Assembly: GCF_017311415.1 (NCBI RefSeq) | Contig: NZ_JAEKIS010000008.1 | Coordinates: 1 to 64,000 of the forward strand | Reading direction: 5' to 3' | DNA from: Salipiger abyssi | GTDB lineage: Bacteria > Pseudomonadota > Alphaproteobacteria > Rhodobacterales > Rhodobacteraceae | DNA length: 64,000 nt | Shown here: one piece after another, positions 1 through 64,000 of the stretch | Position numbering within the stretch: the first letter of the stretch is position 1 | How the letters are laid out: every line of letters begins with the position of its first letter | Notes under the pieces: model-generated | What the model saw: the letters and a program-made list of their open reading frames with translations, nothing else | The model's database searches: none | Told to the model about the DNA's origin: nothing | Translations under genes and position numbers: made by a program

Positions 1-119
1 AGCGTGGCTTGCTGATGTCCTCGACCGTATCCACGATCACAAGATCAACCGCCTCGACGAACTGCTCCCGTGGAACTGGAAGTCGTAGGATCAGGCGACG
101 GTATCAACCGGTCGGTTAC
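1..119 (+). mobile_element. Right end of an IS66-family insertion sequence (partial)
   Basis: The first 88 bases encode the last residues of an IS66 TnpC-type transposase, followed by about 30 bases of non-coding end. The inferred outer tip, read on the minus strand from 119, is GTAACCGACCGG, which resembles the GTAA-type ends of IS66 elements. Beyond 119 the sequence becomes the reading frame of a FadL-like gene on the minus strand, so 119/120 is the likely insertion junction. The left part of the element lies outside the window, so the target duplication cannot be checked here. Confidence 0.7.
2..88 (+). CDS. IS66 family transposase TnpC, C-terminal end (partial)
   Basis: An open frame enters from the left edge and ends at the stop at 86-88. 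The 28 visible residues include WLADVLDRI and finish with LDELLPWNWKS. This pattern (a helix with a 'DRI..H.' segment, then 'L.ELLPWNW/F') is the characteristic C-terminal tail of IS66-type DDE transposases. Only the tail is in the window, so catalytic residues and the TnpA/TnpB partners cannot be judged. The call rests on recognising the family's C-terminal motif and on the IS-like boundary just downstream. Confidence 0.7.
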   Translation, partial: AWLADVLDRIHDHKINRLDELLPWNWKS

Positions 120-294
120 GGTTGTTGGCGGCGGCCAGCGCATCCTGCGGAAAGGCCAGCGAGACCCCCGCCATGCCCTGCGCCTTAGTGCCGAAACCGG
201 TCAGATACGTGCCGTTCGTCGCCCAGGCAGGCGCGGCGGCGCAGGCCGCGCACCAAATGGCCGCGCCCGCAAGCGCCTTATTCAATTTTCTCAT
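120..294 (-). pseudogene. FadL/OmpP1/TodX-type outer-membrane channel, N-terminal fragment cut by IS66
   Basis: The minus-strand frame starts at 294 and encodes a typical signal peptide (MRKLNKALAGAAIWCAAC, ending in APAWA), then mature ATNGTYLTGFGTKAQGMAG and ...FPQDALAAANN. The ATNGxxL..GxGxKAxGMGG-like start followed by 'DALAAANNP' is characteristic of FadL/TodX-family hydrophobic-compound porins. The frame is lost at about base 119, where the IS66 end begins; the last few codons to the TGA near 91 are IS sequence. About 58 residues of a protein usually of about 400 remain, so the gene is inactive unless its remainder is reconstituted elsewhere. These channels commonly sit in aromatic-degradation clusters, which fits the genes to the right. 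Confidence 0.75.
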
Positions 295-631
295 GTTGCT
301 CCTCCCATTTCAGCGCCATGCCCCTCGGTTGCGATATGCTGCCATCGGACATCGTGTGTGGCTGTCTCCACCTCACCCACACGCGATTTGCACTCGTTCG
401 GCCTGAATTACCCCTCCCACGAACGGCCGGCGCCCCAAAAACCGTAATCACAATTTCTTTATTGCGCAACGAATTTCACAAATTGGAATTTTAAGGTCGG
501 CGCGAGACCCACCTCCAAGGCTCCGAAATTACGAAACTATTCCTTTTATGAATGTTGAGTTGCTGAGAAATCATGCGTGTTTTTGCTCGAACCTCCCCGC
601 CCGCCCCACGCGGCAGGGAGGAATCGCGCGC
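295..631. other. Intergenic stretch without a supported gene
   Basis: This stretch has lower GC content than its surroundings, particularly 440-550, and contains AT-rich sequence such as the TTGGAATTTTAA segment near 484. It must contain the former promoter of the FadL-like gene. No convincing small ORF, RNA or repeat was seen. Confidence 0.5.
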
Positions 632-1126
632 TTACTCCAGCGCCTGAGCCGCTGCGGAGGCAACCGGGTGAAACCCGCGCTGGTAGTAGTAGACCGGCGC
701 GCCTTCGCTGACCTCGGCGGCGTCGACCCGCCCCACCAGGATCGTATGATCGCCGCTTTCATGAGCGGCGTGGCGCGCGCAGTGCAGCGTGACAAAGGCA
801 CCGCGCAGCTTAGGGATGCCGTGGATATCGGCCTCAAAAGCGTTGCCGCCGAATTTCTCGGCGCCGCGCCGGGCGAAGCGCATGGCAAGCTCGGTATGCG
901 CCGCATCGACGATATGGATATTCCAGCGCCCGGCGGCCTGAAACGCCGCGTGGCAGTCGGCGCTGTCGGCCAGACAGACCAGCACCAGCGGCGGGTCGGC
1001 CGAGACGGAGCAGAAGGCGCTGGCGGTAAAGCCCCGCCACCGCCCGTCCGCATCGGTTGTGGTGACAATCGTCACGCCGCTGGGAAACGCCCCCATGGCC
1101 TTGAGAAACTGTTCTTTCGGGATCAT
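632..1126 (-). CDS. Flavin reductase, small component of a two-component flavin monooxygenase
   Basis: This 164-residue protein matches the size and fold signature of the flavin reductase-like (HpaC/RutF/HsaB) family. It starts MIPKEQFLKAMGAFPSGVTI, has TTTDADGRWRGFTASAFCSVSADPPLVLVCL (given here in part) and ends with the GRVDAAE..PVYYYQRGFH segment that closes the flavin-binding barrel. It should supply reduced FMN or FAD from NAD(P)H to a partner oxygenase. The obvious partner is the acyl-CoA-dehydrogenase-like monooxygenase at 1937-3115 on the same strand. The start at 1126 is chosen because AGGAGG precedes it and the conserved domain starts there; the open frame extends further without similarity. 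A TetR gene lies between the two components and is divergent to this one. Confidence 0.85.
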   Translation of the reverse strand: MIPKEQFLKAMGAFPSGVTIVTTTDADGRWRGFTASAFCSVSADPPLVLVCLADSADCHAAFQAAGRWNIHIVDAAHTELAMRFARRGAEKFGGNAFEADIHGIPKLRGAFVTLHCARHAAHESGDHTILVGRVDAAEVSEGAPVYYYQRGFHPVASAAAQALE

Positions 1127-1256
1127 GAACCCTCCTGTCGGGATCGGGCCGCACAGTGCCGGCCTATGTGTTGTCTTGCCGGTCCGCTGGGGTACAACGG
1201 GGACGGCAGTGCCGCACGGCCCGAAATAAAGGCCGCATGGCGGGAAAGGACGAAAG

Positions 1257-1871
1257 ATGCAGGCAGACCCGGCAAAGACGCGCCCCGCGTCGGGCGAACG
1301 CGTGACGATGATCGGCGATGCCGCAATCGAGGTGCTGGCCAGCAAGGGCAGCCGCGGGCTCACCCATCGCGCGGTGGACCTGCACCTGAGCTGGCCCGAG
1401 GGCACGACGAGCCGCTATTTCCGCACCCGCGACGCGCTGCTGACGGCGGTGGTGCAGCGGCTGATCGAGGTCGAGGTCTCCGATATCGACGCCTGGCGCG
1501 GTGCCGCCGAGACCGACGGCCCTATCACCCGGCGCCGCATCGCGCGGGTTCTGGCCAATGCGCTGCGCCACTGGGTCAGGGGCCGCACCCGCCAGCTCGC
1601 CCGCTACGAGCTCTCGCTCGAAGGGCTGCGCCGCCCGGCCGTGCATGATGCGCTGATCGCTGGCCGCAAGCAGCTCAACGGTATCGTGGCGCGGGCGCTG
1701 GAGGCGGACGGGTTTCCCGCCCCCGAGGCACAGGCGACGCTGCTGGTCTCTGCCATTGACGGGCTCTGCCATGATTACCTCCTGCATCCCGAGATCGCCG
1801 TGGATGCCCGCGATGTCGAAGACATGCTGATGCGCTGGCTCGACGCCGAACACGTCGCGCCCCGCAGCTAA
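1257..1871 (+). CDS. TetR/AcrR-family transcriptional regulator
   Basis: The protein has 204 residues. The N-terminal helix-turn-helix spans roughly residues 15-60: MIGDAAIEVLASKGSRGLTH, then VDLHLSWPEGTTSRYFRTRDALL, the typical TetR recognition helix followed by the 'Y.F.....L' hinge. The C-terminal region is an all-helical ligand domain with no assignable ligand. It is transcribed divergently from the flavin reductase across a 130-bp gap and convergently with the monooxygenase, so it probably controls the flavin reductase and/or itself. A GAAAGGACGAAAG stretch just ahead of the ATG can serve as a ribosome-binding site. Confidence 0.85.
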   Translation: MQADPAKTRPASGERVTMIGDAAIEVLASKGSRGLTHRAVDLHLSWPEGTTSRYFRTRDALLTAVVQRLIEVEVSDIDAWRGAAETDGPITRRRIARVLANALRHWVRGRTRQLARYELSLEGLRRPAVHDALIAGRKQLNGIVARALEADGFPAPEAQATLLVSAIDGLCHDYLLHPEIAVDARDVEDMLMRWLDAEHVAPRS

Positions 1872-1936
1872 GAAACGGGGCGTGTGGCTGGCACGCACCC
1901 GCCGCCACACACCCCGACACCGGTGGGGAGCCCCGC

Positions 1937-3115
1937 TTAGACGAAGGGGATATCGGGCTCCATCCCGGCCAGCACCCGGCCATAGAGCTCGGCATTGGTG
2001 CTGAACAGCAGGAAGGCATGGACCGAGATCGTACGGATATCGCGCAGGATCGCCGGCAGCGGATCCTTGAGATGGATCGCACTCGCACCCGAGCCCTGCT
2101 CGACGATCTCGCAGACCTCGCGGGCAAGCTTGATCGTCCAGGCAATGTCCGAGCGGCAGCGCACGCGGGTTTCCATATCCCACGCCGCGCCGGTGGCCAT
2201 ATGCTCATCGACGATCCCGGTCAGCCGCGCGGCATGGAATTCCGCCTGATCCAGCTTCGCCGTCGCCTCGGCCAATTGCAGATGCGTGACCGCCGCCTCG
2301 GACTGTTTGGAATAGCTGGTATAGGTGATGCCGCGCTTGCCGATCCGCTCCTTGAAGAGCCGCAGCGCCTTGCGCGCCAGCCCCAGCGGCGTGCCCGTCG
2401 AGACGGCGCACATGATCGGCACGAAGGGCTGCCGGTAATACGGATTTTCCGAGATCGACGAAGGCCGGCCCTTGCCGTGCACGATATCCATGAAGGGCAC
2501 GGTGCGGTGATCGGGCACAAAGGTTTCCGGCAGCCGCACCGCGTTCGAGCCGGTGCCGATGAAGCCCGAGACATGCCAGTCGTCCTCGACCTCAAAGGCC
2601 TCCTTGGGGATCAGGCAGGCGATGGGCGGGCCACCCTCCTCCGGCATCATCGGCGCAAAGATCCAGCCGGCGTGATGCTGGCCCGAGGCAAAGGCATACC
2701 GCCCGGTAACCAGATAGCCGCCCTCGGTGCGACGGCCCTTGCCGCTGGGGGCGAACACCCCGGCAGAGCGCGGCTTGTCGCTGGCGAGGACCTCCTCGAT
2801 CGCCTGATCGCCAAAGGCGCAGATCATGTGCCCCACGGCGTTGTAGATGCAGGCCACCCACGACGCCGAGGCATCGGCCTCGGCCAGCGCCGCATAGGTT
2901 TCAAGCTGCTCGCTGGTCGTGGCCTGGCTGCCGCCGTAAGACCGGGGCAGCGTCATCTTTTCGAGCCCGCCGGCAAAGATCGCCTCGACGGCGGCATCCG
3001 CCGGGCGCCGCAATTGCAGCGTCTCGGGCGCGCTCGCCGCGATGGGATCCGCCGCCGCCTCTGCGTTTTGGACAAGCGTCATGGATCCGACAGTGTCGGT
3101 GAATTGCTGGTTCAT
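1937..3115 (-). CDS. FMN/FAD-dependent monooxygenase, acyl-CoA-dehydrogenase fold (HsaA/HpaH-like large component)
   Basis: The 392-residue protein belongs to the acyl-CoA dehydrogenase superfamily branch with a type-2 C-terminal domain, used by two-component aromatic hydroxylases such as HsaA. Recognisable segments are the N-terminal helical domain (ILR..ADAAVEAIFAGGLEKM, LPRSYGGSQATTSEQLETYA), the middle beta-domain (GGYLVTGRYAFASGQHHAGWI) and a C-terminal helical bundle ending in SVHAFLLFSTNAELYGRVLAG. The family hydroxylates phenols with reduced flavin delivered by a separate reductase, here probably the product of 632-1126. The start at 3115 follows GGAGGAGACT; an upstream ATG in the same frame lacks a Shine-Dalgarno sequence and family similarity. 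The substrate is unknown. Confidence 0.8.
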   Translation of the reverse strand: MNQQFTDTVGSMTLVQNAEAAADPIAASAPETLQLRRPADAAVEAIFAGGLEKMTLPRSYGGSQATTSEQLETYAALAEADASASWVACIYNAVGHMICAFGDQAIEEVLASDKPRSAGVFAPSGKGRRTEGGYLVTGRYAFASGQHHAGWIFAPMMPEEGGPPIACLIPKEAFEVEDDWHVSGFIGTGSNAVRLPETFVPDHRTVPFMDIVHGKGRPSSISENPYYRQPFVPIMCAVSTGTPLGLARKALRLFKERIGKRGITYTSYSKQSEAAVTHLQLAEATAKLDQAEFHAARLTGIVDEHMATGAAWDMETRVRCRSDIAWTIKLAREVCEIVEQGSGASAIHLKDPLPAILRDIRTISVHAFLLFSTNAELYGRVLAGMEPDIPFV

Positions 3116-3286
3116 AGTCTCCTCCCAAATCTGCCCGAGGCCAGCCGCCATCGGGGCAAAACGCTACACCTGTAGCGATTCCGAAGTTAGGCGGGAGAAG
3201 ATGATCGCGCAATAGATTTTTTGCCCCTCGGGATGCGGCAGATGCGGAAGGCACACGCGATGCCTTCCGCAAAGGGCTGCGAAGCG

Positions 3287-3904
3287 TCACCCCTTGGCGG
3301 CCATGAAGCTGGCGATCAGGTTGCCGTAAAACGGCAGATGCGCGCCCATGTTTTCGGCCAGCGCCTGCCCGGTGGGCTTGCGCCAGTCGGCCTGCAACTC
3401 GGCGGCCACCGCGACCCAGGTGATCGGCTTGACACCGCCCTGCACCATGCGGGCGACGGCGACTTCCTGCACCAGCTTGTTCCAGGTGCCCGACGCGTCG
3501 ATCACCGCGTAGACGTCATAGCCCGCCTGCACTGCCGAGAGCGCCACGAAGGCCACGCAGACCTCGGTCGAGACACCCGCCACGATCAGCTTCTTGCGCC
3601 CGGTCTTTTCGACCTCGGCAACGAAATCGGCATTGTCCCAGGCGTTGATCTCGCCGGGGCGCTGGATCACCGGCGCGTCCGGCAGATGGCCGGTGATGAC
3701 CGGCAGCACCGGGCCATTCGGCCCGTCCTCGGCAGAAGTGGTGATCACCGTCGGCAGGCCAAAAGACTTCGCCGTCTTGGCGAGCCCTTCGACGGCGGTC
3801 AGAAATTCCGGGACGCTCTGGTCCTGCACACCGTTGGACAGGCCAGTCTGGTGATCCACCAGCAGGACGGCGGCGTTTTCCGGGGTCAGTCTCTCATTGC
3901 TCAT
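3287..3904 (-). CDS. Isochorismatase-family cysteine hydrolase (YcaC-like)
   Basis: This 205-residue protein has the alpha/beta fold signatures of the isochorismatase family: the strand ending in LLVDHQTGL carries the catalytic Asp17, and KKLIVAGVSTEVCVAFVAL carries the nucleophile Cys116 after the conserved non-proline cis-peptide region. RPGEINAWDN and ASGTWNKLVQE are typical of the YcaC-like subgroup, whose physiological substrates are mostly unknown (amide or imide hydrolysis is common in the family). A strong inverted-repeat operator (3988-4007) lies just upstream, and a TetR gene follows it on the same strand, so the hydrolase is probably the regulator's direct target. Confidence 0.85.
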   Translation of the reverse strand: MSNERLTPENAAVLLVDHQTGLSNGVQDQSVPEFLTAVEGLAKTAKSFGLPTVITTSAEDGPNGPVLPVITGHLPDAPVIQRPGEINAWDNADFVAEVEKTGRKKLIVAGVSTEVCVAFVALSAVQAGYDVYAVIDASGTWNKLVQEVAVARMVQGGVKPITWVAVAAELQADWRKPTGQALAENMGAHLPFYGNLIASFMAAKG

Positions 3905-3987
3905 AATGCTTTCCTTCCTTGTCGTGAGCGCAGGGTTTCAGGCCCCGTCCGGGCGGCTCACAGACCCGGCGGGGATGTCGCGCCAAA

Positions 3988-4007
3988 TGGACCTATCGGT
4001 CCACAAT
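3988..4007. promoter_or_regulatory. Predicted TetR operator upstream of the isochorismatase-like gene
   Basis: A perfect inverted repeat, TGGACC-N4-GGTCCA, is followed by CAAT. It lies between the TetR gene and the hydrolase start. The same pattern (GGAC..GGTCCACAAT) recurs at 4689-4708 ahead of the TetR gene itself. It resembles the GACC/GGTC palindromes bound by NemR-type TetR repressors; binding by the neighbouring regulator is inference. Confidence 0.65.
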
Positions 4008-4017
4008 GGCCAAATTT

Positions 4018-4596
4018 TTAGTCGAGCGCGCCCAGATAGGCCGCGAGCGCGTCTTCGAGCGCGGGGTGGGCACAGCGCGCGCGCGCCAGCACCTGAAAAC
4101 CGGCGAAGGCGGTCAGCAGCATCCGCCCCAAGCGCCTAGGATCATGCGCGGCGTTGATCTCGCCCGCTGCCTGCCCGCGCGCCACGGCCTCGGCAAAGTG
4201 CTCCTCGATAAAGCGAAAATCCGACTCGACCCGCGTATGCACCACCGGATCATGCGGCGACATTTCCACCGCCTGGTTCACGCTCATGCAGCCGCGCGAA
4301 ACGTCTCCCACCTCCACAGCACCGATGACAGAGCGAAAGAACGCCTCGATGCCGGCACGCGCGCTGTCTTGCGACAGATAGCGCAGCATCTCGGACCGCC
4401 GCGCCTCGCGATAGGTATCGAAGGCGGCAAGGAACAGCCCGTGCTTGTCGCCGAACCCGCCATAAAGGCTGCTCTTGCTCAGTTTGGTCGCCGCAAGCAG
4501 ATCCTGAAGCGAGGTTGCGTCGTAGCCCTTGGTCCAGAAAACCGTGAGCGCCGCGTCGAGCACCTGCTGTGTGTTGTATGCCTGTGGCCGCGCCAT
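4018..4596 (-). CDS. TetR-family repressor (NemR-like subgroup)
   Basis: The protein has 192 residues from MARPQAYNTQQVLDAALTVF. The helix-turn-helix DATSLQDLLAATKLSKSSLY, then GGFGDKHGLFLAAFDTY, is the form typical of the NemR/AcuR-like subgroup, whose C-terminal domain carries SRGCMSVNQAVE; a Cys is present at that position here as well. Such regulators often sense electrophiles through cysteines, but this is not shown here. The frame is open further upstream, but similarity begins at 4596. It lies head-to-tail upstream of the isochorismatase-like gene, and both genes have the same palindrome in front, suggesting autoregulation plus control of the hydrolase. Confidence 0.85.
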   Translation of the reverse strand: MARPQAYNTQQVLDAALTVFWTKGYDATSLQDLLAATKLSKSSLYGGFGDKHGLFLAAFDTYREARRSEMLRYLSQDSARAGIEAFFRSVIGAVEVGDVSRGCMSVNQAVEMSPHDPVVHTRVESDFRFIEEHFAEAVARGQAAGEINAAHDPRRLGRMLLTAFAGFQVLARARCAHPALEDALAAYLGALD

Positions 4597-4688
4597 GGGT
4601 GTTGTCCTCTGCCGTCCCGCGACCCTACGCCCGCGACAGGACCGGGTCCAGAGACGGGCATCTCTTCTGGTAACAGGGATAATGATTC

Positions 4689-4708
4689 CGGACTGAATGG
4701 TCCACAAT
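4689..4708. promoter_or_regulatory. Predicted TetR operator upstream of the TetR gene at 4018-4596
   Basis: CGGAC-N5-GGTCCACAAT matches the operator at 3988-4007 at most positions, including the whole GGTCCACAAT half. It sits about 95 bp upstream of the TetR start on the minus strand and also close to the 3' end of the next TetR gene. Autoregulation is inferred from the repeated motif. Confidence 0.55.
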
Positions 4709-4746
4709 AAATCGACCGAGCGACATCACGGGTTCGTGATAGCGTC

Positions 4747-5424
4747 TCAGTCTGATCGCCACCAGGAAAACACCGCCGGCCCGCGCGCATTGAGTGCAGC
4801 ACCCGTCCTGTCCAACGCCGCCCCGATTGCAGCCTCTTCCGCGCCGAGCGCACGCAGCAGCATCGTTACCGTCTCGTGAATAAACCCCTCGCCCCCTGCC
4901 CCGCCGGCAATGCGCTTGAGAGCGGCAAATGTGATGCCGACGCAGATCCAGGCGGCGTTGTCCACATCCGTGATGCGGAAAGCACCACGGGCCCGCCCCT
5001 CGCGGAGATCGGCGAGGATGTATTGCAGCAAGAGGTTGTCCTGCGGCAGCTCCTGAATATGGCTGGTGAAGGCGGCAAAGCTGCGGTCGCTCAAACCGCG
5101 ATAGAGAAACAGCTGAAACCCCATCGCCACCCGCTCGACCGGCGCGGACAGCGGGCTGTAGACCTCTTCCATATCGAGGATCATCTGCCGCGCCAGATCC
5201 GCGCCATGGGCAGAGACCGCATCTTCTAGCGACGGGAAATACTTGTAGAACGTGCCCTTCGAGATGCTCGCCACCTTGAGGATGTCGTCCAGCGTCGCCG
5301 GGATTTCCTTCGGGCCAGGGTAATGCGCGCCGACCACCGAGAGGATCTGCTGCCGCCGCCGTTCGCGCCGCATCTGCGCGACGCGCGGGCGGTGATCGTG
5401 CTTTTCCGGTTGTTCCTCGCCCAT
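4747..5424 (-). CDS. TetR/AcrR-family transcriptional regulator, divergent to the Mo enzyme
   Basis: From the start at 5424 the protein has 225 residues. A basic N-terminus (RPRVAQMRRERRRQQILSVV) precedes the helix-turn-helix TLDDILKVASISKGTFYKYF, followed by PSLEDAVSAHG; the rest is a helical ligand domain. The start at 5424 is chosen over in-frame upstream codons because it lies closest to the domain; the ribosome-binding site is weak in all cases, so this is uncertain. The gene diverges from the molybdenum enzyme operon at 5716, and an imperfect palindrome at 5620-5648 lies in the shared gap, so control of that operon is likely. Confidence 0.8.
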   Translation of the reverse strand: MGEEQPEKHDHRPRVAQMRRERRRQQILSVVGAHYPGPKEIPATLDDILKVASISKGTFYKYFPSLEDAVSAHGADLARQMILDMEEVYSPLSAPVERVAMGFQLFLYRGLSDRSFAAFTSHIQELPQDNLLLQYILADLREGRARGAFRITDVDNAAWICVGITFAALKRIAGGAGGEGFIHETVTMLLRALGAEEAAIGAALDRTGAALNARGPAVFSWWRSD

Positions 5425-5619
5425 CGCCGCGCCTGCTCTCCGCTCGCTTCGACCTCTCATAAGCCATGCCGCCACGAGGGTCCATCGGGGCGGGATTCGC
5501 GACGCCTGCCAGCAAGGGCGCACAGCGCTGTATCCCCAAGCTGCTGATATTTTCCAAAAAACAACAAAATAAAGAAATTGTTTGACGGATCGTCACGCCA
5601 GTGCGAGCCTAAAGTCATA

Positions 5620-5648
5620 CTGACCTTCAAGTTCATTTTGAAAGTCAG
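5620..5648. promoter_or_regulatory. Imperfect palindrome (predicted operator) before the Mo transhydroxylase-like operon
   Basis: CTGACCTTCAA and TTGAAAGTCAG are separated by 7 bp and pair at 10 of 11 positions. The palindrome lies between the divergent TetR gene (start 5424) and the large-subunit start (5716), about 70 bp upstream of the latter. This is the expected place and size for a TetR operator; binding is inferred. Confidence 0.5.
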
Positions 5649-5715
5649 GCGGGAGACGGACCCGCGCCGACCCAGTCAAGGAGCCGGCGGCGGGGACGAG
5701 GGAGGAAGGACATCA

Positions 5716-8697
5716 ATGACCCAAACGCTCAAGCTCAGGACGATTCTGTCCGCGCTTCCGGGGGCCGTGCGGCTGGCCGCCCGGCTGCTCGATCCGGTGA
5801 AGGCACATCTGGAAACCGGCAATCACACGGTGCAGCTGCGCCTGCGCGACGGCAGCCTCAGCCGCCACATCACCTTCAAAAAAGGCAAGATCACCGCCGG
5901 TTGGGGGCGGCATGAGGCGCCCGATGCCGAGATCGTCTTCATGGACACATCCACGGCGCTGAAGATGCTCCAGCCCAAGACGGATTACGCCTTCCTCATC
6001 GACGCGCTGAAGAACTTCAAGATCACCCAGACCGGCGACGACGCGGTGCTGCTCTGGTTCGGCCAGCTCGTCGATACGATCAACACCGCCAGCATGAAGC
6101 GCGGCACCAAGATGCCCGACGGCACCATGCGCTATACCAACCTCACCAATGGCGGGCCGCTCTTCGTCTATGTGAAAGACGGCAAGATCCTGCGGACCAC
6201 GCCCATCGACCTCGCCGAGGACGACGCCGAAAGCTGGACGCTGGAGGCGCGCGGGCGCAGCTTCACCCCACGCCGTCAGGCAACGCTCAGCCCGCATGCG
6301 CTGGGGATGAAAAGCCAGGTCTATTCCGACAAGCGCATCCTCCACCCGATGAAGCGGGTCGACTGGGATCCGAACGGCGAGCGCAACCCTCAGAACCGCG
6401 GCAAATCCGGCTATGAGCGGATCAGCTGGGACGAGGCCTTCGACCTCGTCGCCTCGGAAATCCGCCGGATGAAGACCGAGTACGGCCCCGGCGCCATCGC
6501 CGCGGCACCTCCCGCGCATCACCAATGGGGCAATCTCAACTACTGGCTGAGCGCGCTTCTGCGCTTTTCCAACCTCATCGGCGCGACGCGGGTCGAGTTC
6601 AGCCCGATCAGCTGGGAAGGCTGGTACTGGGGCGCGACCCATCATTTCGGCAACAGCATCCGGCTCGGCCTGCCGGGCTTTTACGGCACGGTGCAGGATT
6701 GCCTCGATCATGCCGAGCAGATCGTTTTCTGGGGCAGCGACCCGGAGACGACCAATGGGATCTATGCCGGGTTCGAAGGCACCGAGCGGCGGCTCTGGGC
6801 CAAGGAGCTGGGGATCGAGTTCATCCATATCGACCCGCACAAGACCGCCACCGCGCAGCTCTTGGGCGGCACCTGGGTGCCGGTCCGCCCGGGCACCGAC
6901 GCGGCGCTGGCCATCGCGATCATGCATGAATGGATGGAGAGCGGCAGCTACGACAAGGACTATGTCGCCACCCGCACCACCGGCTTTGACGAATGGGAGG
7001 CCTATGTGCTGGGCCACGAGGACGGCGTGCCGAAAACCCCCGAATGGCAGGAAGAGGAAACCGGCGTGCCCGCCCATGTGGCCCGCGCGCTGGCCAGGCA
7101 ATGGGCGGGGAAAAAGACCTATCTCGCCGCCGGGGGCCTTGGCGCCGGGTTCGGCGGGCCCTGCCGGGGCGGCGGCGGCGCGCAATGGGCGCGCGCCATG
7201 GTCATGCTGATGGCGATGCAGGGCTGGGGCAAGCCAGGGATCAATTTCGGCAACCTCCAGATGGGCGCACCGCAGGATTACAATTTCTACTTCCCCGGCT
7301 ATGCGGATGGCGGCATCTCGGGCGACGTGGTCAACAGTGCCAGCGTCATGCACAACTATGTGCGCATGCCGCATATCGTCACCATCAACCCGGTGAAACA
7401 GGCGATCCCGCGCCAGCGGCTGGCCGATGCCATCGTGACCGGCAAGGCCGAGGGCTACTACTGGGACGGGTTCTCGGCCGAGGGCCAGTTCGTCAAGATG
7501 GAATACCCGCGCCCCGGCTTTTCGCCCGTGCATATGTATTACCGCTACGGCGCCTCGTCGCTGGGCACGGTGCCGGGCTCGAACCGCATGGTCGAGGCCT
7601 ATCGCCACGAGAGTCTCGAAACGGTCGTCACGCAGGCGATCTGGATGGAGAACGAGGCGCAGTTCGCCGATATCATCCTGCCCGCCTGCACCTCTTTCGA
7701 GCGCGACGACATCTCGGAAAGCGCCAATTGCGCGGGCTATATCCATCACAACCAGAGCCAGCTCAATCACCGCGTGATCGTGATGCAGCACAAGGCCATC
7801 GAGCCGCTGGGCGAGTCGAAATCCGACTACCAGATCTTTGCCGGGATCCTGACACGGCTCGGCATGGGCGCGATGTTCACCGAGGGCGGCTGTTCCGATC
7901 TGACCTGGTGCAAGCGGATCTTCGAGTCGACCGATCTGGCGGACAAGATCAGCTGGAAGGCGTTTCTCAAGAAGGGCTACTACATCGTGCCCACCCCCGC
8001 CGATCATGCGCAGCAGGAGGTGGATATGCGCTGGTTCGCCGAGGGCCGCACCAAGAACCTGCCCGAACCGAACCCGCTTCCGGCGGTCTACAGCCAGGGC
8101 TTCGGGCAAGGGCTCGGCACCCAATCGGGCAAGTTCGAGTTTGTGCCCGGCTCGCTGAAACGGCTGGGCGATCTCGACCCGGCACGCCCCGCGGTCAACC
8201 GCTACATGCGCCCGCCCAACACGACGACCAAGGCCGGAGACTCGCCCTGGCCCCTGCAACTCATCACCGCGCATCCGCGCTACAGCTTCCACACCCAGTC
8301 GGACGGCAAGAACAGCGCGGTCAACGAGATCGCCGATCACCGCGTGTTGGTCGACGGCCACCGCTACTGGATCGTGCGGATGAACCCCGAGGATGCCGCC
8401 GCGCGCGGCGTCGCCGACGGCGAGCTGGTCAAGGTGCATAACGACCGGGGCGCCGTGCTCTGCGCCGCGCGGGTGACGCCGCTGATGGCGCGCGGGGTGA
8501 TCGGCTCCTGGGAATCCTGCGCCGAATACGATCCCGTCGACACGCCTGACGGGCCGGTGGATCGCGGCGGATGCCTCAACCTGCTGACCCCCGCCCGGAC
8601 CATGAGCCGCATGGCCGACGGGATCACCCCCAATAACTGTCTCATCCAGATCACCCGCTGGGCGGATGTGAACGCCACCGAGGAGGCCGCCGCATGA
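5716..8697 (+). CDS. Molybdopterin enzyme large subunit, pyrogallol transhydroxylase / resorcinol hydroxylase type, with N-terminal SCP2-like domain
   Basis: This 993-residue protein starts at 5716 after GAGGGAGGAAGGA. Residues about 130-990 are a DMSO-reductase-family bis-MGD subunit without the usual N-terminal 4Fe-4S cysteine motif: GYERISWDEAFDLVASEIRR, SWEGWYWGATHHFGNS, IVFWGSDPETTNG and C-terminal molydopterin-binding SFHTQSDGKNSAVNE. The missing cluster, the length of that part and the downstream ferredoxin-like subunit match the alpha subunit of pyrogallol-phloroglucinol transhydroxylase (Pelobacter) and its relative, resorcinol hydroxylase (Azoarcus). Residues about 25-115 (HTVQLRLRDGSLSRHITFKK ... 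DTSTALKMLQ) resemble an SCP2 sterol-carrier fold, an addition I do not associate with the Pelobacter enzyme. No twin-arginine signal is seen, so it should be cytoplasmic. The substrate is unproven; a polyhydroxybenzene or other aromatic is likely. Confidence 0.8.
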   Translation: MTQTLKLRTILSALPGAVRLAARLLDPVKAHLETGNHTVQLRLRDGSLSRHITFKKGKITAGWGRHEAPDAEIVFMDTSTALKMLQPKTDYAFLIDALKNFKITQTGDDAVLLWFGQLVDTINTASMKRGTKMPDGTMRYTNLTNGGPLFVYVKDGKILRTTPIDLAEDDAESWTLEARGRSFTPRRQATLSPHALGMKSQVYSDKRILHPMKRVDWDPNGERNPQNRGKSGYERISWDEAFDLVASEIRRMKTEYGPGAIAAAPPAHHQWGNLNYWLSALLRFSNLIGATRVEFSPISWEGWYWGATHHFGNSIRLGLPGFYGTVQDCLDHAEQIVFWGSDPETTNGIYAGFEGTERRLWAKELGIEFIHIDPHKTATAQLLGGTWVPVRPGTDAALAIAIMHEWMESGSYDKDYVATRTTGFDEWEAYVLGHEDGVPKTPEWQEEETGVPAHVARALARQWAGKKTYLAAGGLGAGFGGPCRGGGGAQWARAMVMLMAMQGWGKPGINFGNLQMGAPQDYNFYFPGYADGGISGDVVNSASVMHNYVRMPHIVTINPVKQAIPRQRLADAIVTGKAEGYYWDGFSAEGQFVKMEYPRPGFSPVHMYYRYGASSLGTVPGSNRMVEAYRHESLETVVTQAIWMENEAQFADIILPACTSFERDDISESANCAGYIHHNQSQLNHRVIVMQHKAIEPLGESKSDYQIFAGILTRLGMGAMFTEGGCSDLTWCKRIFESTDLADKISWKAFLKKGYYIVPTPADHAQQEVDMRWFAEGRTKNLPEPNPLPAVYSQGFGQGLGTQSGKFEFVPGSLKRLGDLDPARPAVNRYMRPPNTTTKAGDSPWPLQLITAHPRYSFHTQSDGKNSAVNEIADHRVLVDGHRYWIVRMNPEDAAARGVADGELVKVHNDRGAVLCAARVTPLMARGVIGSWESCAEYDPVDTPDGPVDRGGCLNLLTPARTMSRMADGITPNNCLIQITRWADVNATEEAAA

Positions 8698-9530
8698 GCG
8701 CGAAATGGACCCTGACCGTGGATCTCGATCTTTGCGTGAACTGCCACAACTGCGTGCTGGCCACCAAGGACGAGCATATCGGCAACGACTTCCCCGGCTA
8801 TTCCGCCGCCCAGAGCGGCGCCGGGGTCGACACGATCCGCATAGACAAGCATCAGCGCGGCAGCGGTACGCAGGTCGAGCTGACCTATGTGCCGCGCATG
8901 TGCGGCCATTGCGACGATGCCCCCTGTCTCAAGGCCGACACCACCGGCGCGCTGCGCAAGCGCGAAGACGGGATCGTGCTGCTCGACCCGGAACAGGCAC
9001 ACGCACCGGGGCTGGAGGCGCTCTGCCCCCTCGGCATGATCCGGCGCGACGCAGGCACGGGTGCGGCGCATCTGTGGAGCTTCGACGCACATCTGCTCGA
9101 TACAGGATGGGAGATGCCGCGCGCCGTGCAGGCCTGCCCGACCTCGGCGCTGCAATGCGCAAAGCTCGACAATGACGCGCTGGCGCAGCGGGTGGCGCGT
9201 GACGGGCTTGAGGTTTTTCCCGGCATGGAGGCAGCGAAACCGAGGGTCTATTACAAGAACATGCAGCGGCTCACCCATGCGCTTGTGGCCGGCACGGTCT
9301 TGCAGGAGACAGACGGGCGGCCTGACTGCGCGGCGGGCATCACCGTTGCCTTGCACGAGGACGGCAAGGAACGGGCACGCACCGTGACCAACGGATTCGG
9401 CGAGTTCGCCTTTGCCGAGATCCCGCCGCAGGTCAACCGGATCGAGCTGCGCCTCTCGACACCGGACGGCGCGGAAAAAACGGTTCCGCTGGAGCTGTCG
9501 CACCCGCATCCGGTCGAAATCCGCCTCTGA
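8694..9530 (+). CDS. Iron-sulfur small subunit of the transhydroxylase-type Mo enzyme
   Basis: This 278-residue protein has its ATG overlapping the large-subunit stop by 4 bases, indicating translational coupling. N-terminal CVNCHNC, then MCGHCDDAPC, LCPLGM and QACPTSALQC supply cysteines for several 4Fe-4S clusters in a DmsB/NrfC-like ferredoxin fold. The last about 75 residues (DCAAGITVALHEDGKERARTV..., NGFGEFAFAEIPP) form a carboxypeptidase-regulatory/transthyretin-like beta domain. A ferredoxin part followed by such a beta domain, at about 275 residues, is the architecture of the transhydroxylase beta subunit. It probably transfers electrons or stabilises the catalytic subunit. Confidence 0.85.
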   Translation: MSAKWTLTVDLDLCVNCHNCVLATKDEHIGNDFPGYSAAQSGAGVDTIRIDKHQRGSGTQVELTYVPRMCGHCDDAPCLKADTTGALRKREDGIVLLDPEQAHAPGLEALCPLGMIRRDAGTGAAHLWSFDAHLLDTGWEMPRAVQACPTSALQCAKLDNDALAQRVARDGLEVFPGMEAAKPRVYYKNMQRLTHALVAGTVLQETDGRPDCAAGITVALHEDGKERARTVTNGFGEFAFAEIPPQVNRIELRLSTPDGAEKTVPLELSHPHPVEIRL

Positions 9531-9670
9531 ACAGACGCAGGCCCTGCCCAAGGCCAGGCGTGCGTGATTCCCATCGGATCGCGCCTGCCCAGCAGGGTAC
9601 GGGCAGATTCCCGCCGCACAGAGCCCGATGCGCCCGGCTCTCATCCGGCGATATGTCAGCCGGCACAAAG

Positions 9671-9725
9671 CTTTGATATCAAAGAAAATCCACTTCCCGG
9701 CCCGACCGTTCCAGAACGGTCGGGC
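9671..9725. terminator. Two perfect palindromes after the Mo enzyme operon (possible terminator/operator)
   Basis: At 9671-9684 there is a 14-bp perfect palindrome, CTTTGATATCAAAG. At 9700-9725 a 12-bp perfect stem (GCCCGACCGTTC / GAACGGTCGGGC) has a 2-base loop. The second would form a very stable hairpin at the end of the upstream operon but lacks a following T-run, so a rho-independent terminator is only possible, not proven. The remaining part of 9531-9863 holds no gene. Confidence 0.4.
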
Positions 9726-9757
9726 TCGGTGTCGTACCCGCCTACCCAAGATCGGGA

Positions 9758-9793
9758 TTGACAATTTTCCATTAAATTACAATTTTGGAAAAT
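9758..9793 (+). promoter_or_regulatory. Promoter/operator region ahead of the SDR operon
   Basis: A TTGACA hexamer (9758-9763) starts an AT-rich island within GC-rich DNA. ATTTTCCA (9764-9771) and TGGAAAAT (9786-9793) form a perfect 8-bp inverted repeat with 14 bp between. A TACAAT lies at 9778-9783, but its spacing to TTGACA is short. The SDR gene starts 70 bp downstream. The TTGGAAA-type core is shared with the palindrome at 16714-16737, suggesting a common regulator, probably the GntR protein at 12035. Confidence 0.45.
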
Positions 9794-9863
9794 ATGGAGA
9801 TGCGGCGACCAACGCATCTCTCCCGGCCCCGGAGGAGGAGGCCGGCAATTCTGGGAGGAAAAC

Positions 9864-10607
9864 ATGAAGGGTCTTAAGGGTAAGACAGCCATTGTCACCG
9901 GCGGTGCCAATGGTATCGGGAAGGCGTTTGTCATGCGCCTTGCCGAAGAGGGCGCCAATGTGGTGATCGCCGATATCGCCCCGGCAGAAGAGGTCGTGGC
10001 AGAGGCGGAAAAGCTGGGCGTCAAGGCGCTGGCCATCCATTGCGACATGTCCTCGGGCGAGAGCATCGCCGCGATGGGCCAGCAGGTTGCCGACGAGATG
10101 GGCGGCTGCGACATCCTCGTCCACAACGCCGGTATCTATCCGGCGCAGCTTTTCGAAGAAATGTCCTTTGACGACTGGCGCCGGGTGCTGACAATCAATC
10201 TCGACTCGATCTTTCATCTGACCAAGGCGGTTTTGCCGGGCATGAAGGAAAAGGGCTGGGGACGGATCATCGCGATCTCCTCGACCACCTTCCACTCGGG
10301 TCTCGCCTATAACAGCCATTACAGTGCCTCCAAGGCCGGGCTGATCGCCTTTGCACGCGCCCTCGCCTCGGAAAGCGGCGAGTTCGGCATCACCGTGAAC
10401 ACCATCGCGCCCGGCCTCGTGCGCACGCCCACCACCGAAGGCGGCCCGCAATCGCAATGGTTCGACATGCTGGCACAGCAACAGGCGATCAAGCGCACCG
10501 AGACACCCGCCGACCTTGTCGGGCCGATGGCGTTCCTCGCCTCCGACGACGCCGCTTTCGTCACTGGGCAGACCCTGCTCGTGGATGGCGGCTGGCGCTT
10601 CGTCTGA
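9864..10607 (+). CDS. Short-chain dehydrogenase/reductase
   Basis: The protein has 247 residues and is a classical SDR. The cofactor motif TGGANGIGK covers residues 12-20, Asp37 after the second strand suggests NAD(H) preference, NAG is at 88-90, and the catalytic Ser140, Tyr153 and Lys157 (YSASK) are all present. The C-terminus VTGQTLLVDGGWRFV is typical. It is the first gene of a + strand operon (SDR, SDR, VOC protein, then GntR) behind an AT-rich operator-like region; GGGAGGAAAAC precedes the ATG. Role: oxidation of a hydroxyl or reduction of a keto group in the catabolic route; the substrate cannot be told from sequence. Confidence 0.9.
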   Translation: MKGLKGKTAIVTGGANGIGKAFVMRLAEEGANVVIADIAPAEEVVAEAEKLGVKALAIHCDMSSGESIAAMGQQVADEMGGCDILVHNAGIYPAQLFEEMSFDDWRRVLTINLDSIFHLTKAVLPGMKEKGWGRIIAISSTTFHSGLAYNSHYSASKAGLIAFARALASESGEFGITVNTIAPGLVRTPTTEGGPQSQWFDMLAQQQAIKRTETPADLVGPMAFLASDDAAFVTGQTLLVDGGWRFV

Positions 10608-10617
10608 CCATCCCCCC

Positions 10618-10637
10618 TGCCCCGCTCCGGCGGGGCA
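10618..10637 (+). other. Intercistronic hairpin between the two SDR genes
   Basis: TGCCCCG and CGGGGCA pair perfectly over 7 bp around a 6-base loop in the 61-bp gap between the SDR genes. There is no T-run, so it is more likely an mRNA-stabilising or attenuating hairpin than a full terminator. Confidence 0.4.
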
Positions 10638-10668
10638 CATATCCACCGAAACCGGAAGGAGAACCGCC

Positions 10669-11421
10669 ATGGGACGCGTTCAGGGAAAATCCGCCATCGT
10701 CACCGGCGCCGGCAGCGGCATGGGTCAGGCCCATGCCCGCGCGCTGGCCCGCGAGGGCGCGCAGGTCTTTGCCACCGATGTCAACGAGGAGGGGCTGGCC
10801 GAAACCCTGCGCCTCATCACCGAGGCGGGCGGCACGGCCAAGGTGCGCAAGCATGACGTCTCCAAGGAAGAGGACTGGGAGGCAGTCGTGGCCGAGGCCC
10901 TCGACGCCTTCGGCAAGATCGACATTCTGGTGAACAATGCCGGCGTCTACACCGTCGCCAATGCCGAGGACTGCACGCTCGACCAGTGGGATTTCGTGAT
11001 GAATATCAACGCCCGCGGCACCTTCATGGGCGTGAGGGCGGTGATACCGCATATGAAGACCACGGGCGGCGGCGCGATCGTTAACGTGTCGTCGAATTTC
11101 GCCATGGTGGGCCGGCCCGGCTTTTCCATCTACTGCGCCTCGAAGGGCGCGGTGCGGCTCTTTACCAAGGCGGTCGCCGCCGAGGTGGCGGAGGACGGCA
11201 TCCGGGTGAACTCGCTGCATCCCGGCGTGATCGCGACCCCGATGACGGCGGATCTGATTGCCACGCCGGAAGGGCTCGACCAGCTGCTCGGCGGCGCACC
11301 GCTGCGCCGCGCGGCGCAGCCGGAGGAGATCGCCAACGCGGTGCTCTACCTCGCCTCCGACGAGTCCCGCTTCATGATCGGTTCGGAGCTGGTCATCGAC
11401 GGCGGCTATGCCAGCGTCTGA
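10669..11421 (+). CDS. Short-chain dehydrogenase/reductase (second paralogue)
   Basis: This 250-residue classical SDR has TGAGSGMGQ at residues 12-20, Asp37, NNAG near 89-92, Ser141, Tyr155 and Lys159 (YCASK), and ends GSELVIDGGYASV. The start at 10669 follows GGAAGGAGA; an open frame continues upstream, but it runs over the previous gene's end without similarity. It lies 61 bp after another SDR and 24 bp before the VOC gene, so the three are probably co-transcribed. Two SDRs in one operon suggest successive or stereospecific oxidations of one substrate; which is unknown. Confidence 0.9.
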   Translation: MGRVQGKSAIVTGAGSGMGQAHARALAREGAQVFATDVNEEGLAETLRLITEAGGTAKVRKHDVSKEEDWEAVVAEALDAFGKIDILVNNAGVYTVANAEDCTLDQWDFVMNINARGTFMGVRAVIPHMKTTGGGAIVNVSSNFAMVGRPGFSIYCASKGAVRLFTKAVAAEVAEDGIRVNSLHPGVIATPMTADLIATPEGLDQLLGGAPLRRAAQPEEIANAVLYLASDESRFMIGSELVIDGGYASV

Positions 11422-11445
11422 AACGAAACAGGAGGAGAGAGAAAC

Positions 11446-11934
11446 ATGACACATGAAAACCTGCCCGGGCGGCTGTTCCAGATGGGCATTGTCGTGCCCG
11501 ACATGAAGGCCGCCATTGCCTATATGCAGACCACCATGGGCACGGGCCGCTTCATGACCCTGCCCGCCGAGCCGAAGGTGACCTGGTTTCGCGGCAATAT
11601 GGAGGAGGTCTCCTACGAGATGGCCTTCGGCTATTTGGGCGATATGCAGATCGAGCTGATGATGCCGGTCTCCGGGCGCTCGACCTATGCCGAATATCTC
11701 GAACGCGTGCCCACAGGCGGGGTGCATCACCTCGGCTTCGAGGTCACCGAGTTCGACCCCGCCGTGGCGGAGATGGAGGCCCGTGGCTTCCAGGCGGTGC
11801 AGAAGGGCAGCTTTGGCGACACCCGCTTCAACTATTACGAACACCCCGACGATAAGGGCACGCTCGTCGAAATCCTCTATCTCGACAGCGCCGTGAAGGA
11901 GATGTTCGCCACAATCGCCGATCAGAGCTTCTGA
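11446..11934 (+). CDS. VOC-superfamily protein (glyoxalase/epimerase-like)
   Basis: This 162-residue protein has one paired beta-alpha-beta-beta-beta VOC fold: LFQMGIVVPDMKAAIAYMQT at the start, IELMMPVSGRSTYAEYL in the middle, GGVHHLGFEVTEFDPAVAEM for the second module and FNYYEHPDDKGTLVEILYL at the end. His in VHHLGF and Glu in LVEIL are candidate metal ligands. Relatives are annotated as glyoxalase or methylmalonyl-CoA-epimerase-like. It is preceded by GGAGGAGAG and sits in the SDR operon. The function in the pathway is unknown; an isomerase or lyase step is possible. Confidence 0.8.
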   Translation: MTHENLPGRLFQMGIVVPDMKAAIAYMQTTMGTGRFMTLPAEPKVTWFRGNMEEVSYEMAFGYLGDMQIELMMPVSGRSTYAEYLERVPTGGVHHLGFEVTEFDPAVAEMEARGFQAVQKGSFGDTRFNYYEHPDDKGTLVEILYLDSAVKEMFATIADQSF

Positions 11935-12034
11935 CCCGGCCCACCGCGCGGGGCGATGCGGAGTTGTTGCCGGATTGCCCCGCGTGTAGTTTGTCCTCCG
12001 GACGGCAGGCCGGTGGCTTGGAAGGGTAAGGCTC

Positions 12035-12739
12035 ATGCAAAAGAAATCCGGCGAGACCGGCAGCAAGGCAACCGTCGCGGAAAGCGTCTACGACCGGATC
12101 CGTTGGGACATTATCCTCGGCATCCTGCCGCCGGGAAAGGTGCTGAAATCCGACTGGATGCGCGGGCAGTATTCGGTGGGCATCAGCCCGCTGCGCGAGG
12201 CACTGACCCGGCTCTCCTCCGAACGGCTGATCGTCGCCGAAAGCCAGCGCGGCTTTCGCGTCGCGCCGCTGGACGAGGACGAGGTGCAGGACGTGCTGAA
12301 CACGCGCATCCTGATCGAGACGCAGGCGCTGCGCGATGCCATCGCCACCGGCGACGTCGCCTGGGAGGGGCGGATTCTGGCGGCTTATCATGTGCTCTCG
12401 CGCACGCCGATCCCGCAGCCGGGCGAGACCGGCTCTTTCGACTGGATCGAGGCGCACAAGGATTTCCACATGCAACTGCTCTCGGCGAGCAGCTCGCGCT
12501 GGCTGAAATATCTCGCCGGGCTTCTGTTCGATCAGTCCGAGCGCTACCGCGCCTTCCGCACAGCACACAGCGCCGAGGCGGCGCTGACTCGCGATGTCTC
12601 GCAGGAACACGAGCGCATCCTGAGCGCCTGCCTGGCCCGCGAGGCCGAGGAGGCCTGCGACGCGCTCGAAGCGCATTACCGCTCGACCTCGCAGGCGGTG
12701 ATCAGCGATCTGCACGAGGGCAAGGCGCCGGAGATGTAA
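12035..12739 (+). CDS. GntR-family regulator, FadR/FCD subgroup
   Basis: This 234-residue protein has an N-terminal winged helix (VAESVYDRIRWDIILGILPP, LKSDWMRGQYSVGISPLREALTRLSSERLIV in part) typical of GntR, and a C-terminal all-helical FCD ligand domain (ILIETQALRDAIATGD ... HKDFHMQLLSAS ... EHERILSACLARE). The Asp/His positions that often bind metal in FCD domains appear to be present. It sits at the centre of two catabolic operons whose promoters both have TTGGAAA-type inverted repeats, so it is the best candidate to control them. The effector is unknown. Confidence 0.9.
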   Translation: MQKKSGETGSKATVAESVYDRIRWDIILGILPPGKVLKSDWMRGQYSVGISPLREALTRLSSERLIVAESQRGFRVAPLDEDEVQDVLNTRILIETQALRDAIATGDVAWEGRILAAYHVLSRTPIPQPGETGSFDWIEAHKDFHMQLLSASSSRWLKYLAGLLFDQSERYRAFRTAHSAEAALTRDVSQEHERILSACLAREAEEACDALEAHYRSTSQAVISDLHEGKAPEM

Positions 12740-12846
12740 GGCCTCGAGCCAGACGCTCCCAAACACCGAGTGCTGATGTCGGCCGCGCCATCGTCGACCG
12801 GTGGCGTGGCGCCACGGCGGAACGCACCCCGCGACTTTGCAGGAGG

Positions 12847-12970
12847 CATGCCTTCGGCATGACGATGGCGCGTCTCTCGGCGTTTGCTTGCAAACGCCTG
12901 CCGGCAACACGTCGCTTGCGATGTGTGAGAGGCGGTTCCCCGCTCATGTAGGGTGGGCAATCTGCCCACC
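12847..12970. repeat. Cluster of small palindromes including a dispersed GGTGGGCA repeat
   Basis: The gap 12740-13013 has no gene but three tight hairpins: CATGCC-ttc-GGCATG (12847-12861), GGCGTTTGC-tt-GCAAACGCC (12879-12898) and GGTGGGCA-atc-TGCCCACC (12952-12970). The last, with its GTAG flank, also occurs at 50195-50217 (inverted) and 50419-50441. The elements lie between the + strand GntR gene and the convergent minus-strand operon, so they could end both transcripts, but they also look like members of a dispersed intergenic repeat. Confidence 0.6.
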
Positions 12971-13013
12971 GCTCTCTTCAAGACCCGGCCCGCAATGCGG
13001 GCCGGGCACACAC

Positions 13014-13373
13014 TCACGCAAAGACCGGATTCACATCCATATAGATGCGGTAATCGGCAATCTTGCCGTCCCGGCAGGTCCAGATATTGGCACAGGGCAA
13101 GGTGATCGACTGGCCGTCCTTGCGGTCATAGGTCACCCCCAGCTTCACGATCACCGTATCACCGCTTTCCCAGACATCCTGGATGTCATGGTGAATCCCG
13201 TCGATCCCGGCAAAGAAATCGCTCACCGCCTGCGCCGCCGCCTCGCGGCCGACCGCCGCCGGGAAATTGCCGAAGGTGAACGAGCCGTCCTCCGTCAGCA
13301 GTTCCGCAAACGCCTCGGGCTTCATCGCGTCGACCCGGCCAAAGACCGTCTCCGCCAGCTCTTTTCCGTTCAT
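13014..13373 (-). CDS. SnoaL/NTF2-like protein
   Basis: This 119-residue protein has a cone-shaped NTF2-like pattern: an N-terminal helix (MNGKELAETVFGRVDAMKPE), LLTEDGSFTFGNFPA, then GIHHDIQDVWESGDTVIVKL and CANIWTCRDGKIADYRIYMD. This is typical of the SnoaL-like polyketide-cyclase/nuclear-transport-factor fold, which serves as isomerase, hydratase, or non-catalytic binding protein in aromatic degradation. It is the last gene of the minus-strand operon 16578-13014 and follows the cupin by 23 bp. The specific role is unknown. Confidence 0.8.
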   Translation of the reverse strand: MNGKELAETVFGRVDAMKPEAFAELLTEDGSFTFGNFPAAVGREAAAQAVSDFFAGIDGIHHDIQDVWESGDTVIVKLGVTYDRKDGQSITLPCANIWTCRDGKIADYRIYMDVNPVFA

Positions 13374-13396
13374 GATCTCTCCTCCCTCTCTCATGA

Positions 13397-13858
13397 TCAC
13401 TCCGGCAGTTGCGGCGGCGTCAGGAACTCCACCTGGTTGCGCCCGCAAACCTCGACGACCTTGTCGAAATCCTCGGGCGCAAGCCCGACGAGCCCCTCGA
13501 ACATCTCGACGTAGCGGCTCTCGGGTTTCATCGCGAGGGTGAAGAGAATCCGCGCCGTCTTGTCGCCGGTGATGCGGAAACCATGGATCTTGCCGCGCGG
13601 CATATAGACGTGATCGCCCTCGCCCACATCGAACGCCTCGTCGCCGAGCTGAAAGCGCAGCGAGCCTTCCAGCACATAGATATACTCGTCCTCGTTGTGG
13701 TGGATGTGCAGCGGCACGCCGCCGCCCGGCGGTGCCACCTGGATAAAGGTCAGCAACTCGCCCTCGGGCTCGTTGACGATCTTCCAGACGAGATCCATCC
13801 CCATAAAGGAAATGACCTCCCCCGCATCCGCCGCGATATACTCTTTCGGTGCCGACAT
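13397..13858 (-). CDS. Single-domain cupin protein
   Basis: This 153-residue protein has one conserved cupin beta-barrel. PLHIHHNEDEYIYVLEGSLRF supplies the His-x-His and Glu of motif 1, and GDHVYMPRGKIHGFRITGD supplies the His of motif 2, so a metal-binding site is likely. It is much shorter than bicupin ring-cleaving dioxygenases such as gentisate 1,2-dioxygenase (about 350 residues), so that activity is not assumed. It sits between the extradiol-type enzyme and the SnoaL-like gene in one operon. It could be a sensor, an isomerase or a small dioxygenase. Confidence 0.8.
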   Translation of the reverse strand: MSAPKEYIAADAGEVISFMGMDLVWKIVNEPEGELLTFIQVAPPGGGVPLHIHHNEDEYIYVLEGSLRFQLGDEAFDVGEGDHVYMPRGKIHGFRITGDKTARILFTLAMKPESRYVEMFEGLVGLAPEDFDKVVEVCGRNQVEFLTPPQLPE

Positions 13859-13894
13859 ATGCTCCTCCTGTGCTCTGGTGTCGGTTTGGCCGTC

Positions 13895-14782
13895 TCAGTC
13901 GAGAAACCCTTCCGGCGGGGGCGTGCCCCACATATTGGCGCCGAGCTGGATATCCTCCCAGACCTTGCCGCTCTTTTGCGGAAATTCCTGGTGGTAGGGG
14001 CGCGGATCGTAGCAATCCAGCGCCTCATTCACCCGGTCCAGCTCGCAGAACAGCTCGATGATCTGCCCGTCGGCATTGCGGTGATAGGTCGAGATATTGT
14101 GCCCGATCCCATGCCGCACCGGCCCCCAGACCAGCGGAATGCGGTCCTGCGCCAGCCAGTCGCAGGCGTCGCGGATATGGGTCCAGTCGCGCAGCTCAAA
14201 GGCGATGTGGTGCATCTTGGTCTTCTGCCCCTGCACCAGATTGATGGTGTGGTGATCCGGGCCGCAGCGCAGGAAGGCAAAGAAATCGCCCATCCAGTCG
14301 CTGACCTTAAATCCCAGAACCTCGCAGTAGAATTTCACCGTCGATTGCACATCGGTGCAGTTATAGGCCACATGGCCCAGCTTGTTCGGCACGATGCCCT
14401 GCGGCTGAAACCCGATATTGGCGGTCTCGGCCGAGACGAAGGCCTCGATATTCGTGCCCTTGTTGTCGCTGAACACCAGCGCCTCGGAAATCGAGGGCTG
14501 CGGATCGGATTGGCGCTTGGCGCTCAGCCCATGGCTCTCGATCTGCCTGGCATACTCGCCCAGATCGGTGCCCGGCGGCAGCTGAAAACCCAGCGTGTCG
14601 CAGCGGGCTTCCGACCCCTTGCGCAGCACCACCGTGTGGTGATCGGCGCTGGCCGAGAGATAGGCGGCGGCGCTGTCGCGCGCGACGAGCGTCAGCCCCA
14701 TGATTTTGGTGTAATGCTCGATCTGTGCGTCCAGATCGGGGGTTTCAAAGACCGCATAGACGATACGGTTGACGGTGATCAT
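13895..14782 (-). CDS. Two-domain VOC enzyme, type I extradiol ring-cleavage dioxygenase-like
   Basis: This 295-residue protein has two VOC modules. The C-terminal one contains the candidate Fe/Mn ligands His in KLGHVAYNC, His in KMHHIAFEL and Glu in DGQIIELFCE, in the order and spacing of type I extradiol dioxygenases (BphC/XylE superfamily). RHGIGHNISTYHRNADGQII resembles the extradiol signature but has Ala where Pro is usual, a variation seen in outlying members. It should open a catechol-like or trihydroxybenzene ring next to one hydroxyl. The neighbouring FAH-type hydrolase would then act on the ring-opened product. The substrate is inferred from context only. Confidence 0.75.
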   Translation of the reverse strand: MITVNRIVYAVFETPDLDAQIEHYTKIMGLTLVARDSAAAYLSASADHHTVVLRKGSEARCDTLGFQLPPGTDLGEYARQIESHGLSAKRQSDPQPSISEALVFSDNKGTNIEAFVSAETANIGFQPQGIVPNKLGHVAYNCTDVQSTVKFYCEVLGFKVSDWMGDFFAFLRCGPDHHTINLVQGQKTKMHHIAFELRDWTHIRDACDWLAQDRIPLVWGPVRHGIGHNISTYHRNADGQIIELFCELDRVNEALDCYDPRPYHQEFPQKSGKVWEDIQLGANMWGTPPPEGFLD

Positions 14783-14794
14783 GAGTGTCCTCCC

Positions 14795-15673
14795 TCAGAC
14801 GAATGTGTTTTCCAGCGTACCCAGCCCCTCGACGGTGACGCGTGCCACATCGCCGGGTTTGAGGAATTCCTGCGGATCGCGGCCAAAGCCCACGCCCGCC
14901 GGGGTTCCAGTGGCGATGATGTCGCCGGGCTCCAGTGTCATCATCCCGGCCAGATGCCGCAGGATGTCGGCGACGCCGAAGATCATCCGCCCGGTATTGG
15001 ATTTCTGCTTCACCACACCGTTGACGGTCAGTTCGATGTCGAGATCGCCGGGGTCGGCCACATAGCGCGCCGGGGTGATCCAGGGGCCCGTGGGCTGGAA
15101 CTTGTCCCAGGATTTCTGCATCACCCAGTCGATGCCCACGAAGGGCCGGTTGTGAATCCAGTCCCGCGCCGAAAGGTCGTTCAGCACGGTATAGCCCGCC
15201 ACCGCCTCCAGCGGATCGCCCTTGTCCGAGGGGCCGTAGCGGCGGCCCATGACGATGCCCAGCTCCGCCTCCCAATCGTACATCTTGGCGCCCTCGGGCA
15301 GCGGAATCTCTTCGCCATGCGCGGCGAGACAGGTCTGCGGGCGCATGAAGCCGTAGGGAAACTCCGGCAGGTGGGTGACCTTCATCTCTTCGAGATGGTC
15401 GTGGTAATTGGTGCCGATGCAGACCAGCTTGCGCGGATTGGCGATGGGCGTCTCATAGGCCAGCGTTTCCGGGTCGAGCCCGTCACCGCTCACATTCTCG
15501 CAGGCGGTGGCGATCTCGTCCTCATAGTGCGGCCAGTCGGCAAAGACCGCCTCCAAGGTCTCAGGCGCCCTCTCGCCCAGAAGCGCGGCGAGCGTATGGG
15601 CACGGCCCGCCACGAGCACCATCGGTGTCGCCGAGCCGTCGATCCGCGCCGTTCCCAGCTTGTACTCCGTCAT
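14795..15673 (-). CDS. Fumarylacetoacetate hydrolase (FAH) family protein
   Basis: The protein has 292 residues from MTEYKLGTARID. Characteristic FAH motifs are KLVCIGTNYHDHLEEM, PYGFMRPQTCLAAHGEEIPLP, DWEAELGIVMGRR (metal ligands E-x-E region), GYTVLNDLSARD and GDIIATGTPAGVGFGR. Members hydrolyse C-C bonds of acylpyruvates or act as decarboxylases/hydratases (for example gentisate and homoprotocatechuate routes). The open frame is longer, but the domain and the usual start lie at 15673. It lies 12 bp from the extradiol-type gene and 17 bp from the dehydrogenase gene, so they form an operon. Likely role: hydrolysis of the ring-cleavage product. Confidence 0.9.
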   Translation of the reverse strand: MTEYKLGTARIDGSATPMVLVAGRAHTLAALLGERAPETLEAVFADWPHYEDEIATACENVSGDGLDPETLAYETPIANPRKLVCIGTNYHDHLEEMKVTHLPEFPYGFMRPQTCLAAHGEEIPLPEGAKMYDWEAELGIVMGRRYGPSDKGDPLEAVAGYTVLNDLSARDWIHNRPFVGIDWVMQKSWDKFQPTGPWITPARYVADPGDLDIELTVNGVVKQKSNTGRMIFGVADILRHLAGMMTLEPGDIIATGTPAGVGFGRDPQEFLKPGDVARVTVEGLGTLENTFV

Positions 15674-15690
15674 CGTGTTTGTCCTTTTCG

Positions 15691-16578
15691 TCATTTTCCG
15701 GGAACGGGCAGCCCAGCCGCCGAGGCGACAGCGGCGTAAAGCGAGGCGACATCGGTGTCGCCGTAACCGGCGGCGATGGCGCGGTCGTAAAGCGGTACGG
15801 CACTCGACAGCACCGGCATCGGGCAATCCGCATCGGCGCCCGCCGTCTCGATCAGGTGCAGATCCTTGGCCAGCATCGCGGTCGAACCCAGCACCTTGTC
15901 CCAGTCGCCACTGGCCATCCGGCCCGCCCGCGCCTGGAATTGCAGCGACGTGCCCGCTCCGCCGCGCAGCGCCTCGATCAGCCGCGCCTGGTCGAGCCCC
16001 ATCTTGGCGCCAAAGGCCAGCGTCTCGGCGGTGGCCGCGAGATTGATCCCCACCAGCAGGTTGGCGCAGAGCTTGGCCTTCATCGCGGCGCCGAAACCGC
16101 CCATGTAAAACAGGTTCTCGGTCAGCGTCTCCAACACCGGGCGCGCCGTCTCGAACGCCGCCTCGTCACCGCTGAGCAGAAAGGTCGCGCTGCGCGCCGC
16201 CACCATCGGGGGCAGCCCGCTGATCGCGCCATCGAGCAGGACCCCGCCCTTTGCCTCGACCATCGCCGCCTCGCGCGCCTTGGCCGCTTCGGAAAGAGTG
16301 GAAAGCTCCACCACGATCTTGCCGGTGCAGTCGCCGCCGGCGATCCCCTCGGCGCCCGAGATCACCTCGGCCAGTGCGTCGTCGGACGGGATGCAGCACA
16401 GAATGATATCCGCCTGCTCCGCCACATCGCGCGGCGAATCCGCCATCTTCCCTCCGAGCGCGATGAAGTCCTCACCCGCGCTTCGCCGGTAGCCCAGCAC
16501 CTCATGTCCGTGTGCGATCAGGTTCCTGGTCATCGGCAATCCCATATTGCCGAGACCGATCAGTCCAACCTTGCTCAT
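15691..16578 (-). CDS. NAD(P)-dependent beta-hydroxyacid dehydrogenase (3-hydroxyisobutyrate dehydrogenase family)
   Basis: This 295-residue protein has the Rossmann motif VGLIGLGNMGLPMTRNLIAHG at the N-terminus, the substrate-binding stretch LLDGAISGLPPMVAARSATF, and the catalytic-lysine helix FGAAMKAKLCANLLVGINLA, as in 3-hydroxyisobutyrate / tartronate semialdehyde / 6-phosphogluconate-type dehydrogenases. The start at 16578 follows GGAGGAGTGGC. It is the first gene of the minus-strand operon (dehydrogenase, FAH, extradiol, cupin, SnoaL), downstream of the palindrome at 16714-16737. Substrate unknown; oxidation or reduction of a short hydroxyacid derived from ring cleavage is likely. Confidence 0.88.
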   Translation of the reverse strand: MSKVGLIGLGNMGLPMTRNLIAHGHEVLGYRRSAGEDFIALGGKMADSPRDVAEQADIILCCIPSDDALAEVISGAEGIAGGDCTGKIVVELSTLSEAAKAREAAMVEAKGGVLLDGAISGLPPMVAARSATFLLSGDEAAFETARPVLETLTENLFYMGGFGAAMKAKLCANLLVGINLAATAETLAFGAKMGLDQARLIEALRGGAGTSLQFQARAGRMASGDWDKVLGSTAMLAKDLHLIETAGADADCPMPVLSSAVPLYDRAIAAGYGDTDVASLYAAVASAAGLPVPGK

Positions 16579-16713
16579 GCCACTCCTCCTCCGGGCAGGC
16601 GTCGTTGTCGCGGGCGGCATTTGGTGCGCCCTATGTAGAGGCGTTCCAGACCGCTCTCCCCTGCAAAATCCGGAACACCGCGCCGCAGGATCTGCGGCGA
16701 CTCGAGTCGATTA

Positions 16714-16737
16714 TTGGAAATTATTTATAATTTCCAA
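16714..16737. promoter_or_regulatory. 24-bp palindrome, predicted operator of the 16578-13014 operon
   Basis: TTGGAAATTAT and ATAATTTCCAA are perfect 11-bp arms separated by TT. The site lies 136 bp upstream of the first gene of the operon, in an AT-rich island. A TTGACA on the minus strand (16771-16766) lies just upstream, so the palindrome would cover the transcription start of a minus-strand promoter. A further TTCCAAATTAT half-site is at about 16801-16811. The related motif ahead of the SDR operon points to the GntR protein at 12035 as a common regulator. Confidence 0.6.
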
Positions 16738-16857
16738 ATTATGGGTATCACCGGAAATCGGGAGCTGTCAACAAAGATACAGAAGAATCTGGACCGATTG
16801 TTCCAAATTATCGTGTGATCGGGGAAACCCGCTCACGGCGACCCTTTTCCATCCTCG

Positions 16858-16897
16858 AAAACCAGAGCGCGGCGCCCCTTTCCAGAGACGCCGCGCT
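16858..16897 (-). terminator. Rho-independent-like terminator after the TRAP/Usp operon
   Basis: AGCGCGGCG (16866-16874) and CGCCGCGCT (16889-16897) form a perfect 9-bp GC-rich stem. On the minus strand it is followed by CTGGTTTTCG, a short T-run. It lies about 30 bp after the Usp stop codon. The rest of 16579-16928 carries the operator described separately and no gene. Confidence 0.6.
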
Positions 16898-16928
16898 TCT
16901 GTTTCTACCGCAAGAAATCGCCAGTTTC

Positions 16929-17756
16929 TTAGTGCGACATCAGCACCGGAACACGCGCACTGCGCAGCACCTCATGGGTCACACCGCCGAACATGTCCTG
17001 CGAAAATTTGCTGTGCTCATAAGCGCCCATCACAATGAGCTTCGCGCCGATCTCGTCTGCTGTGGCCTCGATAAGCTGGGCGATGCTCTGATGCCGGGGC
17101 CGCTTGTGCAGATGCAGCGCCTCGACATCGTGGCGTTGCAGATGCGTGACGATCCCCCCACCGGGCGGCGGCGCCTCGGGCTCGGCGCCCACGGTCAGCA
17201 CGGTGACCCGGCGGCGGTCGGTCTCGAAAATCGCCATCGCGTCATTGAGCGCCCGGGCTGCCGAGCGCTTGCCGTCCCAGGCGACGAGCGCGTGATCGGC
17301 CAAACCCGGCGCGTTATAACCATCGGGCACGATCAGCACCGGGCGCCCGCTGCGCAGCGCCAGCATGTCGGGGCTGGCGGCGCGATGTTCTTCGTTGGGC
17401 AGATGCGACTGCGCGCCTGTCACCACCAGATCGTAGCTACGCGCGATCTGGCTCGGCGGCAAACTCCCCACCTCCCCCGGATCGAGAAACGCCACCCGCT
17501 CCGACAGCCCGGCCAGCGCCGCCTCTTCGTGGAAAAGCGCAATCGCCGCCTGCATGTCGTCGCTCTCGACCGTCTCCAGCTTTGCCCGCAGCTCTCCCGA
17601 CAGCCCGGCGCCGTAGCGGTCGATATAGGAGGGACCGTTGCGGAACACGCCGGTGAGCCAGCCATCGTGCTGGCGGACGATCTTCAGCGCGTGGCGCAGG
17701 CTGCTGAGAAAGGCGGCCTCGCCGCTATAGGCCAGAAGGATGTTCCGGAATGCCAT
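16929..17756 (-). CDS. Universal stress protein, tandem Usp domains
   Basis: This 275-residue protein is about twice the size of a single Usp domain. The first domain starts MAFRNILLAYSGEAAFLSSL; the second begins near HALVAWDGKRSAARALNDAM and ends KLIVMGAYEHSKFSQDMFGGVTHEVL, which carries the G-x2-x..G-G ATP-loop-like motif usual for the family. It follows the TRAP permease by 18 bp; Usp proteins are frequently encoded with TRAP transporters in Rhodobacterales and related bacteria, where one (TeaD) regulates transport. A similar role is possible here. Confidence 0.88.
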   Translation of the reverse strand: MAFRNILLAYSGEAAFLSSLRHALKIVRQHDGWLTGVFRNGPSYIDRYGAGLSGELRAKLETVESDDMQAAIALFHEEAALAGLSERVAFLDPGEVGSLPPSQIARSYDLVVTGAQSHLPNEEHRAASPDMLALRSGRPVLIVPDGYNAPGLADHALVAWDGKRSAARALNDAMAIFETDRRRVTVLTVGAEPEAPPPGGGIVTHLQRHDVEALHLHKRPRHQSIAQLIEATADEIGAKLIVMGAYEHSKFSQDMFGGVTHEVLRSARVPVLMSH

Positions 17757-17774
17757 ATGCGTCTCTCCCCCGCC

Positions 17775-19694
17775 TCAATGCCCGTTCTCGGGATGCGGCG
17801 CGCGCGCCAGCTCGGCCCGGCCCAGCCGCCAGAGCAGCGCCAGCGCCACGAAACCCGCTGCGTTGATCCAGAGCGTCCTGTCGCCGCCCACCCCCGGCGG
17901 CAGCAGCAGCGCCACACCGGCAAGCCCGGTCAGCACCCGGCGCAGCGCCCCGGTCGGCCCATGCAGCCAGCCCACGAACGCCGCCGAGATCGCATAGACC
18001 CCCAGCACCGCCGTCACCACCGCCAGCGCGATCTGCATCGGCTCACCGATCAGCAAGAGCGCCGGCGAGAAGACGAAGAGGAAGGGCACGATATACGCGG
18101 TCCAGCCAAAGCGCATGGATTCCCAGGCGGTGGCCATGGGCGGCGCCTTGGCGATGGCGGCGGCAAAGAACGCGCCGATGCCGATGGGCGGCGTCACCAT
18201 GGACATCATCCCGAGGTAGAAAATGAAGAGATGGGCCGCAATAGGCTCGACTCCCGACTGCACCAGCGAGGGCGCGATCAGCACCGCCAGCAGCAGGTAG
18301 ACCCCCACCGTCGGCATGCCCATGCCCAGCACCAGGCAGACCACGGCAGAGATCAGCAGCAGCGTCAGCAGGCTGCCCTTGCCCAGCCCCACCAGCGCGA
18401 AGGTGGCGGCAAAACCGAGGCCCGTGACGTTCAGCACGCCGATGATGAACCCCGCCGCCGCCGAGATCATGATGATATCGACAATGGAAAAGCCGGTCTC
18501 CTGCGCCGCGCTCCAGAGCTCGCGCAGCTTCATCCGGGTGGCGCCGTAGCCGGTGGTGAGCCCGATCCCCAGCGCCATCGCCCCGCCCCAGAGCGCGGCG
18601 GTCTCGGCGCGCTGGTTGAACCAGAAGAGCGCCGCGACAATGGCCGCGAAAGGCAGGATAAAGACCCAACCCTTGCCCAGAACGGCGCGCGTGGCGGGAA
18701 TGTCCTCGGTATCCAGCGGACGGATCTGCTGCTTCGCCGCCTGAAGATCGGCCTGCGCAAAGAGCGCCACGTAGTAGAGCAGCGCCGGCACGATGGCGGC
18801 CACGACGATCTCGGAATAGGGTTTTTGCAGGATATCGGCCATCAGGAAGGCCACCGCCCCCATCACCGGCGGCGCGATCTGCCCGCCGGTCGAGGCCACG
18901 GCCTCCACCGCAGCGGCGGTGGTGCGGCGAAAGCCCGACTGCACCATGAGCCGGATCGTCACCACGCCGGTGGCGACGATATTCGACACCACCACGCCCG
19001 AGATCGACCCGAAAAGCCCCGAGGCCACGATCGAGATCTTGGCCGCGCCGCCGCGCTGCCGGCCCATGGTGGCCATGGCGATATCGTTGAAGAACTCCGC
19101 CCCGCCCGAGCGCAGCAGGAGCTGGCCAAAGAGCACGAAGGCCACCACCACCGTCGCCGCCACGTTCAGCGTCAGCCCCAGCAGCCCGTTGGGATCGAAG
19201 GCGAGATAGACCGCCATGCGCTCCGGCGCGACCTGGCGGGTTTGCAGCACGCCCGGCACCAGATGCCCGATCAGCCCGTAGCCGACGATGACCGCGACCA
19301 CGATGACCAGCGTCCAGCCCACCGTGCGCCGCAGCCCCTCCAGCACCAGCAGGAACAGCGCGGCCCCGGTGATCAGCGCGTCGGCGGGCAGGCTCATGGC
19401 ACGCGACACGAGGCCCGGATAGGCCACAGCCACGTAGAGCCCCAGCCCGAGCCCCGCCAGCGCCAGCAGCCAGTCGAGCGGCGCGCCGGGGCGGTCCTGC
19501 TTGCGGGCGGGTTTGGTCAGGAACACCAGCGCGAGGCTGAGACCCAGCACCAGCGCGAGGAACTGCTCGGTGTAATAGGAATAGCCCAGCCGCGAGGGCA
19601 GGTCGGCGGCCTGAAACACGGTCAGAACCGTGAGCAGGCCCGCGAGGATCCCGACGATCAGCGGTTTGGACTCGGTGCCGGTCTGATGGTCCAC
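17775..19694 (-). CDS. TRAP transporter fused permease (DctQM type, TAXI class)
   Basis: This 639-residue, strongly hydrophobic protein has about 17 or more predicted membrane segments. The N-terminal part (SKPLIVGILAGLLTVLTVFQ to about residue 150) corresponds to the small DctQ-like subunit, and the remainder to the large DctM permease (SGVVVSNIVATGVVTIRLMV, TGGQIAPPVMGAVAFLMADI, GMGMPTVGVYLLLAVLIAPS, PPIGIGAFFAAAIAK). This fused form goes with TAXI-type binding proteins; one is encoded immediately upstream. It acts in the inner membrane as a Na+-driven importer. Neighbouring CoA-ligase and hydroxylase genes suggest an aromatic acid substrate. Confidence 0.92.
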   Translation of the reverse strand: MDHQTGTESKPLIVGILAGLLTVLTVFQAADLPSRLGYSYYTEQFLALVLGLSLALVFLTKPARKQDRPGAPLDWLLALAGLGLGLYVAVAYPGLVSRAMSLPADALITGAALFLLVLEGLRRTVGWTLVIVVAVIVGYGLIGHLVPGVLQTRQVAPERMAVYLAFDPNGLLGLTLNVAATVVVAFVLFGQLLLRSGGAEFFNDIAMATMGRQRGGAAKISIVASGLFGSISGVVVSNIVATGVVTIRLMVQSGFRRTTAAAVEAVASTGGQIAPPVMGAVAFLMADILQKPYSEIVVAAIVPALLYYVALFAQADLQAAKQQIRPLDTEDIPATRAVLGKGWVFILPFAAIVAALFWFNQRAETAALWGGAMALGIGLTTGYGATRMKLRELWSAAQETGFSIVDIIMISAAAGFIIGVLNVTGLGFAATFALVGLGKGSLLTLLLISAVVCLVLGMGMPTVGVYLLLAVLIAPSLVQSGVEPIAAHLFIFYLGMMSMVTPPIGIGAFFAAAIAKAPPMATAWESMRFGWTAYIVPFLFVFSPALLLIGEPMQIALAVVTAVLGVYAISAAFVGWLHGPTGALRRVLTGLAGVALLLPPGVGGDRTLWINAAGFVALALLWRLGRAELARAPHPENGH

Positions 19695-19777
19695 GAAAGC
19701 GCCTCCTTGTGCTGGAAGAGTGCCGGAAAAGGCAGGGCACGCGCGCGCCCTGCCCCGGATCGGTCAGGCAAGCCGGA

Positions 19778-20746
19778 TCAGCCGGCGGGCGACATCTCGA
19801 TCCCGCGCGCCTCAAAGAACGCCTTGGCGCCGGGGTGATACTCGACCCCCGGATAGGCCTTGTAGGCGGTCTCCAAGTTCAGCGCGCGCAGCGGCGGATA
19901 GGCCTCGCCGATGGCCTCTTTCTGGTCGAAGACCACGGCCAGAAGCTGCTCGATCTTCTCGTCCGGCACATGTGCGCCGGCGAGCAGCACATTGTCCCAG
20001 GTGACGAACTGCATCGGCTCGGCCACGCCCACGCGCACCGGCGCCGGGGTCACTTCGGTGAAGTAGAAGGCGGGGCGCACCTCTTGGATCTTGGCCAGCG
20101 TTTCGTCATTGGCCTCGACACTCAGAAAACGCACGCCGCCGACCGACGCGTCGACCTCGGCCACTTTCGGCCCGCCCACCGCGAAAAACGCGCTGTCGAC
20201 CCGGCCCGACGCCATGTCGTCGGAGCCGCGGATCAGTTCCGGCACCGGCACCTGTTTCACATCGTCCCAGCTCAGCCCCCCGGCGGCGAGGATGGCCGAG
20301 ATATGCGAGCGCGCGATGGGAAAGGCATCCCAGCCCGAGGGCACGCTTTTGCCCTTGAGATCCGCGACCGATGTCATGCCGGAGCTTTCCTTGACATAGA
20401 GCCCGACCGGGAACGGGTTGATCCGCGCCACCACCCGCAGGTTCGGCATTGCCATGCGATACTCGCCCGAGCCTTCGACGGCGGTGATCACATCGTTGAC
20501 ATCGTTGAGCGAAAACTCCGCAAGCTGGTCGTTGACCGCCTGCATCATCTGCGCATTGCCGCCATAGGGCTGCACCACCAGCGCCATGGCGCCGCTGTCG
20601 CGTGCCTCGCCGGCGATCACCGTGGCCATAGTGTTCCAGACCGAGCCCTGCGGCGGGGTCGAGAAGGACATGACCTGCGCCTGTGCGCCGGCGCCGAGCC
20701 CGGCGACAAAGGCCGTGGCCAGGCAGATGCTCCTGAAAATCGTCAT
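19778..20746 (-). CDS. TAXI-family TRAP transporter solute-binding protein
   Basis: This 322-residue protein has a clear signal peptide (MTIFRSICLATAFVAGLGAG, cleavage after AQA). The mature part has TAXI-type features: SFSTPPQGSVWNTMATVIAG, MMQAVNDQLAEFSLNDVND, then LRVVARINPFPVGLYVKESS and GKSVPSGWDAFPIARSHISA. It binds the substrate in the periplasm and delivers it to the DctQM permease at 17775-19694. It lies between the permease and the CoA ligase in one minus-strand operon, so its ligand is probably the acid activated by that ligase. Confidence 0.9.
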   Translation of the reverse strand: MTIFRSICLATAFVAGLGAGAQAQVMSFSTPPQGSVWNTMATVIAGEARDSGAMALVVQPYGGNAQMMQAVNDQLAEFSLNDVNDVITAVEGSGEYRMAMPNLRVVARINPFPVGLYVKESSGMTSVADLKGKSVPSGWDAFPIARSHISAILAAGGLSWDDVKQVPVPELIRGSDDMASGRVDSAFFAVGGPKVAEVDASVGGVRFLSVEANDETLAKIQEVRPAFYFTEVTPAPVRVGVAEPMQFVTWDNVLLAGAHVPDEKIEQLLAVVFDQKEAIGEAYPPLRALNLETAYKAYPGVEYHPGAKAFFEARGIEMSPAG

Positions 20747-20774
20747 TGCGTTTCCTCCCTTTTCAATCCTGCGG

Positions 20775-22394
20775 TCAGCCAGCGACCAGCGCCTGACGGT
20801 CGATCTTGCCGGTGCCGGTCTTGGGCAGCTCGGCCACGTATTCGAACAGCCTTGGCGACTTGAACGGCGTGAGCTGTGCCTTGACGTAATCGCGCAGTTT
20901 CAGTGTCTGTTCGTCGCTCGCCGCCACGCCCGCGACGAGGCTGACAATGGCCCGCAACGCCATGCGCTTGTCGGCAAGCTGCACCGCCAGCACCGCGCAT
21001 TCATGCACATCCGGGTGCTCGTTCAGACAGCGCTCGACCTCCAGCGGCCAGACCCATTGCCCGGAGACCTTGATCAGATCGTCGGCGCGGCCCTGGAAGT
21101 AATAGAACCCGTCGCGTTCGATGAAGCGGTCGCCGGTATAGATCCAGTCGCCGCGCATGGTCTCGGCGGTCTTGTCCGGGCGGTTCCAGTAGGTCGGCGC
21201 CGAGGAATGCCCGCGCACGAACATCACCCCCTCCTCGCCCGGCTCGGCCGGCACGCCGTCCGGTGTCTCCAGCCGCACCTCATAGCCCGGCACCCGCGCC
21301 CCCGCCGCGCCGATCCGGTGATCGTCAAGCGCGTTCGACAGATACACATGCAGCAGTTCGGTGGAGCCCAGCCCCTCGGTCGGCCCATGGCCCACCAGCT
21401 CTTTCCAGGTGTTATAGACATCTTCCGACAGGATCTCGGCGGCTGACATGGACTGGCGCAGCGAGCTCAGATCATGCGCCTCCAGCGCGGCACTGCGGGC
21501 GAGCGCCGTATAGAGCGTCGGCAGGCCGAACAGCACCGTCGGGCGATAGATCTCGATGGCGCCCAGCACCACGTCGGGGCGCGGCTGGCCCGGCATGAAC
21601 AGCGTCGTCGCGCCGGTGCAGAACGGAAAGACCAGCGAATTGCCGAACCCGTAGGCGAAATAGGCCTTGGGCACGGAATAGCAGATATCGTCCTCGCGCA
21701 GCTTGAGGATATGGTCGCCGAAACTCTGCTGGATATAGGCCATGTCGTGATGCAGATGCACGATGCCCTTGGGCCGCCCGGTGGAGCCCGAGGAATACAT
21801 CCAGAACGCCATGTCGTCGGGGCCGGTATCGGCGGCCTCCAGCTCGGTCCCGTGGCCGTCGAGGAAGGTCGCCGCCCCGATCCGGCCCGGCCCGGTCACA
21901 TCGCCATTGGTGACCACGATGGTCTCCAGCTGCGTGCCCTTCAGCGTGTCGCCGGAAAAGATCGCCGACAGCTCCGCATCGACCACCGCATAGCGTGCCT
22001 CGGTATCCTGAAGGAAATATTGCAGCACGTCCGGACGGGTCTGGATATTGAGCAGAACCGGCACGAACCCTGCCCGAACCGCACCAAAGAACGCAGCCGC
22101 AAAGGCCGGCGTGTCGTCGAGAAAGAACGCGATCCGCTCGCCGCGCGCCAGCCCGGCATCGGCAAATGCATTGCCCCAGCGCGCCGCCTCGGCGATCAGC
22201 TCGGCATAGCTCATATGCCCAAGCGGGCCGATCACGGCGGTCTTGTCGGGGTTCCGGCTCAGGTTCTGCCAGAGGATTTCGGACCCGTTCGGGTGATCGG
22301 CCTTCACATAGCCGATCTCGTCGGCGCCGGGGGTGCGCTCGGCGACGGGGTCGGGGATGGCGCCGGTCGCATGTGTGCTGGTCATATCCGTCAT
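20775..22394 (-). CDS. Benzoate-CoA ligase family AMP-forming ligase
   Basis: This 539-residue protein has the ANL-superfamily P-loop-like motif MYSSGSTGRPKGIVHLHHDM, the benzoate-ligase-typical YSVPKAYFAYGFGNSLVFPF, the adenine/ribose motif YTGDRFIERDGFYYFQGRAD and the C-terminal catalytic Lys in LPKTGTGKIDRQAL. The family activates benzoate, 2-aminobenzoate or hydroxybenzoates with ATP and CoA. Its operon partner, a salicylyl-CoA-5-hydroxylase-like flavoprotein, and the divergent thioesterase suggest salicylate or a related ortho-substituted benzoate as substrate. ATG at 22394 is used; a second ATG three codons on is also possible. Confidence 0.88.
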   Translation of the reverse strand: MTDMTSTHATGAIPDPVAERTPGADEIGYVKADHPNGSEILWQNLSRNPDKTAVIGPLGHMSYAELIAEAARWGNAFADAGLARGERIAFFLDDTPAFAAAFFGAVRAGFVPVLLNIQTRPDVLQYFLQDTEARYAVVDAELSAIFSGDTLKGTQLETIVVTNGDVTGPGRIGAATFLDGHGTELEAADTGPDDMAFWMYSSGSTGRPKGIVHLHHDMAYIQQSFGDHILKLREDDICYSVPKAYFAYGFGNSLVFPFCTGATTLFMPGQPRPDVVLGAIEIYRPTVLFGLPTLYTALARSAALEAHDLSSLRQSMSAAEILSEDVYNTWKELVGHGPTEGLGSTELLHVYLSNALDDHRIGAAGARVPGYEVRLETPDGVPAEPGEEGVMFVRGHSSAPTYWNRPDKTAETMRGDWIYTGDRFIERDGFYYFQGRADDLIKVSGQWVWPLEVERCLNEHPDVHECAVLAVQLADKRMALRAIVSLVAGVAASDEQTLKLRDYVKAQLTPFKSPRLFEYVAELPKTGTGKIDRQALVAG

Positions 22395-22499
22395 CTGGTC
22401 TCCGTGACGTCGGCAAACGGGGGCCGTGGGGCGCCCGCCAAAGGCGCCCTGCCCCTCTCGTTGCAGGGGTTGAGAGAACCGGGGGCCGCGCCCCCGCGT

Positions 22500-23642
22500 T
22501 CAGCCGTGAACGGCGCTGTAGGCTTCGTAATCGGCGGCGAATTTCGGCGCGATCTGATGCAGCCGCTCCGGCGTCATCCGGCCCGAGCGCATCAGGTAAT
22601 CATGCGCGAAATCCATCGGCGCGAGCCGCAGCTTCTCGCCAAAGCTCTCGTACCAGGTGGCCGAGGTGTTGGCGGCATCGACGATCTTGCGTGCCACCGG
22701 CGGGCGCTGCGCCTGATAGGCGGCCAGCGCCTCGTCGATATCGTCGTGATCCTTCAGCGCATGGATGAGCGCAATCGCGTCCTCCATGGCCAGCCGCGTG
22801 CCCGACCCGATGGAGAAATGCGCCGTATGCACCGCATCGCCCAGCAGCACGTTGCGCCCGGCGATCCAGCTTTCGCACCAGAGCCGCGGGAACTGCCGCC
22901 AGTTGGATTTGTTCATCACCAGATCGGTGCCCTTGAGCACATCAGCAAACAGCGTGCTGCACAGCTTGGCGCTTTCTTCCTCGCTCATCGCGTCAAAGCC
23001 AAAGGCCTTGTAGGTCGCATCCTCGCATTCGACGATGAAGGTGCTGCGATCCGGCGCAAAGCGGTAGTGATGCGCGTTGAGCGGGCCCTTGTCGGTCTCG
23101 ATAAAGGTCTGGGTCAGCGTATCAAAGGGAATGGTCGCGCCGAACCAGGCGAAGTGGTTGTCGAAATACTCGATGGTCGGCTTGAACTGGTCTTCCAGCG
23201 ACTGGCGCATCAGCGAGTTCAGCCCGTCGGCGCCGATCACCAGATCCGCGTCGAACTCGTCGAGCGATGAGATATGGGTCTTGAAACGGATCTCGACGCC
23301 CAGGTCGCGGGCGCGGTCCTTGAGGATCTCGATCAGCTCCAGCCGCCCCACGGCGGTAAAGCCCACGCCGTCCAGCGTCACCTGCCCCTTCGGCAGGTTC
23401 AGCGTCATGTCCTGCCAGCGCTCCATATGCGGCACGATCAGGTCATGGGTCTCGGCATCGTCGGCTTTCAGGAAATCGAGCGCGCGGTCGGAAAACACCA
23501 CACCGAATCCAAAGGTCGCGCCTTCCGGATTCTGCTCGGTCACCCGCACTTTCACATGCGGCAGCAGCCGGCGGATCAGGATCGCGGTGTAGAGCCCACC
23601 GGGCCCTCCCCCCAGAATTTCGATGGTCGACAGCTGAGACAT
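22500..23642 (-). CDS. FAD-dependent aryl-CoA hydroxylase, salicylyl-CoA 5-hydroxylase-like
   Basis: This 380-residue flavoprotein has an N-terminal dinucleotide motif GGGPGGLYTAILIRR, the segment ATFGFGVVFSDRALDFL, and near the C-terminus LLGDAVHTAHFSIGSGTRLA, where GD-x-x-HTAHFSIGSG is distinctive of the salicylyl-CoA 5-hydroxylase / 2-aminobenzoyl-CoA monooxygenase group. In that family, the aryl-CoA ester is hydroxylated with NAD(P)H and O2, giving gentisyl-CoA from salicylyl-CoA. Here only the hydroxylase domain is present, not the C-terminal old-yellow-enzyme domain of the bifunctional forms. It leads the minus-strand operon with the CoA ligase and TRAP genes. Confidence 0.82.
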   Translation of the reverse strand: MSQLSTIEILGGGPGGLYTAILIRRLLPHVKVRVTEQNPEGATFGFGVVFSDRALDFLKADDAETHDLIVPHMERWQDMTLNLPKGQVTLDGVGFTAVGRLELIEILKDRARDLGVEIRFKTHISSLDEFDADLVIGADGLNSLMRQSLEDQFKPTIEYFDNHFAWFGATIPFDTLTQTFIETDKGPLNAHHYRFAPDRSTFIVECEDATYKAFGFDAMSEEESAKLCSTLFADVLKGTDLVMNKSNWRQFPRLWCESWIAGRNVLLGDAVHTAHFSIGSGTRLAMEDAIALIHALKDHDDIDEALAAYQAQRPPVARKIVDAANTSATWYESFGEKLRLAPMDFAHDYLMRSGRMTPERLHQIAPKFAADYEAYSAVHG

Positions 23643-23731
23643 CCTTCCTCCCTCCCGAAGCTATGGACGTAGAGGGATGAATAAGATAAAATTCTAAATC
23701 GTGCAATCATTTTTACAATACGGAAAAATCT

Positions 23732-24136
23732 ATGCCTCTTCTGATGACCGTCGACGTGACTTTCGGAGACTGCGATCCTGCCGGTATCGTCTTTTATCCG
23801 AACATTTTTCGCTGGATGGATGCGGGCTTTCAAAAGCTGCTGCGCCCGCTTGGCGGGCACCAGAAACTCTGCCGCGAGCTCGACAGTCTCGGCCTCGGCC
23901 TTGCCGATGCGCAGGCACAGTTCCGCAGCACGATTCGAGACGGCGACCAGCTTGAGCTGCATGTCTCGGTAGCCAAATGGTCGGCACGCAGCGTCACCCT
24001 CGGTTATGAGGGCCGGGTCGGCGACCGGCTGGCTTTCGAGGGCCGCGAAGTGCGCTGCCTTTTCAAACGCGGCGAGGACGGTATTGTCGCGGGAGACATG
24101 AACGCCTTTCGCGAGAGGTTGGAGAAAGCGGAATGA
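23732..24136 (+). CDS. Acyl-CoA thioesterase, 4-hydroxybenzoyl-CoA thioesterase family
   Basis: This 134-residue hot-dog-fold protein has the motif VTFGDCDPAGIVFYPNIFRW, including the catalytic Asp of the Pseudomonas-type 4-hydroxybenzoyl-CoA thioesterases, and an FRSTIRDGDQLELHVSVAKW strand pair. It would release the free acid, probably gentisate, after hydroxylation of the CoA ester. It diverges from the hydroxylase gene across an 89-bp AT-rich gap and overlaps the IclR gene start by 4 bases, so thioesterase and regulator are translationally coupled. Confidence 0.85.
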   Translation: MPLLMTVDVTFGDCDPAGIVFYPNIFRWMDAGFQKLLRPLGGHQKLCRELDSLGLGLADAQAQFRSTIRDGDQLELHVSVAKWSARSVTLGYEGRVGDRLAFEGREVRCLFKRGEDGIVAGDMNAFRERLEKAE

Positions 24137-24912
24137 CGGACGAGGTGGGCCACGGGCTAAAATCGCTGGACACGGCGCTTGGTGTGCTGGCCTTCATGGC
24201 GCGGCAGGACGGCCCGCTCACGCTTTCCGACATCGCGCGCGGTTGCGACATGCCGCCAAGCAAGGTGCACCGCTATCTCGCCTCCTTCGTCACCGCCCGG
24301 CTGGTCCGGCAGGAGGGCCGCTCCGGGCGCTACGATCTCGGGCCGGAAGCGCTGCAACTGGGGCTCGCCGCCATCGGCCGGCACGATTTCGTCAACAGCT
24401 CCGCCGACGGGCTGCCGGATCTGGCGGCGCAGACGGGCATGACGGCGCTGCTCGCGGTCTGGGCCAATGACGGCGCCACGGTGGTGCGCTGGCAGCGCGG
24501 TCTCTCGCCCACGGTGACCTCGATCGGGCTGGGCACGACCCTGCCGCTGCTGACTTCCGCCACGGGCCGGATCTTTCTCACCTACGCCCCGCAAGCCGCC
24601 ATTCGCCGCATGCGCGAGGCTGAACTGCGCCGCGCCGCGCGCCAGACCGCGCTACTGCCCGATGTACCGGCGACGTCCTCGGGGTTAGAGACGCTTCGCG
24701 ACACGATCCGCGCCCAGGGCTTCGCTTCGGTGGACAGCAACTTCATTCCCGGCCTCGTCGCCGCCGCAGCCCCCGTGCTCGACTGGCAGGGCGAGGCTCA
24801 GGCCGTCGTGACCATCTTTGGAGTGGACCCGGCGACCATCACTCCGGACTCGCCCCAGGTCCGGGCGCTTCTGGACTATTGCGCCGCATGCTCGGTGGTC
24901 CGCGCCGCCTGA
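24133..24912 (+). CDS. IclR-family transcriptional regulator
   Basis: This 259-residue protein has an N-terminal winged helix (LDTALGVLAFMARQDGPLTL, SDIARGCDMPPSKVHRYLAS) and a C-terminal GAF-like IclR effector domain (MTALLAVWANDGATVVRWQR, SATGRIFLTYAPQ, SVDSNFIPGLVAAAAPVLDW). Such regulators commonly control aromatic catabolic operons. It is coupled to the thioesterase gene and lies opposite the hydroxylase/ligase/TRAP operon, so the 89-bp gap 23643-23731 probably holds its operator. It converges on the scpB homologue with only 4 bp between the stops. Confidence 0.9.
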   Translation: MTDEVGHGLKSLDTALGVLAFMARQDGPLTLSDIARGCDMPPSKVHRYLASFVTARLVRQEGRSGRYDLGPEALQLGLAAIGRHDFVNSSADGLPDLAAQTGMTALLAVWANDGATVVRWQRGLSPTVTSIGLGTTLPLLTSATGRIFLTYAPQAAIRRMREAELRRAARQTALLPDVPATSSGLETLRDTIRAQGFASVDSNFIPGLVAAAAPVLDWQGEAQAVVTIFGVDPATITPDSPQVRALLDYCAACSVVRAA

Positions 24913-24916
24913 GCCC

Positions 24917-25525
24917 TCAGCCCCCGGCGGGCACAGTCAGCCCGTCATCCTCCAGCCGCTCACGGTCGGGCAGATCGCTGAGGCTCTCCAGATCGAAGGC
25001 CACGAGGAACTGCTCGGTGGTCACGAAAGTATAAGGCGCCCCCCGGCGCGGGCTGCGCGGACCGGTGGCGATGAGCTTGCGCGCGTTCAGCCGCCCGATC
25101 AGGTCGCGCGCGATCTCCTTGCCAAAGATATCCTTGAGCCCGTCGCGGGTGATCGGCTGGTGATAGGCGATGGCCGCCAGCACCGCGATGTCGAACTCGT
25201 TCAGGTCGAGCACCTGCTGCCCCACATCCGCCGCCGCCCGGATCGCCGGCGCATAGGCCGGACGGGTGCGCAGGATCCAGCCGCCGGTCACCGCCGCCAC
25301 CGCAAAGGCGCGGCCTTCCAGATCGGCGGCAAGATCCTCGACCAGCAATTCGACCGAAGCGCCCTGCCCCACGACCCGCGCCAGATCCTCGCGCGGCACC
25401 GGCGACGCGCTGGCGAACAGCACCGCCTCGATACGCCGCATCCATTCGCGCCAGCGCAGCTCCGGCGGCAGATCCGCGAGATCGCGGTCGAGATCCGGTT
25501 CGGCGCGGTCCTCTGCCATGCTCAC
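24917..25525 (-). CDS. scpB: ScpB-like segregation and condensation protein
   Basis: This 202-residue protein has the two-winged-helix pattern of ScpB: RRIEAVLFASASPVPREDLA, then VTGGWILRTRPAYAPAIRAA, LDLNEFDIAVLAAIAYHQPI and ITRDGLKDIFGKEIARDLIG, finally GAPYTFVTTEQFLVAFDLES. ScpB works with ScpA as regulator of SMC in chromosome condensation and segregation. Neither ScpA nor SMC is in the window, so this is an orphan copy on the repABC replicon. The GTG start at 25525 overlaps the stop of the upstream gene (GTGA); an ATG two codons later is the alternative. It is the downstream partner of the DUF1403 gene. Confidence 0.88.
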   Translation of the reverse strand: MSMAEDRAEPDLDRDLADLPPELRWREWMRRIEAVLFASASPVPREDLARVVGQGASVELLVEDLAADLEGRAFAVAAVTGGWILRTRPAYAPAIRAAADVGQQVLDLNEFDIAVLAAIAYHQPITRDGLKDIFGKEIARDLIGRLNARKLIATGPRSPRRGAPYTFVTTEQFLVAFDLESLSDLPDRERLEDDGLTVPAGG

Positions 25526-26412
25526 ACCCCGTAAAGCCGAAAGGTCTCGCGCCCGGTCAGTTCACGTACGGCTCCGAGCGCCACCAGCCGATCGCAGAGC
25601 CGGCGCGCGGCGCGTGGAGACATCAGGTGTTTCAGACCGGAGGCGCTCACCGCATCCTGCGAGAGGAACAGCGCGACCGCTTGGTCGGCGCTCTTGGCGC
25701 GCAGCTTCGGTGCGACGGCTTCGAGCCTGGCCACGCGCCGCGCAAGATCGCCCGCGAGCCGGATCGCGTCCGCGGTTGCCGCCGTCACCGCGACATGGCA
25801 GGCCTGCCGCAGTGCATCGCCGGACCGGCGCAAATCCTGACGCTTGATCCCCGTGGCGAGCAACGGGACGACATGCCGCCAGCGCAGCGCGCGCGCCAGG
25901 GCGGTATCCGCCAGAATCAATGCGGTGGCTTCATCGCGGGGGAATTCCATCAGAACCGCCTCCAGAACGGCCGCCGCTTGGGCGATTGGCCCGCCCTGCC
26001 CCGCGCTCAGCCAACCGTCGATATGGCCGGCGGCATGATCGGGAATGGCGCGGCGCAGAGCGGCGTCCGACAGCGGGTGTGCGACAGCCCGTCGCCAGCG
26101 CAGATAGATCTCTCCCGCCGGCCCGGGATGATCGCCGGGCCGCAGCAGATGCAGCGTGTCGCGGAGTTCGGCGGCGCGTTCCGGGCGTCCGGACCATGCA
26201 ACACAGGCTTCGGCCGCGTAGAGCCCCAGACGGTCGCGCAATAACGATCCCGGTACGTCTGGCCGCGCGAGAAGCCCGTGCAGTTGCGACAATGCAGCGC
26301 CCGACAAAAACGCCACATCTTCCAGCGTTGCCGCGCCGCCCCTGGTGACCCAGCCAGGCAAGAGAGGTAGGGTTTTGTCGGTCGGTGTTTGTTCGGTTGC
26401 ATTGCGAGCCAT
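25522..26412 (-). CDS. DUF1403 family protein of unknown function
   Basis: This 296-residue, mostly alpha-helical protein has segments typical of DUF1403: LPLLPGWVTRGGAATLEDVA, FLSGAALSQLHGLLARPDVP, LRDRLGLYAAEACVAWSGRP, LRDTLHLLRPGDHPGPAGEI. No catalytic motif, signal peptide or membrane span is seen. The C-terminus (SADQAVALFLSQDAVSASGL, MSPRAARRLCDRLVALGAVR, LTGRETFRLYGV) looks like a winged helix, which would suit DNA binding. It is translationally coupled to the orphan scpB and lies next to the replication region, which suggests a part in plasmid segregation or maintenance (inference). Confidence 0.75.
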   Translation of the reverse strand: MARNATEQTPTDKTLPLLPGWVTRGGAATLEDVAFLSGAALSQLHGLLARPDVPGSLLRDRLGLYAAEACVAWSGRPERAAELRDTLHLLRPGDHPGPAGEIYLRWRRAVAHPLSDAALRRAIPDHAAGHIDGWLSAGQGGPIAQAAAVLEAVLMEFPRDEATALILADTALARALRWRHVVPLLATGIKRQDLRRSGDALRQACHVAVTAATADAIRLAGDLARRVARLEAVAPKLRAKSADQAVALFLSQDAVSASGLKHLMSPRAARRLCDRLVALGAVRELTGRETFRLYGV

Positions 26413-26866
26413 GATGGAACGCTATCGGGGCGCGGCGCTTTGCACCAGAATTTCCTGCTCAAACGGCCCCTGTCCAGCGACCTTCGCTATGTCCGATAAT
26501 TACAGAATCCGGCAATGCTGAGCGTTTGGAAAGTTGTCTGGACTCCGCTCAAAGCCCGCATATCCGTGAGCTTCTCACTGTGTCCCGTGTTCGCTCGTAA
26601 CCTTTTCCTTAGATCACAATTCGTGACTTCTCGGCAATGCAATTCGGCGTTTGTCGATGACAAAACTGTTCGGCGAAGACGGTCTTATGGAGGTCGTGTC
26701 ATCCGCGTGAGATCCACTGATACGACCCGCCGGAAACGGGTTTCATCGGATCTTGCGAGGTGTCTCTTTTCGACAGTGGTGCCGCGTTCTGTTTCTTGGA
26801 TGCGAGCCCGCTCCGTTATGTGTTTTAGCGCCTTCAAGGCCCTTCAGCCTTGCGTTTCGGGTAGAG

Positions 26867-26882
26867 GTTTACCGGGGTAACC
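26867..26882. promoter_or_regulatory. parS-like partition site 1
   Basis: GTTTACCGGGGTAACC fits the GTTnnCnnnnGnnAAC pattern of repABC parS sites except for the last bases, and is a near-perfect palindrome. It is one of three related sites downstream of repC; a fourth lies between repB and repC. RepB is the expected ligand. Confidence 0.6.
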
Positions 26883-26901
26883 CCGAAGAAGACACAGGGC
26901 G

Positions 26902-26917
26902 GTTTACCCCGGTAAAC
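26902..26917. promoter_or_regulatory. parS-like partition site 2 (perfect match to the repABC consensus pattern)
   Basis: GTTTACCCCGGTAAAC fits GTTnnCnnnnGnnAAC completely; only the two central bases break the palindrome. It lies 35 bp from site 1, and such clustering favours RepB loading. Confidence 0.7.
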
Positions 26918-27024
26918 TGATGCACGGTTCGAGCATTGATATGGAACTCTAGATGCGACGCGGTGAGCCTGGACCATTTGGTACGTCAGTCTGGTTTAAT
27001 GTGTCTTTCCCTACGATACCTCGA

Positions 27025-27040
27025 ATTTACCGCGGTAACG
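27025..27040. promoter_or_regulatory. parS-like partition site 3
   Basis: ATTTACCGCGGTAACG keeps the TTTACC-GGTAA core and a perfect CCGCGG centre but departs from the consensus at the outer bases. Confidence 0.5.
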
Positions 27041-27159
27041 TCGCGCTTTCCGTCAAGGCGCTTCGTGATCGCTTTTGGTGCAGCGGTCAGGCTATGATAT
27101 CGCATTTTTAGACGGTTCGACTGAACGCAGGCAAAGCATCGAACTTTCCCTGCGTCATT

Positions 27160-28305
27160 CTAAGCAAGCTTCTTTTGGCCCACTGATCGGGAAGGAACGA
27201 TCCGGCCTCTGGCGATGGGTTGCCCGTCTTCAAAGCGTTTCACCATGGTCATCAGATAGTGTTTTGGGCTCTTCAATGACGCTAATTTTTCGGCCAGATA
27301 ATCGAGGGCGAGAACGGTGTTTGTCCACCCCAAACCGACGAGCGTCTTGGCAACCTCTGTCTCGTTCAGTCCCATGAAAGAAGAAAAATCCAATAGGATG
27401 CCGATGGCTTCTTTCTCGTTCGTGGGAGCTTTGGGATAGAAGCTACCGATGCTTTCGGTTTGGGCCCAGAGTTCAGACAGTTCATGTTGGTTGAAGGTGT
27501 CGGGTTGATCATAATTTTTTTCTTTTGGTTTTGACTCTATGTGCCGGACAGTTTGACCGGCATCGACGGGTTCGATGTCCGGCAATACCGCGGTTTTCGG
27601 TTCGTCGCACTGGTCGGGTTCAAAGCTCTCAGTGGTCTGAAGATTGGCTGTCAGCCTGTCGATCTCCGCTTCGATCTCATCGAGCTCTGCATGGCTTGTG
27701 GTCTTGCGGCGGAGGGCATTGCGAAGCCGCTCGCGCAGGGCGTCGAGGCAGTGGGGAAGGGAGGTGCCCCTCGAAGCGAGGCTGCGGAGGATCGCGCTGA
27801 AGGCGGCGCTCACGCGGTTCTTGCGTTGGCGCAGCACCTGCCGCTGTTCTTCGAGATCGTCGCGCAGTGCGAGCAACGCGTGATAGCGGGCGAGCAGGGG
27901 GGCGAGGTCGATGCCATAGGCGAAGACGATCTTTCCGTTTGCGTCGCGTTCGGGGAAGCGCCGTCCGTTTGCGCTCAGATTGCGCCGCACAAGTCCGAGC
28001 TGTTCAAGCCGCGCTTCGCCTCTACGAAATCGCCGTTCCTCCATGCCGCAGGCCCGGTTCAGGATCTCCGCGATGTTCATAAAGGACACGTTCAATCCGG
28101 CAGGATCGAGCGGCCCGTGGGGCAGGACAGAGAGGTGGGCCCGCAGGACCATCACGTCGCGATCCGCTAGACCGAGCGGTCGGCGCAATTCGGTGACGAG
28201 AGACAAAAGCTCCCAGCGATCCACAGCCCTACGGCTGGATCCGGTGTTTGGGCAAACCTCAATCGTTTGCCCGCGCGGCTGCGCCGCGGACATCAATGTC
28301 GTCAT
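27160..28305 (-). CDS. repC: RepC, replication initiator of a repABC replicon
   Basis: This 381-residue protein has the RepC N-terminal winged-helix region (RRAVDRWELLSLVTELRRPL, LADRDVMVLRAHLSVLPHGP, FMNIAEILNRACGMEERRFR) and a C-terminal part with FYPKAPTNEKEAIGILLDFS and KSPKHYLMTMVKRFEDGQPI. RepC initiates replication, with the origin usually inside its own gene. It is the third gene of the repA-repB-repC operon, separated from repB by a 242-bp gap that carries a predicted antisense RNA. The ATG at 28305 is used; a second ATG four codons later has similar support. Confidence 0.92.
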   Translation of the reverse strand: MTTLMSAAQPRGQTIEVCPNTGSSRRAVDRWELLSLVTELRRPLGLADRDVMVLRAHLSVLPHGPLDPAGLNVSFMNIAEILNRACGMEERRFRRGEARLEQLGLVRRNLSANGRRFPERDANGKIVFAYGIDLAPLLARYHALLALRDDLEEQRQVLRQRKNRVSAAFSAILRSLASRGTSLPHCLDALRERLRNALRRKTTSHAELDEIEAEIDRLTANLQTTESFEPDQCDEPKTAVLPDIEPVDAGQTVRHIESKPKEKNYDQPDTFNQHELSELWAQTESIGSFYPKAPTNEKEAIGILLDFSSFMGLNETEVAKTLVGLGWTNTVLALDYLAEKLASLKSPKHYLMTMVKRFEDGQPIARGRIVPSRSVGQKKLA

Positions 28306-28385
28306 TTTGATCTTCAGACGGCAAAATTTACCCGTTCACCGAAAACCGGTGTTGAAAAGTTCTCGTCAAAAGGCTAGAAAGGCTT

Positions 28386-28440
28386 TGCTACAAGACCCAT
28401 CGAGCCCTCTCCGGAACACTGCTTTCGGGGGGGCTTTTTC
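28386..28440 (+). ncRNA. Predicted antisense (counter-transcribed) RNA of the repABC system
   Basis: In the repB-repC gap, on the strand opposite the operon, TTGAAA (28352-28357) and TAGAAA (28375-28380) lie 17 bp apart as a sigma70-like promoter. The predicted transcript of about 55 bases ends in a hairpin (28403-28435). This position, orientation and size match the small incompatibility RNAs of repABC plasmids, which repress repC expression. Start and end are estimates. Confidence 0.7.
28403..28439 (+). terminator. Rho-independent terminator of the predicted antisense RNA
   Basis: AGCCC ... GGGCT, with an inner CCG ... CGG pair, is followed directly by TTTTT on the + strand. It is the intrinsic terminator expected at the 3' end of a repABC antisense RNA. 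Confidence 0.75.
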
Positions 28441-28497
28441 TTTATGCCGGTGTCTGCTCCTCTTGTCGTTGCCTCAGGTATCGTTTCTAGTATCCCT

Positions 28498-28515
28498 GAT
28501 TTACCTGTGTAAATC
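28498..28515. promoter_or_regulatory. parS-like site 4 between repB and repC
   Basis: GATTTACC-tg-TGTAAATC style sequence (GATTTAC / GTAAATC arms) is a near-perfect palindrome related to the three sites beyond repC, though the outer bases differ from GTT/AAC. It lies 33 bp after the repB stop. Many repABC systems carry parS at this spot. Confidence 0.55.
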
Positions 28516-28547
28516 GGATTTTCTGTTTTTTTTCATATACTTAAACT

Positions 28548-29507
28548 TCATTCTTTGTGCTTTTTCTCAAGCGCGGCGATCATGGCATCGATCTGTTCAC
28601 CAAGCTGGTCCAAAAGATCCGGGGGAGCGGCCTTGCTGGTCTTGACCACCAGTTGCTGCGGTTTGCGCAGCGTCGAAACGCTGCCGCCCAGATAATCGCG
28701 GCGTGTGGCCGCCGGGGCAGGGGAGGGCGCTTTGCGCACCCGGTCGGACTGCACCGCCTTTAGCAGCGCGTGAAAGCGCTCGACGCTGTCGCCGCTCTCG
28801 GGATCGATAAGTCCGAGCGCTTGTTTCTGTGAGATCCCGTGACGCCCCATCTCGCTGATGAGCTTGTCCCAGTTCCGGCGCCCGACGCCACGCGCCGGCC
28901 CGATGGCCAGCACCAGCTCTTCGCCGAGGGACTGGTAGCTCTTGACCATGAAGTTAATCAGCGTGCGCGAGACGTTCAGGAACTCGGCGATGTCCTTCTG
29001 CTCATAGCCGGCTTCGAGCCCCTGCGCCGCAGCGCGTGCGCGTTCGATATAGCTCGTCTCCAGGCGCGCGGAATTCTCGATCCCTTGTGCGACAAAAGCC
29101 TCGCGGTCGTCCATCTTCGAGACGAAGGCCTTGATCCGGGGCAGGCCGAGACGACGCGTCGCGGCAAGCCGGCGGCGGCCCACGACGATCTCATAGGTCT
29201 TCTCCGCGCCTTGCACGATCCGCACGAGGATCGGGATCTGCTGGCCGTTCTCGCGAATGCTGTCGATCAGGCTGTCGAGATCTTCGTTGACGTCGATGCG
29301 GTCGCGGATCCGGCTGTCCTGGATCTGGTCGACCGGAATTTCCTGATAGGTGCGGTCGGCGCCGCCCTGGGTCGCGGCCCGGATATATTTGTCGCTCGCC
29401 GCGCCGCCCTTGATGATCGGCTTGCGCTTGGCGAGCGGCTTGCGCTCTGGGGCGGAGCTGTCGGCGGAGGGCTGAGCGGCGTCCGTGCCGAATACCGATC
29501 TGGCCAT
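28548..29507 (-). CDS. repB: RepB, ParB-family partition protein
   Basis: This 319-residue protein has the ParB N-terminal nuclease-like domain (IPVDQIQDSRIRDRIDVNED, LDSLIDSIRENGQQIPILVR, YEIVVGRRRLAATRRLGLPR), a helix-turn-helix (YEQKDIAEFLNVSRTLINFM) and a basic C-terminus. It should bind the parS sites and stimulate RepA's ATPase. Its ATG shares one base with the repA stop, so repA and repB are translationally coupled. Confidence 0.93.
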   Translation of the reverse strand: MARSVFGTDAAQPSADSSAPERKPLAKRKPIIKGGAASDKYIRAATQGGADRTYQEIPVDQIQDSRIRDRIDVNEDLDSLIDSIRENGQQIPILVRIVQGAEKTYEIVVGRRRLAATRRLGLPRIKAFVSKMDDREAFVAQGIENSARLETSYIERARAAAQGLEAGYEQKDIAEFLNVSRTLINFMVKSYQSLGEELVLAIGPARGVGRRNWDKLISEMGRHGISQKQALGLIDPESGDSVERFHALLKAVQSDRVRKAPSPAPAATRRDYLGGSVSTLRKPQQLVVKTSKAAPPDLLDQLGEQIDAMIAALEKKHKE

Positions 29508-30724
29508 CAGGCTGCCTCCTCATTCGTCTGAAGCCGTCCGCGCCCGACCATGATCTCGCGCTCGATCTCCCTGGCGATGCCATGCAGACTTTCGAGAATG
29601 CGGTCATAGGTCTTGCGGGTGAAGCTCGACGGATCGACCTCGAGCAGCGGGTTCATCGTGTTGCCCGCGTCGGCGATGGCGGTCGAGCTGAGGAAATCGG
29701 TGTTCAGCATCGAGTTGCCGAGCGTATTGCGCAGGAAGGAACTCAGCTGCAACTGCGCCGGATCGCTGGGAGAGTATCGGGTCAGCAGAATGCGGACGAA
29801 ATCGAAGCGCTTGTCGGGATCGACACCTTCGATGCTCTCCAGCGTGCTGGAGGCGAGATCGAGGAATTTCACCAGGCTGACCACGTCGAGCATGCCCGCC
29901 GAGAGCGGGATCAGCATCGAGTTGGACGCGTAAAGCGCCGCGATCACGCAGAACGACATATGCGGCGGCGTGTCGAAGATCACCACGTCATAAGCGTCTT
30001 CGACAAGGCTCAGCGCATCCGAAATCCTGGAGTAGAAGGGGATGCCCTTTGCCGCCGCGCTGGCGGTCTCGTATTCGAACTCGGTGAGCGAGATCGAGCC
30101 GGGAATAATGTCGATATTCGGGAAATAGGTCGCCTGTATGGCGTCCGCGATCGGAACGCGGCCCTCGTCGCCGCTCTGTTCATCATAGCGCAGGACATCG
30201 TAGATCGACGGGATATTGTCGAGATCCGCCTGAATGTCGAAAAGATCGGAACAACTTGCCTGCGGGTCCAGATCGACGAGCAGAACCTTGAAGCCACGCA
30301 GCGCGAGGAACTGTGAAAGATTGACCGCGGTGGAGGTTTTGCTAACGCCGCCCTTGAGGTTGTAGATCAGCAGTTTGGTGGTTTCCTCGCCGTCGATCTT
30401 GCCCGGAAACATCTCGATAGGCAGCTTGCCGGCGTCATAGAGTGCGCGCTGGACCTCGTGGATTTCCTCAAGCGAAAAGGTGCGGCGGTTGCCGGGCTCC
30501 ATCACGCCTTCCGGAAGACCGTCGATTGTCTTCAGATGGTGGCGCAGCGTGTTGTAGTTCATCCGGAAAGCGATATCGGCCATTTCACGGATAGTGAAAC
30601 GGCGCAGCCCCTTGTCGGACTTGCGCGTATCCGGTGCGTGGAGTCGACTGGCCTGTTGACGCAGGGCGTGATCCAGCGCATCGCTGAAGTTGCCGAGAGT
30701 CTCGGAGCCAAGAAGCTCTCTCAT
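29507..30724 (-). CDS. repA: RepA, ParA-family partition ATPase
   Basis: This 405-residue protein has an N-terminal DNA-binding region (LRRFTIREMADIAFRMNYNT) and the deviant Walker A motif IYNLKGGVSKTSTAVNLSQF, followed by LLVDLDPQASCSDLF and VVIFDTPPHMSF. RepA drives plasmid segregation and autorepresses the operon. The ATG at 30724 is preferred because GAGGA precedes it; another ATG at 30739 has no Shine-Dalgarno sequence. Order, coupling and lengths of repA, repB and repC are those of complete repABC operons, so the replicon appears replication-competent. Confidence 0.93.
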   Translation of the reverse strand: MRELLGSETLGNFSDALDHALRQQASRLHAPDTRKSDKGLRRFTIREMADIAFRMNYNTLRHHLKTIDGLPEGVMEPGNRRTFSLEEIHEVQRALYDAGKLPIEMFPGKIDGEETTKLLIYNLKGGVSKTSTAVNLSQFLALRGFKVLLVDLDPQASCSDLFDIQADLDNIPSIYDVLRYDEQSGDEGRVPIADAIQATYFPNIDIIPGSISLTEFEYETASAAAKGIPFYSRISDALSLVEDAYDVVIFDTPPHMSFCVIAALYASNSMLIPLSAGMLDVVSLVKFLDLASSTLESIEGVDPDKRFDFVRILLTRYSPSDPAQLQLSSFLRNTLGNSMLNTDFLSSTAIADAGNTMNPLLEVDPSSFTRKTYDRILESLHGIAREIEREIMVGRGRLQTNEEAA

Positions 30725-30924
30725 CTGCTCTGTCCTCATCTTTTGTGTTTTCTTTTCACTTACATCAGCAAACCCTCGTAAGTCTACAGAAAGCTGATGA
30801 GACGCAGACTTCCCGGCGAGGCTTTGGGGCTGATTTGCAGCATGTATTTTCGATAAAACTATTACAAAACAGATTCTTACCCTGTTTCCTGATATCTTCG
30901 CTCCCACGCGGGCTTATTCACATT

Positions 30925-30933
30925 TTATCCACA
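30925..30933 (+). promoter_or_regulatory. DnaA-box sequence upstream of repA
   Basis: TTATCCACA, an exact consensus DnaA box, stands in the AT-rich region upstream of repA. One box alone could occur by chance, but the location near the replication operon makes it noteworthy. The rest of the 30725-31212 gap contains an AT-rich segment (30840-30900) with the presumed repA promoter, and a terminator-like hairpin. Confidence 0.4.
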
Positions 30934-31130
30934 GCCTCATGTTTCCTTCCGCATATCCTCTGGGGTTTAGACGGAAAGCGGGCGCGTTTCGGCCTGATTC
31001 ACGCATGATGCCTCGCGTCGAGATTCGGTTTTGGCGCGAGGTACATAGGCACAGAATGAGCGGTGCTGGCAGGTTACGTGCGGGCCGTGTCGGGAGTGTC
31101 GGCAGGGCAGGGGGGTACAAACGCCGCAGA

Positions 31131-31155
31131 GGCCGACAGGCATATGCCGTCGGCC
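31131..31155. terminator. Strong hairpin after the small Usp gene
   Basis: GGCCGAC and GTCGGCC pair around an inner GGCATATGCC palindrome, giving an almost fully paired stem 58 bp after the minus-strand Usp stop. There is no T-run, so its role as terminator is only likely. Confidence 0.45.
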
Positions 31156-31212
31156 TTCGGTATCAGTGCGGATTGTTCTGGGAAAAAATCCCAATAACGG
31201 GATTCGATGCCG

Positions 31213-31659
31213 CTAGCGCAGCACCAGGACCGGGATATCGCTATGCGTCACCACCTCGTTGGTCTGACTGCCGAGGAGCACGCGATTGACGCCCCGGCGC
31301 CCATGCGTCGCCATCACGATCAGATCCGCCTCCGACATCTTTGCCGCCTGAAGGATGCCTTCTGCGGGCCGCTGGTCGCCGATATGGCTCGGCTCGCACG
31401 CGACGCCCGCCTTTTTCGCCAGGGCGCACGCGGCGCCGAGGATGGCGTGGGCATGCTCCGCTTCGTGGGCTTCGTAGCTCTGGATCGCCTGCACCGCATG
31501 TTTCGGCGTCTCGCGTGACATATCCAACGCCGACCACATCTCTGTCACCGTCACCACGACAACATCGGCGCCGACTGTCTGGGCCAGTGCGACGCCATGC
31601 TCGACGGCCTTGCCGGCAAGCTCGCTTCCATCCGTCGCAATCAGGATTTTCTTGTACAT
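31213..31659 (-). CDS. Universal stress protein, single domain
   Basis: This 148-residue protein starts MYKKILIATDGSELAGKAVE and ends with the nucleotide-loop region IVMATHGRRGVNRVLLGSQT, which has the G-x9-G-S part of the ATP-binding Usp motif, and IPVLVLR. It is a cytoplasmic stress or signalling protein. It lies 52 bp downstream of the FMN hydroxyacid oxidase on the same strand and could be co-transcribed with it. Confidence 0.9.
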   Translation of the reverse strand: MYKKILIATDGSELAGKAVEHGVALAQTVGADVVVVTVTEMWSALDMSRETPKHAVQAIQSYEAHEAEHAHAILGAACALAKKAGVACEPSHIGDQRPAEGILQAAKMSEADLIVMATHGRRGVNRVLLGSQTNEVVTHSDIPVLVLR

Positions 31660-31711
31660 TGGCTCTCCTCCATGCCGAACCCCTGGCCTCTCGGGCGGGG
31701 TTCCGTTTCGC

Positions 31712-32890
31712 CTATTCCGCCGCTTTGCCGAGCGCCATTTTCTCTGCGGGTTGTCCGAAGAGAACGGGCATGGTCTTCAGCGCCTGCGGGCTATCGACGC
31801 CGATCTGCGCCATCGCAGAGCGCATCTCGGCGATCAGGATCTCCATGCATTGCGCGGTGGTCGCCTGACCACCCGCTGCGGCGGCATAGGCAAAGCTTCG
31901 TCCGGCAAAGACCATATCCGCGCCAAGCGCCGTGCCCTTGACGATATCCTCGCCACCGCGCACGCCGCCGTCGAAAAACACCGGTATGTTGCCCGGGGTC
32001 GCCGCGCGCACCGCCGGCAGAAGATCGGCGGTCGCCGGCGAGGATTCGAGCTGCCGCCCGCCATGGTTCGACACCCAGACCGCATCCGCCCCTTCGCGCA
32101 CGGCGCGGGCGGCGTCCTCGCCGTTGGAGATGCCTTTGATGACGAGACGCCCCTGCCAGGCCTCGCGGATGCGCTTGAAGTCGTCCCAGGTGGTGCCGAA
32201 CTTGTTGCGCTTGCCGGCAAAGGCGCCGACCTTCTGTGTATTCTCGGATTTCGCATAGGCGGCATAGTTCCGCATCAGCGGGGCGCCGGCCAGCAAGGTC
32301 TCGATGCTCCAGCGCGGATGCAGCGCCAGATCGGCCAGCAGCCGGGGCGTATAGCGCAATGGCAGTTCGAACCCGTCGCGGATCGAGGCGTTGCGGCGCG
32401 AGGGCGCGGGCACATCGACGGTCAGCACCAGCACATCGGTGCCGGCCTCGCGCGCGCGCTCGATCAGGCCAAAGGTGATCTCGTCGGATTTCGCGATATA
32501 GAGCTGGAACCAGAAGAACTCTTCCGCCGCCTCTGCCGCCGCTTCGATCGTGGTGGTGGCCATGGTGCTCAGTACGAAGGGCAGCTTGGCCTCGCGGGCG
32601 CTACGTGCCAGCATCAGGTCGAGCCCGGGCCAGGCGACATTGGCCATTCCCAGCGGGGCCACGCCGAGCGGTGCGCTATACTCTTGTCCGAAGAGAGAAA
32701 CCTCTGTGCGGATATCGGCGCCGACGAGCCGGCGCGTGGCAAAGACCATATCCTGAAGCGCGCGGCGGTTGCGATGCGTGCTGGCGCTGTCTCCGGCGCC
32801 CCCGGTCAGGTAATTATAGGCGAAACGCGGCATGCGCTGTCGCGCCCGCTTTTCGAGATCCGCGACATTGGCGATCCTGGCTCGAAACAT
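31712..32890 (-). CDS. FMN-dependent alpha-hydroxyacid dehydrogenase/oxidase (lactate/mandelate dehydrogenase type)
   Basis: This 392-residue protein belongs to the LldD/MdlB/glycolate-oxidase family. FAYNYLTGGAGDSAS, APLGVAPLGMANVAWPGLDL, FFWFQLYIAKSDE, LVIKGISNGEDAARAV and VSNHGGRQLESSP, with the catalytic His and substrate-binding Arg of SNHGGRQL, and VFFDGGVRGGEDIVKG for FMN phosphate binding, are all intact. It oxidises an (S)-2-hydroxyacid to a 2-oxoacid. The divergent ThDP enzyme at 33246 would decarboxylate such a product, as in the mandelate pathway. Whether the substrate is lactate-like or mandelate-like cannot be told. Confidence 0.88.
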   Translation of the reverse strand: MFRARIANVADLEKRARQRMPRFAYNYLTGGAGDSASTHRNRRALQDMVFATRRLVGADIRTEVSLFGQEYSAPLGVAPLGMANVAWPGLDLMLARSAREAKLPFVLSTMATTTIEAAAEAAEEFFWFQLYIAKSDEITFGLIERAREAGTDVLVLTVDVPAPSRRNASIRDGFELPLRYTPRLLADLALHPRWSIETLLAGAPLMRNYAAYAKSENTQKVGAFAGKRNKFGTTWDDFKRIREAWQGRLVIKGISNGEDAARAVREGADAVWVSNHGGRQLESSPATADLLPAVRAATPGNIPVFFDGGVRGGEDIVKGTALGADMVFAGRSFAYAAAAGGQATTAQCMEILIAEMRSAMAQIGVDSPQALKTMPVLFGQPAEKMALGKAAE

Positions 32891-32989
32891 TCTCCCCCCT
32901 TCGAAACGCGACCTGCTCGGGGCGAGCTTGGCGCAAAAGCCGCGCGCGCGCCAATATTCTGCGCCGAGGCGTTGGATAGGTCACAGATA

Positions 32990-33007
32990 TGCATGATGCC
33001 CCATGCA
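32990..33007. promoter_or_regulatory. Inverted repeat in the divergent gap 32891-33245
   Basis: TGCATG-N6-CATGCA is a perfect 6-bp inverted repeat about 100 bp upstream of the hydroxyacid oxidase start. Further to the right, at about 33108-33116, CACCATATG matches one arm of the repeat at 36855-36877. The gap holds no gene and must contain both divergent promoters. No regulator gene adjoins it. Confidence 0.35.
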
Positions 33008-33245
33008 CGGACGGAAAACGTCGGTTGCGACGGTGGTCATCATATTCAGCACAATGGGAAACTGCCGGATCGTGGCTATGCATGCGATCTGCCATATCCT
33101 GAAAGACACCATATGTATTTTACTCACCGTATGAACTGCCGCAGGCTCGCCGCGTGTGCCCCGTCAGTCCGGCAGGGCGCGGAACAAGTCTGTCTGTCCG
33201 CGCGGTTTCCGTGTCCCCCGGTCAGGCGGTCGCAAGGGAGGTGAC

Positions 33246-34895
33246 ATGAAGGTCGGTGAGGCAATCGCAGAGATCCTGAAACGGGAGGGTATCGAGGTCG
33301 TGGCCGGATACCCGCTCAACCACATGCTCGAATACAGCGCCAAGGCGGATATCCGTCCGATCATCGTGCGTCAGGAACGGGTCGGGCTGCATATGGCCGA
33401 CGCGATCTCGCGCATGACGTCGGGCGAAAAGATCGGTGTCTTCGTCATGCAGCACGGCCCTGGCGCCGAGAACGCCTTTGGCGGCGTGGCGCAGGCCTAT
33501 GGCGAATCCGTGCCGCTGCTGGTCATGCCCATGGGCTATGACCGCAAGGCCGCGCATGTGGAGCCGAATTTCAACTCGGTGACCAGCATGCGCTCGGTGA
33601 CCAAATCCGCCGAGCCGATCACCAGCGGCGCCGATGTGCCCGATATCATGCGCCGGGCGTTCTCGCGGCTGCGCAACGGGCGGGGCGGTCCGGTGCTGGT
33701 CGAGATCCCCAAGGATATCTGGCAGGAGGAGGTGCCCGAGCCGCTCGATTACGTGCCGGCCAAGATCGCGCGCTCGATGCCCGATCCGGCAGAGATCGAG
33801 GCGGCGGTGGATCTGCTGCTCTCGGCCAAGCGCCCGGTGATCTATGCGGGGCAGGGGGTGCATTACGCCAAGGCCTGGCCGGAGCTGAAAGAGTTCGTCG
33901 AGCTGTCGGGCATTCCGATCTGCACCAGCCTTGAGGGCAAGAGCGCCTTTCCCGAAACGCACGAGCTGGCGCTGGGGTCAGGTGGCGCCGCGATCCCGCG
34001 CACCGTGCGGCATTTCCTCGACCGCTCCGACGTGATCTTCGGTGTCGGGTGCAGCTTTACCAAGACCTCCTTCGGGGTCGCGATGCCGAGCGGAAAGACC
34101 GTCATCCACAACACCAACGACGCCAATCATCTGGCCAAGGATATCCCGCTGGAGATCGGCCTGCTGGGCGACTCGCGGCTGACGCTGACCGCGATGCTGG
34201 ATGTCATGAAAGCCCGACTATCCGGCCCGCGCGACCGCAGCGCCGTGGTCGCCGAGATCAAGGAGGTGCATGAGGGCTGGCTGGCCGAATGGCTGCCCAA
34301 GCTCACCTCGGACGAGGCGCCGCTCTCGCCCTACCGCGTGCTGTGGGATCTGCAAAAGACCGTGGACATGCCCAACACCATCATCACCCACGATGCCGGC
34401 AGCCCGCGCGACCAGCTCTCGCCCTTCTGGCAGTGCGAGACGCCGCTCAGCTATATCGGCTGGGGCAAGACCACGCAGCTCGGCTACGGGCTGGGGCTGG
34501 CGATGGGCGCCAAGGTGGCCTGCCCGGACAAGCTCTGCATCAATGTGTGGGGCGATGCGGCCATCGGCTTTACCGGCATGGATTTCGAGACCTGCGTGCG
34601 TGAGCGTATCCCGATCATGTCGGTGCTCTTGAACAACTACTGCATGGCGCTGGAGCTCGACGTGATGCCGGTCTCGACCGAGAAATACCGCTCGACCGAT
34701 ATCAGCGGCAACTATGCCGACATGGCGACAGCCTTCGGCGGTTATGGCGAACGGGTGACCCGGCCCGAGGACATCGTGCCCGCGATCCTGCGCGGCATCG
34801 AGAAGACGCAGCAGGGCATTCCGGTGCTGCTCGAGTTCATGACCTCGAAGGAAACCGTCACCTCGCGCTACAAGGTGGAAGAGCTGACGATCTGA
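33246..34895 (+). CDS. Thiamine diphosphate-dependent enzyme (2-oxoacid decarboxylase / acetolactate synthase-like)
   Basis: This 549-residue protein starts after GGGAGGTGAC. The N-terminal PYR domain has the expected Glu in IIVRQERVGLHMADAISRM and GVFVMQHGPGAENAFGGVAQ; a central domain (AKRPVIYAGQGVHYAKAWPE) follows; the C-terminal PP domain has VWGDAAIGFTGMDFETC and, 29 residues on, LLNN. The usual ThDP motif starts GDG; here it is GDA, a departure worth noting. Paired head-to-head with an FMN 2-hydroxyacid oxidase, it may decarboxylate the 2-oxoacid formed (benzoylformate-decarboxylase-like), but carboligase activity is equally possible. Confidence 0.82.
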   Translation: MKVGEAIAEILKREGIEVVAGYPLNHMLEYSAKADIRPIIVRQERVGLHMADAISRMTSGEKIGVFVMQHGPGAENAFGGVAQAYGESVPLLVMPMGYDRKAAHVEPNFNSVTSMRSVTKSAEPITSGADVPDIMRRAFSRLRNGRGGPVLVEIPKDIWQEEVPEPLDYVPAKIARSMPDPAEIEAAVDLLLSAKRPVIYAGQGVHYAKAWPELKEFVELSGIPICTSLEGKSAFPETHELALGSGGAAIPRTVRHFLDRSDVIFGVGCSFTKTSFGVAMPSGKTVIHNTNDANHLAKDIPLEIGLLGDSRLTLTAMLDVMKARLSGPRDRSAVVAEIKEVHEGWLAEWLPKLTSDEAPLSPYRVLWDLQKTVDMPNTIITHDAGSPRDQLSPFWQCETPLSYIGWGKTTQLGYGLGLAMGAKVACPDKLCINVWGDAAIGFTGMDFETCVRERIPIMSVLLNNYCMALELDVMPVSTEKYRSTDISGNYADMATAFGGYGERVTRPEDIVPAILRGIEKTQQGIPVLLEFMTSKETVTSRYKVEELTI

Positions 34896-34949
34896 GGCAA
34901 CCCGTTGCGCGGTGTGCTCCCCCCGCCGCGCAACCTGCTCTTCCCCGAT

Positions 34950-34979
34950 CCGCCCGGCGTTTTGCGCCGGGCGGTTTTC
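34950..34979 (+). terminator. Rho-independent terminator after the ThDP enzyme gene
   Basis: CCGCCCGGCG and CGCCGGGCGG form a perfect 10-bp stem with a 5-base TTTTG loop, followed by TTTT. It lies 55 bp after the stop codon. Confidence 0.85.
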
Positions 34980-35087
34980 CTGTGTTTGGGGGGGATCAAG
35001 TGATCCATATCGGTGGCTGCGGCGCGGAAAATACCAGGCGCGGCTCTCATTGCAACGTTGGCAGGGATCGCGTCAGGAACCGGAAGC

Positions 35088-36638
35088 CTACCCCTCCCGC
35101 CGCGCAGCCCCCAGCCCTGCCAGCCGCCCGAACAGCACCGAACGCCCGAGCCCGTGCTGCGGAAAGCCGCCATGGCTCTCGCCGGCGCAGAACAGCCCGG
35201 GGATCGGAGCGCCGTCGAGAGCGATCACCCTCGCGCCCGCGTCGATGCGCAGCCCGGCGAGGCTGTCATGGATCATCGGCGTGGCCCAGGCGGCATAAAA
35301 CGGCGGGCGGGCGATCGGATAGCGCGGTTGGGGTTTGCCGAAATCCCGGTCGACGCCCTCGGCGACAAAGCAATTGTACCGCGCAATCGTCTCGGCGAGT
35401 GCGGCCCGGTCCAGCGGCGTGCTCTGATAGGGGTTGTCGAGATTTGCGACCAGCTCGCCCAGCGTATCGCCTCGCGCGAAATACTGCGGGTCCACATACG
35501 GTGGCTCGGGCGTCCAGCCCTCGCGTGCGACCGCGTCGGCGTCGAAGATCGCCCAGACCGGGCCGCCGCCATCGGGTGCGCCCTCGCGCCTGCAATAGCC
35601 CATCGCGGCATCGAAAAACGCCTGGTCCTCGTCCTCCTCGTTCCAGAACCGCCTGCCGGCCTGATTGACGAGAATGACGTTCTGCCAGTCGCTCACCGTC
35701 AGACCGGTGGCGCGTGCGCGGGGGAAATGCGGGCTGTCAGTACGGTATTTCAGGCGTTTGTAACCCCAGCGGCAGCCGATGTGGTGGGTCTTTGCCATCA
35801 CCAGACAGGTGCCCGCCGTCTGCGCCGCCGTGCCCCAGAGCGAGGCACCATAGGCCAGCGCGGCAATCTCGCCATCGCCGGTCTGCGGTGCCACCGGTGC
35901 ACCGACCTGCTGGTATTCTTCGGTGAGGCGCGGATCGAAAATGCGCCGGAAATTCACATTGCCGGTGCTGCCGCCGGTGGCCAGTACGATGCCGCGCCGG
36001 GCGGTGATGGCAAAGGGGCCGGCCGGCGCCGTGCCTTCCACGATCTGCGGCTGTCCCTCCGGCCCCGGCGCGATCCGCGTCATCCGGTGGCCGAGGCGGA
36101 AATCGACCCCCAGCCGCCGCGCGCTGCGCTCGAGTGCCCGCACCAGACCCGAGCCGTTGCGCCCGCTCTCGCGCAGCGCCAGCTCTTCGGTGACGGGCCA
36201 TTCCTCGCAGCGAAAGACCCTCGGCACGCTTTGCGGCCCGACCGATTTCACATCGAGCTTCACCGCCGTTGGCGTGTCGATAAAGCGCACGCCATGCTCG
36301 GCGAGGAACTCATAGGTTTCCACGCTGTGATCGGCATAGGCGCGCACCAGATCGCGGTCGCAGAACCGGCTTTCAGGCAGATCGTGGCGGACCCAGTCGC
36401 GGAAGACCGCATCCGGCGTGTCCTCGATCCCCAGCCGCGCCTGAAGCGCGTTGCCGCCGCCGAGATGGATATTGCCGCCGCTGACGATGCCGCGCCCGCC
36501 GATATCGTCGCAAAGCTCGATCATCGTTACCGAGGCGCCTGCCGAGGCGGCGGCGACAGCGGCGGCAAGCCCCGCCGGGCCGGCGCCGATCACGGCCACA
36601 TCGGTATCGCTTTTCGGGGTGTGCGTGCTGTCTGCCAT
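35088..36638 (-). CDS. FAD-dependent oxidoreductase, fumarate reductase / ketosteroid dehydrogenase-like
   Basis: This 516-residue protein has an N-terminal FAD motif VAVIGAGPAGLAAAVAAASA, GGRGIVSGGNIHLGGGN, the second nucleotide segment RRGIVLATGGSTGNVNFRRI and the C-terminal FAD motif APIPGLFCAGESHGGFPQHG. This is the FAD-binding-2 family arrangement (fumarate reductase flavoprotein, 3-ketosteroid-1-dehydrogenase, urocanate reductase). No signal peptide or haem motif is seen, so it is a cytoplasmic flavoprotein. It diverges from the tctC transporter gene across 457 bp. A second enzyme of this family is at 41094. The substrate is unknown; reduction or dehydrogenation of an unsaturated or cyclic acid is likely. 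Confidence 0.8.
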   Translation of the reverse strand: MADSTHTPKSDTDVAVIGAGPAGLAAAVAAASAGASVTMIELCDDIGGRGIVSGGNIHLGGGNALQARLGIEDTPDAVFRDWVRHDLPESRFCDRDLVRAYADHSVETYEFLAEHGVRFIDTPTAVKLDVKSVGPQSVPRVFRCEEWPVTEELALRESGRNGSGLVRALERSARRLGVDFRLGHRMTRIAPGPEGQPQIVEGTAPAGPFAITARRGIVLATGGSTGNVNFRRIFDPRLTEEYQQVGAPVAPQTGDGEIAALAYGASLWGTAAQTAGTCLVMAKTHHIGCRWGYKRLKYRTDSPHFPRARATGLTVSDWQNVILVNQAGRRFWNEEDEDQAFFDAAMGYCRREGAPDGGGPVWAIFDADAVAREGWTPEPPYVDPQYFARGDTLGELVANLDNPYQSTPLDRAALAETIARYNCFVAEGVDRDFGKPQPRYPIARPPFYAAWATPMIHDSLAGLRIDAGARVIALDGAPIPGLFCAGESHGGFPQHGLGRSVLFGRLAGLGAARREG

Positions 36639-36854
36639 GGCGGAGGGTCCGGTAATTGTCTTTGGATGCCTGCGCCCCGCATGTTGCGGCCCGCCAGAGG
36701 GCGCGCACGACTCGGGGCCGCGTCATAAGACAACTGCGGAGATACTCAGCAAAATACTGATTTTGTTTCGCTTGATACGCCTATGCTATGTGTGCCGGAG
36801 CGACGCGTGGCGATCTGGGGTAGGGGGATCGAAAAAGCGCATTGTGCAGTCAGG

Positions 36855-36877
36855 TTTCATATGAGCACCATATGAAA
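36855..36877. promoter_or_regulatory. 9-bp perfect inverted repeat in the divergent gap 36639-37095
   Basis: TTTCATATG-N5-CATATGAAA lies in the gap between the flavoprotein gene and tctC. It fits the size of a GntR or similar operator. CACCATATG of its right half recurs near 33108. The remaining gap is AT-richer, with no gene, and carries the promoters of both divergent genes. Confidence 0.5.
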
Positions 36878-37095
36878 GTATTGTGGGTTCGTATTTTACA
36901 TTGATTTGGGATTTGGGTCACCGTGACGAACGGGGAGCTTCGAGCGAACCGGAGCATTTGCCGCAAGGTCGGGCCGTCAGGCCGATCTCGGCAATAGCGC
37001 AAGCAGATGGGAGGAGAAACGTCTGCGACCGCGAACATGCCATGTCGTTCGGTACCCCGGCACATCGCCGATAAGAGAGATCCAGGGAGGATATC

Positions 37096-38073
37096 ATGAA
37101 ACGACTGATTGCAAGCGTTGCCGCCGTTGCGACGCTCTTGCTGCCGAGCCTTGCGAGCGCCGATGAGTGGCCGTCGCGGCCGCCGACCATCATCGTGCCC
37201 TATTCCGCGGGCGGCAGTTCCGACACCATGGCCCGTGCCGTGGCGCAGTTTCTAAGCGAGAAGCTGGGTCAGCAGTTCATCATCGAGAACCGCGGCGGTG
37301 CCGGCGGCAGCATCGGGGCGTCCGCCGCGGCCAAGGCCGAGCCGGACGGCTACACCTTCCTGTTCGCGCCGACCGGTGTGGCGGTGATCAACAAGATGGT
37401 CTACGGCAATCTCGACTACGATTTCGAAGAGGCGTTCGTGCCGGTGATCCGGCTCAACAAGAGCGCCATGGTCTTCGTCGCGAACCCCGATGCCGAGGCC
37501 AGCACCTTTGCCGAATTCGTTGCGGCTGCGCGGGCCGAGCCCGGTCAGCTCAATGTCGGCATTCCGGGCATCGGCAGCACGCCGCATATGCTGCTGGCCG
37601 AGACCGCCCGGCGTCTGGATCTTAAGGTGAACGTGATCCCCTACAAGGGCGGCGGGCCGCTGTCCAACGATCTGGTCGCAGGCCAGCTGATGTACGGGGT
37701 CGACGGGTTGCAGGGCTACACCTCGCAGCTCTCCAGCGGCACGCTCAAAGCCCTTGCCGTGGGCACCGAGGATCGCATGTCGCTGTTCCCGGACGTACCG
37801 GCACTGAACGAGACCGGCGTGGAGGAGTTCGCCGATTTCGGAACCTCGGGGCTCCAGTCGATCTGGGCGCCGGCCGGCACGCCGGATGAGATCATTGCCA
37901 AGATGAACGGCGCGATCAACGAGTATCTCGACGGCGAGGCGGGCAAGAAGCTGCTGACCTCCATGGCCATGGATCCGGTTGGCGGCAGTCCCGAGGATCT
38001 CACCAAGGCGGTGGACTCGCTTACCGCGCTCTGGGGTCCGGTGGTCGAGCAGCTGAACATCAGAAAAGACTGA
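37096..38073 (+). CDS. tctC: TctC/Bug-type solute-binding protein of a tripartite tricarboxylate transporter
   Basis: This 325-residue protein has a signal peptide (MKRLIASVAAVATLLLPSLA, cleavage after ASA). The mature part shows Bug-family motifs: WPSRPPTIIVPYSAGGSSDT, MARAVAQFLSEKLGQQFIIE followed by NRGGAGGSIGASAAAKAEPD, GIPGIGSTPHMLLAETARR and NVIPYKGGGPLSNDLVAGQL. It binds a carboxylate in the periplasm and passes it to TctBA, encoded next. AGGGAGG precedes the ATG. Confidence 0.93.
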   Translation: MKRLIASVAAVATLLLPSLASADEWPSRPPTIIVPYSAGGSSDTMARAVAQFLSEKLGQQFIIENRGGAGGSIGASAAAKAEPDGYTFLFAPTGVAVINKMVYGNLDYDFEEAFVPVIRLNKSAMVFVANPDAEASTFAEFVAAARAEPGQLNVGIPGIGSTPHMLLAETARRLDLKVNVIPYKGGGPLSNDLVAGQLMYGVDGLQGYTSQLSSGTLKALAVGTEDRMSLFPDVPALNETGVEEFADFGTSGLQSIWAPAGTPDEIIAKMNGAINEYLDGEAGKKLLTSMAMDPVGGSPEDLTKAVDSLTALWGPVVEQLNIRKD

Positions 38074-38177
38074 TATCGCGGCTCCGGCCGTGATGCCTGC
38101 TGTCCGCCGCATCCATGGCGGGCAGCACCCGGCGTCTGGCGGGTCGTTCAGGTTCGGATAGGGAGGAAATTCGCAAC

Positions 38178-38639
38178 ATGCAGGAAGTAAGAGTCAATAA
38201 AACGGTCGGGGCAGGGCTGGTTTTCATCGCCTTCGCAATCGCGTTCGCCTTTGGCGCGCTACAGCTTGATCTGGGAACGCTGAGCCAGCTCGGGCCGGGG
38301 TATTTCCCCTTCGCCATGGCGATGCTTCTGCTTATCCTCGGGGTCGCCAGCCTGGTCGAGGGTTTGCGCAAACCCGATGTCTCGACCGTGATGATCCCCT
38401 GGCGCCCGATCATCATGATCGTCTTGGCGCTGCTGTTCTTCGGATCGACGATCCGGGGTCTGGGCCTGATGCCGACGCTGTTTCTGACCATCTTTGCCGC
38501 CGCGATGGCCGACAAGCGCAACACGCTGCTCTCGGCCACCTGCCTGAGCGCGGTCATGTCGGTCTTTTCCTGGCTGGTGTTCAAGGTCGGGCTCGGCGCC
38601 GTCGTGCCGACCTTCGGGCCCTGGCTCGTGAGCTATTGA
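38178..38639 (+). CDS. tctB: TctB, small membrane subunit of the tripartite tricarboxylate transporter
   Basis: This 153-residue hydrophobic protein has four predicted membrane helices (for example AGLVFIAFAIAFAFGALQ, FPFAMAMLLLILGVASLV, IIMIVLALLFFGSTIRG, LSAVMSVFSWLVFKVGLG) and the TctB-typical LGPGYFPFAMAMLLLILG. The start at 38178 is chosen after GGGAGGAAAT. It lies between tctC and tctA, the standard tctCBA order. Confidence 0.9.
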   Translation: MQEVRVNKTVGAGLVFIAFAIAFAFGALQLDLGTLSQLGPGYFPFAMAMLLLILGVASLVEGLRKPDVSTVMIPWRPIIMIVLALLFFGSTIRGLGLMPTLFLTIFAAAMADKRNTLLSATCLSAVMSVFSWLVFKVGLGAVVPTFGPWLVSY

Positions 38640-38652
38640 GCGAGAGAATATC

Positions 38653-40152
38653 ATGGAGCTTATCCAACATCTCGAACTGGGTCTGAGCGTCGCGCTTGCG
38701 GCGGAGAACATCCTGTACTGCTTTCTCGGTGTGCTGATGGGCACGCTGATCGGGGTCCTGCCGGGCATCGGGCCGGTGGCGACCATCGCGCTGCTGCTGC
38801 CGATCACCTACGGTGTGCCGCCCGAGTCCGCACTGGTGCTGCTGGCCGGCATCTATTACGGCGCGCAATATGGCGGCTCGACCACCGCGATCCTGCTCAG
38901 CCTGCCGGGCGAATCCTCGGCGGCGGTGACGGTGCTCGACGGTTACCAGATGGCCCAGCAGGGCCGCGCCGGCGCGGCGCTCGCCACGGCGGCGCTGGGG
39001 TCGTTCTTTGCCGGCACGGTCGCCACCTTCGTCATCGCGCTGGCCTCGCCGCCGCTGACCAAGCTGGCGATGAGCTTCGGCGCTGCGGAATATTTCTCGC
39101 TCATGGTTCTGGGTCTGCTCGGCGCGGTGTCGCTGGCCTCCGGTTCGGTGCTGCGTGCGATCACCATGGCGGTGCTCGGTATTCTGCTCGGGCTTGTGGG
39201 CCAGGACGTCTATACAGGCGTCACCCGCATGACCATGGATATCCCCGAGCTGATGGACGGCGTGTCCTTCTCGGCGTTGGCCATGGGGATCTTCGGTCTG
39301 GGCGAAGTCGTGCGCAACCTGCGCTCGCCCGAGGACCGGACCGTCACCAAGAGCAGCATCGGCCGGCTGATGCTGAGCTGGCAGGAGATCAAGCAGATCG
39401 CCATGCCGGTTGTGCGCGGCACCGGCATCGGTTCGGTGCTGGGCGTGCTGCCGGGCGGCGGGTCGCTGCTCTCCTCCTTCGTCTCCTACACCACCGAGCG
39501 CAAGATGGCGAAAGACCCGTCGCGCTTCGGCAAGGGGGCGATCGAGGGCGTCGCGGGACCGGAAAGCGCCAACAATGCCGGCGCGCAGACCTCCTTCATC
39601 CCGATGCTGACGCTGGGCATCCCGTCGAATCCGGTGATGGCGATGATGATCGGCGCGCTGATCATCCAGGGCATCACCCCGGGGCCGAATGTCATCAACG
39701 AACGGCCCGAGCTGTTCTGGGGCGTCATCGCCTCGATGTGGCTCGGCAACCTGATGCTGGTGGTGCTGAACCTGCCGCTGATCGGGGTCTGGGTGCGCCT
39801 GCTGACGGTGCCCTACCGGTTCCTGTTTCCGGCCATCGTCGGCTTCTGCTGCATCGGGGTGTTCAGCGTGACCAATAGCGGTTTCGGCCTCTATGTCCTG
39901 CTCGTGGCCTTCATCTTCGGCTTCATCGTCTGGGAACTGGACTGCGAACCGGCGCCGCTGCTGCTCGGCTTCCTGCTCGGGCCGATGCTGGAGGAGAACT
40001 TTCGCCGCGCGATGCTTTTGGCGCATGGCGAGATCGGCACCTTCGTGGTGCGTCCGATCTCGGCGGGGATCCTGCTGGTGGCCGTGGTGATGATCCTGAT
40101 CGTCGCGCTGCCGAATGTGCGGAAATCGCGCAACGAGGTGTTTGTCGAATGA
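38653..40152 (+). CDS. tctA: TctA, large permease of the tripartite tricarboxylate transporter
   Basis: This 499-residue membrane protein has many helices and the signature motifs of TctA: FLGVLMGTLIGVLPGIGPVA near the N-terminus, GIYYGAQYGGSTTAILLSLP, and the repeated second half with GSVLGVLPGGGSLLSSFVSY and EGVAGPESANNAGAQTSFIP. It imports the acid bound by TctC, driven by an ion gradient. It starts 13 bp after tctB. The genes downstream on the same strand (SBP-like protein, flavoprotein, aldehyde dehydrogenases, ThDP enzyme) point to import of an organic or aromatic acid used by them. Confidence 0.94.
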   Translation: MELIQHLELGLSVALAAENILYCFLGVLMGTLIGVLPGIGPVATIALLLPITYGVPPESALVLLAGIYYGAQYGGSTTAILLSLPGESSAAVTVLDGYQMAQQGRAGAALATAALGSFFAGTVATFVIALASPPLTKLAMSFGAAEYFSLMVLGLLGAVSLASGSVLRAITMAVLGILLGLVGQDVYTGVTRMTMDIPELMDGVSFSALAMGIFGLGEVVRNLRSPEDRTVTKSSIGRLMLSWQEIKQIAMPVVRGTGIGSVLGVLPGGGSLLSSFVSYTTERKMAKDPSRFGKGAIEGVAGPESANNAGAQTSFIPMLTLGIPSNPVMAMMIGALIIQGITPGPNVINERPELFWGVIASMWLGNLMLVVLNLPLIGVWVRLLTVPYRFLFPAIVGFCCIGVFSVTNSGFGLYVLLVAFIFGFIVWELDCEPAPLLLGFLLGPMLEENFRRAMLLAHGEIGTFVVRPISAGILLVAVVMILIVALPNVRKSRNEVFVE

Positions 40153-40185
40153 TCGGCAGCCCCCACGCATCGCCGGAGCCCGGCG

Positions 40186-41094
40186 GTGCGTAACACCAAA
40201 ACCGAAGACCGGCTCTGTCCCCGCCCGCTGCGGGTGCATCTGATCGACCGGCCCAGCACGCGGGCCATCCTGTCCGGGCGTCTTTCGGCGCCCGGGCTGA
40301 AGCTTGAGTTCTGCCACGCCAGCACGCCGCCGCAGGGTTTTCGCCGGATGGTGCGCGAAGGTGCCTACGATATTTCCGAGCTGCCGCTGATGACCTTCCT
40401 TCAGGCCCGCGCGATAGGGCGGCCGCTGACGCTGCTGCCGGCGGTGGTCATGGGCCGGTTCCAGCACCGCTTTCTCGCCGCCCGTGCGGACGAGTGCTGG
40501 GGGCCGGAGGCGCTGCGCGGCAAACGCATCGCCGCGCGCTCTTATTCGGTGACGACGGTGACGCTGGTGCGGGCGATCCTCTGGCACCAATACGGCATCG
40601 CGCCCGAGGAGCTGCACTGGCTCTGCACCGACGACTCTCATGTGGACGGGATCTGCGACCCGCCGCATGTGCAGCGTCTGGACGCGCAGGGGCGCAGTCT
40701 CGAAGAGCTTTTGCTCGACGGCACCGTCGATGCGGCGGTGCTGGGCCGCGAGATCACCCATCCCGGGCTGCGTTGCGTGATCGCCGATCCCGACGCGGCG
40801 GCGCTGGACTGGGTTGCGCGCACCGGGGTCACGCAGATCAACCACATCGTCGCGGCGGATGAGGATCTGGTCACAGGTCATCCGGAGGCGGTGCGGCAGA
40901 TCTGGCGGATACTCGGTGAAGCGGCCCGCGCCGCGCCGCAGTCTGAGCTGGGATATGACGTCACGCCCTTCGGGCTGGAGGCCAGCCGCAAGAGCCTGGA
41001 GTTCGCGCTGGACTGCGCCTTTGAGCAGGGGCTGGTGCCCGAGCGGATGGAGCTGGAGACGCTCATCCATCCGGCGCTGCGAGATCTGGTCTGA
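40186..41094 (+). CDS. Periplasmic-binding-protein-fold protein without signal peptide, 4,5-dihydroxyphthalate decarboxylase-like
   Basis: This 302-residue protein from a GTG start resembles the 4,5-dihydroxyphthalate decarboxylase / NMT1-like group: AYDISELPLMTFLQARAIGR, LLPAVVMGRFQHRFLAARAD, LRGKRIAARSYSVTTVTLVR and GVTQINHIVAADEDLVTGHP. There is no signal peptide, which argues for a cytoplasmic enzyme or sensor rather than a transporter component. It follows tctA by 33 bp, and its stop shares one base with the next flavoprotein start, so they are coupled. By analogy it might decarboxylate a dihydroxy-aromatic acid, but no activity can be assigned from sequence alone. Confidence 0.65.
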   Translation: MRNTKTEDRLCPRPLRVHLIDRPSTRAILSGRLSAPGLKLEFCHASTPPQGFRRMVREGAYDISELPLMTFLQARAIGRPLTLLPAVVMGRFQHRFLAARADECWGPEALRGKRIAARSYSVTTVTLVRAILWHQYGIAPEELHWLCTDDSHVDGICDPPHVQRLDAQGRSLEELLLDGTVDAAVLGREITHPGLRCVIADPDAAALDWVARTGVTQINHIVAADEDLVTGHPEAVRQIWRILGEAARAAPQSELGYDVTPFGLEASRKSLEFALDCAFEQGLVPERMELETLIHPALRDLV

Positions 41095-42539
41095 TGCCTG
41101 AGGCGGCGTGCTACGAGGTCATCGTCGTGGGTGGCGGCGGCGCGGGACTCGCGGCGGCCACGGCGGCGCAAAGCGGGTGCAAGACGCTGCTGGTCGAGCG
41201 GCGTCCGGCGCTTGGCGGCACCACCGCCATCTCGACCGGACTGATCAGCGCGGCGGGCACGCGGGCGCAGCGTCTTGCGGGCATCGCCGACGATACGCCG
41301 GAGCGGCATTGCGACGACATGCTGAGCGCCGGTCAGGCGCAGGCCGAGCGCAACAACGCCGCGCTCACCCGCCTGCTGGCCGAAGAGGCGCCCGCCACCG
41401 TCGACTGGCTGGCGGCTCTGGGCGTCACTTTTGGCGGGCCATTCCCCAGCCCCGGCGCCAGCCGCGACCGGATGCTGGTGCCCTTGCCCAATGCCGGGTC
41501 TTACATCTTCCACCTCGCCCGCGCCTTCCGGCGGGCAGGGGGGACACTGCGACTGGGTGCGGCGGTCGAGGATCTGATCGTCGAAGAAGGGAGGGTTGTC
41601 GGGATCGTAGCGGAGGGTCGCCGTATCACCGCCACGCGCGGGGTCATTCTCGCCTCGGGCGATTTCTCCGCCCACAAGGCACTGCGGCATGAATATCTGC
41701 CGCGATACGATGCGATGCCGGCGATCAACACGCACAGCGTCGGCACCGGGTTCGAGCTCGGCCTGAAGCTCGGCGGCGAGATCCTCAACGGCGACATCGT
41801 GCGCGCCGGCCAGCTGCGCTTTCCGCCGCCGGAGGGGCAGGGCAGTCTGGTCACCCGACTGCCGCCGCGTCGCTGGCTGGCCGAGCCCATGCGGCTGGCG
41901 CTGAAGCACCTGCCGAAAGCGCTTCTGAAGCCGGTGACCATGCCGTTTCTCGCCACCTATCTGACGCCGGACGCGGCTCTGTTCCGGGAGGGCGCAATCC
42001 TGCTGAATGCCGAAGGTGAGCGCTTTACCGATGAGACAAAGGCGCCGGGCCTCGCGGTGTCGCGGCAGCCGCAGGGGCAGGCACATATCGTCTTCGATGC
42101 CCGCATCGCCGCGCATTTCGACACGCCGCCCAATGCCATTTGCAGCGCGCCGGGCGTCGCCCATGCCTATCTGCGCGACTTTCGCCGTTATCGCGGGGAT
42201 CTGGTCACTTCCGCAGCTTCGCCCGAGGCACTGGCACAGGCGCTGGGGATGCCGCCCGAGCGGCTCTCGGCCTCGCTCCCCGAGGGCTGGGCGGCAGGTC
42301 CGCTCTACGCGCTGGGGCCGGTGCGCCCGGCGATCTCCACCACGATGGGCGGGCTGCGGGTGGACGAGAACCTGCGCGTGCTGCGCGCCGATGGCGGGGC
42401 CATTCCCGGGCTCTTTGCCGCCGGCTCGGTGGGCTATGGCGGGCTGGTGATCGTCGGGCAGGGCAACAATCTCGGTTGGGCCTTCACGTCGGGCCGTCGC
42501 GCCGGGCTGAACATGGCGAGAGACGAAAGAGATATCTGA
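41094..42539 (+). CDS. FAD-dependent oxidoreductase (FAD-binding-2 family)
   Basis: This 481-residue flavoprotein has YEVIVVGGGGAGLAAATAAQ at the start, LGGTTAISTGLISAAGT, ATRGVILASGDFSAHKALRH in the middle and IPGLFAAGSVGYGGLVIVGQ with GNNLGWAFTSGRRAGLNMA at the end. This is the fumarate-reductase-flavoprotein / ketosteroid-dehydrogenase arrangement, like the protein at 35088. No export signal is seen. It is translationally coupled to the dihydroxyphthalate-decarboxylase-like gene, and together they stand between the Tct transporter and the aldehyde dehydrogenase operon. The substrate is unknown. Confidence 0.8.
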   Translation: MPEAACYEVIVVGGGGAGLAAATAAQSGCKTLLVERRPALGGTTAISTGLISAAGTRAQRLAGIADDTPERHCDDMLSAGQAQAERNNAALTRLLAEEAPATVDWLAALGVTFGGPFPSPGASRDRMLVPLPNAGSYIFHLARAFRRAGGTLRLGAAVEDLIVEEGRVVGIVAEGRRITATRGVILASGDFSAHKALRHEYLPRYDAMPAINTHSVGTGFELGLKLGGEILNGDIVRAGQLRFPPPEGQGSLVTRLPPRRWLAEPMRLALKHLPKALLKPVTMPFLATYLTPDAALFREGAILLNAEGERFTDETKAPGLAVSRQPQGQAHIVFDARIAAHFDTPPNAICSAPGVAHAYLRDFRRYRGDLVTSAASPEALAQALGMPPERLSASLPEGWAAGPLYALGPVRPAISTTMGGLRVDENLRVLRADGGAIPGLFAAGSVGYGGLVIVGQGNNLGWAFTSGRRAGLNMARDERDI

Positions 42540-42575
42540 CACGTATCATTCGGGACAAATTTCGTATTATCAAAC

Positions 42576-42587
42576 CATTCACGAATG
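42576..42587. promoter_or_regulatory. Small palindrome in the AT-rich gap before the aldehyde dehydrogenase gene
   Basis: CATTC-AC-GAATG is a perfect 5-bp inverted repeat in an AT-rich segment (42540-42600) that contrasts with the GC-rich coding regions. A promoter of the 42659-47387 operon probably lies here. No regulator is assigned. Confidence 0.35.
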
Positions 42588-42658
42588 AACTTAGGTGAGG
42601 ACAAGCCCGGTGCAGCAGAGGAGCGCGCCGTGCGGAAGATATAGGGAGGAGTGCCGGA

Positions 42659-44125
42659 ATGGCGGAGAGCGAGTATCGTGCGCGGCTGCTGATCGGCGGC
42701 GAACTGGTCGAGGCTGCGGACGGGCGCTGGATGGAGAGTTACGATCCCACCACCGGTGCGGTGCTGGGCTATGCCGCCCGCGCCGGGACCGCCGATGTCG
42801 ACGCGGCGGTCGAGGCCGCGAAACAGGCCGGGCCGGGCTGGGCCGGGATGTCGATGGACGGGCGCATCGGCTATCTGCGCAAGCTGGCGGCGGCGATCCG
42901 CGCCCGGGCCGAGGAGATCGCCGATCTCGACGCGCGCGACACCGGCAACCTGCGCAAGCCGATGCTGGGCGATGCGCTGCGCGCCGCCGACCGGCTGGAA
43001 TACTATGCCGGTCTGGGCCATGCGGTGCAGGGCGCGAGCTACCCCGCCACCCCCGGCCATCTGCATTTCTCGACCCGCGAGCCCTTTGGCGTGGTGGCGC
43101 GCATCGTCGCCTTCAACCACCCGTTCTTTTTCCTTGCCTCTCGCATCGCCGCGCCCTTGGTGATGGGCAATACCGTGGTGGCGAAATCCCCCGATCAGGC
43201 GCCGCTCACCGGGCAGATCCTGGGCGAGATCTGCCGCGAGGTGATGCCCGCCGGAGTGATCAATATCCTCAGCGGATCGGGGGCCGAGGCCGGCGACGCG
43301 CTGGTCGTGCATCCGGAGGTGAAGCGCATCGGGTTCATCGGTTCGGTCGGCACCGCGCAGCGCATCAGCGCGCGGGCCGCCGGGGCCGGGATCAAATGCG
43401 TGACCCACGAGCTGGGCGGCAAGAACATGATGATCGTGATGCCCGATGCAGATACCGAAAAGGCGGCGAAGCTCGCGGTCGACGGGATGAATTTCCAGTG
43501 GCAGGGCCAGTCCTGCGGTTCGACCAGCCTGCTGGCGGTGCATGACGCGATCTATGACGAGGTGATGGAGAAGATCCGCGCGCGAATGGCAGAGATCCGT
43601 GTCGGCGATCCGTTCGACGCGGGCGCGGGCATGGGGCCGCTCATCAGTCAGGCGCATTTCGACAAGGTCTCGGGCGCCATCGCCAAAGGCCGCGAGTCCG
43701 GCGCGACGCTGCTTTGCGGCGGCGGGCGCCCGGAGGGCGCGGATTTCGCCGAGGGCTACTGGATCGAGCCGACGCTCTTCGGCGACGTCCCGCCGGACTC
43801 GGCGCTGGCCACCGAGGAGATCTTTGGCCCCGTGCTTTCGGCGCTGCGCTGGAGCGACCCTGCGCAGATCGCTGCCATCGACGCAGCCTCGCCGCTGGGC
43901 CTGACGGCTGCGGTGGTCGGACAGGATATCGACCGGGCGCTCGCCTTCGCGCGGCATCTGCGCGTGGGCTATGTCTATGTGAACTGCGTCGGCCCGCATT
44001 ATGTCGGCGTGCCCTATGGCGGGCTCAAGAACAGCGGCGTCGGGCGTGAGGAAGGGCTGGAAGAAATGCTGAGCTACACCGAGACGAAATCCTTCAATAT
44101 CGCGGTGCCGGGGCTGGGCGCATGA
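42659..44125 (+). CDS. NAD(P)-dependent aldehyde dehydrogenase
   Basis: This 488-residue protein has FGVVARIVAFNHPFFFLASR, the cofactor turn IGFIGSVGTAQRISARAAGA, the general-base Glu in VTHELGGKNMM, the catalytic Cys in WQGQSCGSTSLL, and EEIFGPVLSALRW. The ATG at 42659 follows AGGGAGGAG. Its end overlaps the ThDP enzyme gene by 4 bases (ATGA). It should oxidise the aldehyde released by the ThDP decarboxylase, as benzaldehyde dehydrogenase does in mandelate degradation; specificity is inferred. Confidence 0.92.
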   Translation: MAESEYRARLLIGGELVEAADGRWMESYDPTTGAVLGYAARAGTADVDAAVEAAKQAGPGWAGMSMDGRIGYLRKLAAAIRARAEEIADLDARDTGNLRKPMLGDALRAADRLEYYAGLGHAVQGASYPATPGHLHFSTREPFGVVARIVAFNHPFFFLASRIAAPLVMGNTVVAKSPDQAPLTGQILGEICREVMPAGVINILSGSGAEAGDALVVHPEVKRIGFIGSVGTAQRISARAAGAGIKCVTHELGGKNMMIVMPDADTEKAAKLAVDGMNFQWQGQSCGSTSLLAVHDAIYDEVMEKIRARMAEIRVGDPFDAGAGMGPLISQAHFDKVSGAIAKGRESGATLLCGGGRPEGADFAEGYWIEPTLFGDVPPDSALATEEIFGPVLSALRWSDPAQIAAIDAASPLGLTAAVVGQDIDRALAFARHLRVGYVYVNCVGPHYVGVPYGGLKNSGVGREEGLEEMLSYTETKSFNIAVPGLGA

Positions 44126-45921
44126 ACGATACGCCGAAACACCCCCCGCAGCTCCGCTATCCCGCGAAACAGGTCGGTGACGGGCTTTACGGCTCGGACC
44201 ATGTGGTCGACCTGCTGCAACGGATGGGCACCGAATATGTGTTCATCAATCCCGGATCGAGCTTTCGAGGCATCCATGACTCGCTGGTGAATTACAACGG
44301 CAACCGCGATCCCGAGATCTGCCTCGTCACCCATGAGATGATCGCCATCGCCATGGCGCATGGCTATTGGAAGGCAACGCGCAAGCCGGCGGTGGCGATC
44401 CTGCACAACCTCGTGGGGCTGATGAGCGGTTCCATGGCGATTTTCAACGCTTTCTGCGATCAGGTGCCGCTGCTCATCCTCGGCGGCAGCGGCCCGGCAG
44501 ACCCCGAGCAGCGCCGCTTTATCGACTGGGCGCATTCGGCCAACACGCAGGGCGATCTGGTCCGGCCTTATGTGAAGTGGACCGACGAGCCGCCGACGAT
44601 TGCCGCGACGCTCGAGTCCATGCTGACCGCGCATCGCAAGGCGCTGACGGCGCCGATGGGGCCCACCTATGTGTCCATCGACGCGGGCCATCAGGAGCAG
44701 CGCGCCGACGATCTGGTGCTGCCCGATCCGAAGCTGCCGCGCTATCAGGCGCCGCACGCGGTCTATCCGCATCCCGATCTGGTGAGGCAGGCCGCCGACC
44801 TGCTGCTGGGCGCCGAGCTGCCGCTGATCATTGGCGGCCAGTTCGGCACCGAGGCACGGGTCACGCCGCCGCTGACGCGGCTGGTCGAGCTTCTGGGCGC
44901 GGCCTATATCGACGACCGCTCGATTGTCTGTCTGGCGACGGATCATCCGCAGAACCTCAGCGGCGACCGCGAGATCCGCAGCCGCGCCGATGTACTGCTC
45001 TGCCTAGATTGCCGCGATGTGACGGCGGCGACCGGCGGATATGGCGCCAAGCGCAGCGGCATCATGGGGGTGGGCAGCGCCGCCGATGAGGCAAAGGTCA
45101 TCGACGTCTCGCTGAACGATCATTTCGGCAATTCCTGGTCACGTTTCGGCGGCCCGACCGCACCGAGCGACCTGCATCTGCTCTCCGACCCGTTCCTGAC
45201 GCTGGAGGCGCTGGTGGCCGAGGTCGAGTCCCGTCTGACGCCCGAATTCGCCGCAACCGCGGAGACGCGGCGCGCGGAGCTGGCCAGCCGCAAGACGGCG
45301 CTCACCGAAAAGCGCGCCAAGGCGCTGGAGAGCCGCTGGTCGGAGAGCCCGATCCCGCTCGCGCGGGTCACGCAGGAGATCTATCAGGCGGTCAAGCAGG
45401 ATGACTGGTGTCTGGTCGTGCGCAATCACCGCACCTGGCCCGAGGGTTACTGGAAATTCGACCATGCCGGCCAGTATCTGGGTGGCGACGGGGGCGGCGG
45501 CGTCGGCTATGGCGCGGGTGCTGCCGTCGGCGCGGCGCTTGGGCTCAAGGGCAGCGGCAAGCTGCCGGTGGCAATGATCGGCGACGGCGATTTCATGATG
45601 ACCCCTGGCGCGCTCTGGAGCGCCATGCATCACGAGGTTCCGCTGCTGCTGGTGCTGCTCAACAACCGCTCCTGGGGCAATGACGAGCTGCACCAGCGCG
45701 AGATCGCGCATCAGCGCGGCCGCTCTGCCGCCACCGCCCATATCGGCCAGACCACCCGCGACCCCGATGTCGATCTGACCTCGCTCGCGCGCAGCTTCGG
45801 CGCCTTTGCCGCAGGGCCGGTGGAGGAGGGCGCGCGGCTGGCCGAAGTGCTGGCCGAGGCGGTCGAGCATGTCCGCAAGGGCGGGCTGGCGGTGGTCGAA
45901 GTGATCACCGCGCTGGAATGA
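44122..45921 (+). CDS. Thiamine diphosphate-dependent enzyme (benzoylformate decarboxylase-like)
   Basis: This 599-residue protein has the PYR-domain Glu region EICLVTHEMIAIAMAHGYWK, AVAILHNLVGLMSGSMAIFN, and a PP domain with the complete ThDP motif: VAMIGDGDFMMTPGALWSAM, ending LLVLLNNRSWGNDELHQREI. The long central domain contains GAELPLIIGGQFGTEARVTP. It lies between two aldehyde dehydrogenase genes, coupled to the first. A decarboxylase of a 2-oxoacid (benzoylformate-like or phenylpyruvate-like) producing an aldehyde for those enzymes is the simplest reading; a carboligase cannot be excluded. Confidence 0.85.
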   Translation: MNDTPKHPPQLRYPAKQVGDGLYGSDHVVDLLQRMGTEYVFINPGSSFRGIHDSLVNYNGNRDPEICLVTHEMIAIAMAHGYWKATRKPAVAILHNLVGLMSGSMAIFNAFCDQVPLLILGGSGPADPEQRRFIDWAHSANTQGDLVRPYVKWTDEPPTIAATLESMLTAHRKALTAPMGPTYVSIDAGHQEQRADDLVLPDPKLPRYQAPHAVYPHPDLVRQAADLLLGAELPLIIGGQFGTEARVTPPLTRLVELLGAAYIDDRSIVCLATDHPQNLSGDREIRSRADVLLCLDCRDVTAATGGYGAKRSGIMGVGSAADEAKVIDVSLNDHFGNSWSRFGGPTAPSDLHLLSDPFLTLEALVAEVESRLTPEFAATAETRRAELASRKTALTEKRAKALESRWSESPIPLARVTQEIYQAVKQDDWCLVVRNHRTWPEGYWKFDHAGQYLGGDGGGGVGYGAGAAVGAALGLKGSGKLPVAMIGDGDFMMTPGALWSAMHHEVPLLLVLLNNRSWGNDELHQREIAHQRGRSAATAHIGQTTRDPDVDLTSLARSFGAFAAGPVEEGARLAEVLAEAVEHVRKGGLAVVEVITALE

Positions 45922-45935
45922 CGAGGAGGACACCC

Positions 45936-47387
45936 ATGCTGGAAGCATTGCATCATATCGGCGGCGAGTGGCGCCCCGCTTCGGGTTGGCACGAGCGCCG
46001 CGATCCCGCGACCGGTGCGCTGGTCGGGCGGTTCGCAGACGGTGGCGTGGCCGAGCTGGATGCGGCGGTCGATGCCGCGCGCGTGGCCTTCGACACCGGC
46101 GCCTGGGCGCAATCGCCGCGCCTGCGCCAGACGGTGCTGCTGGCCTGGGCCGATGCGCTGGAGCGCGATGCCGACACGCTCGGCACGCTGCTGTCGCAGG
46201 AAAACGGCAAGGTGCTGGGGCAGGCGCGCAACGAGGTGGTGAAGACCGCCAGCGTGATCCGCTATTATGCCGGGCTGGCACGCGCCTCGACCGGCGGGCT
46301 GGTCGAGATGGCGCCGGGCGAGTTCGCCTCGATGCTGCGCGAACCCATCGGCGTGGTCGGCATCATCGTGCCGTGGAATGCGCCGGTCTCGCTGTTGGCA
46401 CGCTCGCTGGCGCCGGCGCTGGCCGCCGGGTGCAGCGCGGTGATCAAACCCGCCGCGCAGACCTCGCTCATCTCGGCGGCGGTGCTGAAACGGCTGACCG
46501 ATATCCCGGCGCTGCCGGCGGGCATTGTCAACATGATCATGGAAAGCGGCCACGCGGCGGCGCAGCGCATGGTGGCGCATCCGGATGTGGAGATGATCAG
46601 CTTCACCGGCTCGACCGCCATCGGCAAGCGTATCATGGCGGCGGCCTCCGAGACGCTGAAACGGGTGTCGCTGGAGCTGGGCGGCAAATCCTGCTGCATC
46701 GTCTTCGAGGATGCCGATATCGCCGACATCGCACCCAGGCTGGTGGGCGCCGCGATTGCCATTTCAGGGCAGCAATGCGTGGCGGCGCGGCGCATCCTCG
46801 TCCATGCGTCTCGCTATGACGAGATGAAGGCCGCGCTGACGGCGGCGGTGGGCAAGGTCGTGGTCGCGGGCGGCATGGAGAAGGGCGCGCAGATGGGGCC
46901 GATGATCGACCTCGCGGCGCGCGACACGGTGCATGCGCGCATTCAGGAGGCGCTGGAAACCAGCGCCGAGGTGATCGTGCCGGGCGGCGTGCCCGACGAT
47001 GCCCGCCGCGACGGTGCCTTTCTGCTGCCGAGCCTGGTGGCGCATGACGACACCGGCGCGTTCTTTTGCCAGGAAGAGATATTCGGCCCGTTCATCGTGC
47101 TGGAACGGTTCGAGACCGAGGCCGAAGCGGTGGCCATGGCCAATCACACGACATTTGGTCTGTCGGCCAGCGTCTGGACCCGCGATGGCGCGCGCGGCTT
47201 CCGCATCGCGCGGGCGCTGCGTGACGGGGTGGTCTGGCTGAACGATCACGGCAAGCTCAACGCCGAGGCCGAGGCGGGCGGTTACCGCCAGAGCGGGCTG
47301 GGCCGGCTCTATGGCCATGAGGGGCTGCACGACTTCCAGGAGCTGAAGCAGGTCTATCAGAATGTCGGCGTCGCGGGCGCCGGCTGA
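45936..47387 (+). CDS. NAD(P)-dependent aldehyde dehydrogenase (second)
   Basis: This 483-residue protein has IGVVGIIVPWNAPVSLLARS, ISFTGSTAIGKRIMAAASET, the Glu of VSLELGGKSCCIVFEDADI, the catalytic Cys in ISGQQCVAARRILVH, and the end YRQSGLGRLYGHEGLHDFQE. The start at 45936 is chosen because GAGGAGGA precedes it; an in-frame ATG six codons upstream overlaps the ThDP gene. It ends 3 bp from the convergent FMN oxidase gene. Together with 42659 it gives two aldehyde dehydrogenases flanking one decarboxylase, perhaps for different aldehydes or cofactors. Confidence 0.92.
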   Translation: MLEALHHIGGEWRPASGWHERRDPATGALVGRFADGGVAELDAAVDAARVAFDTGAWAQSPRLRQTVLLAWADALERDADTLGTLLSQENGKVLGQARNEVVKTASVIRYYAGLARASTGGLVEMAPGEFASMLREPIGVVGIIVPWNAPVSLLARSLAPALAAGCSAVIKPAAQTSLISAAVLKRLTDIPALPAGIVNMIMESGHAAAQRMVAHPDVEMISFTGSTAIGKRIMAAASETLKRVSLELGGKSCCIVFEDADIADIAPRLVGAAIAISGQQCVAARRILVHASRYDEMKAALTAAVGKVVVAGGMEKGAQMGPMIDLAARDTVHARIQEALETSAEVIVPGGVPDDARRDGAFLLPSLVAHDDTGAFFCQEEIFGPFIVLERFETEAEAVAMANHTTFGLSASVWTRDGARGFRIARALRDGVVWLNDHGKLNAEAEAGGYRQSGLGRLYGHEGLHDFQELKQVYQNVGVAGAG

Positions 47388-47389
47388 GC

Positions 47390-48454
47390 TCAGGGCAGGA
47401 TCGGCACATCGGAGGCGATCAGGCAGGCGGGCGTCAGCTCGCTAAGCCGGGTCGCGCCGACCAGCGCCATGGTGGCCGCGATTTCCTGCGCCATGAGCGC
47501 AAGAAGCTGGCGCACCCCGGCCTCGCCCCCGGCGGCCAGCGCCAGCCCCTGCAACTTGCCCAGACCCACCGACGAGGCGCCAAGCGCCAGAGCTTTCACC
47601 ACATCGCTGCCCCGCGTCACGCCGCTGTCGAAGAGGATCTCGGCGCTGCCATTCACGGCCGCGGCGATGCGTCCCAACTGCGCCAGCGCCGAGGGCGCGT
47701 GATCGAGCTGCCGCCCGCCATGGTTCGAAACATAGATCGCATCCGCCCCCAGCTCGACGCCCCTAAGCGCGTCCTCGACGCTCATGATGCCCTTGAGCGC
47801 GATGGGCAGGCGGGTCATCTCGCGCAGCTTGGGCAGGATCTCCCAGCTTACGGCGGCCTGATAGGCGGCGCGGGTGGCGTCGGGCGTGTTGGGTAGGGCA
47901 GCGCGGTCGGGCGCGCGGCGCGAGGAAAAGCGGTTGGCGATGTCGCGCTCGCGGCGGCCATAAACCGGCGAGTCCACGGTCAGCGCGATGCTGAAGAACC
48001 CCGCCGCCTCGACCCGTTTCAGCGTGTCGGCCAGCCAGCTTTCGTCGCCGCGAATGTAGAGCTGGAAGAGCAGGGGGCCGCCGGCCTCCGCCGCCACCGC
48101 CTCAAAGCTCGGTTTCGACAGGATGCCGGTGCAGGCGGTCGTGCCCGCCGCCACGGCGGCCCGCGCGGAGGCCGTGGCGCCCTCGGGGTGCAGCAGGTCG
48201 AGCGAACCGATGGCGGTGGGAAAGACCGGCAGCGCGAGCTTGCGGGCCATGACGGTGGTCGACAGATCCACCTGCCGCACATCGCGCAGCGCCTGGGGTA
48301 TCAGCGCGATCCGCTCAAAATCCGCGGCGTTGCGGCGCAGCGTGGTCTCGCTCTCGGCCCCGCCCATCAGGTAATCCCAATGCGCCTGGGGAAGCCTGTC
48401 GCGCGCGGCTTTCGAAAGAGCGGCCAGCGTCGGCCAGTCGGATGTGTCTGCCAT
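47390..48454 (-). CDS. FMN-dependent alpha-hydroxyacid oxidase/dehydrogenase
   Basis: This 354-residue protein has the family's LPQAHWDYLMGGAESETTLR, FPTAIGSLDLLHPEGATAS, PLLFQLYIRGDESWLADTLK, LPIALKGIMSVEDALRGVEL, VSNHGGRQLDHAPSALAQLG (catalytic His and Arg) and EILFDSGVTRGSDVVKALAL. It is a paralogue of the enzyme at 31712-32890 but shorter. It is convergent with the aldehyde dehydrogenase operon and divergent from a LysR gene. It probably makes the 2-oxoacid used by the ThDP enzyme at 44122. Confidence 0.88.
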   Translation of the reverse strand: MADTSDWPTLAALSKAARDRLPQAHWDYLMGGAESETTLRRNAADFERIALIPQALRDVRQVDLSTTVMARKLALPVFPTAIGSLDLLHPEGATASARAAVAAGTTACTGILSKPSFEAVAAEAGGPLLFQLYIRGDESWLADTLKRVEAAGFFSIALTVDSPVYGRRERDIANRFSSRRAPDRAALPNTPDATRAAYQAAVSWEILPKLREMTRLPIALKGIMSVEDALRGVELGADAIYVSNHGGRQLDHAPSALAQLGRIAAAVNGSAEILFDSGVTRGSDVVKALALGASSVGLGKLQGLALAAGGEAGVRQLLALMAQEIAATMALVGATRLSELTPACLIASDVPILP

Positions 48455-48481
48455 GGAAAATCCTCCGTAGCAGAACCGTAA

Positions 48482-48508
48482 CGATAGGATTCATGTTGAA
48501 AACTATCG
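48482..48508. promoter_or_regulatory. Inverted repeat in the gap between LysR gene and FMN oxidase gene
   Basis: CGATAG and CTATCG are separated by 15 bp in the 97-bp divergent gap. Spaced short inverted repeats of this kind are typical LysR-type binding sites, so the adjacent LysR protein is the likely ligand. Confidence 0.5.
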
Positions 48509-48551
48509 CCTCAGTCTTGAAGAATATCCGGGGAGTATAAGGGAGGGGATC

Positions 48552-49445
48552 ATGGAGCTTCGCCATTTGCGGTATTTCGTTGCCGTGGCCGAAGAGGAGC
48601 ACATCACGCGCGCGGCGCAGCGGCTGGGCATCCAGCAGCCGCCGCTGAGCCAGCAGATCCAGTCGCTGGAACGCGAGATCGGCGTGCAGCTGCTTCAGCG
48701 CAATCCGCGCAGCGTCAAGCTCAACGCGGCGGGCCGGGTGTTCCTGAACGAGGCGCGCAAGGTGCTGTCGGCCGCCGACAACGCGGTGCGGCGGGTGCAG
48801 GAGTTCGACATGGGCAAGGAGGGCAATATCCGTGTCGGCCTGACGAATTCCTCGTCGCTGCACAAGAAGGCGCTTGAGATCATCCGCACCTGCCGCTCAG
48901 AATATCCGCTCATCGACTTCAAGATCGAAGAGGGCAACAACCACGATCTGCTGGTGGCGCTGGAGCAGGAGATGATCGACGCGGCCTTTCTGCGGGTCGA
49001 TCCCGAGGGCTCGGAGACCGTCGCCTTCATGGGCATCGATATGGAGGATCTGGTGGTGGCACTGCCGCTGGGTTCGCCCTTCGCGGATCACGACGAAATC
49101 GCGCTCGCGGATCTGCGCGAGCAGAGTTTCATCCGTTACGGGCAGGGGGTTTCGCTCAGCATCTGGCCGCATATCGAAGCGCATTGCGAGCAGGCAGGCT
49201 TCCATCCGAAGATTTCCGAGGAGACGATCCGCATCCTGCCCGCCGTTCACCTTGTCGCGGCGGGCTTCGGGGTGACCCTGCTGCCGAAATCGCTGGAGAC
49301 GGTGGGCTCGACGCAGCTTGCCTTCCGACCCTTGCGCCAGCAGGACAGGCTGCGGGTGCCCCTGTCGCTTGCCTATCGGCGGCATGCCGATGCGCAGGCG
49401 ATCCGGCGGTTCGTGCGGGTGGCTGCGCAGTTGTCTTCGATCTGA
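48552..49445 (+). CDS. LysR-family transcriptional regulator
   Basis: This 297-residue protein has the N-terminal LysR winged helix (MELRHLRYFVAVAEEEHITR, AAQRLGIQQPPLSQQIQSLE) and the C-terminal periplasmic-binding-like effector domain starting IRVGLTNSSSLHKKALEIIR. It belongs to the CatR/BenM-like style with 'RHLRYFVAVAEE.H.TRAA..L...QPPLSQQI'. AGGGAGGG precedes the ATG. It is divergent from the FMN hydroxyacid oxidase gene and probably regulates it; whether it also controls the 42659-47387 operon is unknown. Confidence 0.92.
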   Translation: MELRHLRYFVAVAEEEHITRAAQRLGIQQPPLSQQIQSLEREIGVQLLQRNPRSVKLNAAGRVFLNEARKVLSAADNAVRRVQEFDMGKEGNIRVGLTNSSSLHKKALEIIRTCRSEYPLIDFKIEEGNNHDLLVALEQEMIDAAFLRVDPEGSETVAFMGIDMEDLVVALPLGSPFADHDEIALADLREQSFIRYGQGVSLSIWPHIEAHCEQAGFHPKISEETIRILPAVHLVAAGFGVTLLPKSLETVGSTQLAFRPLRQQDRLRVPLSLAYRRHADAQAIRRFVRVAAQLSSI

Positions 49446-49546
49446 ATATCGCGGGGATATGAGAGCGGACATGGGGAGTCTTTTTCCCGCGCGGCGAACT
49501 CCTCTAGGCTTGCCGGGCTGAGTTTCCGCAGGAGTGCCCGCATCGG

Positions 49547-50191
49547 ATGAGTGCAATCCTTTTTGTCAAATTGCGGCCGGCGCCGGACTGGGAGGCGAGA
49601 TTCAAGACCTGGTGCGAGACCGAGCATATTCCCGACCGCATGGCGGTGCCGGGGTTTTTGAGTGCGCAACGATATCATTCGGTCGGTGATTATGGCTGTC
49701 TCGTGCTTTACGAGATGGCCGATCTTGACGCGCTGCGCACGCCGGAATTCGAGCGGCTCATGGTCGAGCCGAGTGACGAGACAAAATGGATGATCCGCCA
49801 CCTGACCACGGTCAGCCGCTTTCTCGGCACCGAGGTCGGGCGGATGGGCGAGCCCGACCGGGCGGCGAAATACCTGCACTGCGAGGCCTATGACGTGGCC
49901 GAAGGCGACAGCGATGTTTTTGCCGAATGGCTTTCTGAGGAACGGCTGCCGCAGATGGCGGACAGTGCGGGGTGGAGCGGGGCGCGGCATTATCTGTTAA
50001 AGGCCTCGGATCCCGGGCGTCATACGCGGCTGGTCATTCATCACGCATCAGGGCCGAAAGCACCGGCGATGCCCGGCAGCGTAGAGGACGCTCCGTGGCG
50101 GGGCTCCCTGCATCAGATGAGCTTTTCGCGGTTCGGCGAGGCGTTTCGGGCGGAACGGCCCAGGCGGCGCCGGATGCGCGGGGCGTCCTAG
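49547..50191 (+). CDS. Tandem EthD/ferredoxin-like-fold protein of unknown function (paralogue A)
   Basis: This 214-residue protein shows a repeated dimeric alpha-beta-barrel pattern. The first half has PAPDWEARFKTWCETEHIPD and FLSAQRYHSVGDYGCLVLYE; the second has FAEWLSEERLPQMADSAGWS and GARHYLLKASDPGRHTRLVI. It is clearly related to the protein at 51841-52506: both share W..RF.TW..T.HIP.RM, RTPEFE/KTPEYE, and PSDETKWM. No catalytic motif can be named. EthD-like proteins accompany catabolic oxygenase clusters. The C-terminus (RAERPRRRRMRGAS) is unusually basic and runs right up to a repeat element at 50195. Confidence 0.6.
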   Translation: MSAILFVKLRPAPDWEARFKTWCETEHIPDRMAVPGFLSAQRYHSVGDYGCLVLYEMADLDALRTPEFERLMVEPSDETKWMIRHLTTVSRFLGTEVGRMGEPDRAAKYLHCEAYDVAEGDSDVFAEWLSEERLPQMADSAGWSGARHYLLKASDPGRHTRLVIHHASGPKAPAMPGSVEDAPWRGSLHQMSFSRFGEAFRAERPRRRRMRGAS

Positions 50192-50194
50192 GGC

Positions 50195-50441
50195 GGTGGG
50201 CAGATTGCCCACCCTACGAGCGGTGTCCAGGTCGGCCTTGCCATCGCCGGCCCGCGGGTTGGCGAACCGCCCGCTGAACCTATTGATTTATCCTGGCCAA
50301 GTCCGAAAGACCTCGACACGCAGCGCAGATGTTGACAAATCGCCAGCCCTAGGGGGCGGGCCGGCGATGGCAAGGCGGCGCGAAGCGCCTTGATTCCTTG
50401 CCACGACAACGCACCACAGTAGGGTGGGCAATCCGCCCACC
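50195..50441. repeat. Nested inverted-repeat element, about 250 bp
   Basis: The outer ends are GGTGGGCA-gat-TGCCCACC plus CTAC (50195-50217) and the oppositely oriented GTAGGGTGGGCAATCCGCCC.. copy (50419-50441). Inside, a 21-bp perfect inverted repeat occupies 50235-50255 (starting GCCTTGCCATCGCCGG) and 50356-50376 (ending CCGGCGATGGCAAGGC). There is no protein-coding potential between. The outer unit also occurs at 12948-12970. The structure resembles a miniature, non-autonomous mobile or palindromic repeat; the identity is unknown. Confidence 0.65.
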
Positions 50442-50458
50442 GCTATCAATGAAACAAC

Positions 50459-51553
50459 CTACCCCGCCGCCTCACCGCTTTTCCGGTTCCAGCGGATCGA
50501 CGACCAGAGCGACAGCCCGATCAGCGCGGTGCCCGCCAGCCCTGTGATGACCTCGGGGATATGCACCAGAGATTGCGCATACATCACGATCGACAGCGCG
50601 ATGATGGCGTAAAAGGCGCCGTGTTCGAGATAGCGGTACTCGGCCAGCGTGCCCTTTTCGACCAGCATGATGGTCATGGTGCGCACATACATGGCACCGA
50701 TCCCCAGCCCGATGGCGATCACGAAAAGATCCTGGCTGATGGCAAAGGCGCCGATCACGCCGTCGAAGGAAAACGATGCGTCGAGCACTTCCAGATAGAG
50801 GAAGGCGCCCAGCCCGCCGCCGGCCGCTGCGCGCGTCGTCTGAGTGCGGTCGAGCATGCCGCCCAGAACCTCGACCAGCAGGAAGGTGAGCAGGCCCCAG
50901 ATGGCCGCCGGCAGGAAGATCGCCGCGCGCGCGGGTTCGAGAAACTGGGTAAAGCCGAAAACCAAGAGCAGCACAAAGGCGATCTCGATGCCGCGAATGC
51001 TCGCGACGCTGGTCACCCGCTGTTCGAGCCAGTGCACCCAGTGCACGTCCTTCTCGTGATCGACGAAAAAGCTCAGCCCCACCATCATCAGGAAGGTGCC
51101 GCCAAAGGCCGCGATGGGCAGATGCGCGTCATGCATGATGCGGGCGTATTCGGCGGGCTCCGAGGCGGCGAGCACGAGCGCCTGCCAGGGTCCGATCTTG
51201 GCGGCGATCACCACGATCAGCAGCGGGAACACGATGCGCATGCCGAACACCGCGATCAGGATGCCCCAGGTCAGAAACCGGCGCTGCCATTTCGGATCCA
51301 TGGTCTTGAGCTTGTTTGCATTCACGATGGCGTTGTCGAAGGAGAGCGAGATCTCCAGGATCGCCAGCACGCAGCAGATGAAGAAGATCGTGAGCATGCC
51401 GCTCACCGTGCCGGTCTTCTGCCAGCCAAGCGCGCCGCCAAGCACGAGGCCGGCGGCGGTGACGACAATGGGCCAGAAGAAATAGCGCAAGAGGCTGGTC
51501 TGCGACGCCGCCCCTGCGGCGCCCGCGGAGTGCGAGGACGTTTTGGTGGTCAT
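50459..51553 (-). CDS. DUF475 family membrane protein (TerC-related)
   Basis: This 364-residue membrane protein has about nine hydrophobic helices. Family-typical acidic helices are ILEISLSFDNAIVNANKLKT and FLYLEVLDASFSFDGVIGAF, two 'E(I/V)..(S/A)xSFD' segments that form an internal repeat and probably bind a metal, as in TerC-like exporters. RRFLTWGILIAVFGMRIVFP, VDHEKDVHWVHWLEQ and MTIMLVEKGTLAEYRYLEHG also match DUF475. The start at 51553 gives the domain with a short polar leader; earlier in-frame ATGs exist, so it is uncertain. Its biological role is unknown; metal ion (for example manganese) transport is suggested by the family relationship. Confidence 0.8.
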   Translation of the reverse strand: MTTKTSSHSAGAAGAASQTSLLRYFFWPIVVTAAGLVLGGALGWQKTGTVSGMLTIFFICCVLAILEISLSFDNAIVNANKLKTMDPKWQRRFLTWGILIAVFGMRIVFPLLIVVIAAKIGPWQALVLAASEPAEYARIMHDAHLPIAAFGGTFLMMVGLSFFVDHEKDVHWVHWLEQRVTSVASIRGIEIAFVLLLVFGFTQFLEPARAAIFLPAAIWGLLTFLLVEVLGGMLDRTQTTRAAAGGGLGAFLYLEVLDASFSFDGVIGAFAISQDLFVIAIGLGIGAMYVRTMTIMLVEKGTLAEYRYLEHGAFYAIIALSIVMYAQSLVHIPEVITGLAGTALIGLSLWSSIRWNRKSGEAAG

Positions 51554-51840
51554 AGGAATATGTCCGGTCGGCGGCATTGGAAACGGCGGCGCCGACATCA
51601 CGAAAGCGCCGACACTTTCGCCAGAGGGGCCCGGTCGCCGATTCTGGATCGCGTCCCACATAGGGGCGGCGATGGTCACGTCTTAGAAGGTCTCATCCGC
51701 TCCTTTCCAGTCGGGTTTCGCATTCCCCTGCGATGCGTTGCGCAGATGCGGCATATTGCGCACAGATGCGTGGCGCGCAGGGTCCGATGTGAGATCGTCG
51801 GCCCGCGCCTGCAAGATCCCTGCCGGCGCGGGCCCCGGGG

Positions 51841-52506
51841 TCAGCCCGCCTGTCCGGGCACCCGGTCGCCGAAAGCTTCATAGCCGCGGTAGCGGCCCTT
51901 GCCGAACCAGTCGTGTCGTGTCATGCGCTCGCGGAAATCGGTGTCGCGCGCGGCGGCGCGTTCGGGTGAGCTCAGCGCGTCGGGCGAGGCCAGATAGTGG
52001 ATCGCCAGCCGTGTGTAGGTCTCCGGCTCCGAGATCGGCAGCGTAAAGCGCCGCACCGCCAGCCAGTCGTCGCAGCCCATCAGAAGCGGGATGTGATCCT
52101 CGACCATCCAGGCGTCGAACTCCTCCTCATCCTTTTCGGGCACGTTGAACATCGCGGTGAAGATCAGCGGCGCGGTGATTGCCGCCTCCAGATCGCCATG
52201 CCGTCCCAGTTCCTTGCCGATATAGCGGGTGAAGTTGCTGACATGCGACAGCATCCACTTGGTCTCGTCGCTGGGATCGGTCTTGATCACCTCGTATTCC
52301 GGCGTCTTCAGTACGTCGGTCGAGCTCATGTCGTAGACCACGAGATAATCGCCGGCATTGTCGCTCGCCCGGTAACGCTGCACCCCATGCCAGCCGTCGA
52401 GCACCATGCGCACCGGGATATGGTCGGTGTCGTACCAGGTGTTGAAGCGATCCTCCCAGGAGGGATCGGGGGTCATCTCGGAGAAGAGAACGGTCGGGCC
52501 GATCAT
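51841..52506 (-). CDS. Tandem EthD/ferredoxin-like-fold protein of unknown function (paralogue B)
   Basis: This 221-residue protein is homologous to the product of 49547-50191. The first half has PSWEDRFNTWYDTDHIPVRM and GWHGVQRYRASDNAGDYLVV; the second has EEFDAWMVEDHIPLLMGCDD and WLAVRRFTLPISEPETYTRL. The HIP/RY pattern appears in both halves, so the protein is an internal duplication of an EthD-like barrel. It is the last gene of the minus-strand operon 55121-51841; its start overlaps the stop of the HbpS/GlcG gene by 4 bases. Function unknown; co-transcription with a flavin monooxygenase suggests a role in handling its product or in assembly. Confidence 0.65.
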   Translation of the reverse strand: MIGPTVLFSEMTPDPSWEDRFNTWYDTDHIPVRMVLDGWHGVQRYRASDNAGDYLVVYDMSSTDVLKTPEYEVIKTDPSDETKWMLSHVSNFTRYIGKELGRHGDLEAAITAPLIFTAMFNVPEKDEEEFDAWMVEDHIPLLMGCDDWLAVRRFTLPISEPETYTRLAIHYLASPDALSSPERAAARDTDFRERMTRHDWFGKGRYRGYEAFGDRVPGQAG

Positions 52507-52937
52507 GCCGTCACCCCGCTTTCCGCGTGGAAATAGGCGAGTGCCGCGTCGGCCACCTCGACATCCTCGATGGCGGTGCCCGAGCTGATGCCGATGCCGC
52601 CGACGATTTCGCCGTCAGCCGTCACCGGAAGGCCGCCGCCGATGATGCAGAAATGCCCGCCATTGGTGATGTGGATGCCAAAGGTCGGCTGCCCGGGCTG
52701 GCAGAGGTTGCCATAGACCTGCGTCGGTTTGCGGGCGCAGGCGGCGGTAAACGCCTTGTCTATGGCGATGGAGATGCTCGAAATCTTGCCGCCGTCCATC
52801 CGGTCGAAGGAGATCAGATGCCCGGCGGTGTCGCAGACGGCGATGCACATCGGAATGCCCATCTCCTCGGATTTCAGGCGGGCGCCTTCGATCAGAATCT
52901 TCGCCTCGGCGATGGAGAGTGTTTTTGTGGTCAGCAT
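52503..52937 (-). CDS. HbpS/GlcG-family haem-degradation-like protein
   Basis: This 144-residue protein shows the GlcG/HbpS/PduO-C pattern: SIAEAKILIEGARLKSEEMG, IPMCIAVCDTAGHLISFDRM, AIDKAFTAACARKPTQVYGN, FCIIGGGLPVTADGEIVGGI and GISSGTAIEDVEVADAALAY. Members bind small molecules, haem or cobalamin, and often sit in organic-acid and aromatic catabolic operons with unknown function. It has no signal peptide. It overlaps the EthD-like gene by 4 bases and lies 15 bp from the DHDPS-family gene. Confidence 0.85.
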   Translation of the reverse strand: MLTTKTLSIAEAKILIEGARLKSEEMGIPMCIAVCDTAGHLISFDRMDGGKISSISIAIDKAFTAACARKPTQVYGNLCQPGQPTFGIHITNGGHFCIIGGGLPVTADGEIVGGIGISSGTAIEDVEVADAALAYFHAESGVTA

Positions 52938-52952
52938 GGGGTCCTCCGGCGG

Positions 52953-53864
52953 TCAGGGCGCGGTGAGATCGGTGGTATCGAGATAGGCGTGCAGCGCGGT
53001 CAGCGCCTCGCCCGTCACAGGTTCATAGGGCGGGTAGGGCAGGCCGGCCTTCACGCCCAGATGGTTGAGCGAAGCCTTCATGACAGCCGCCAGCCCGTAG
53101 GGCATCCAGCGCGCCGGCCAGACCGCTGTCTGCCGCTGGATGCGCGACGCCTCGTCGATATCGCCCCTCTGCCAGGCCTCGGTGATCTTGCGGATCAGAA
53201 GCGCGGCAGGCGGCGGCAGGGTGACGCCGGAGCCGCCGAGCAACAGGGTCGGCAGATACATCTGCATCGTGGTGAAATAGCGCGCGTGCCCGGCGGTTTC
53301 GATCTCGGCGATGAGCCGCGACACCCGCGCCAGATCGCGCGAGCTTTCCTTGACGAAGTCGATGCCGGGAAGCTGCGCGAGCTCGACAGTGGCGGGAACC
53401 GAGAGATCGGTCCCCGGCCCGGCATTGAGATAGAGCATCATCGGCAGATCCGTCTCGGCCAGCACCGACTGGTAATAGCGCACCAGCTCCGACATCTTGG
53501 GCGGCCCGCCGGTCGGACGATTGGGCGCCAGCAGCTGCACCGCCTGCGCCCCCTTGTCCGCGGCGTGATGCGCCAGATCCACCGCCGTGCGGAACGAGGG
53601 GTGCGAGACCCCCACAACCACAGGGCGGCGCCCGTCGACAAACTCGATGGTCTTGTCGACCAGTTCCTTGCGCGCGGCATAGTCGAGATACTGGTATTCC
53701 TGCGCCTCGACGCCGGCGGCGATGATCATCGCCGCGCCGCAGGTCTCGACCGAATAGTCGATGATGCCCTTCAGAGCATCGAAATCGACGCTCAGATCTT
53801 CGGTGAAGGGGGTGAGCGGTGCCACGATCGAGCCGGGCAGCCGCAGGTCTGCGTTGAGGGCCAT
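52953..53864 (-). CDS. DHDPS/NAL-family aldolase or lyase
   Basis: This 303-residue TIM-barrel protein of the dihydrodipicolinate synthase / N-acetylneuraminate lyase family has GSIVAPLTPFTEDLSVDFDA at the N-terminus, VVGVSHPSFRTAVDLAHHAA, the catalytic Tyr145 in MMLYLNAGPGTD and the Schiff-base Lys172 in GIDFVKESSRDLARVSRLI. The lysine biosynthesis enzyme itself is normally chromosomal and has different substrate motifs, so a catabolic aldolase (like trans-o-hydroxybenzylidenepyruvate hydratase-aldolase or a keto-sugar-acid dehydratase) is more likely. It lies 3 bp from the flavin monooxygenase stop/start junction in the same operon. Confidence 0.85.
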   Translation of the reverse strand: MALNADLRLPGSIVAPLTPFTEDLSVDFDALKGIIDYSVETCGAAMIIAAGVEAQEYQYLDYAARKELVDKTIEFVDGRRPVVVGVSHPSFRTAVDLAHHAADKGAQAVQLLAPNRPTGGPPKMSELVRYYQSVLAETDLPMMLYLNAGPGTDLSVPATVELAQLPGIDFVKESSRDLARVSRLIAEIETAGHARYFTTMQMYLPTLLLGGSGVTLPPPAALLIRKITEAWQRGDIDEASRIQRQTAVWPARWMPYGLAAVMKASLNHLGVKAGLPYPPYEPVTGEALTALHAYLDTTDLTAP

Positions 53865-53867
53865 GAC

Positions 53868-55121
53868 TTATTCCGCGTTGAGTTGTTCTTTGGCGAAGCC
53901 GGCGATGCGCTTGTAGCTTGCCGAGATCTCCGCCAGCTCCTCGTCCGAGATCAGATCCTGAATCCGGTCGAATGGCTGGTTGCCCGAGCGTTCGTAGACC
54001 TCGCGCAGGATCGCATCGGGCGGGTTCTTGCGGTTTGTCAGAACGACCTGCGCGGTCTTGGCCACGCGCTCCTTGTCGTAGAGCTGCAAGGCCTCTTCGG
54101 TCAGGCCCTTTTCGGACAGGCGCTGCGACAGGATCTTGCCGTCGAGGATCGACTGGCCGGCGCCGTTCGAGCCGCGCGGATACATCGGGTGCGCCGCGTC
54201 GCCCAGCAGGGTGGTGCGCCCGAAGGTCCAGGTCTCGACCGGATCGCGGTCGACCATCGGAAAGATCAGCGGGCGCGGCGTCTGACGCAGCAGCTCGGGC
54301 ACGTCGAGCCAGTCGAAATGCCAGTCCTTGAACGGCTCGAAGAAATCCTCCAGCTTGGCCGGCTTGTTCCAGTCCATGCTGTCGGGTTTGGGGCGTTCCT
54401 GGGTGACGACCCAGTTCATCAGCTGGTTGCCCTCATCGTCGATATTGTCGCGGATCGGATAGACCATGATCTTGCCCACGGGCATCCAGCCGACGCGGAT
54501 GGTGTTCGCGCCGCTGAGGAACGGCTTGAAGGGCACGACGCCGCGCCAGATCGTCAGGCCGGAATAAACGGGTTCGCCCTCGTCGGGATAGAACTGCTTG
54601 CGGATAACGGAATGGATACCGTCCGCCGCGACGCAGATCCGTGCCCGCACCGGATCGAGCAGGGTGCCGTCGGGATCCTCGAAGGCCACGGTCACGCCGT
54701 CGCCGGTGTTCTCCACGCCGACGCAGCGATGCCCGGTCACCACGGAGTCGGGGCCCAGCCGGTCGATCACCGCGTTCAGCAGCACCTGCTGGAGATCGCC
54801 GCGATGGATCGAATATTGCGGCCATTTGTATCCGGCATTCATCCCCGCCGGCTCGGTATAGATATGCTGGCCGTATTTGTTGAAATAGGATGCATCCTTG
54901 GTCCGGATGCCGACCTTGTCGAGCTCGGGAAGCAGCCCGAGGCTGTCGAGCTGTTTGACCGCATGCGGCAGCAGATTGATCCCCGCGCCAACGGTGCCGA
55001 TCTCAGGGATCGCTTCGTACACCCGGCAGCCAATCCCGCGTTGATGCAGGAAGAGGGCGAGCGCGAGACCTCCGATTCCTCCGCCGACAATTGCGACGTC
55101 CATGACGACTTCTTTGCTCAT
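53868..55121 (-). CDS. FAD-dependent aromatic-ring monooxygenase (PHBH/salicylate hydroxylase superfamily)
   Basis: This 417-residue class A flavoprotein has the N-terminal GxGxxG region VAIVGGGIGGLALALFLHQR, the middle DG motif ARICVAADGIHSVIRKQFYP and the FAD-binding GD motif TLLGDAAHPMYPRGSNGAGQ. This is the order seen in 4-hydroxybenzoate and salicylate hydroxylases; the sequence also resembles PhzS-type enzymes. It is first in the operon with a DHDPS-family lyase, an HbpS/GlcG protein and an EthD-like protein. It should hydroxylate an aromatic or N-heteroaromatic ring with NAD(P)H and O2. Start 55121 is used; a longer in-frame start precedes the GAGGAGGAAC ribosome-binding site. Confidence 0.87.
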   Translation of the reverse strand: MSKEVVMDVAIVGGGIGGLALALFLHQRGIGCRVYEAIPEIGTVGAGINLLPHAVKQLDSLGLLPELDKVGIRTKDASYFNKYGQHIYTEPAGMNAGYKWPQYSIHRGDLQQVLLNAVIDRLGPDSVVTGHRCVGVENTGDGVTVAFEDPDGTLLDPVRARICVAADGIHSVIRKQFYPDEGEPVYSGLTIWRGVVPFKPFLSGANTIRVGWMPVGKIMVYPIRDNIDDEGNQLMNWVVTQERPKPDSMDWNKPAKLEDFFEPFKDWHFDWLDVPELLRQTPRPLIFPMVDRDPVETWTFGRTTLLGDAAHPMYPRGSNGAGQSILDGKILSQRLSEKGLTEEALQLYDKERVAKTAQVVLTNRKNPPDAILREVYERSGNQPFDRIQDLISDEELAEISASYKRIAGFAKEQLNAE

Positions 55122-55126
55122 CTGCC

Positions 55127-55543
55127 AACGTTCCTCCTCTAAGCGCGTGGTAGAGAGGAGGATCATCTATATTATAAACCGCTGTAAAATATCTTCACGG
55201 TCAGTGTGCATATGATGCGTGTATCAGAGATGTCGGCAACGCAGTCTTTCCCGTGCGCTCAGGTGGCGTTCAAGCCGCCCAGAAAGGGCGGGCATAGCAT
55301 CGGGTCAGTCTTTTTTTGCGGGATCCTCGCCAAGGCGGACTTGGATGCCCGCTGCCGCTTCAGATCGGGCCATGCTGCCTGACATTGTGGTCAAGAACGT
55401 CTCTGCTCGTGTGGTAAAATGAGGGGCATAAACCTTCGCCGCGACCGGCGAAGATCGCAGCAAAGGTACTCTGGCGATGAAAAGCTGCGGCAGAGGTTTA
55501 GAGCGCCCGCGACTGCGGACAACGCCGGCTACATTGCCGGAGC
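55127..55543. other. 417-bp intergenic region, no gene supported
   Basis: It contains the promoter of the minus-strand operon starting at 55121, with an AT-rich segment at 55160-55230, and, at 55434-55453, a perfect 8-bp hairpin CTTCGCCG-N4-CGGCGAAG. Short open frames in it have no recognisable features. Confidence 0.5.
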
Positions 55544-56398
55544 TCAGATCTCGCCCGCGACCCGCGTGCGATATGCGGTGGGCGTCTCGCCCATGCGTGC
55601 CCTGAAACGACGCGTGAAATAGGGCGGGTCGGCGTAGCCTAGCCGATACCCCACCTCGGCCACCGGCAGCCGGGTGAAGGCGAGGTGGCGGCAGGCCTCG
55701 GTCATCATCGCTGTTTCGAGATACTGCGTCAGCGTGGCGCCAGTGTCTCGGCGCACGATGCGGTTCAGATGCCCTTGGGTCATATGCAGCGCGTGGGCGT
55801 AGTCGGCCGCGCTCCAGCCCTCGGTCAAATGCGCCGATATCAGCGCATCGAGCCGCTGCATCTGACGGGTCATATCCTGCTCTGGTGCAGGCATCTGTGT
55901 ACCGTCCTCGGCCAGCGTGGCGAGTAGTGCATGCGACAGGGCGACGAGACGCTGTGCGCGAAATGTACCAGATTTATCGTGGAGATGTGCAATCTGCGCG
56001 ATCAGGCCCGCCGCCGTTTCCGACAGGATGCCGTGATGCGGCGCCCCAAGCCAGGCGCTGAGCGCCGGTGAGTCCGGCCCCAGCCTTTGCACCACCGGCG
56101 AGGGCAGCGACAGCACGATCCCCTCGGTGCCTCTGTCGAAGGTAAAGCCGTGCACGACCTGCGGCGGAACATAGAGGAAATCCCCGTTCCCCAGCTTTAT
56201 GTCGTGCCCGTCTAGGGTTGCTCGCGCCGTACCCTGTTCCATGTGAAAGACCTGGGCCATCTGGTGGTGTCGGTGCGGCGAGATTTTCCAGTCATGCAGC
56301 CGTGCGCGGTCGAACACTCTCTCGCAATGGATGACGTCGGGAAAGGCGCTGGTTTCTCCGAAGAGATTGAAGGCGGGGATGGGGCTGTTCTCGCGCAT
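55544..56398 (-). CDS. pobR: AraC-family activator, PobR/HpaA-like
   Basis: From ATG 56398 the protein has 284 residues. The N-terminal cupin-like sensing domain (SPHRHHQMAQVFHMEQGTAR, GDFLYVPPQVVHGFTFDRG) is followed by the AraC double helix-turn-helix (WSAADYAHALHMTQGHLNRI, then MTEACRHLAFTRLPVAEVGY and RLGYADPPYFTRRFRARMG). This matches PobR-type regulators that activate pobA with 4-hydroxybenzoate. It diverges from pobA across a short gap, the usual pobR-pobA layout. An upstream ATG at 56434 would add 12 residues that do not look conserved; neither start has a strong ribosome-binding site. Confidence 0.8.
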   Translation of the reverse strand: MRENSPIPAFNLFGETSAFPDVIHCERVFDRARLHDWKISPHRHHQMAQVFHMEQGTARATLDGHDIKLGNGDFLYVPPQVVHGFTFDRGTEGIVLSLPSPVVQRLGPDSPALSAWLGAPHHGILSETAAGLIAQIAHLHDKSGTFRAQRLVALSHALLATLAEDGTQMPAPEQDMTRQMQRLDALISAHLTEGWSAADYAHALHMTQGHLNRIVRRDTGATLTQYLETAMMTEACRHLAFTRLPVAEVGYRLGYADPPYFTRRFRARMGETPTAYRTRVAGEI

Positions 56399-56486
56399 GC
56401 CTGAAAAGTACCAGTCATTGCCGCGCGCGTCCATTCCGGCGCTGCCGGCCTGCGGTTAGTTTGACAGCAGATCGGAGGAGACGCAC

Positions 56487-57665
56487 ATGACCGCATCGAC
56501 CACACAAGTCGCCATTATCGGCGGCGGGCCGTCCGGCCTGCTGTTGTCGCAGCTGCTGAACAAATCGGGGGTCGAGACCGTCATTCTCGAACGTTCGACC
56601 CGCGAGCATGTATTGTCGCGCATCCGGGCGGGTATTCTGGAATGGCGCACCGTCGAGCTGCTGCGCGAAGCCGGTGTCGGCGCGCGCATGGATGCCGAAG
56701 GCATTCCGCACGATGGCTGCTACATGACCGATGACGAGTTGATGGTGCGTATCGACTTCAAGGAACTGACCGGCAAGCAGGTCATGGTCTACGGCCAGAC
56801 CGAGGTGACACGGGATCTGTATCAGGCGCAGGATGCCGCCGGCACCACGGTGCTGCACGAGGTGTCCGATGTGGAAATCCACGATCTCGATCAGACGAAA
56901 TCCTACGTCGAGTTTACCCACCAAGGTGCGCGCAAGCGGCTTGAGTGCCTCTATGTGGCGGGGTGCGACGGCTTCCATGGCGTCTCGCGCAAGACCATCC
57001 CCGAGCAAAAGCGCAGGGAGTTCGAACGGGTCTATCCCTTTGGCTGGCTCGGGATCCTGTCGGAAACGCCACCGGTGAACGACGAGCTGATCTATTCCAA
57101 CTCGCGCCATGGCTTTGCGCTGGCCTCCATGCGCAACGAGAACCTCGTGCGCTACTACGTGCAGGTGCCGCTCAGCGACAAGGTTGAGGATTGGTCGGAC
57201 CAGCGCTTTTGGGACGAATTCTCGCGCCGCATCCCGTCGGAGGCCGCCGCGCGTCTGGTGACCGGCCCCTCTATCGAGAAGAGCATCGCGCCGCTGCGCA
57301 GCTTTGTCTCCGAACCGCTGCGCTGGGGCAATCTCTTCCTGGTGGGCGACAGCGCCCATATTGTGCCGCCGACCGGGGCGAAGGGGCTGAACCTGGCCGC
57401 CTCGGATGTGTATTATCTCTACACCGCGCTGGTCGAGGCGGTGAAAGGGCAGGGGAGTGCCGGCATCGACGCTTATTCCACCCGTGCGCTGGCGCGGATC
57501 TGGAAGGCGATGCGATTCAGCTGGCAAATGACTACGATGATGCACCGGTTCGATGGCGAGGACGCCTTTGCCGAGCAGATGCGCAAGGCAACGCTGGCGC
57601 ATCTTGCGACCTCCGAGGCCGCCCGGCGCGATCTGGCAGAGAACTATATCGGCCTGCCGTTCTGA
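56487..57665 (+). CDS. pobA: 4-hydroxybenzoate 3-monooxygenase
   Basis: This 392-residue protein has the length of the known enzyme. Diagnostic segments are GGGPSGLLLSQLLNKSGVET (residues 12-31), the substrate/flavin motif SRIRAGILEWRTVELLREAG, the mid-protein CDGFHGVSRKTIPE, YSNSRHGFALASMRNENLVR, and GDSAHIVPPTGAKGLNLAAS. It hydroxylates 4-hydroxybenzoate to protocatechuate with NAD(P)H and O2 in the cytoplasm. Protocatechuate ring-cleavage genes are not in the window, so they must lie elsewhere. CGGAGGAGACG precedes the ATG. Confidence 0.95.
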   Translation: MTASTTQVAIIGGGPSGLLLSQLLNKSGVETVILERSTREHVLSRIRAGILEWRTVELLREAGVGARMDAEGIPHDGCYMTDDELMVRIDFKELTGKQVMVYGQTEVTRDLYQAQDAAGTTVLHEVSDVEIHDLDQTKSYVEFTHQGARKRLECLYVAGCDGFHGVSRKTIPEQKRREFERVYPFGWLGILSETPPVNDELIYSNSRHGFALASMRNENLVRYYVQVPLSDKVEDWSDQRFWDEFSRRIPSEAAARLVTGPSIEKSIAPLRSFVSEPLRWGNLFLVGDSAHIVPPTGAKGLNLAASDVYYLYTALVEAVKGQGSAGIDAYSTRALARIWKAMRFSWQMTTMMHRFDGEDAFAEQMRKATLAHLATSEAARRDLAENYIGLPF

Positions 57666-57692
57666 CGACGCGCGGTTCCGGGGGCGGACCGG

Positions 57693-58628
57693 TCAGGTCA
57701 TGGCCTTGTCCGTCTCGGAGATTGCCAGTTCGCCCTGATCCACGTCATAGCGTTTCAGTCTTGCGCGCAGCTCCTCCACCACTCGCTCCGTCGCCATGGA
57801 AGGCGGGCGCGAAGCCGGCAGCATGATCCAGACATTCATCGTGGTCAGTGGCACAACAGGCCGGCGCGCCAGCTTGTCCTCGTCATAGCCCAATCCGACA
57901 AAGGGCGGCACGATGGAGACACCGGCGCCGCCGGCGACGAAATCGCAGGCGGTCTCCGACATCGGCACCTCGACCACTGCGCGTTTCTGCACGCCGCGCA
58001 GCTGAAAGGCGCGGTCGATGGTCATGATGGAGCAATCGTCGCGCGCCAACCCGACAAAGGGTTCGTCCTTGAGATCCTCGACCCGGATCAGCCGCTTGGA
58101 CGTGAGCGGATGCGCGGCGGGCAGCGCGCAGATCATCGCGAAACGCATCACCAGCTCAGAGCGCACATTGGGATGCTCGAAGGGCTGTACCGACAGGCCG
58201 ATGTCGATCTGCTGGCCCTCGACCAGCTCGGCGACTCGCGGGCTCGACTGGCTGGTGATCGAGATGTGCATATTCTTCTGCGCGGCCATCAGCGGGCCGA
58301 GCGCGTGGGCCAGAAAACGGGCAGAGAGCGCCGGCGGCGCGGCGATGGTGACCTCGCCCCACTCGCGATCCCGCACCGCGCGGGCGAGCTTTTGAATCCG
58401 GTCCGTACCCGAGAACAGGCGCGAGACTTCGGAGGCCAGAAGCTGTGCATCTGAGGTCGGCAGCATCCGGCCTCCGCTGCGTGTGAAGAGCCGGAAACCG
58501 CAGTTTTCCGAGAACGATTTCAAGAGTTTGCTGACGGCGGGCTGGGAGATTCCCAGCCGTTCACCGGCGAGCGTGACGGATCCCGTTTCCATCACCGCGT
58601 GAAAGGCTTCGAGCTGGCGAATGTTCAT
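57693..58628 (-). CDS. LysR-family regulator, OccR/NocR-like
   Basis: This 311-residue protein has the LysR helix-turn-helix MNIRQLEAFHAVMETGSVTL, AGERLGISQPAVSKLLKSFS, and an effector domain with EVTIAAPPALSARFLAHALG and ACDFVAGGAGVSIVPPFVGL. The 'RQ.EAF.AVM.TG..T.A...L...QP..S.L' start is characteristic of the opine regulators OccR and NocR. It diverges from the ABC transporter operon at 58793, which carries a DAO-family oxidase as in opine/amino acid catabolism, and probably controls that operon. Confidence 0.9.
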   Translation of the reverse strand: MNIRQLEAFHAVMETGSVTLAGERLGISQPAVSKLLKSFSENCGFRLFTRSGGRMLPTSDAQLLASEVSRLFSGTDRIQKLARAVRDREWGEVTIAAPPALSARFLAHALGPLMAAQKNMHISITSQSSPRVAELVEGQQIDIGLSVQPFEHPNVRSELVMRFAMICALPAAHPLTSKRLIRVEDLKDEPFVGLARDDCSIMTIDRAFQLRGVQKRAVVEVPMSETACDFVAGGAGVSIVPPFVGLGYDEDKLARRPVVPLTTMNVWIMLPASRPPSMATERVVEELRARLKRYDVDQGELAISETDKAMT

Positions 58629-58792
58629 CCCGGCGGTATCCCCTGGTCAACCACAGTATGAGGTTTCGTTATAAAGCTTGGAGAATAAGCGATTTGACTT
58701 TCATGTTAGCCTGCCGCTCGCATGGTGTCATCCGGGAAAACCAGCTGGGCAACGCCAAGGATGAGACACATGCGAAACAGGAAGGTACTGAA

Positions 58793-60400
58793 ATGAATAA
58801 ACTGGCATATCTGTGCGGCGCCGCCGCGCTCGCCCTCGCGCCGGCTGCCCAGGCTCAGGTGCTCACGGTCTGCCTCGAAGGCGCGCCGGAGATATTCAAC
58901 CCCGAGTTGACCAGCAACGGCACCACCGCCTATGTGCTCGGCCAGATCTATGACGGGCTCGTCTCGGTCGAGCGCGGCGGCTCGGGGATCGAGCCGGCGT
59001 TGGCCGAAAGCTGGGAGGTCTCGGAAGACGGCAAGACCTACACCTTCCACCTGCGCGAAAACGTGAGCTGGCAGTCGAACGATGCCTTTACGCCCACCCG
59101 TCCGATGAACGCGGATGACGTGGTCTTCACCTTCGCGCGGATGATGGACCCCGAGCACCCGTTCTACGAGGTCTCGGGCGGCAATTACCCGACCTTCAAC
59201 GCCAAGCTTGCGGACAATCTCGACGCGGTGGAGAAGATCGACGAGCACACCGTCGCCTTTACCCTGAAAGCGCCGCTGGCGGCGTTCATCGGCACCATGG
59301 CGCATGGCTCCATCGGCATCACCTCCGCCGAATATGCCGATGCGATGATGGCCGCCGGCACGCCCGAGCAGATGGACCTGCAACCGATCGGCACCGGCCC
59401 CTTCCAGCTTCAGGCTTATCAGACCGACGCCATTGTCCGCCTGCTGCCCTTCGCGGACACCTGGGGCGCGGGTATCGGTGACGATCTGCGCACGCCCATG
59501 GTGGACGCGGTGGTCATGGCGATCTCTGGCGATGCCACGGTCCGGCTGCAACGGGCGCTGGCCGGGGAATGCCTGATCGGGCTCTACCCCAACCTGGCCG
59601 ACAAGGAGACCATCGAGGCCTCCGACACCGTCGACGCGGTGCAGACCCCCGTCGCCTCCACCGGCATGCTGCATTTCAACTTCGGCGAGGAAAAATTTCA
59701 GGACCGGAAGGTGCGTCAGGCGCTGGCGCAGGCCATCGACATGGAGAACCTTGTCGAGGTCGTCTATAGCGGCATGGGCCATGTGACCGGCGCCGTGGTG
59801 CCGCCGGCGCTCTGGGGCCATGCGGAGGATATCGCCCCCTGGCCCTACGACCCGGAGGCAGCCAAGGCGCTGCTGGCCGAGGCCGGCTATCCCGACGGGT
59901 TCGACACCCAGGTTTGGGCGGTGCCCGTGGCGCGTCCCTACATGCCGAACGGCCGCCGTGCCGCCGAGATCGTGCAAGCCGACTGGGCCGAGATCGGCGT
60001 GACAGCCGAGATCGTGACCTATGAATGGGCCGAATACATCCAGCGCGCGCGGGCCGGCGAGGCGCAGGTGGGTATGTTCGGCGGGATCTACGATTTCCCC
60101 GATCCCAGCCAGATCCCCAACAACTACCTCACCTGCTCGCCCGAGGGCAAAACCGCGCCGTCGAATATCGGCGCCTGGTGCGACGATGGCTTCAACGCGG
60201 TGATGCGCGAGGCCGGCTCGATCACCGATCAGGAGGAGCGGATCGCGCTCTATCACGAGGCGCAGCAGATCGTACATGACGAGGTGCCGGTGGTCGTCCT
60301 CGGCGGCGCCGACACCATCACTGCGGTGAACAAGAGCGTGAAAGGCTATGTGCCGGCGATCTTCGGCTCCTCGCGCCTGTCGGGGGTGAGCGTCGAATGA
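58793..60400 (+). CDS. ABC transporter solute-binding protein, peptide/nickel/opine (family 5)
   Basis: This 535-residue protein has a signal peptide (MNKLAYLCGAAALALAPAAQ, cleavage near AQA). SBP family 5 features include VLTVCLEGAPEIFNPELTSN, YDGLVSVERGGSGIEPALAE, SWEVSEDGKTYTFHLRENVS, GTGPFQLQAYQTDA and KVRQALAQAIDMENLVEVVY. It lies upstream of DAO, RidA, two permeases and an ATPase in one operon, so the imported solute is probably a D-amino acid, opine or small peptide. The start at 58793 gives the signal peptide directly at the N-terminus; the frame is open further upstream. The stop overlaps the DAO start (ATGA). Confidence 0.92.
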   Translation: MNKLAYLCGAAALALAPAAQAQVLTVCLEGAPEIFNPELTSNGTTAYVLGQIYDGLVSVERGGSGIEPALAESWEVSEDGKTYTFHLRENVSWQSNDAFTPTRPMNADDVVFTFARMMDPEHPFYEVSGGNYPTFNAKLADNLDAVEKIDEHTVAFTLKAPLAAFIGTMAHGSIGITSAEYADAMMAAGTPEQMDLQPIGTGPFQLQAYQTDAIVRLLPFADTWGAGIGDDLRTPMVDAVVMAISGDATVRLQRALAGECLIGLYPNLADKETIEASDTVDAVQTPVASTGMLHFNFGEEKFQDRKVRQALAQAIDMENLVEVVYSGMGHVTGAVVPPALWGHAEDIAPWPYDPEAAKALLAEAGYPDGFDTQVWAVPVARPYMPNGRRAAEIVQADWAEIGVTAEIVTYEWAEYIQRARAGEAQVGMFGGIYDFPDPSQIPNNYLTCSPEGKTAPSNIGAWCDDGFNAVMREAGSITDQEERIALYHEAQQIVHDEVPVVVLGGADTITAVNKSVKGYVPAIFGSSRLSGVSVE

Positions 60401-61500
60401 AAGTGACTGTGATTGGCGCCGGGATCCTCGGCGCCAGTACCGCCTATCACCTGGCCCTTGCCGGGCATGACGTGACCGTCGTCGATCAGGAGCATCAGGG
60501 CAAGGCGACCCTGGCGGGGGCGGGTATCGTCTGCCCCTGGGCCACCAAGCTCGACGAGCCGGAATGGTACAAGATGTACGCCGCCGGGGCGCATTACTAC
60601 GAGGAGCTGGTCGCGGGGCTCGCCGAACGCGGGCAAAGCGATGTCGGCTACCGCAAGGTCGGCGCGCTGGTGACCGCCGAAGACCCCGATGTCTACGACG
60701 CGGCGGGCGAGCGGCTGGCGCGGCGCACCGCCGAGGCGCCCGAATCCGGCGGCTTCGAGGAAATCTCACCGGAGCAGGCGCAGGCGCATTTCCCGCCGAT
60801 CAATCCTGCGTTCAGGGCTTTTTACGTGCCGGGTGGCGCTCGGGTGAATGCCCGGCAGCTCGCTCCGGCCATGCTGCGCGCGGCGGTGGCGCTTGGCGCG
60901 ACATTCCTCAGCGATCTCGCCACGCTGGAGCTCGACGGCGCCTGCGCCAAGGTGCTGGACGGGCGCGGCGAAGAGATCCCTTCGGACAAGATCGTGGTGA
61001 CCGCCGGCGCCTGGGCCGCGCAGATTCTCGGTCCGCTGGGGCTGCATCACCCGGTCAAGCCGCAACGCGGGCAGATCCTGCATTTCGGCATGAAGGGCGC
61101 GGATACCTCGCGCTGGTCCGTGCTGCTGCCGATGGCGAGTCACTACCTGCTGGCCTTCGACGACAGCCGCGTCGTGGTCGGCGCCACCCGCGAGGACGGC
61201 AAGGGCTTCGACTACCGGGTGACCTGCGAAGGCCAGCACGAGGTGCTGAGCGCCGCGCTGCGCTACGCGCCAGGGCTCGCCGATGCCACGCTGCTGGAAA
61301 CCCGCATCGGCTTCCGCCCCGCCCCGCCCGGGTTCCGTCCGATCCTCGGCCCGGTGCCGGGCATCGATGGGCTGATCCTCGGCAACGGGCTCGGTGCCGC
61401 CGGCCTGACCATCGGACCCTTCGCCGGCCGTCAGCTCGCCCGCATCGCTGCGGGAGAGACCCCCGAGCTCAGCCTCGATCCCTACAGCCCCGCCGCCTGA
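60397..61500 (+). CDS. FAD-dependent oxidoreductase of the DAO (D-amino acid dehydrogenase/oxidase) family
   Basis: This 367-residue protein has the N-terminal motif VTVIGAGILGASTAYHLALA, the DAO region ARVNARQLAPAMLRAAVALG, DKIVVTAGAWAAQILGPLGL, PVKPQRGQILHFGM and the C-terminal FRPILGPVPGIDGLILGNGL with GAAGLTIGPFAGRQLARIAA. It oxidises an amine or D-amino acid/opine to the imino acid. The RidA-family protein encoded next would hydrolyse the reactive imine, so the pair makes chemical sense. Translational coupling with the binding protein is seen. Confidence 0.9.
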   Translation: MKVTVIGAGILGASTAYHLALAGHDVTVVDQEHQGKATLAGAGIVCPWATKLDEPEWYKMYAAGAHYYEELVAGLAERGQSDVGYRKVGALVTAEDPDVYDAAGERLARRTAEAPESGGFEEISPEQAQAHFPPINPAFRAFYVPGGARVNARQLAPAMLRAAVALGATFLSDLATLELDGACAKVLDGRGEEIPSDKIVVTAGAWAAQILGPLGLHHPVKPQRGQILHFGMKGADTSRWSVLLPMASHYLLAFDDSRVVVGATREDGKGFDYRVTCEGQHEVLSAALRYAPGLADATLLETRIGFRPAPPGFRPILGPVPGIDGLILGNGLGAAGLTIGPFAGRQLARIAAGETPELSLDPYSPAA

Positions 61501-61532
61501 GCGGGACCAACCTCAAGACCGAAAGACAGACA

Positions 61533-61883
61533 ATGACCAAACGCTTCAACTCCCGCCCGCATCTTCACGGCGGCGTCGTCCATAACGGCGTGCTCTACGC
61601 CTCGGGCCATGCGGCGACCGATCTCGATCTCGACATGAAGGGCCAGACCGCCGAGATCTGCGAAAAGCTCGACGCGCTTCTCGCGCAGGTCGGCAGCGAC
61701 AAGACAAAGCTGCTGCACGCCCGCGTTTACCTGTCGGACATGTCCGCCAAGGCGCAGATGAACGAGGCCTGGATGGAATGGCTCGACACCGCGCACATGC
61801 CTTCGCGCGCAGCCATTGGCGGCTGCGATCTGGGCGATCCGAAACGGCTCGTGGAAATCGTGGTGACCGCTGCGGTCGACTGA
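61533..61883 (+). CDS. RidA-family enamine/imine deaminase
   Basis: This 116-residue protein has RidA/YjgF features: HLHGGVVHNGVLYASGHAAT, TAEICEKLDALLAQVGSDKT, LLHARVYLSDMSAKAQMNEA and the end VEIVVTAAVD. The Arg of the RidA active site would normally lie in the segment before the C-terminal strand (AYLGDPKR.. region): here SRAAIGGCDLGDPKRLVEIV. It probably hydrolyses the 2-imino acid formed by the DAO-family enzyme. It lies 32 bp downstream of that gene. Confidence 0.88.
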   Translation: MTKRFNSRPHLHGGVVHNGVLYASGHAATDLDLDMKGQTAEICEKLDALLAQVGSDKTKLLHARVYLSDMSAKAQMNEAWMEWLDTAHMPSRAAIGGCDLGDPKRLVEIVVTAAVD

Positions 61884-61928
61884 GGTCTGCATACGCGCGG
61901 CCCCCTTCCCCTTGGGCCGCGCCGACCG

Positions 61929-61960
61929 CCGGGTCGCGCGTCCCTTTCGGCGCGACCCGG
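61929..61960. other. Strong hairpin between ridA-like and permease genes
   Basis: CCGGGTCGCGC and GCGCGACCCGG form a perfect 11-bp stem with a 10-base loop (GTCCCTTTCG) in the 97-bp gap. No T-run follows (CCTTTGG). It could be a partial terminator or mRNA-protecting hairpin that makes the binding protein and enzymes more abundant than the permeases. Confidence 0.55.
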
Positions 61961-61980
61961 CCTTTGGAAAGGATGCATCC

Positions 61981-62988
61981 TTGCTCCGTTACCTTCTGGG
62001 AAAGCTGGCGGTGCTGGTCCCCACCTTTTTCGGCATCACCATCGTCGCCTTCGGCTTTGTCCGGGTGCTGCCCGGCGATCCGATCATGCTGATGGCTGGC
62101 GAGCGCGGGCTGACCCCGGAGCGGCACGCGCAGCTGATGGCGCAATACGGCTTCGACCGGCCGCTCTGGCAGCAATATCTCTCCTATCTCGGAGATCTGT
62201 TCCGGGGCGATCTGGGCACGTCGCTCGTCACCCACCGCCCGGTGGCCGAGGACTTCCTGACCTTCTTCCCCGCCACGATGGAGCTGGGCCTTTGCGCCAT
62301 GGCGCTGGCGATTTGCATCGGCCTGCCGCTGGGGGTGCTGGCGGCGGTGAAGCGCGGCAGCTGGTTCGAGCAGATCTCGATGTCCACGGCGCTGATCGGC
62401 TATTCGATGCCGATCTTCTGGTGGGGGCTGCTGATGATCATCCTGTTTTCCGGCACGCTGGGCTGGACCCCGGTCTCGGGTCGGATCTCGCTGATGTATT
62501 ACTTCCCTCAGGTCACCGGCTTCATGCTGATCGACAGCCTGATCTCGGGACAGGCGGGCGCCTTCCGCTCGGCGGTGCTGCACCTGATCCTGCCCTCGGT
62601 GGTGCTGGCGACGATCCCGGCGGCGGTGATCGCGCGGCAATCGCGCTCGGCCATGCTGGAGGTTTTGTCAGAGGATTTCGTGCGCACCGCACGGGCCAAG
62701 GGGCTGGGCCCCGCGATGGTGGTGGGCCGTCACGCACTGCGCAACGCGCTGATCCCGGTGGTCACGGTGATCGGGCTTCAGGTCGGCTCGCTCATGGCGG
62801 GCGCCATTCTCACCGAGACTATCTTTTCCTGGCCGGGCATCGGCAAGTGGATCGTCGATTCCATCTCGAAACGCGACTACCCGGTGGTGCAGGGCGGCCT
62901 GCTGGTCATCGCCGTGGTGGTGATGATCGTGAACCTGATCGTGGATCTGCTCTATGCCGTCATCAATCCGAGGATCCGTCATGGCTGA
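61981..62988 (+). CDS. ABC transporter permease, DppB type
   Basis: From a TTG start at 61981, preceded by GGAAAGGATG, the protein has 335 residues and begins LLRYLLGKLAVLVPTFFGIT (initiator Met), the usual DppB start. It has about six membrane helices and the permease loop RQSRSAMLEVLSEDFVRTAR followed by AKGLGPAMVVGRHALRNALI, which contacts the ATPase. No ATG fits the family's N-terminus. Its stop overlaps the next permease start by 8 bases. Confidence 0.9.
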   Translation: MLRYLLGKLAVLVPTFFGITIVAFGFVRVLPGDPIMLMAGERGLTPERHAQLMAQYGFDRPLWQQYLSYLGDLFRGDLGTSLVTHRPVAEDFLTFFPATMELGLCAMALAICIGLPLGVLAAVKRGSWFEQISMSTALIGYSMPIFWWGLLMIILFSGTLGWTPVSGRISLMYYFPQVTGFMLIDSLISGQAGAFRSAVLHLILPSVVLATIPAAVIARQSRSAMLEVLSEDFVRTARAKGLGPAMVVGRHALRNALIPVVTVIGLQVGSLMAGAILTETIFSWPGIGKWIVDSISKRDYPVVQGGLLVIAVVVMIVNLIVDLLYAVINPRIRHG

Positions 62989-63886
62989 TCCCGCTACACT
63001 TGAAGCAAACGACGCCGGCACGACCCGCGCCGCGCTGGCCGGGTTCTGGAGCGATTTCCGCCGCAACCGGGGCGCCGTGATCGGGCTGACGGTGATCGGC
63101 CTGCTGGTACTCGTCGCGCTCTTTGCGCCGCTGCTCGCGCCACATGACCCGACGCAGCAATACCGCGACGCGCTGCTGCTGCCGCCGGTCTGGGAGACGG
63201 GGGGCCGGGGAGCGTATCTGCTCGGCACCGACGCGCTCGGGCGCGACATCCTCTCGCGGCTGATCTTCGGGGCACGCTATTCGCTGCTGATCGGGTTGAT
63301 GGTGGTGACCATCGCGCTGACCGGCGGCATCGCGATCGGGCTGATCTCGGGCTATTTCGGCGGCTGGATCGACACGCTGATCATGCGAGTGATGGACGTG
63401 ATCCTCGCCTTCCCCTCGCTGCTGCTGGCGCTGGTGCTGGTGGCGATCCTCGGCCCCGGGCTCACCAATGCGATGATTGCCATCGCGCTGGTGCTGCAAC
63501 CGCATTTCGCCCGGCTCGCCCGCGCCAGCGTGATGAGCGAGAAGACCCGCGAATACGTGGTCGCTGCGCGCATCGCCGGTGCCTCGCCGCTGCGGCTGAT
63601 GGTGCGCACGATCCTGCCCAACTGCCTCGCGCCGCTGATCGTGCAGGGCACGCTTTCCTTCTCGACCGCGATCCTCGACGCCGCCGCGCTCGGCTTTCTC
63701 GGGCTCGGCGCGCAGCCGCCCACCCCGGAATGGGGCACTATGCTCGCCGATGCGCGCGAGTTCATCCTGCGCGCCTGGTGGGTCGTGACCTTTCCCGGCC
63801 TCGCCATCCTGATCACGGTGCTCGCGATCAACCTTTGCGGCGACGGGCTGCGCGACGCGCTCGATCCCCGGTTGAAGAGGAGCTGA
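62981..63886 (+). CDS. ABC transporter permease, DppC type
   Basis: This 301-residue inner-membrane protein has the DppC N-terminal segment FWSDFRRNRGAVIGLTVIGL, LLAPHDPTQQYRDALLLPPV, HLLGTDALGRDI-like sequence (AYLLGTDALGRDILSRLIFG), and the EAA loop YVVAARIAGASPLRLMVRTI. It pairs with the DppB-type permease to form the channel. The gene start overlaps the previous stop, and the ATPase gene begins 1 base after its own stop. Confidence 0.92.
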   Translation: MADPATLEANDAGTTRAALAGFWSDFRRNRGAVIGLTVIGLLVLVALFAPLLAPHDPTQQYRDALLLPPVWETGGRGAYLLGTDALGRDILSRLIFGARYSLLIGLMVVTIALTGGIAIGLISGYFGGWIDTLIMRVMDVILAFPSLLLALVLVAILGPGLTNAMIAIALVLQPHFARLARASVMSEKTREYVVAARIAGASPLRLMVRTILPNCLAPLIVQGTLSFSTAILDAAALGFLGLGAQPPTPEWGTMLADAREFILRAWWVVTFPGLAILITVLAINLCGDGLRDALDPRLKRS

Positions 63887-63887
63887 G

Positions 63888-64000
63888 ATGTCCCATCTTC
63901 TCGAAATCCGCAACCTGACGGTGACATTCGACACTGCCAGGGGACCGCTCACCGCCGTCTCGGGCATCGACCTGCATGTGGACGCGGGCGAAGTGCTCGC
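63888..64000 (+). CDS. ABC transporter ATP-binding protein (DppD type), partial at the right edge
   Basis: The frame starts at ATG 63888 after AAGAGGAGCTGAG and runs off the window. The visible 37 residues, beginning MSHLLEIRNLTVTFDTARGP, match the N-terminus of oligopeptide ATPases (LEIRNLTV.F....G...AV.GI.L.V..GE.L). The Walker A motif would follow just beyond the edge. Confidence 0.85.
   Translation, partial: MSHLLEIRNLTVTFDTARGPLTAVSGIDLHVDAGEVL

Follow-up and report, generated by a model that had tools for sequence, protein, structure and literature searches.

The window, i.e. the entire 64,000-nucleotide stretch of Salipiger abyssi DNA analyzed here, encodes a two-subunit molybdenum enzyme of the transhydroxylase (TH) type whose catalytic subunit carries an SCP2-like domain at its N-terminus and whose iron-sulfur subunit, judging from the alignment, has lost the ligands of one cluster. 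We tentatively propose, as a plausible reading rather than a probable one, that this enzyme acts on lipophilic phenols, either as a hydroxyl transferase or as a hydroxylase. The Mo centre would move or install a ring hydroxyl without O2, the small subunit would export no electrons, and the SCP2 domain would act as a substrate carrier, holding the hydrophobic part of the phenol and then passing the ring to the Mo site. The coordinates of the two genes in the preliminary description (large subunit at 5716-8697, then small subunit at 8694-9530) were correct. The features of the large subunit are the following, with residues of the Pelobacter enzyme in TH numbering:

5716..8697, forward strand: molybdopterin large subunit (ATG at 5716, stop at 8697, 993 aa)
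5716..6096, forward strand: SCP2-like N-terminal domain, residues 1-127 (AlphaFold fold, PDB fold matches, weak PF02036)
6127..8697, forward strand: transhydroxylase-type bis-MGD catalytic core, residues 138-993 (4v4c_A match, Pfam, tree)
6517..6522, forward strand: His-His pair, His268 corresponding to TH His144 (His in 96/96 fused rows of the alignment)
6601..6621, forward strand: motif SPISWEG, with Ser299 corresponding to TH Ser175 (Mo ligand) and Ile298 replacing TH Asp174 (Ser in 96/96)

In a PDB sequence search, residues 138-983 matched the large subunit of Pelobacter TH (4v4c_A) with 929.6 bits (E = 2.1e-278), the runner-up match of the large subunit reaching 258 bits. The core also matched Pfam Molybdopterin and Molydop_binding, and AhtL-like_1st (PF21423) was found in the large subunit with 97.8 bits for a cut-off of 27. 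The first cysteine is residue 329, hence the subunit is devoid of an N-terminal FeS motif, as had been described. Both score and tree placed the enzyme with TH when the earlier question of a grouping with thiosulfate/polysulfide reductases was taken up, and membership of the latter is ruled out (84.6 bits for 2vpw vs 929.6 for TH). Identity with PhsA is excluded by the PhsA model (121.3 bits, cut-off 694), membership of the acetylene hydratases (and catechol dehydroxylases) by the 57.3 bits of 2e7z vs 929.6 for TH, and that of the DMSO/TMAO reductases by PDB scores.

Like the Pelobacter acidigallici enzyme (PDB 4v4c/4v4d/4v4e), the window enzyme shows a full-length core, a serine as Mo ligand, His144, Trp176 and Tyr404, a paired FeS small subunit, and a large-subunit start without a Cys motif. 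On this sequence evidence it appears to descend from Pelobacter-type two-subunit bis-MGD transhydroxylases. Unlike Pelobacter TH, it has an added SCP2 domain, Ile in place of Asp174, one of the presumed three [4Fe-4S] clusters without ligands, and O2-dependent flavin hydroxylase-type genes nearby. The resorcinol hydroxylase RhL/RhS of Azoarcus anaerobius, compared by description, is placed in the same Ser-ligated hydroxylating family as PgtL in PMC10100899, where it is described as supplying electrons for anaerobic respiration.

Relatives are encoded in at least 526 GTDB-genome stretches among the 593 pattern-matched stretches listed, and 77 of the best 80 relatives match starting at query residue 1-11. 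Fused loci occur in dozens of further species among the matches listed; the build is not peculiar to the window genome. A twin locus (L009), 98.1% identical, lies on the S. abyssi plasmid pPABY2, which together with the fused loci of other species rules out an orphan fusion or an assembly artefact. A 63-row tree was built from 52 fused rows (of 96), 10 unfused rows and the outgroup L002; in it, the fused rows formed one clade beside Pelobacter TH (SH-aLRT 100) and the fusion label changed once. The "distinct subclass" of the preliminary description is thereby borne out, and the SCP2 domain would have been fused to the catalytic subunit once, on present sampling. Alignments and counts do not include L016 (Sinorhizobium terangae), which lacks its N-terminal part, and the structure alignment was made without L010 and L013. 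L097, L098, L099 and L103 duplicated L048, L037, L058 and L084, respectively, and were removed. The later additions L116-L118 are outside the residue, tree, cluster-pattern and tblastn neighbour counts. For L111, with two stops inside the match, an 855-aa open frame covering TH 2-863 was used.

The small subunit, whose ATG overlaps the end of the large subunit by 4 bases, comprises the following features:

8694..9530, forward strand: iron-sulfur small subunit with a C-terminal beta-sandwich-like part (278 aa; 4v4c_B, Fer4_11)
9075..9086, forward strand: Trp128-Ser-Phe-Asp131, replacing TH Cys126-x-x-Cys129 (cluster-ligand alignment)

This subunit matched PDB 4v4c_B (151.7 bits) and Pfam Fer4_11, and its residues 198-274 scored 25.5 bits with CarboxypepD_reg, below the cut-off of 32.3. 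We take the 12 cysteines of the TH small subunit to form three [4Fe-4S] clusters, assigned by the ferredoxin and NarH rules; the cluster 23/126/129/145 (TH numbering) is presumably the counterpart of FS2, the middle cluster in NarH-type subunits. With this assignment, the window small subunit retains 8/12 of the mapped cluster cysteines in the pattern CCCC / TWDA / CCCC. Of the "several CxxC-type clusters" first described, two thus have their cysteines and the third has none of its four. All 12 cysteines are found in TH, in 9/9 unfused rows and in 6/95 SCP2-fused small subunits (locus L102 has no small subunit, hence 95 vs 96 fused rows). The other 89 fused rows replace Cys126/Cys129 by Trp and Asp (84) or by Trp and Glu (2), 3 being unreadable. 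In the 86 rows with the Trp-Asp/Glu pair, the affected cluster has lost three or four of its four ligands (84 rows) or two (L086 and L091). Cys23 alone is lost in the unfused row L118. In the branch holding the window, one Fe-S cluster has lost its ligands, which one being assigned by the ferredoxin and NarH rules; a clade test for this loss gave p-AU 0.349.

Loss of the presumed middle cluster would break an electron relay, which is why our reading has no electron export through the small subunit. The same loss bears against a net-oxidising enzyme of the resorcinol hydroxylase type, taking oxygen from water and sending electrons via the small subunit to an acceptor, with SCP2 serving only for docking or membrane contact, since it is the linking cluster that is depleted in these 86 rows. 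This alternative nevertheless draws on the retention of all eight ligands of the other two clusters in 84 of the 86 rows, on an N-terminal helix (residues 2-24) in which a number of hydrophobic positions are conserved and which could suit a membrane contact, and on the placement of RhL and PgtL in one Ser-ligated hydroxylating family in PMC10100899. We regard it as unlikely.

At the active site, Ser175, His144, Trp176 and Tyr404 are kept in all 96 fused rows. Position 174 is Asp in 77 rows and Ile in 19 (hereafter Asp type and Ile type), the window having Ile298; the Ile-type clade includes 13 tree rows (SH-aLRT 93) with a single change of the residue label. Among nine other mapped TH residues, the window keeps 7 (His144, Tyr152, Ser175, Trp176, Tyr404, Cys557 and Tyr560), and TH Trp354 and Phe468 are changed to Phe and Trp. 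We take TH Asp174 to be a substrate contact; with Ile in its place, hydroxyl transfer may be lost altogether in the window enzyme. Judging from these alignments, the window's Ile-type branch probably has a more hydrophobic pocket and a substrate different from that of the Asp type.

The other genes of the island are the following:

1937..3151, reverse strand: HsaA/4-HPA-3-hydroxylase-type flavin monooxygenase of acyl-CoA dehydrogenase fold (NF045629, 181.6 bits, cut-off 450)
3287..3904, reverse strand: isochorismatase-family cysteine hydrolase, YcaC-like (NF041461, 253.3 bits, cut-off 310)
4747..5523, reverse strand: divergent TetR-type regulator (TetR/AcrR annotation in the 93% identical S. 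abyssi pPABY2 counterpart)
9864..10607, forward strand: SDR oxidoreductase, downstream (Pfam adh_short_C2)
10666..11421, forward strand: second SDR oxidoreductase (61% identical to the SDR near the Xenophilus homologue L028)
11446..11934, forward strand: VOC/glyoxalase-type protein (Pfam Glyoxalase_4)
13895..14782, reverse strand: VOC/extradiol-dioxygenase-like protein (HpaD 137 bits, catechol_2_3 130.8 bits, both below cut-off)
14795..15673, reverse strand: fumarylacetoacetate-hydrolase (FAH) family protein (also annotated in the S. abyssi counterpart)
20775-22394: benzoate-CoA-ligase-family gene

The TetR-type protein, which gave no Pfam match at 1e-4, is possibly the local regulator.

Among Asp-type loci of at least 18 kb (n = 47), VOC proteins were found in 38, FAH in 37 and both in 36, an outer-membrane protein of OmpW, FadL/TodX or DUF1302 type in 31, and an acyl-CoA synthetase in 26. 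The control stretches (n = 35: 20 from the same genome plus 7 and 8 from two others, L140 left out, not host-matched) contained no outer-membrane protein, no VOC, one FAH, no VOC and FAH together, and three acyl-CoA synthetases. This gene context favours a hydrophobic aromatic substrate for the Asp-type relatives, the product of which would enter extradiol (VOC) ring cleavage and the FAH hydrolase. The 14 Ile-type loci of at least 18 kb include one with an outer-membrane protein (L036), one with VOC (L009), four with FAH and one with an acyl-CoA synthetase; the ring-cleavage/hydrolase pair (VOC and FAH) is present in the window's twin alone. Since Ile-type loci do not show the Asp-type context, the lipophilic-phenol argument rests mainly on the relatives, and for the window's own branch it is the island itself (extradiol-like protein and FAH) that speaks for a hydrophobic aromatic, not a pattern common to its closest relatives. 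A CoA-linked aromatic is a conceivable substrate, but nothing singles it out, and a benzoate-CoA-ligase-family homologue is near 2/18 Ile-type and 9/71 Asp-type loci. These 18- and 71-locus counts were obtained by tblastn and are lower bounds, because the outer-membrane transport gene annotated about 5.4 kb upstream in the twin locus was missed.

The window's Ile-type enzyme could also work outside phenol chemistry, on a hydrophobic substrate, by hydration, dehydroxylation or oxygen-atom reduction. Ile174 in 19/96 rows, with one clade in the tree, is consistent with such a shift, as are the Phe and Trp at positions 354 and 468 (though most Asp-type rows share both) and the neighbours unlike those of the Asp type: MarR in 11/18, NMT1/THI5-like in 10/18 and isochorismatase in 4/18 Ile-type loci, each in 0/71 Asp-type loci. 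However, the 7/9 other mapped TH residues kept in the window, as well as the aromatic catabolic genes near Ile-type loci (a gentisate dioxygenase at L017; the extradiol-like and HsaA-like genes of the window), argue for phenol chemistry. We hold this second alternative to be just as unlikely as a net-oxidising enzyme.

As to the N-terminal domain, the comparison with SCP2 structures suggested in the preliminary description was carried out, and these structures were matched by fold though the sequence signal is weak. The AlphaFold model of residues 1-127 (pLDDT 88.6) has the order H-H-4 strands-H-H-strand-H. A fold search returned 31 PDB matches at E<=0.001, i.e. 18 SCP2/UbiJ and 13 alkylsulfatase-group chains, with 3bn8_A on top (TM 0.56/0.68) and the best TM for 6h6o_B (0.57/0.69). 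PF02036 stayed below its gathering score of 21.3 (14.1 bits for the whole protein, 18.5 bits for residues 1-128) and reached E<=0.01 in 7/50 members in a profile search. SCP2 chains were absent from PDB sequence matches by phmmer and by profile search; despite these blanks, fold similarity rules out a chance match. Thus, on the predicted model, the SCP2 fold is clear by structure comparison. That the domain is purely structural and ligand-free (dimerisation, or docking for Mo-cofactor loading) would fit the weak sequence similarity and moderate fold similarity, but is very unlikely given fold matches to lipid- and alkyl-binding proteins (PDB titles) and 33/144 N-terminal alignment columns at least 90% hydrophobic (a count without control).

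Joining of an SCP2-like domain to a catalytic domain is shared with the SdsA1/Pisa1/YjcS alkylsulfatases (the 13 fold matches), which are zinc hydrolases with this domain at the opposite end. A substrate-carrier role, which we prefer, has a closer parallel in UbiJ, among the best fold matches, and UbiT. According to PMC6747719, UbiJ binds ubiquinone intermediates, a role alongside UbiU-UbiV, which hydroxylate without O2, is proposed for UbiT, and both UbiJ and UbiT work beside hydroxylases of a lipophilic phenol, usually as separate proteins, although a ubiT-ubiU fusion is present in Zymomonas. Their partner hydroxylases use no molybdenum, being either flavin enzymes or FeS proteins of the U32 type (PMC6747719). 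The window enzyme would place a lipid-carrier fold and a putative O2-independent phenol hydroxylase in a single chain, in parallel to UbiT-UbiUV.

Characterised transhydroxylase-type Mo enzymes belong to anaerobic metabolism (PMC10100899). If our reading is true, O2-independent phenol hydroxylation also serves aerobic catabolism, in an SCP2-fused branch whose hosts have O2-dependent aromatic pathways. The loss of one cluster's ligands in one branch would also make a natural experiment on the role of the TH Fe-S small subunit. A broader version, somewhat unlikely in our view, would see here a widespread undescribed family of O2-independent Mo hydroxyl transferases for lipophilic phenols in Proteobacteria with aerobic aromatic pathways, with SCP2 as carrier and no electron export. 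Having no need of a through-relay, these enzymes would have given up one Fe-S cluster, and the window branch would have exchanged the catalytic Asp for Ile for a new substrate class. Literature searches on alkylresorcinol, sorgoleone and alkylphenol gave no entry on this gene. Also, Pseudomaricurvus alkylphenolicus (L037) is among the carriers, an observation that is suggestive only.

The two genes of the molybdenum enzyme in the window overlap and lie divergently from a regulatory gene, in the following arrangement:

4747-5523, minus strand, TetR-type gene, divergent from the Mo enzyme genes
5716-8697, plus strand, large subunit (993 aa, ATG start)
8694-9530, plus strand, small subunit (278 aa), sharing four bases with the large-subunit gene
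downstream of the Mo pair, plus strand, two oxidoreductase (SDR) genes, a VOC (glyoxalase-type) gene and a GntR gene
27160-30907, RepC-, ParB/RepB- and ParA-type genes

Positions 120-26190 are syntenic with plasmid pPABY2 of Salipiger abyssi (three pieces, DNA identity 88-95%). This synteny and the RepC-, ParB/RepB- and ParA-type genes indicate that the 220,631-base contig, like pPABY2, is probably a plasmid or chromid of the repABC kind. Together with a ScpB-like gene, the replication genes span 24917-30907. The same island carries benzoate-CoA-ligase-type and salicylyl-CoA-hydroxylase-type genes at 20775-23642 (named cehG and cehH in S. abyssi), and the contig encodes a second DMSO-reductase-family protein (L002, G000:C8:160144-162225) with 29% identity to the window protein.

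Residues 138-983 of the large subunit matched that of the Pelobacter pyrogallol-phloroglucinol transhydroxylase (TH, PDB 4v4c_A) end to end with 929.6 bits, TMAO/DMSO reductases coming next at 258 bits or less. At the N-terminus, sequence similarity to SCP2 was weak: against a PF02036 cut-off of 21.3 bits, residues 1-128 scored 18.5 and the full-length protein 14.1, 7 of 50 aligned members matched the profile at E<=0.01, and sequence searches of the PDB (phmmer, profile search) found no SCP2 chains. A domain model built from 48 sequences reached pLDDT 88.6 (77-80 for the other four models) and pTM 0.77, and had 31 PDB fold matches at E<=0.001. By title, 18 were SCP2/UbiJ chains, including both AF1534 entries, and 13 belonged to the alkylsulfatase/YjcS group, which presumably carries a C-terminal SCP2-like domain. 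TM-scores were moderate (top match 0.56/0.68, best 0.57/0.69). As all 31 are SCP2/UbiJ and alkylsulfatase-group chains, the modelled N-terminal domain has the SCP2 fold. Together with the match to 4v4c_A, this bears out the preliminary description of a TH-type Mo enzyme with an SCP2-like N-terminus.

Ten TH positions (4v4c numbering), taken to include the Mo ligand and residues around the substrate, were mapped across 96 SCP2-fused proteins; the roles of TH active-site residues are assumed here. His144, Ser175, Trp176 and Tyr404 were each present in 96/96, Tyr152 in 95/96, Tyr560 in 85/96 and Cys557 in 27/96. Trp354 was replaced by Phe, and Phe468 by Trp, in 73/96 proteins each, the window included in both cases. 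Position 174 divided the family, with Asp in 77/96 (Asp-type) and Ile in 19/96 (Ile-type), among them the window, which reads SPISWEG against NPDSWEG; the unfused rows L107-L115 had Asp174 in 9/9. Ile for Asp174 in the branch of the window suggests a different ring substituent at that position.

The small subunit showed a second peculiarity. TH has Cys at all 12 mapped positions, presumably forming, by the ferredoxin rule, three clusters (13/16/19/149, 68/71/76/109 and 23/126/129/145). Among the 105 rows compared, all 12 were kept in TH, nine unfused rows and six fused rows (L084, L088, L093, L104-L106). The other 89 were all fused, and 86 of them had Trp at 126 with Asp (84) or Glu (2) at 129; L028, L038 and L040 were cut short or unreadable there. 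Within these 86, Cys23 persisted in three (L086, L091, L100) and Cys145 in most, so that three or four of the four third-cluster ligands were gone in 84 and two in L086 and L091. The other two clusters were complete in 84/86, the exceptions (L089, L096) having Ser at 16. The window pattern, CCCC / TWDA / CCCC, lacks four of four third-cluster ligands. Beyond the 105 rows, unfused L118 has Asp at 23 and fused L117 keeps all 12 as read from the alignment. Two changes are required to explain the loss on the tree, as the Vibrio-MAG row L095 stands apart and the other 45 ligand-loss rows form one clade (support 99.4). A single group of all 46 was not rejected (p-AU 0.349).

The lost cluster presumably corresponds, by analogy with NarH, to FS2, lying between FS1 and FS3, so the electron wire should be cut. 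By this analogy, the loss fits a reaction without net electron export, as in transhydroxylation. A net oxidation of the type of the Azoarcus resorcinol hydroxylase, with electrons exported via the small subunit, fits poorly, as loss of the FS2-equivalent cluster should break that route.

As the most likely mechanism, we propose that the SCP2 domain would bind a phenolic compound by its hydrophobic portion, presenting the ring to the Mo site, where the Mo centre would transfer or install a hydroxyl; no electron delivery to an outside acceptor would be expected because the middle cluster is missing. At Asp-type loci, an extradiol dioxygenase may then open the ring and a fumarylacetoacetate-hydrolase-family (FAH) protein split the product. 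The SCP2 domain of UbiJ binds hydrophobic intermediates of ubiquinone; the same role is proposed for another SCP2 protein, UbiT, alongside UbiU-UbiV, which hydroxylate independently of O2, and a fusion of ubiT with ubiU has been described (PMC6747719). The preliminary proposal that the SCP2 domain may present a hydrophobic or CoA-bound aromatic to the Mo site is a plausible hypothesis.

Gene neighbourhoods were compared for loci of at least 18 kb (47 Asp-type, 14 Ile-type) and 35 control stretches drawn from three genomes only, with chosen neighbour proteins from Asp-type loci as tblastn queries (E<=1e-15, half the query), giving lower bounds. Outer-membrane proteins of OmpW, FadL/TodX or DUF1302 type were found at Asp-type at least 31/47, Ile-type at least 1/14 and control 0/35; extradiol-like or other VOC proteins at at least 38/47, at least 1/14 and 0/35; FAH-family hydrolases at at least 37/47, at least 4/14 and 1/35; VOC and FAH together at at least 36/47, at least 1/14 and 0/35; and PRK07529-type acyl-CoA synthetases at at least 26/47, at least 1/14 and 3/35, respectively. 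Fisher tests of Asp-type against control gave p 4e-11 for outer-membrane proteins and 8e-14 for VOC with FAH, values inflated by kinship among loci. VOC and FAH co-occur in a single Ile-type locus, L009, the counterpart of the window on S. abyssi pPABY2. About 5.4 kb upstream, the L009 record also has a gene annotated for outer-membrane transport, which the tblastn query missed. Because neighbour genes differ between the two types, a good case can be made for a lipophilic phenol as substrate of the Asp-type relatives, and a weaker one in the window.

Ile-type loci had other neighbours. A MarR regulator at 11/18 and an NMT1/THI5-like protein at 10/18 (0/71 Asp-type) were confined to the Paraburkholderia/Burkholderia/Caballeronia/Trinickia group; an isochorismatase-family hydrolase was present at 4/18 (L009, L028, L031, L036). 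The NMT1/THI5-like gene occurs in L017-L024, L026 and L027 (e.g., L017 17558-18577); similar proteins have been annotated as 4,5-dihydroxyphthalate decarboxylase.

Masking column 174, we built a 63-row tree of the catalytic core by quick search, with SH-aLRT as the sole support measure. A branch with support 100 separates the 52 SCP2 rows from the rest, their neighbours being Pelobacter TH and L111, in agreement with the distinct subclass anticipated earlier. The fusion and Ile labels each need one change (Ile clade support 93), on a sample biased towards the 80 best-scoring loci and with unfused rows limited to TH from the PDB plus nine proteins taken from a single phylum sample. Among the literature matches listed, no title or abstract describes an SCP2-fused transhydroxylase, which may still exist in print, and the word SCP2 was not found in the available parts of PMC10100899 or PMC7028382. 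Two features, the ligand loss at one Fe-S cluster and the single Asp-to-Ile switch, render the family testable.

The distribution of the family across genomes is patchy. Counting the reference genome each time, relatives occurred in 3/394 genomes of the source genome's own family, 1/398 of its phylum sample (the source genome itself), 3/300 of the order of genome G394, 8/297 of the phylum of a Deltaproteobacteria MAG (fused or unfused) and 2/296 of that of a Thermoleophilia MAG. A GTDB pattern scan gave at least 526 relatives among the 593 stretches listed. For the best 80 loci, the match starts at query residue 1-11 in 77 and at residue 23 (L066), 70 (L058) or 80 (L090) in the others; the open frames of L066 and L090 reach contig edges. 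Both fused and unfused copies occur in two genomes, G395, where they lie about 11.5 kb apart on contig C85 (L103, L111), and G1556 (L117 fused, L118 unfused).

L113, L114 and L115 are TH-like but stand farther from TH (34-36%), with open frames of 906-923 aa and an alignment gap at TH Tyr404, and their host genomes also encode an unfused TH; they possibly form a separate, third TH-like subfamily. Also, a close large-subunit relative on Sinorhizobium terangae pCB3126_1 (L016, about 11857-12039) is devoid of the SCP2-encoding start: its match starts at query residue 126, and the upstream frame is interrupted by stops.
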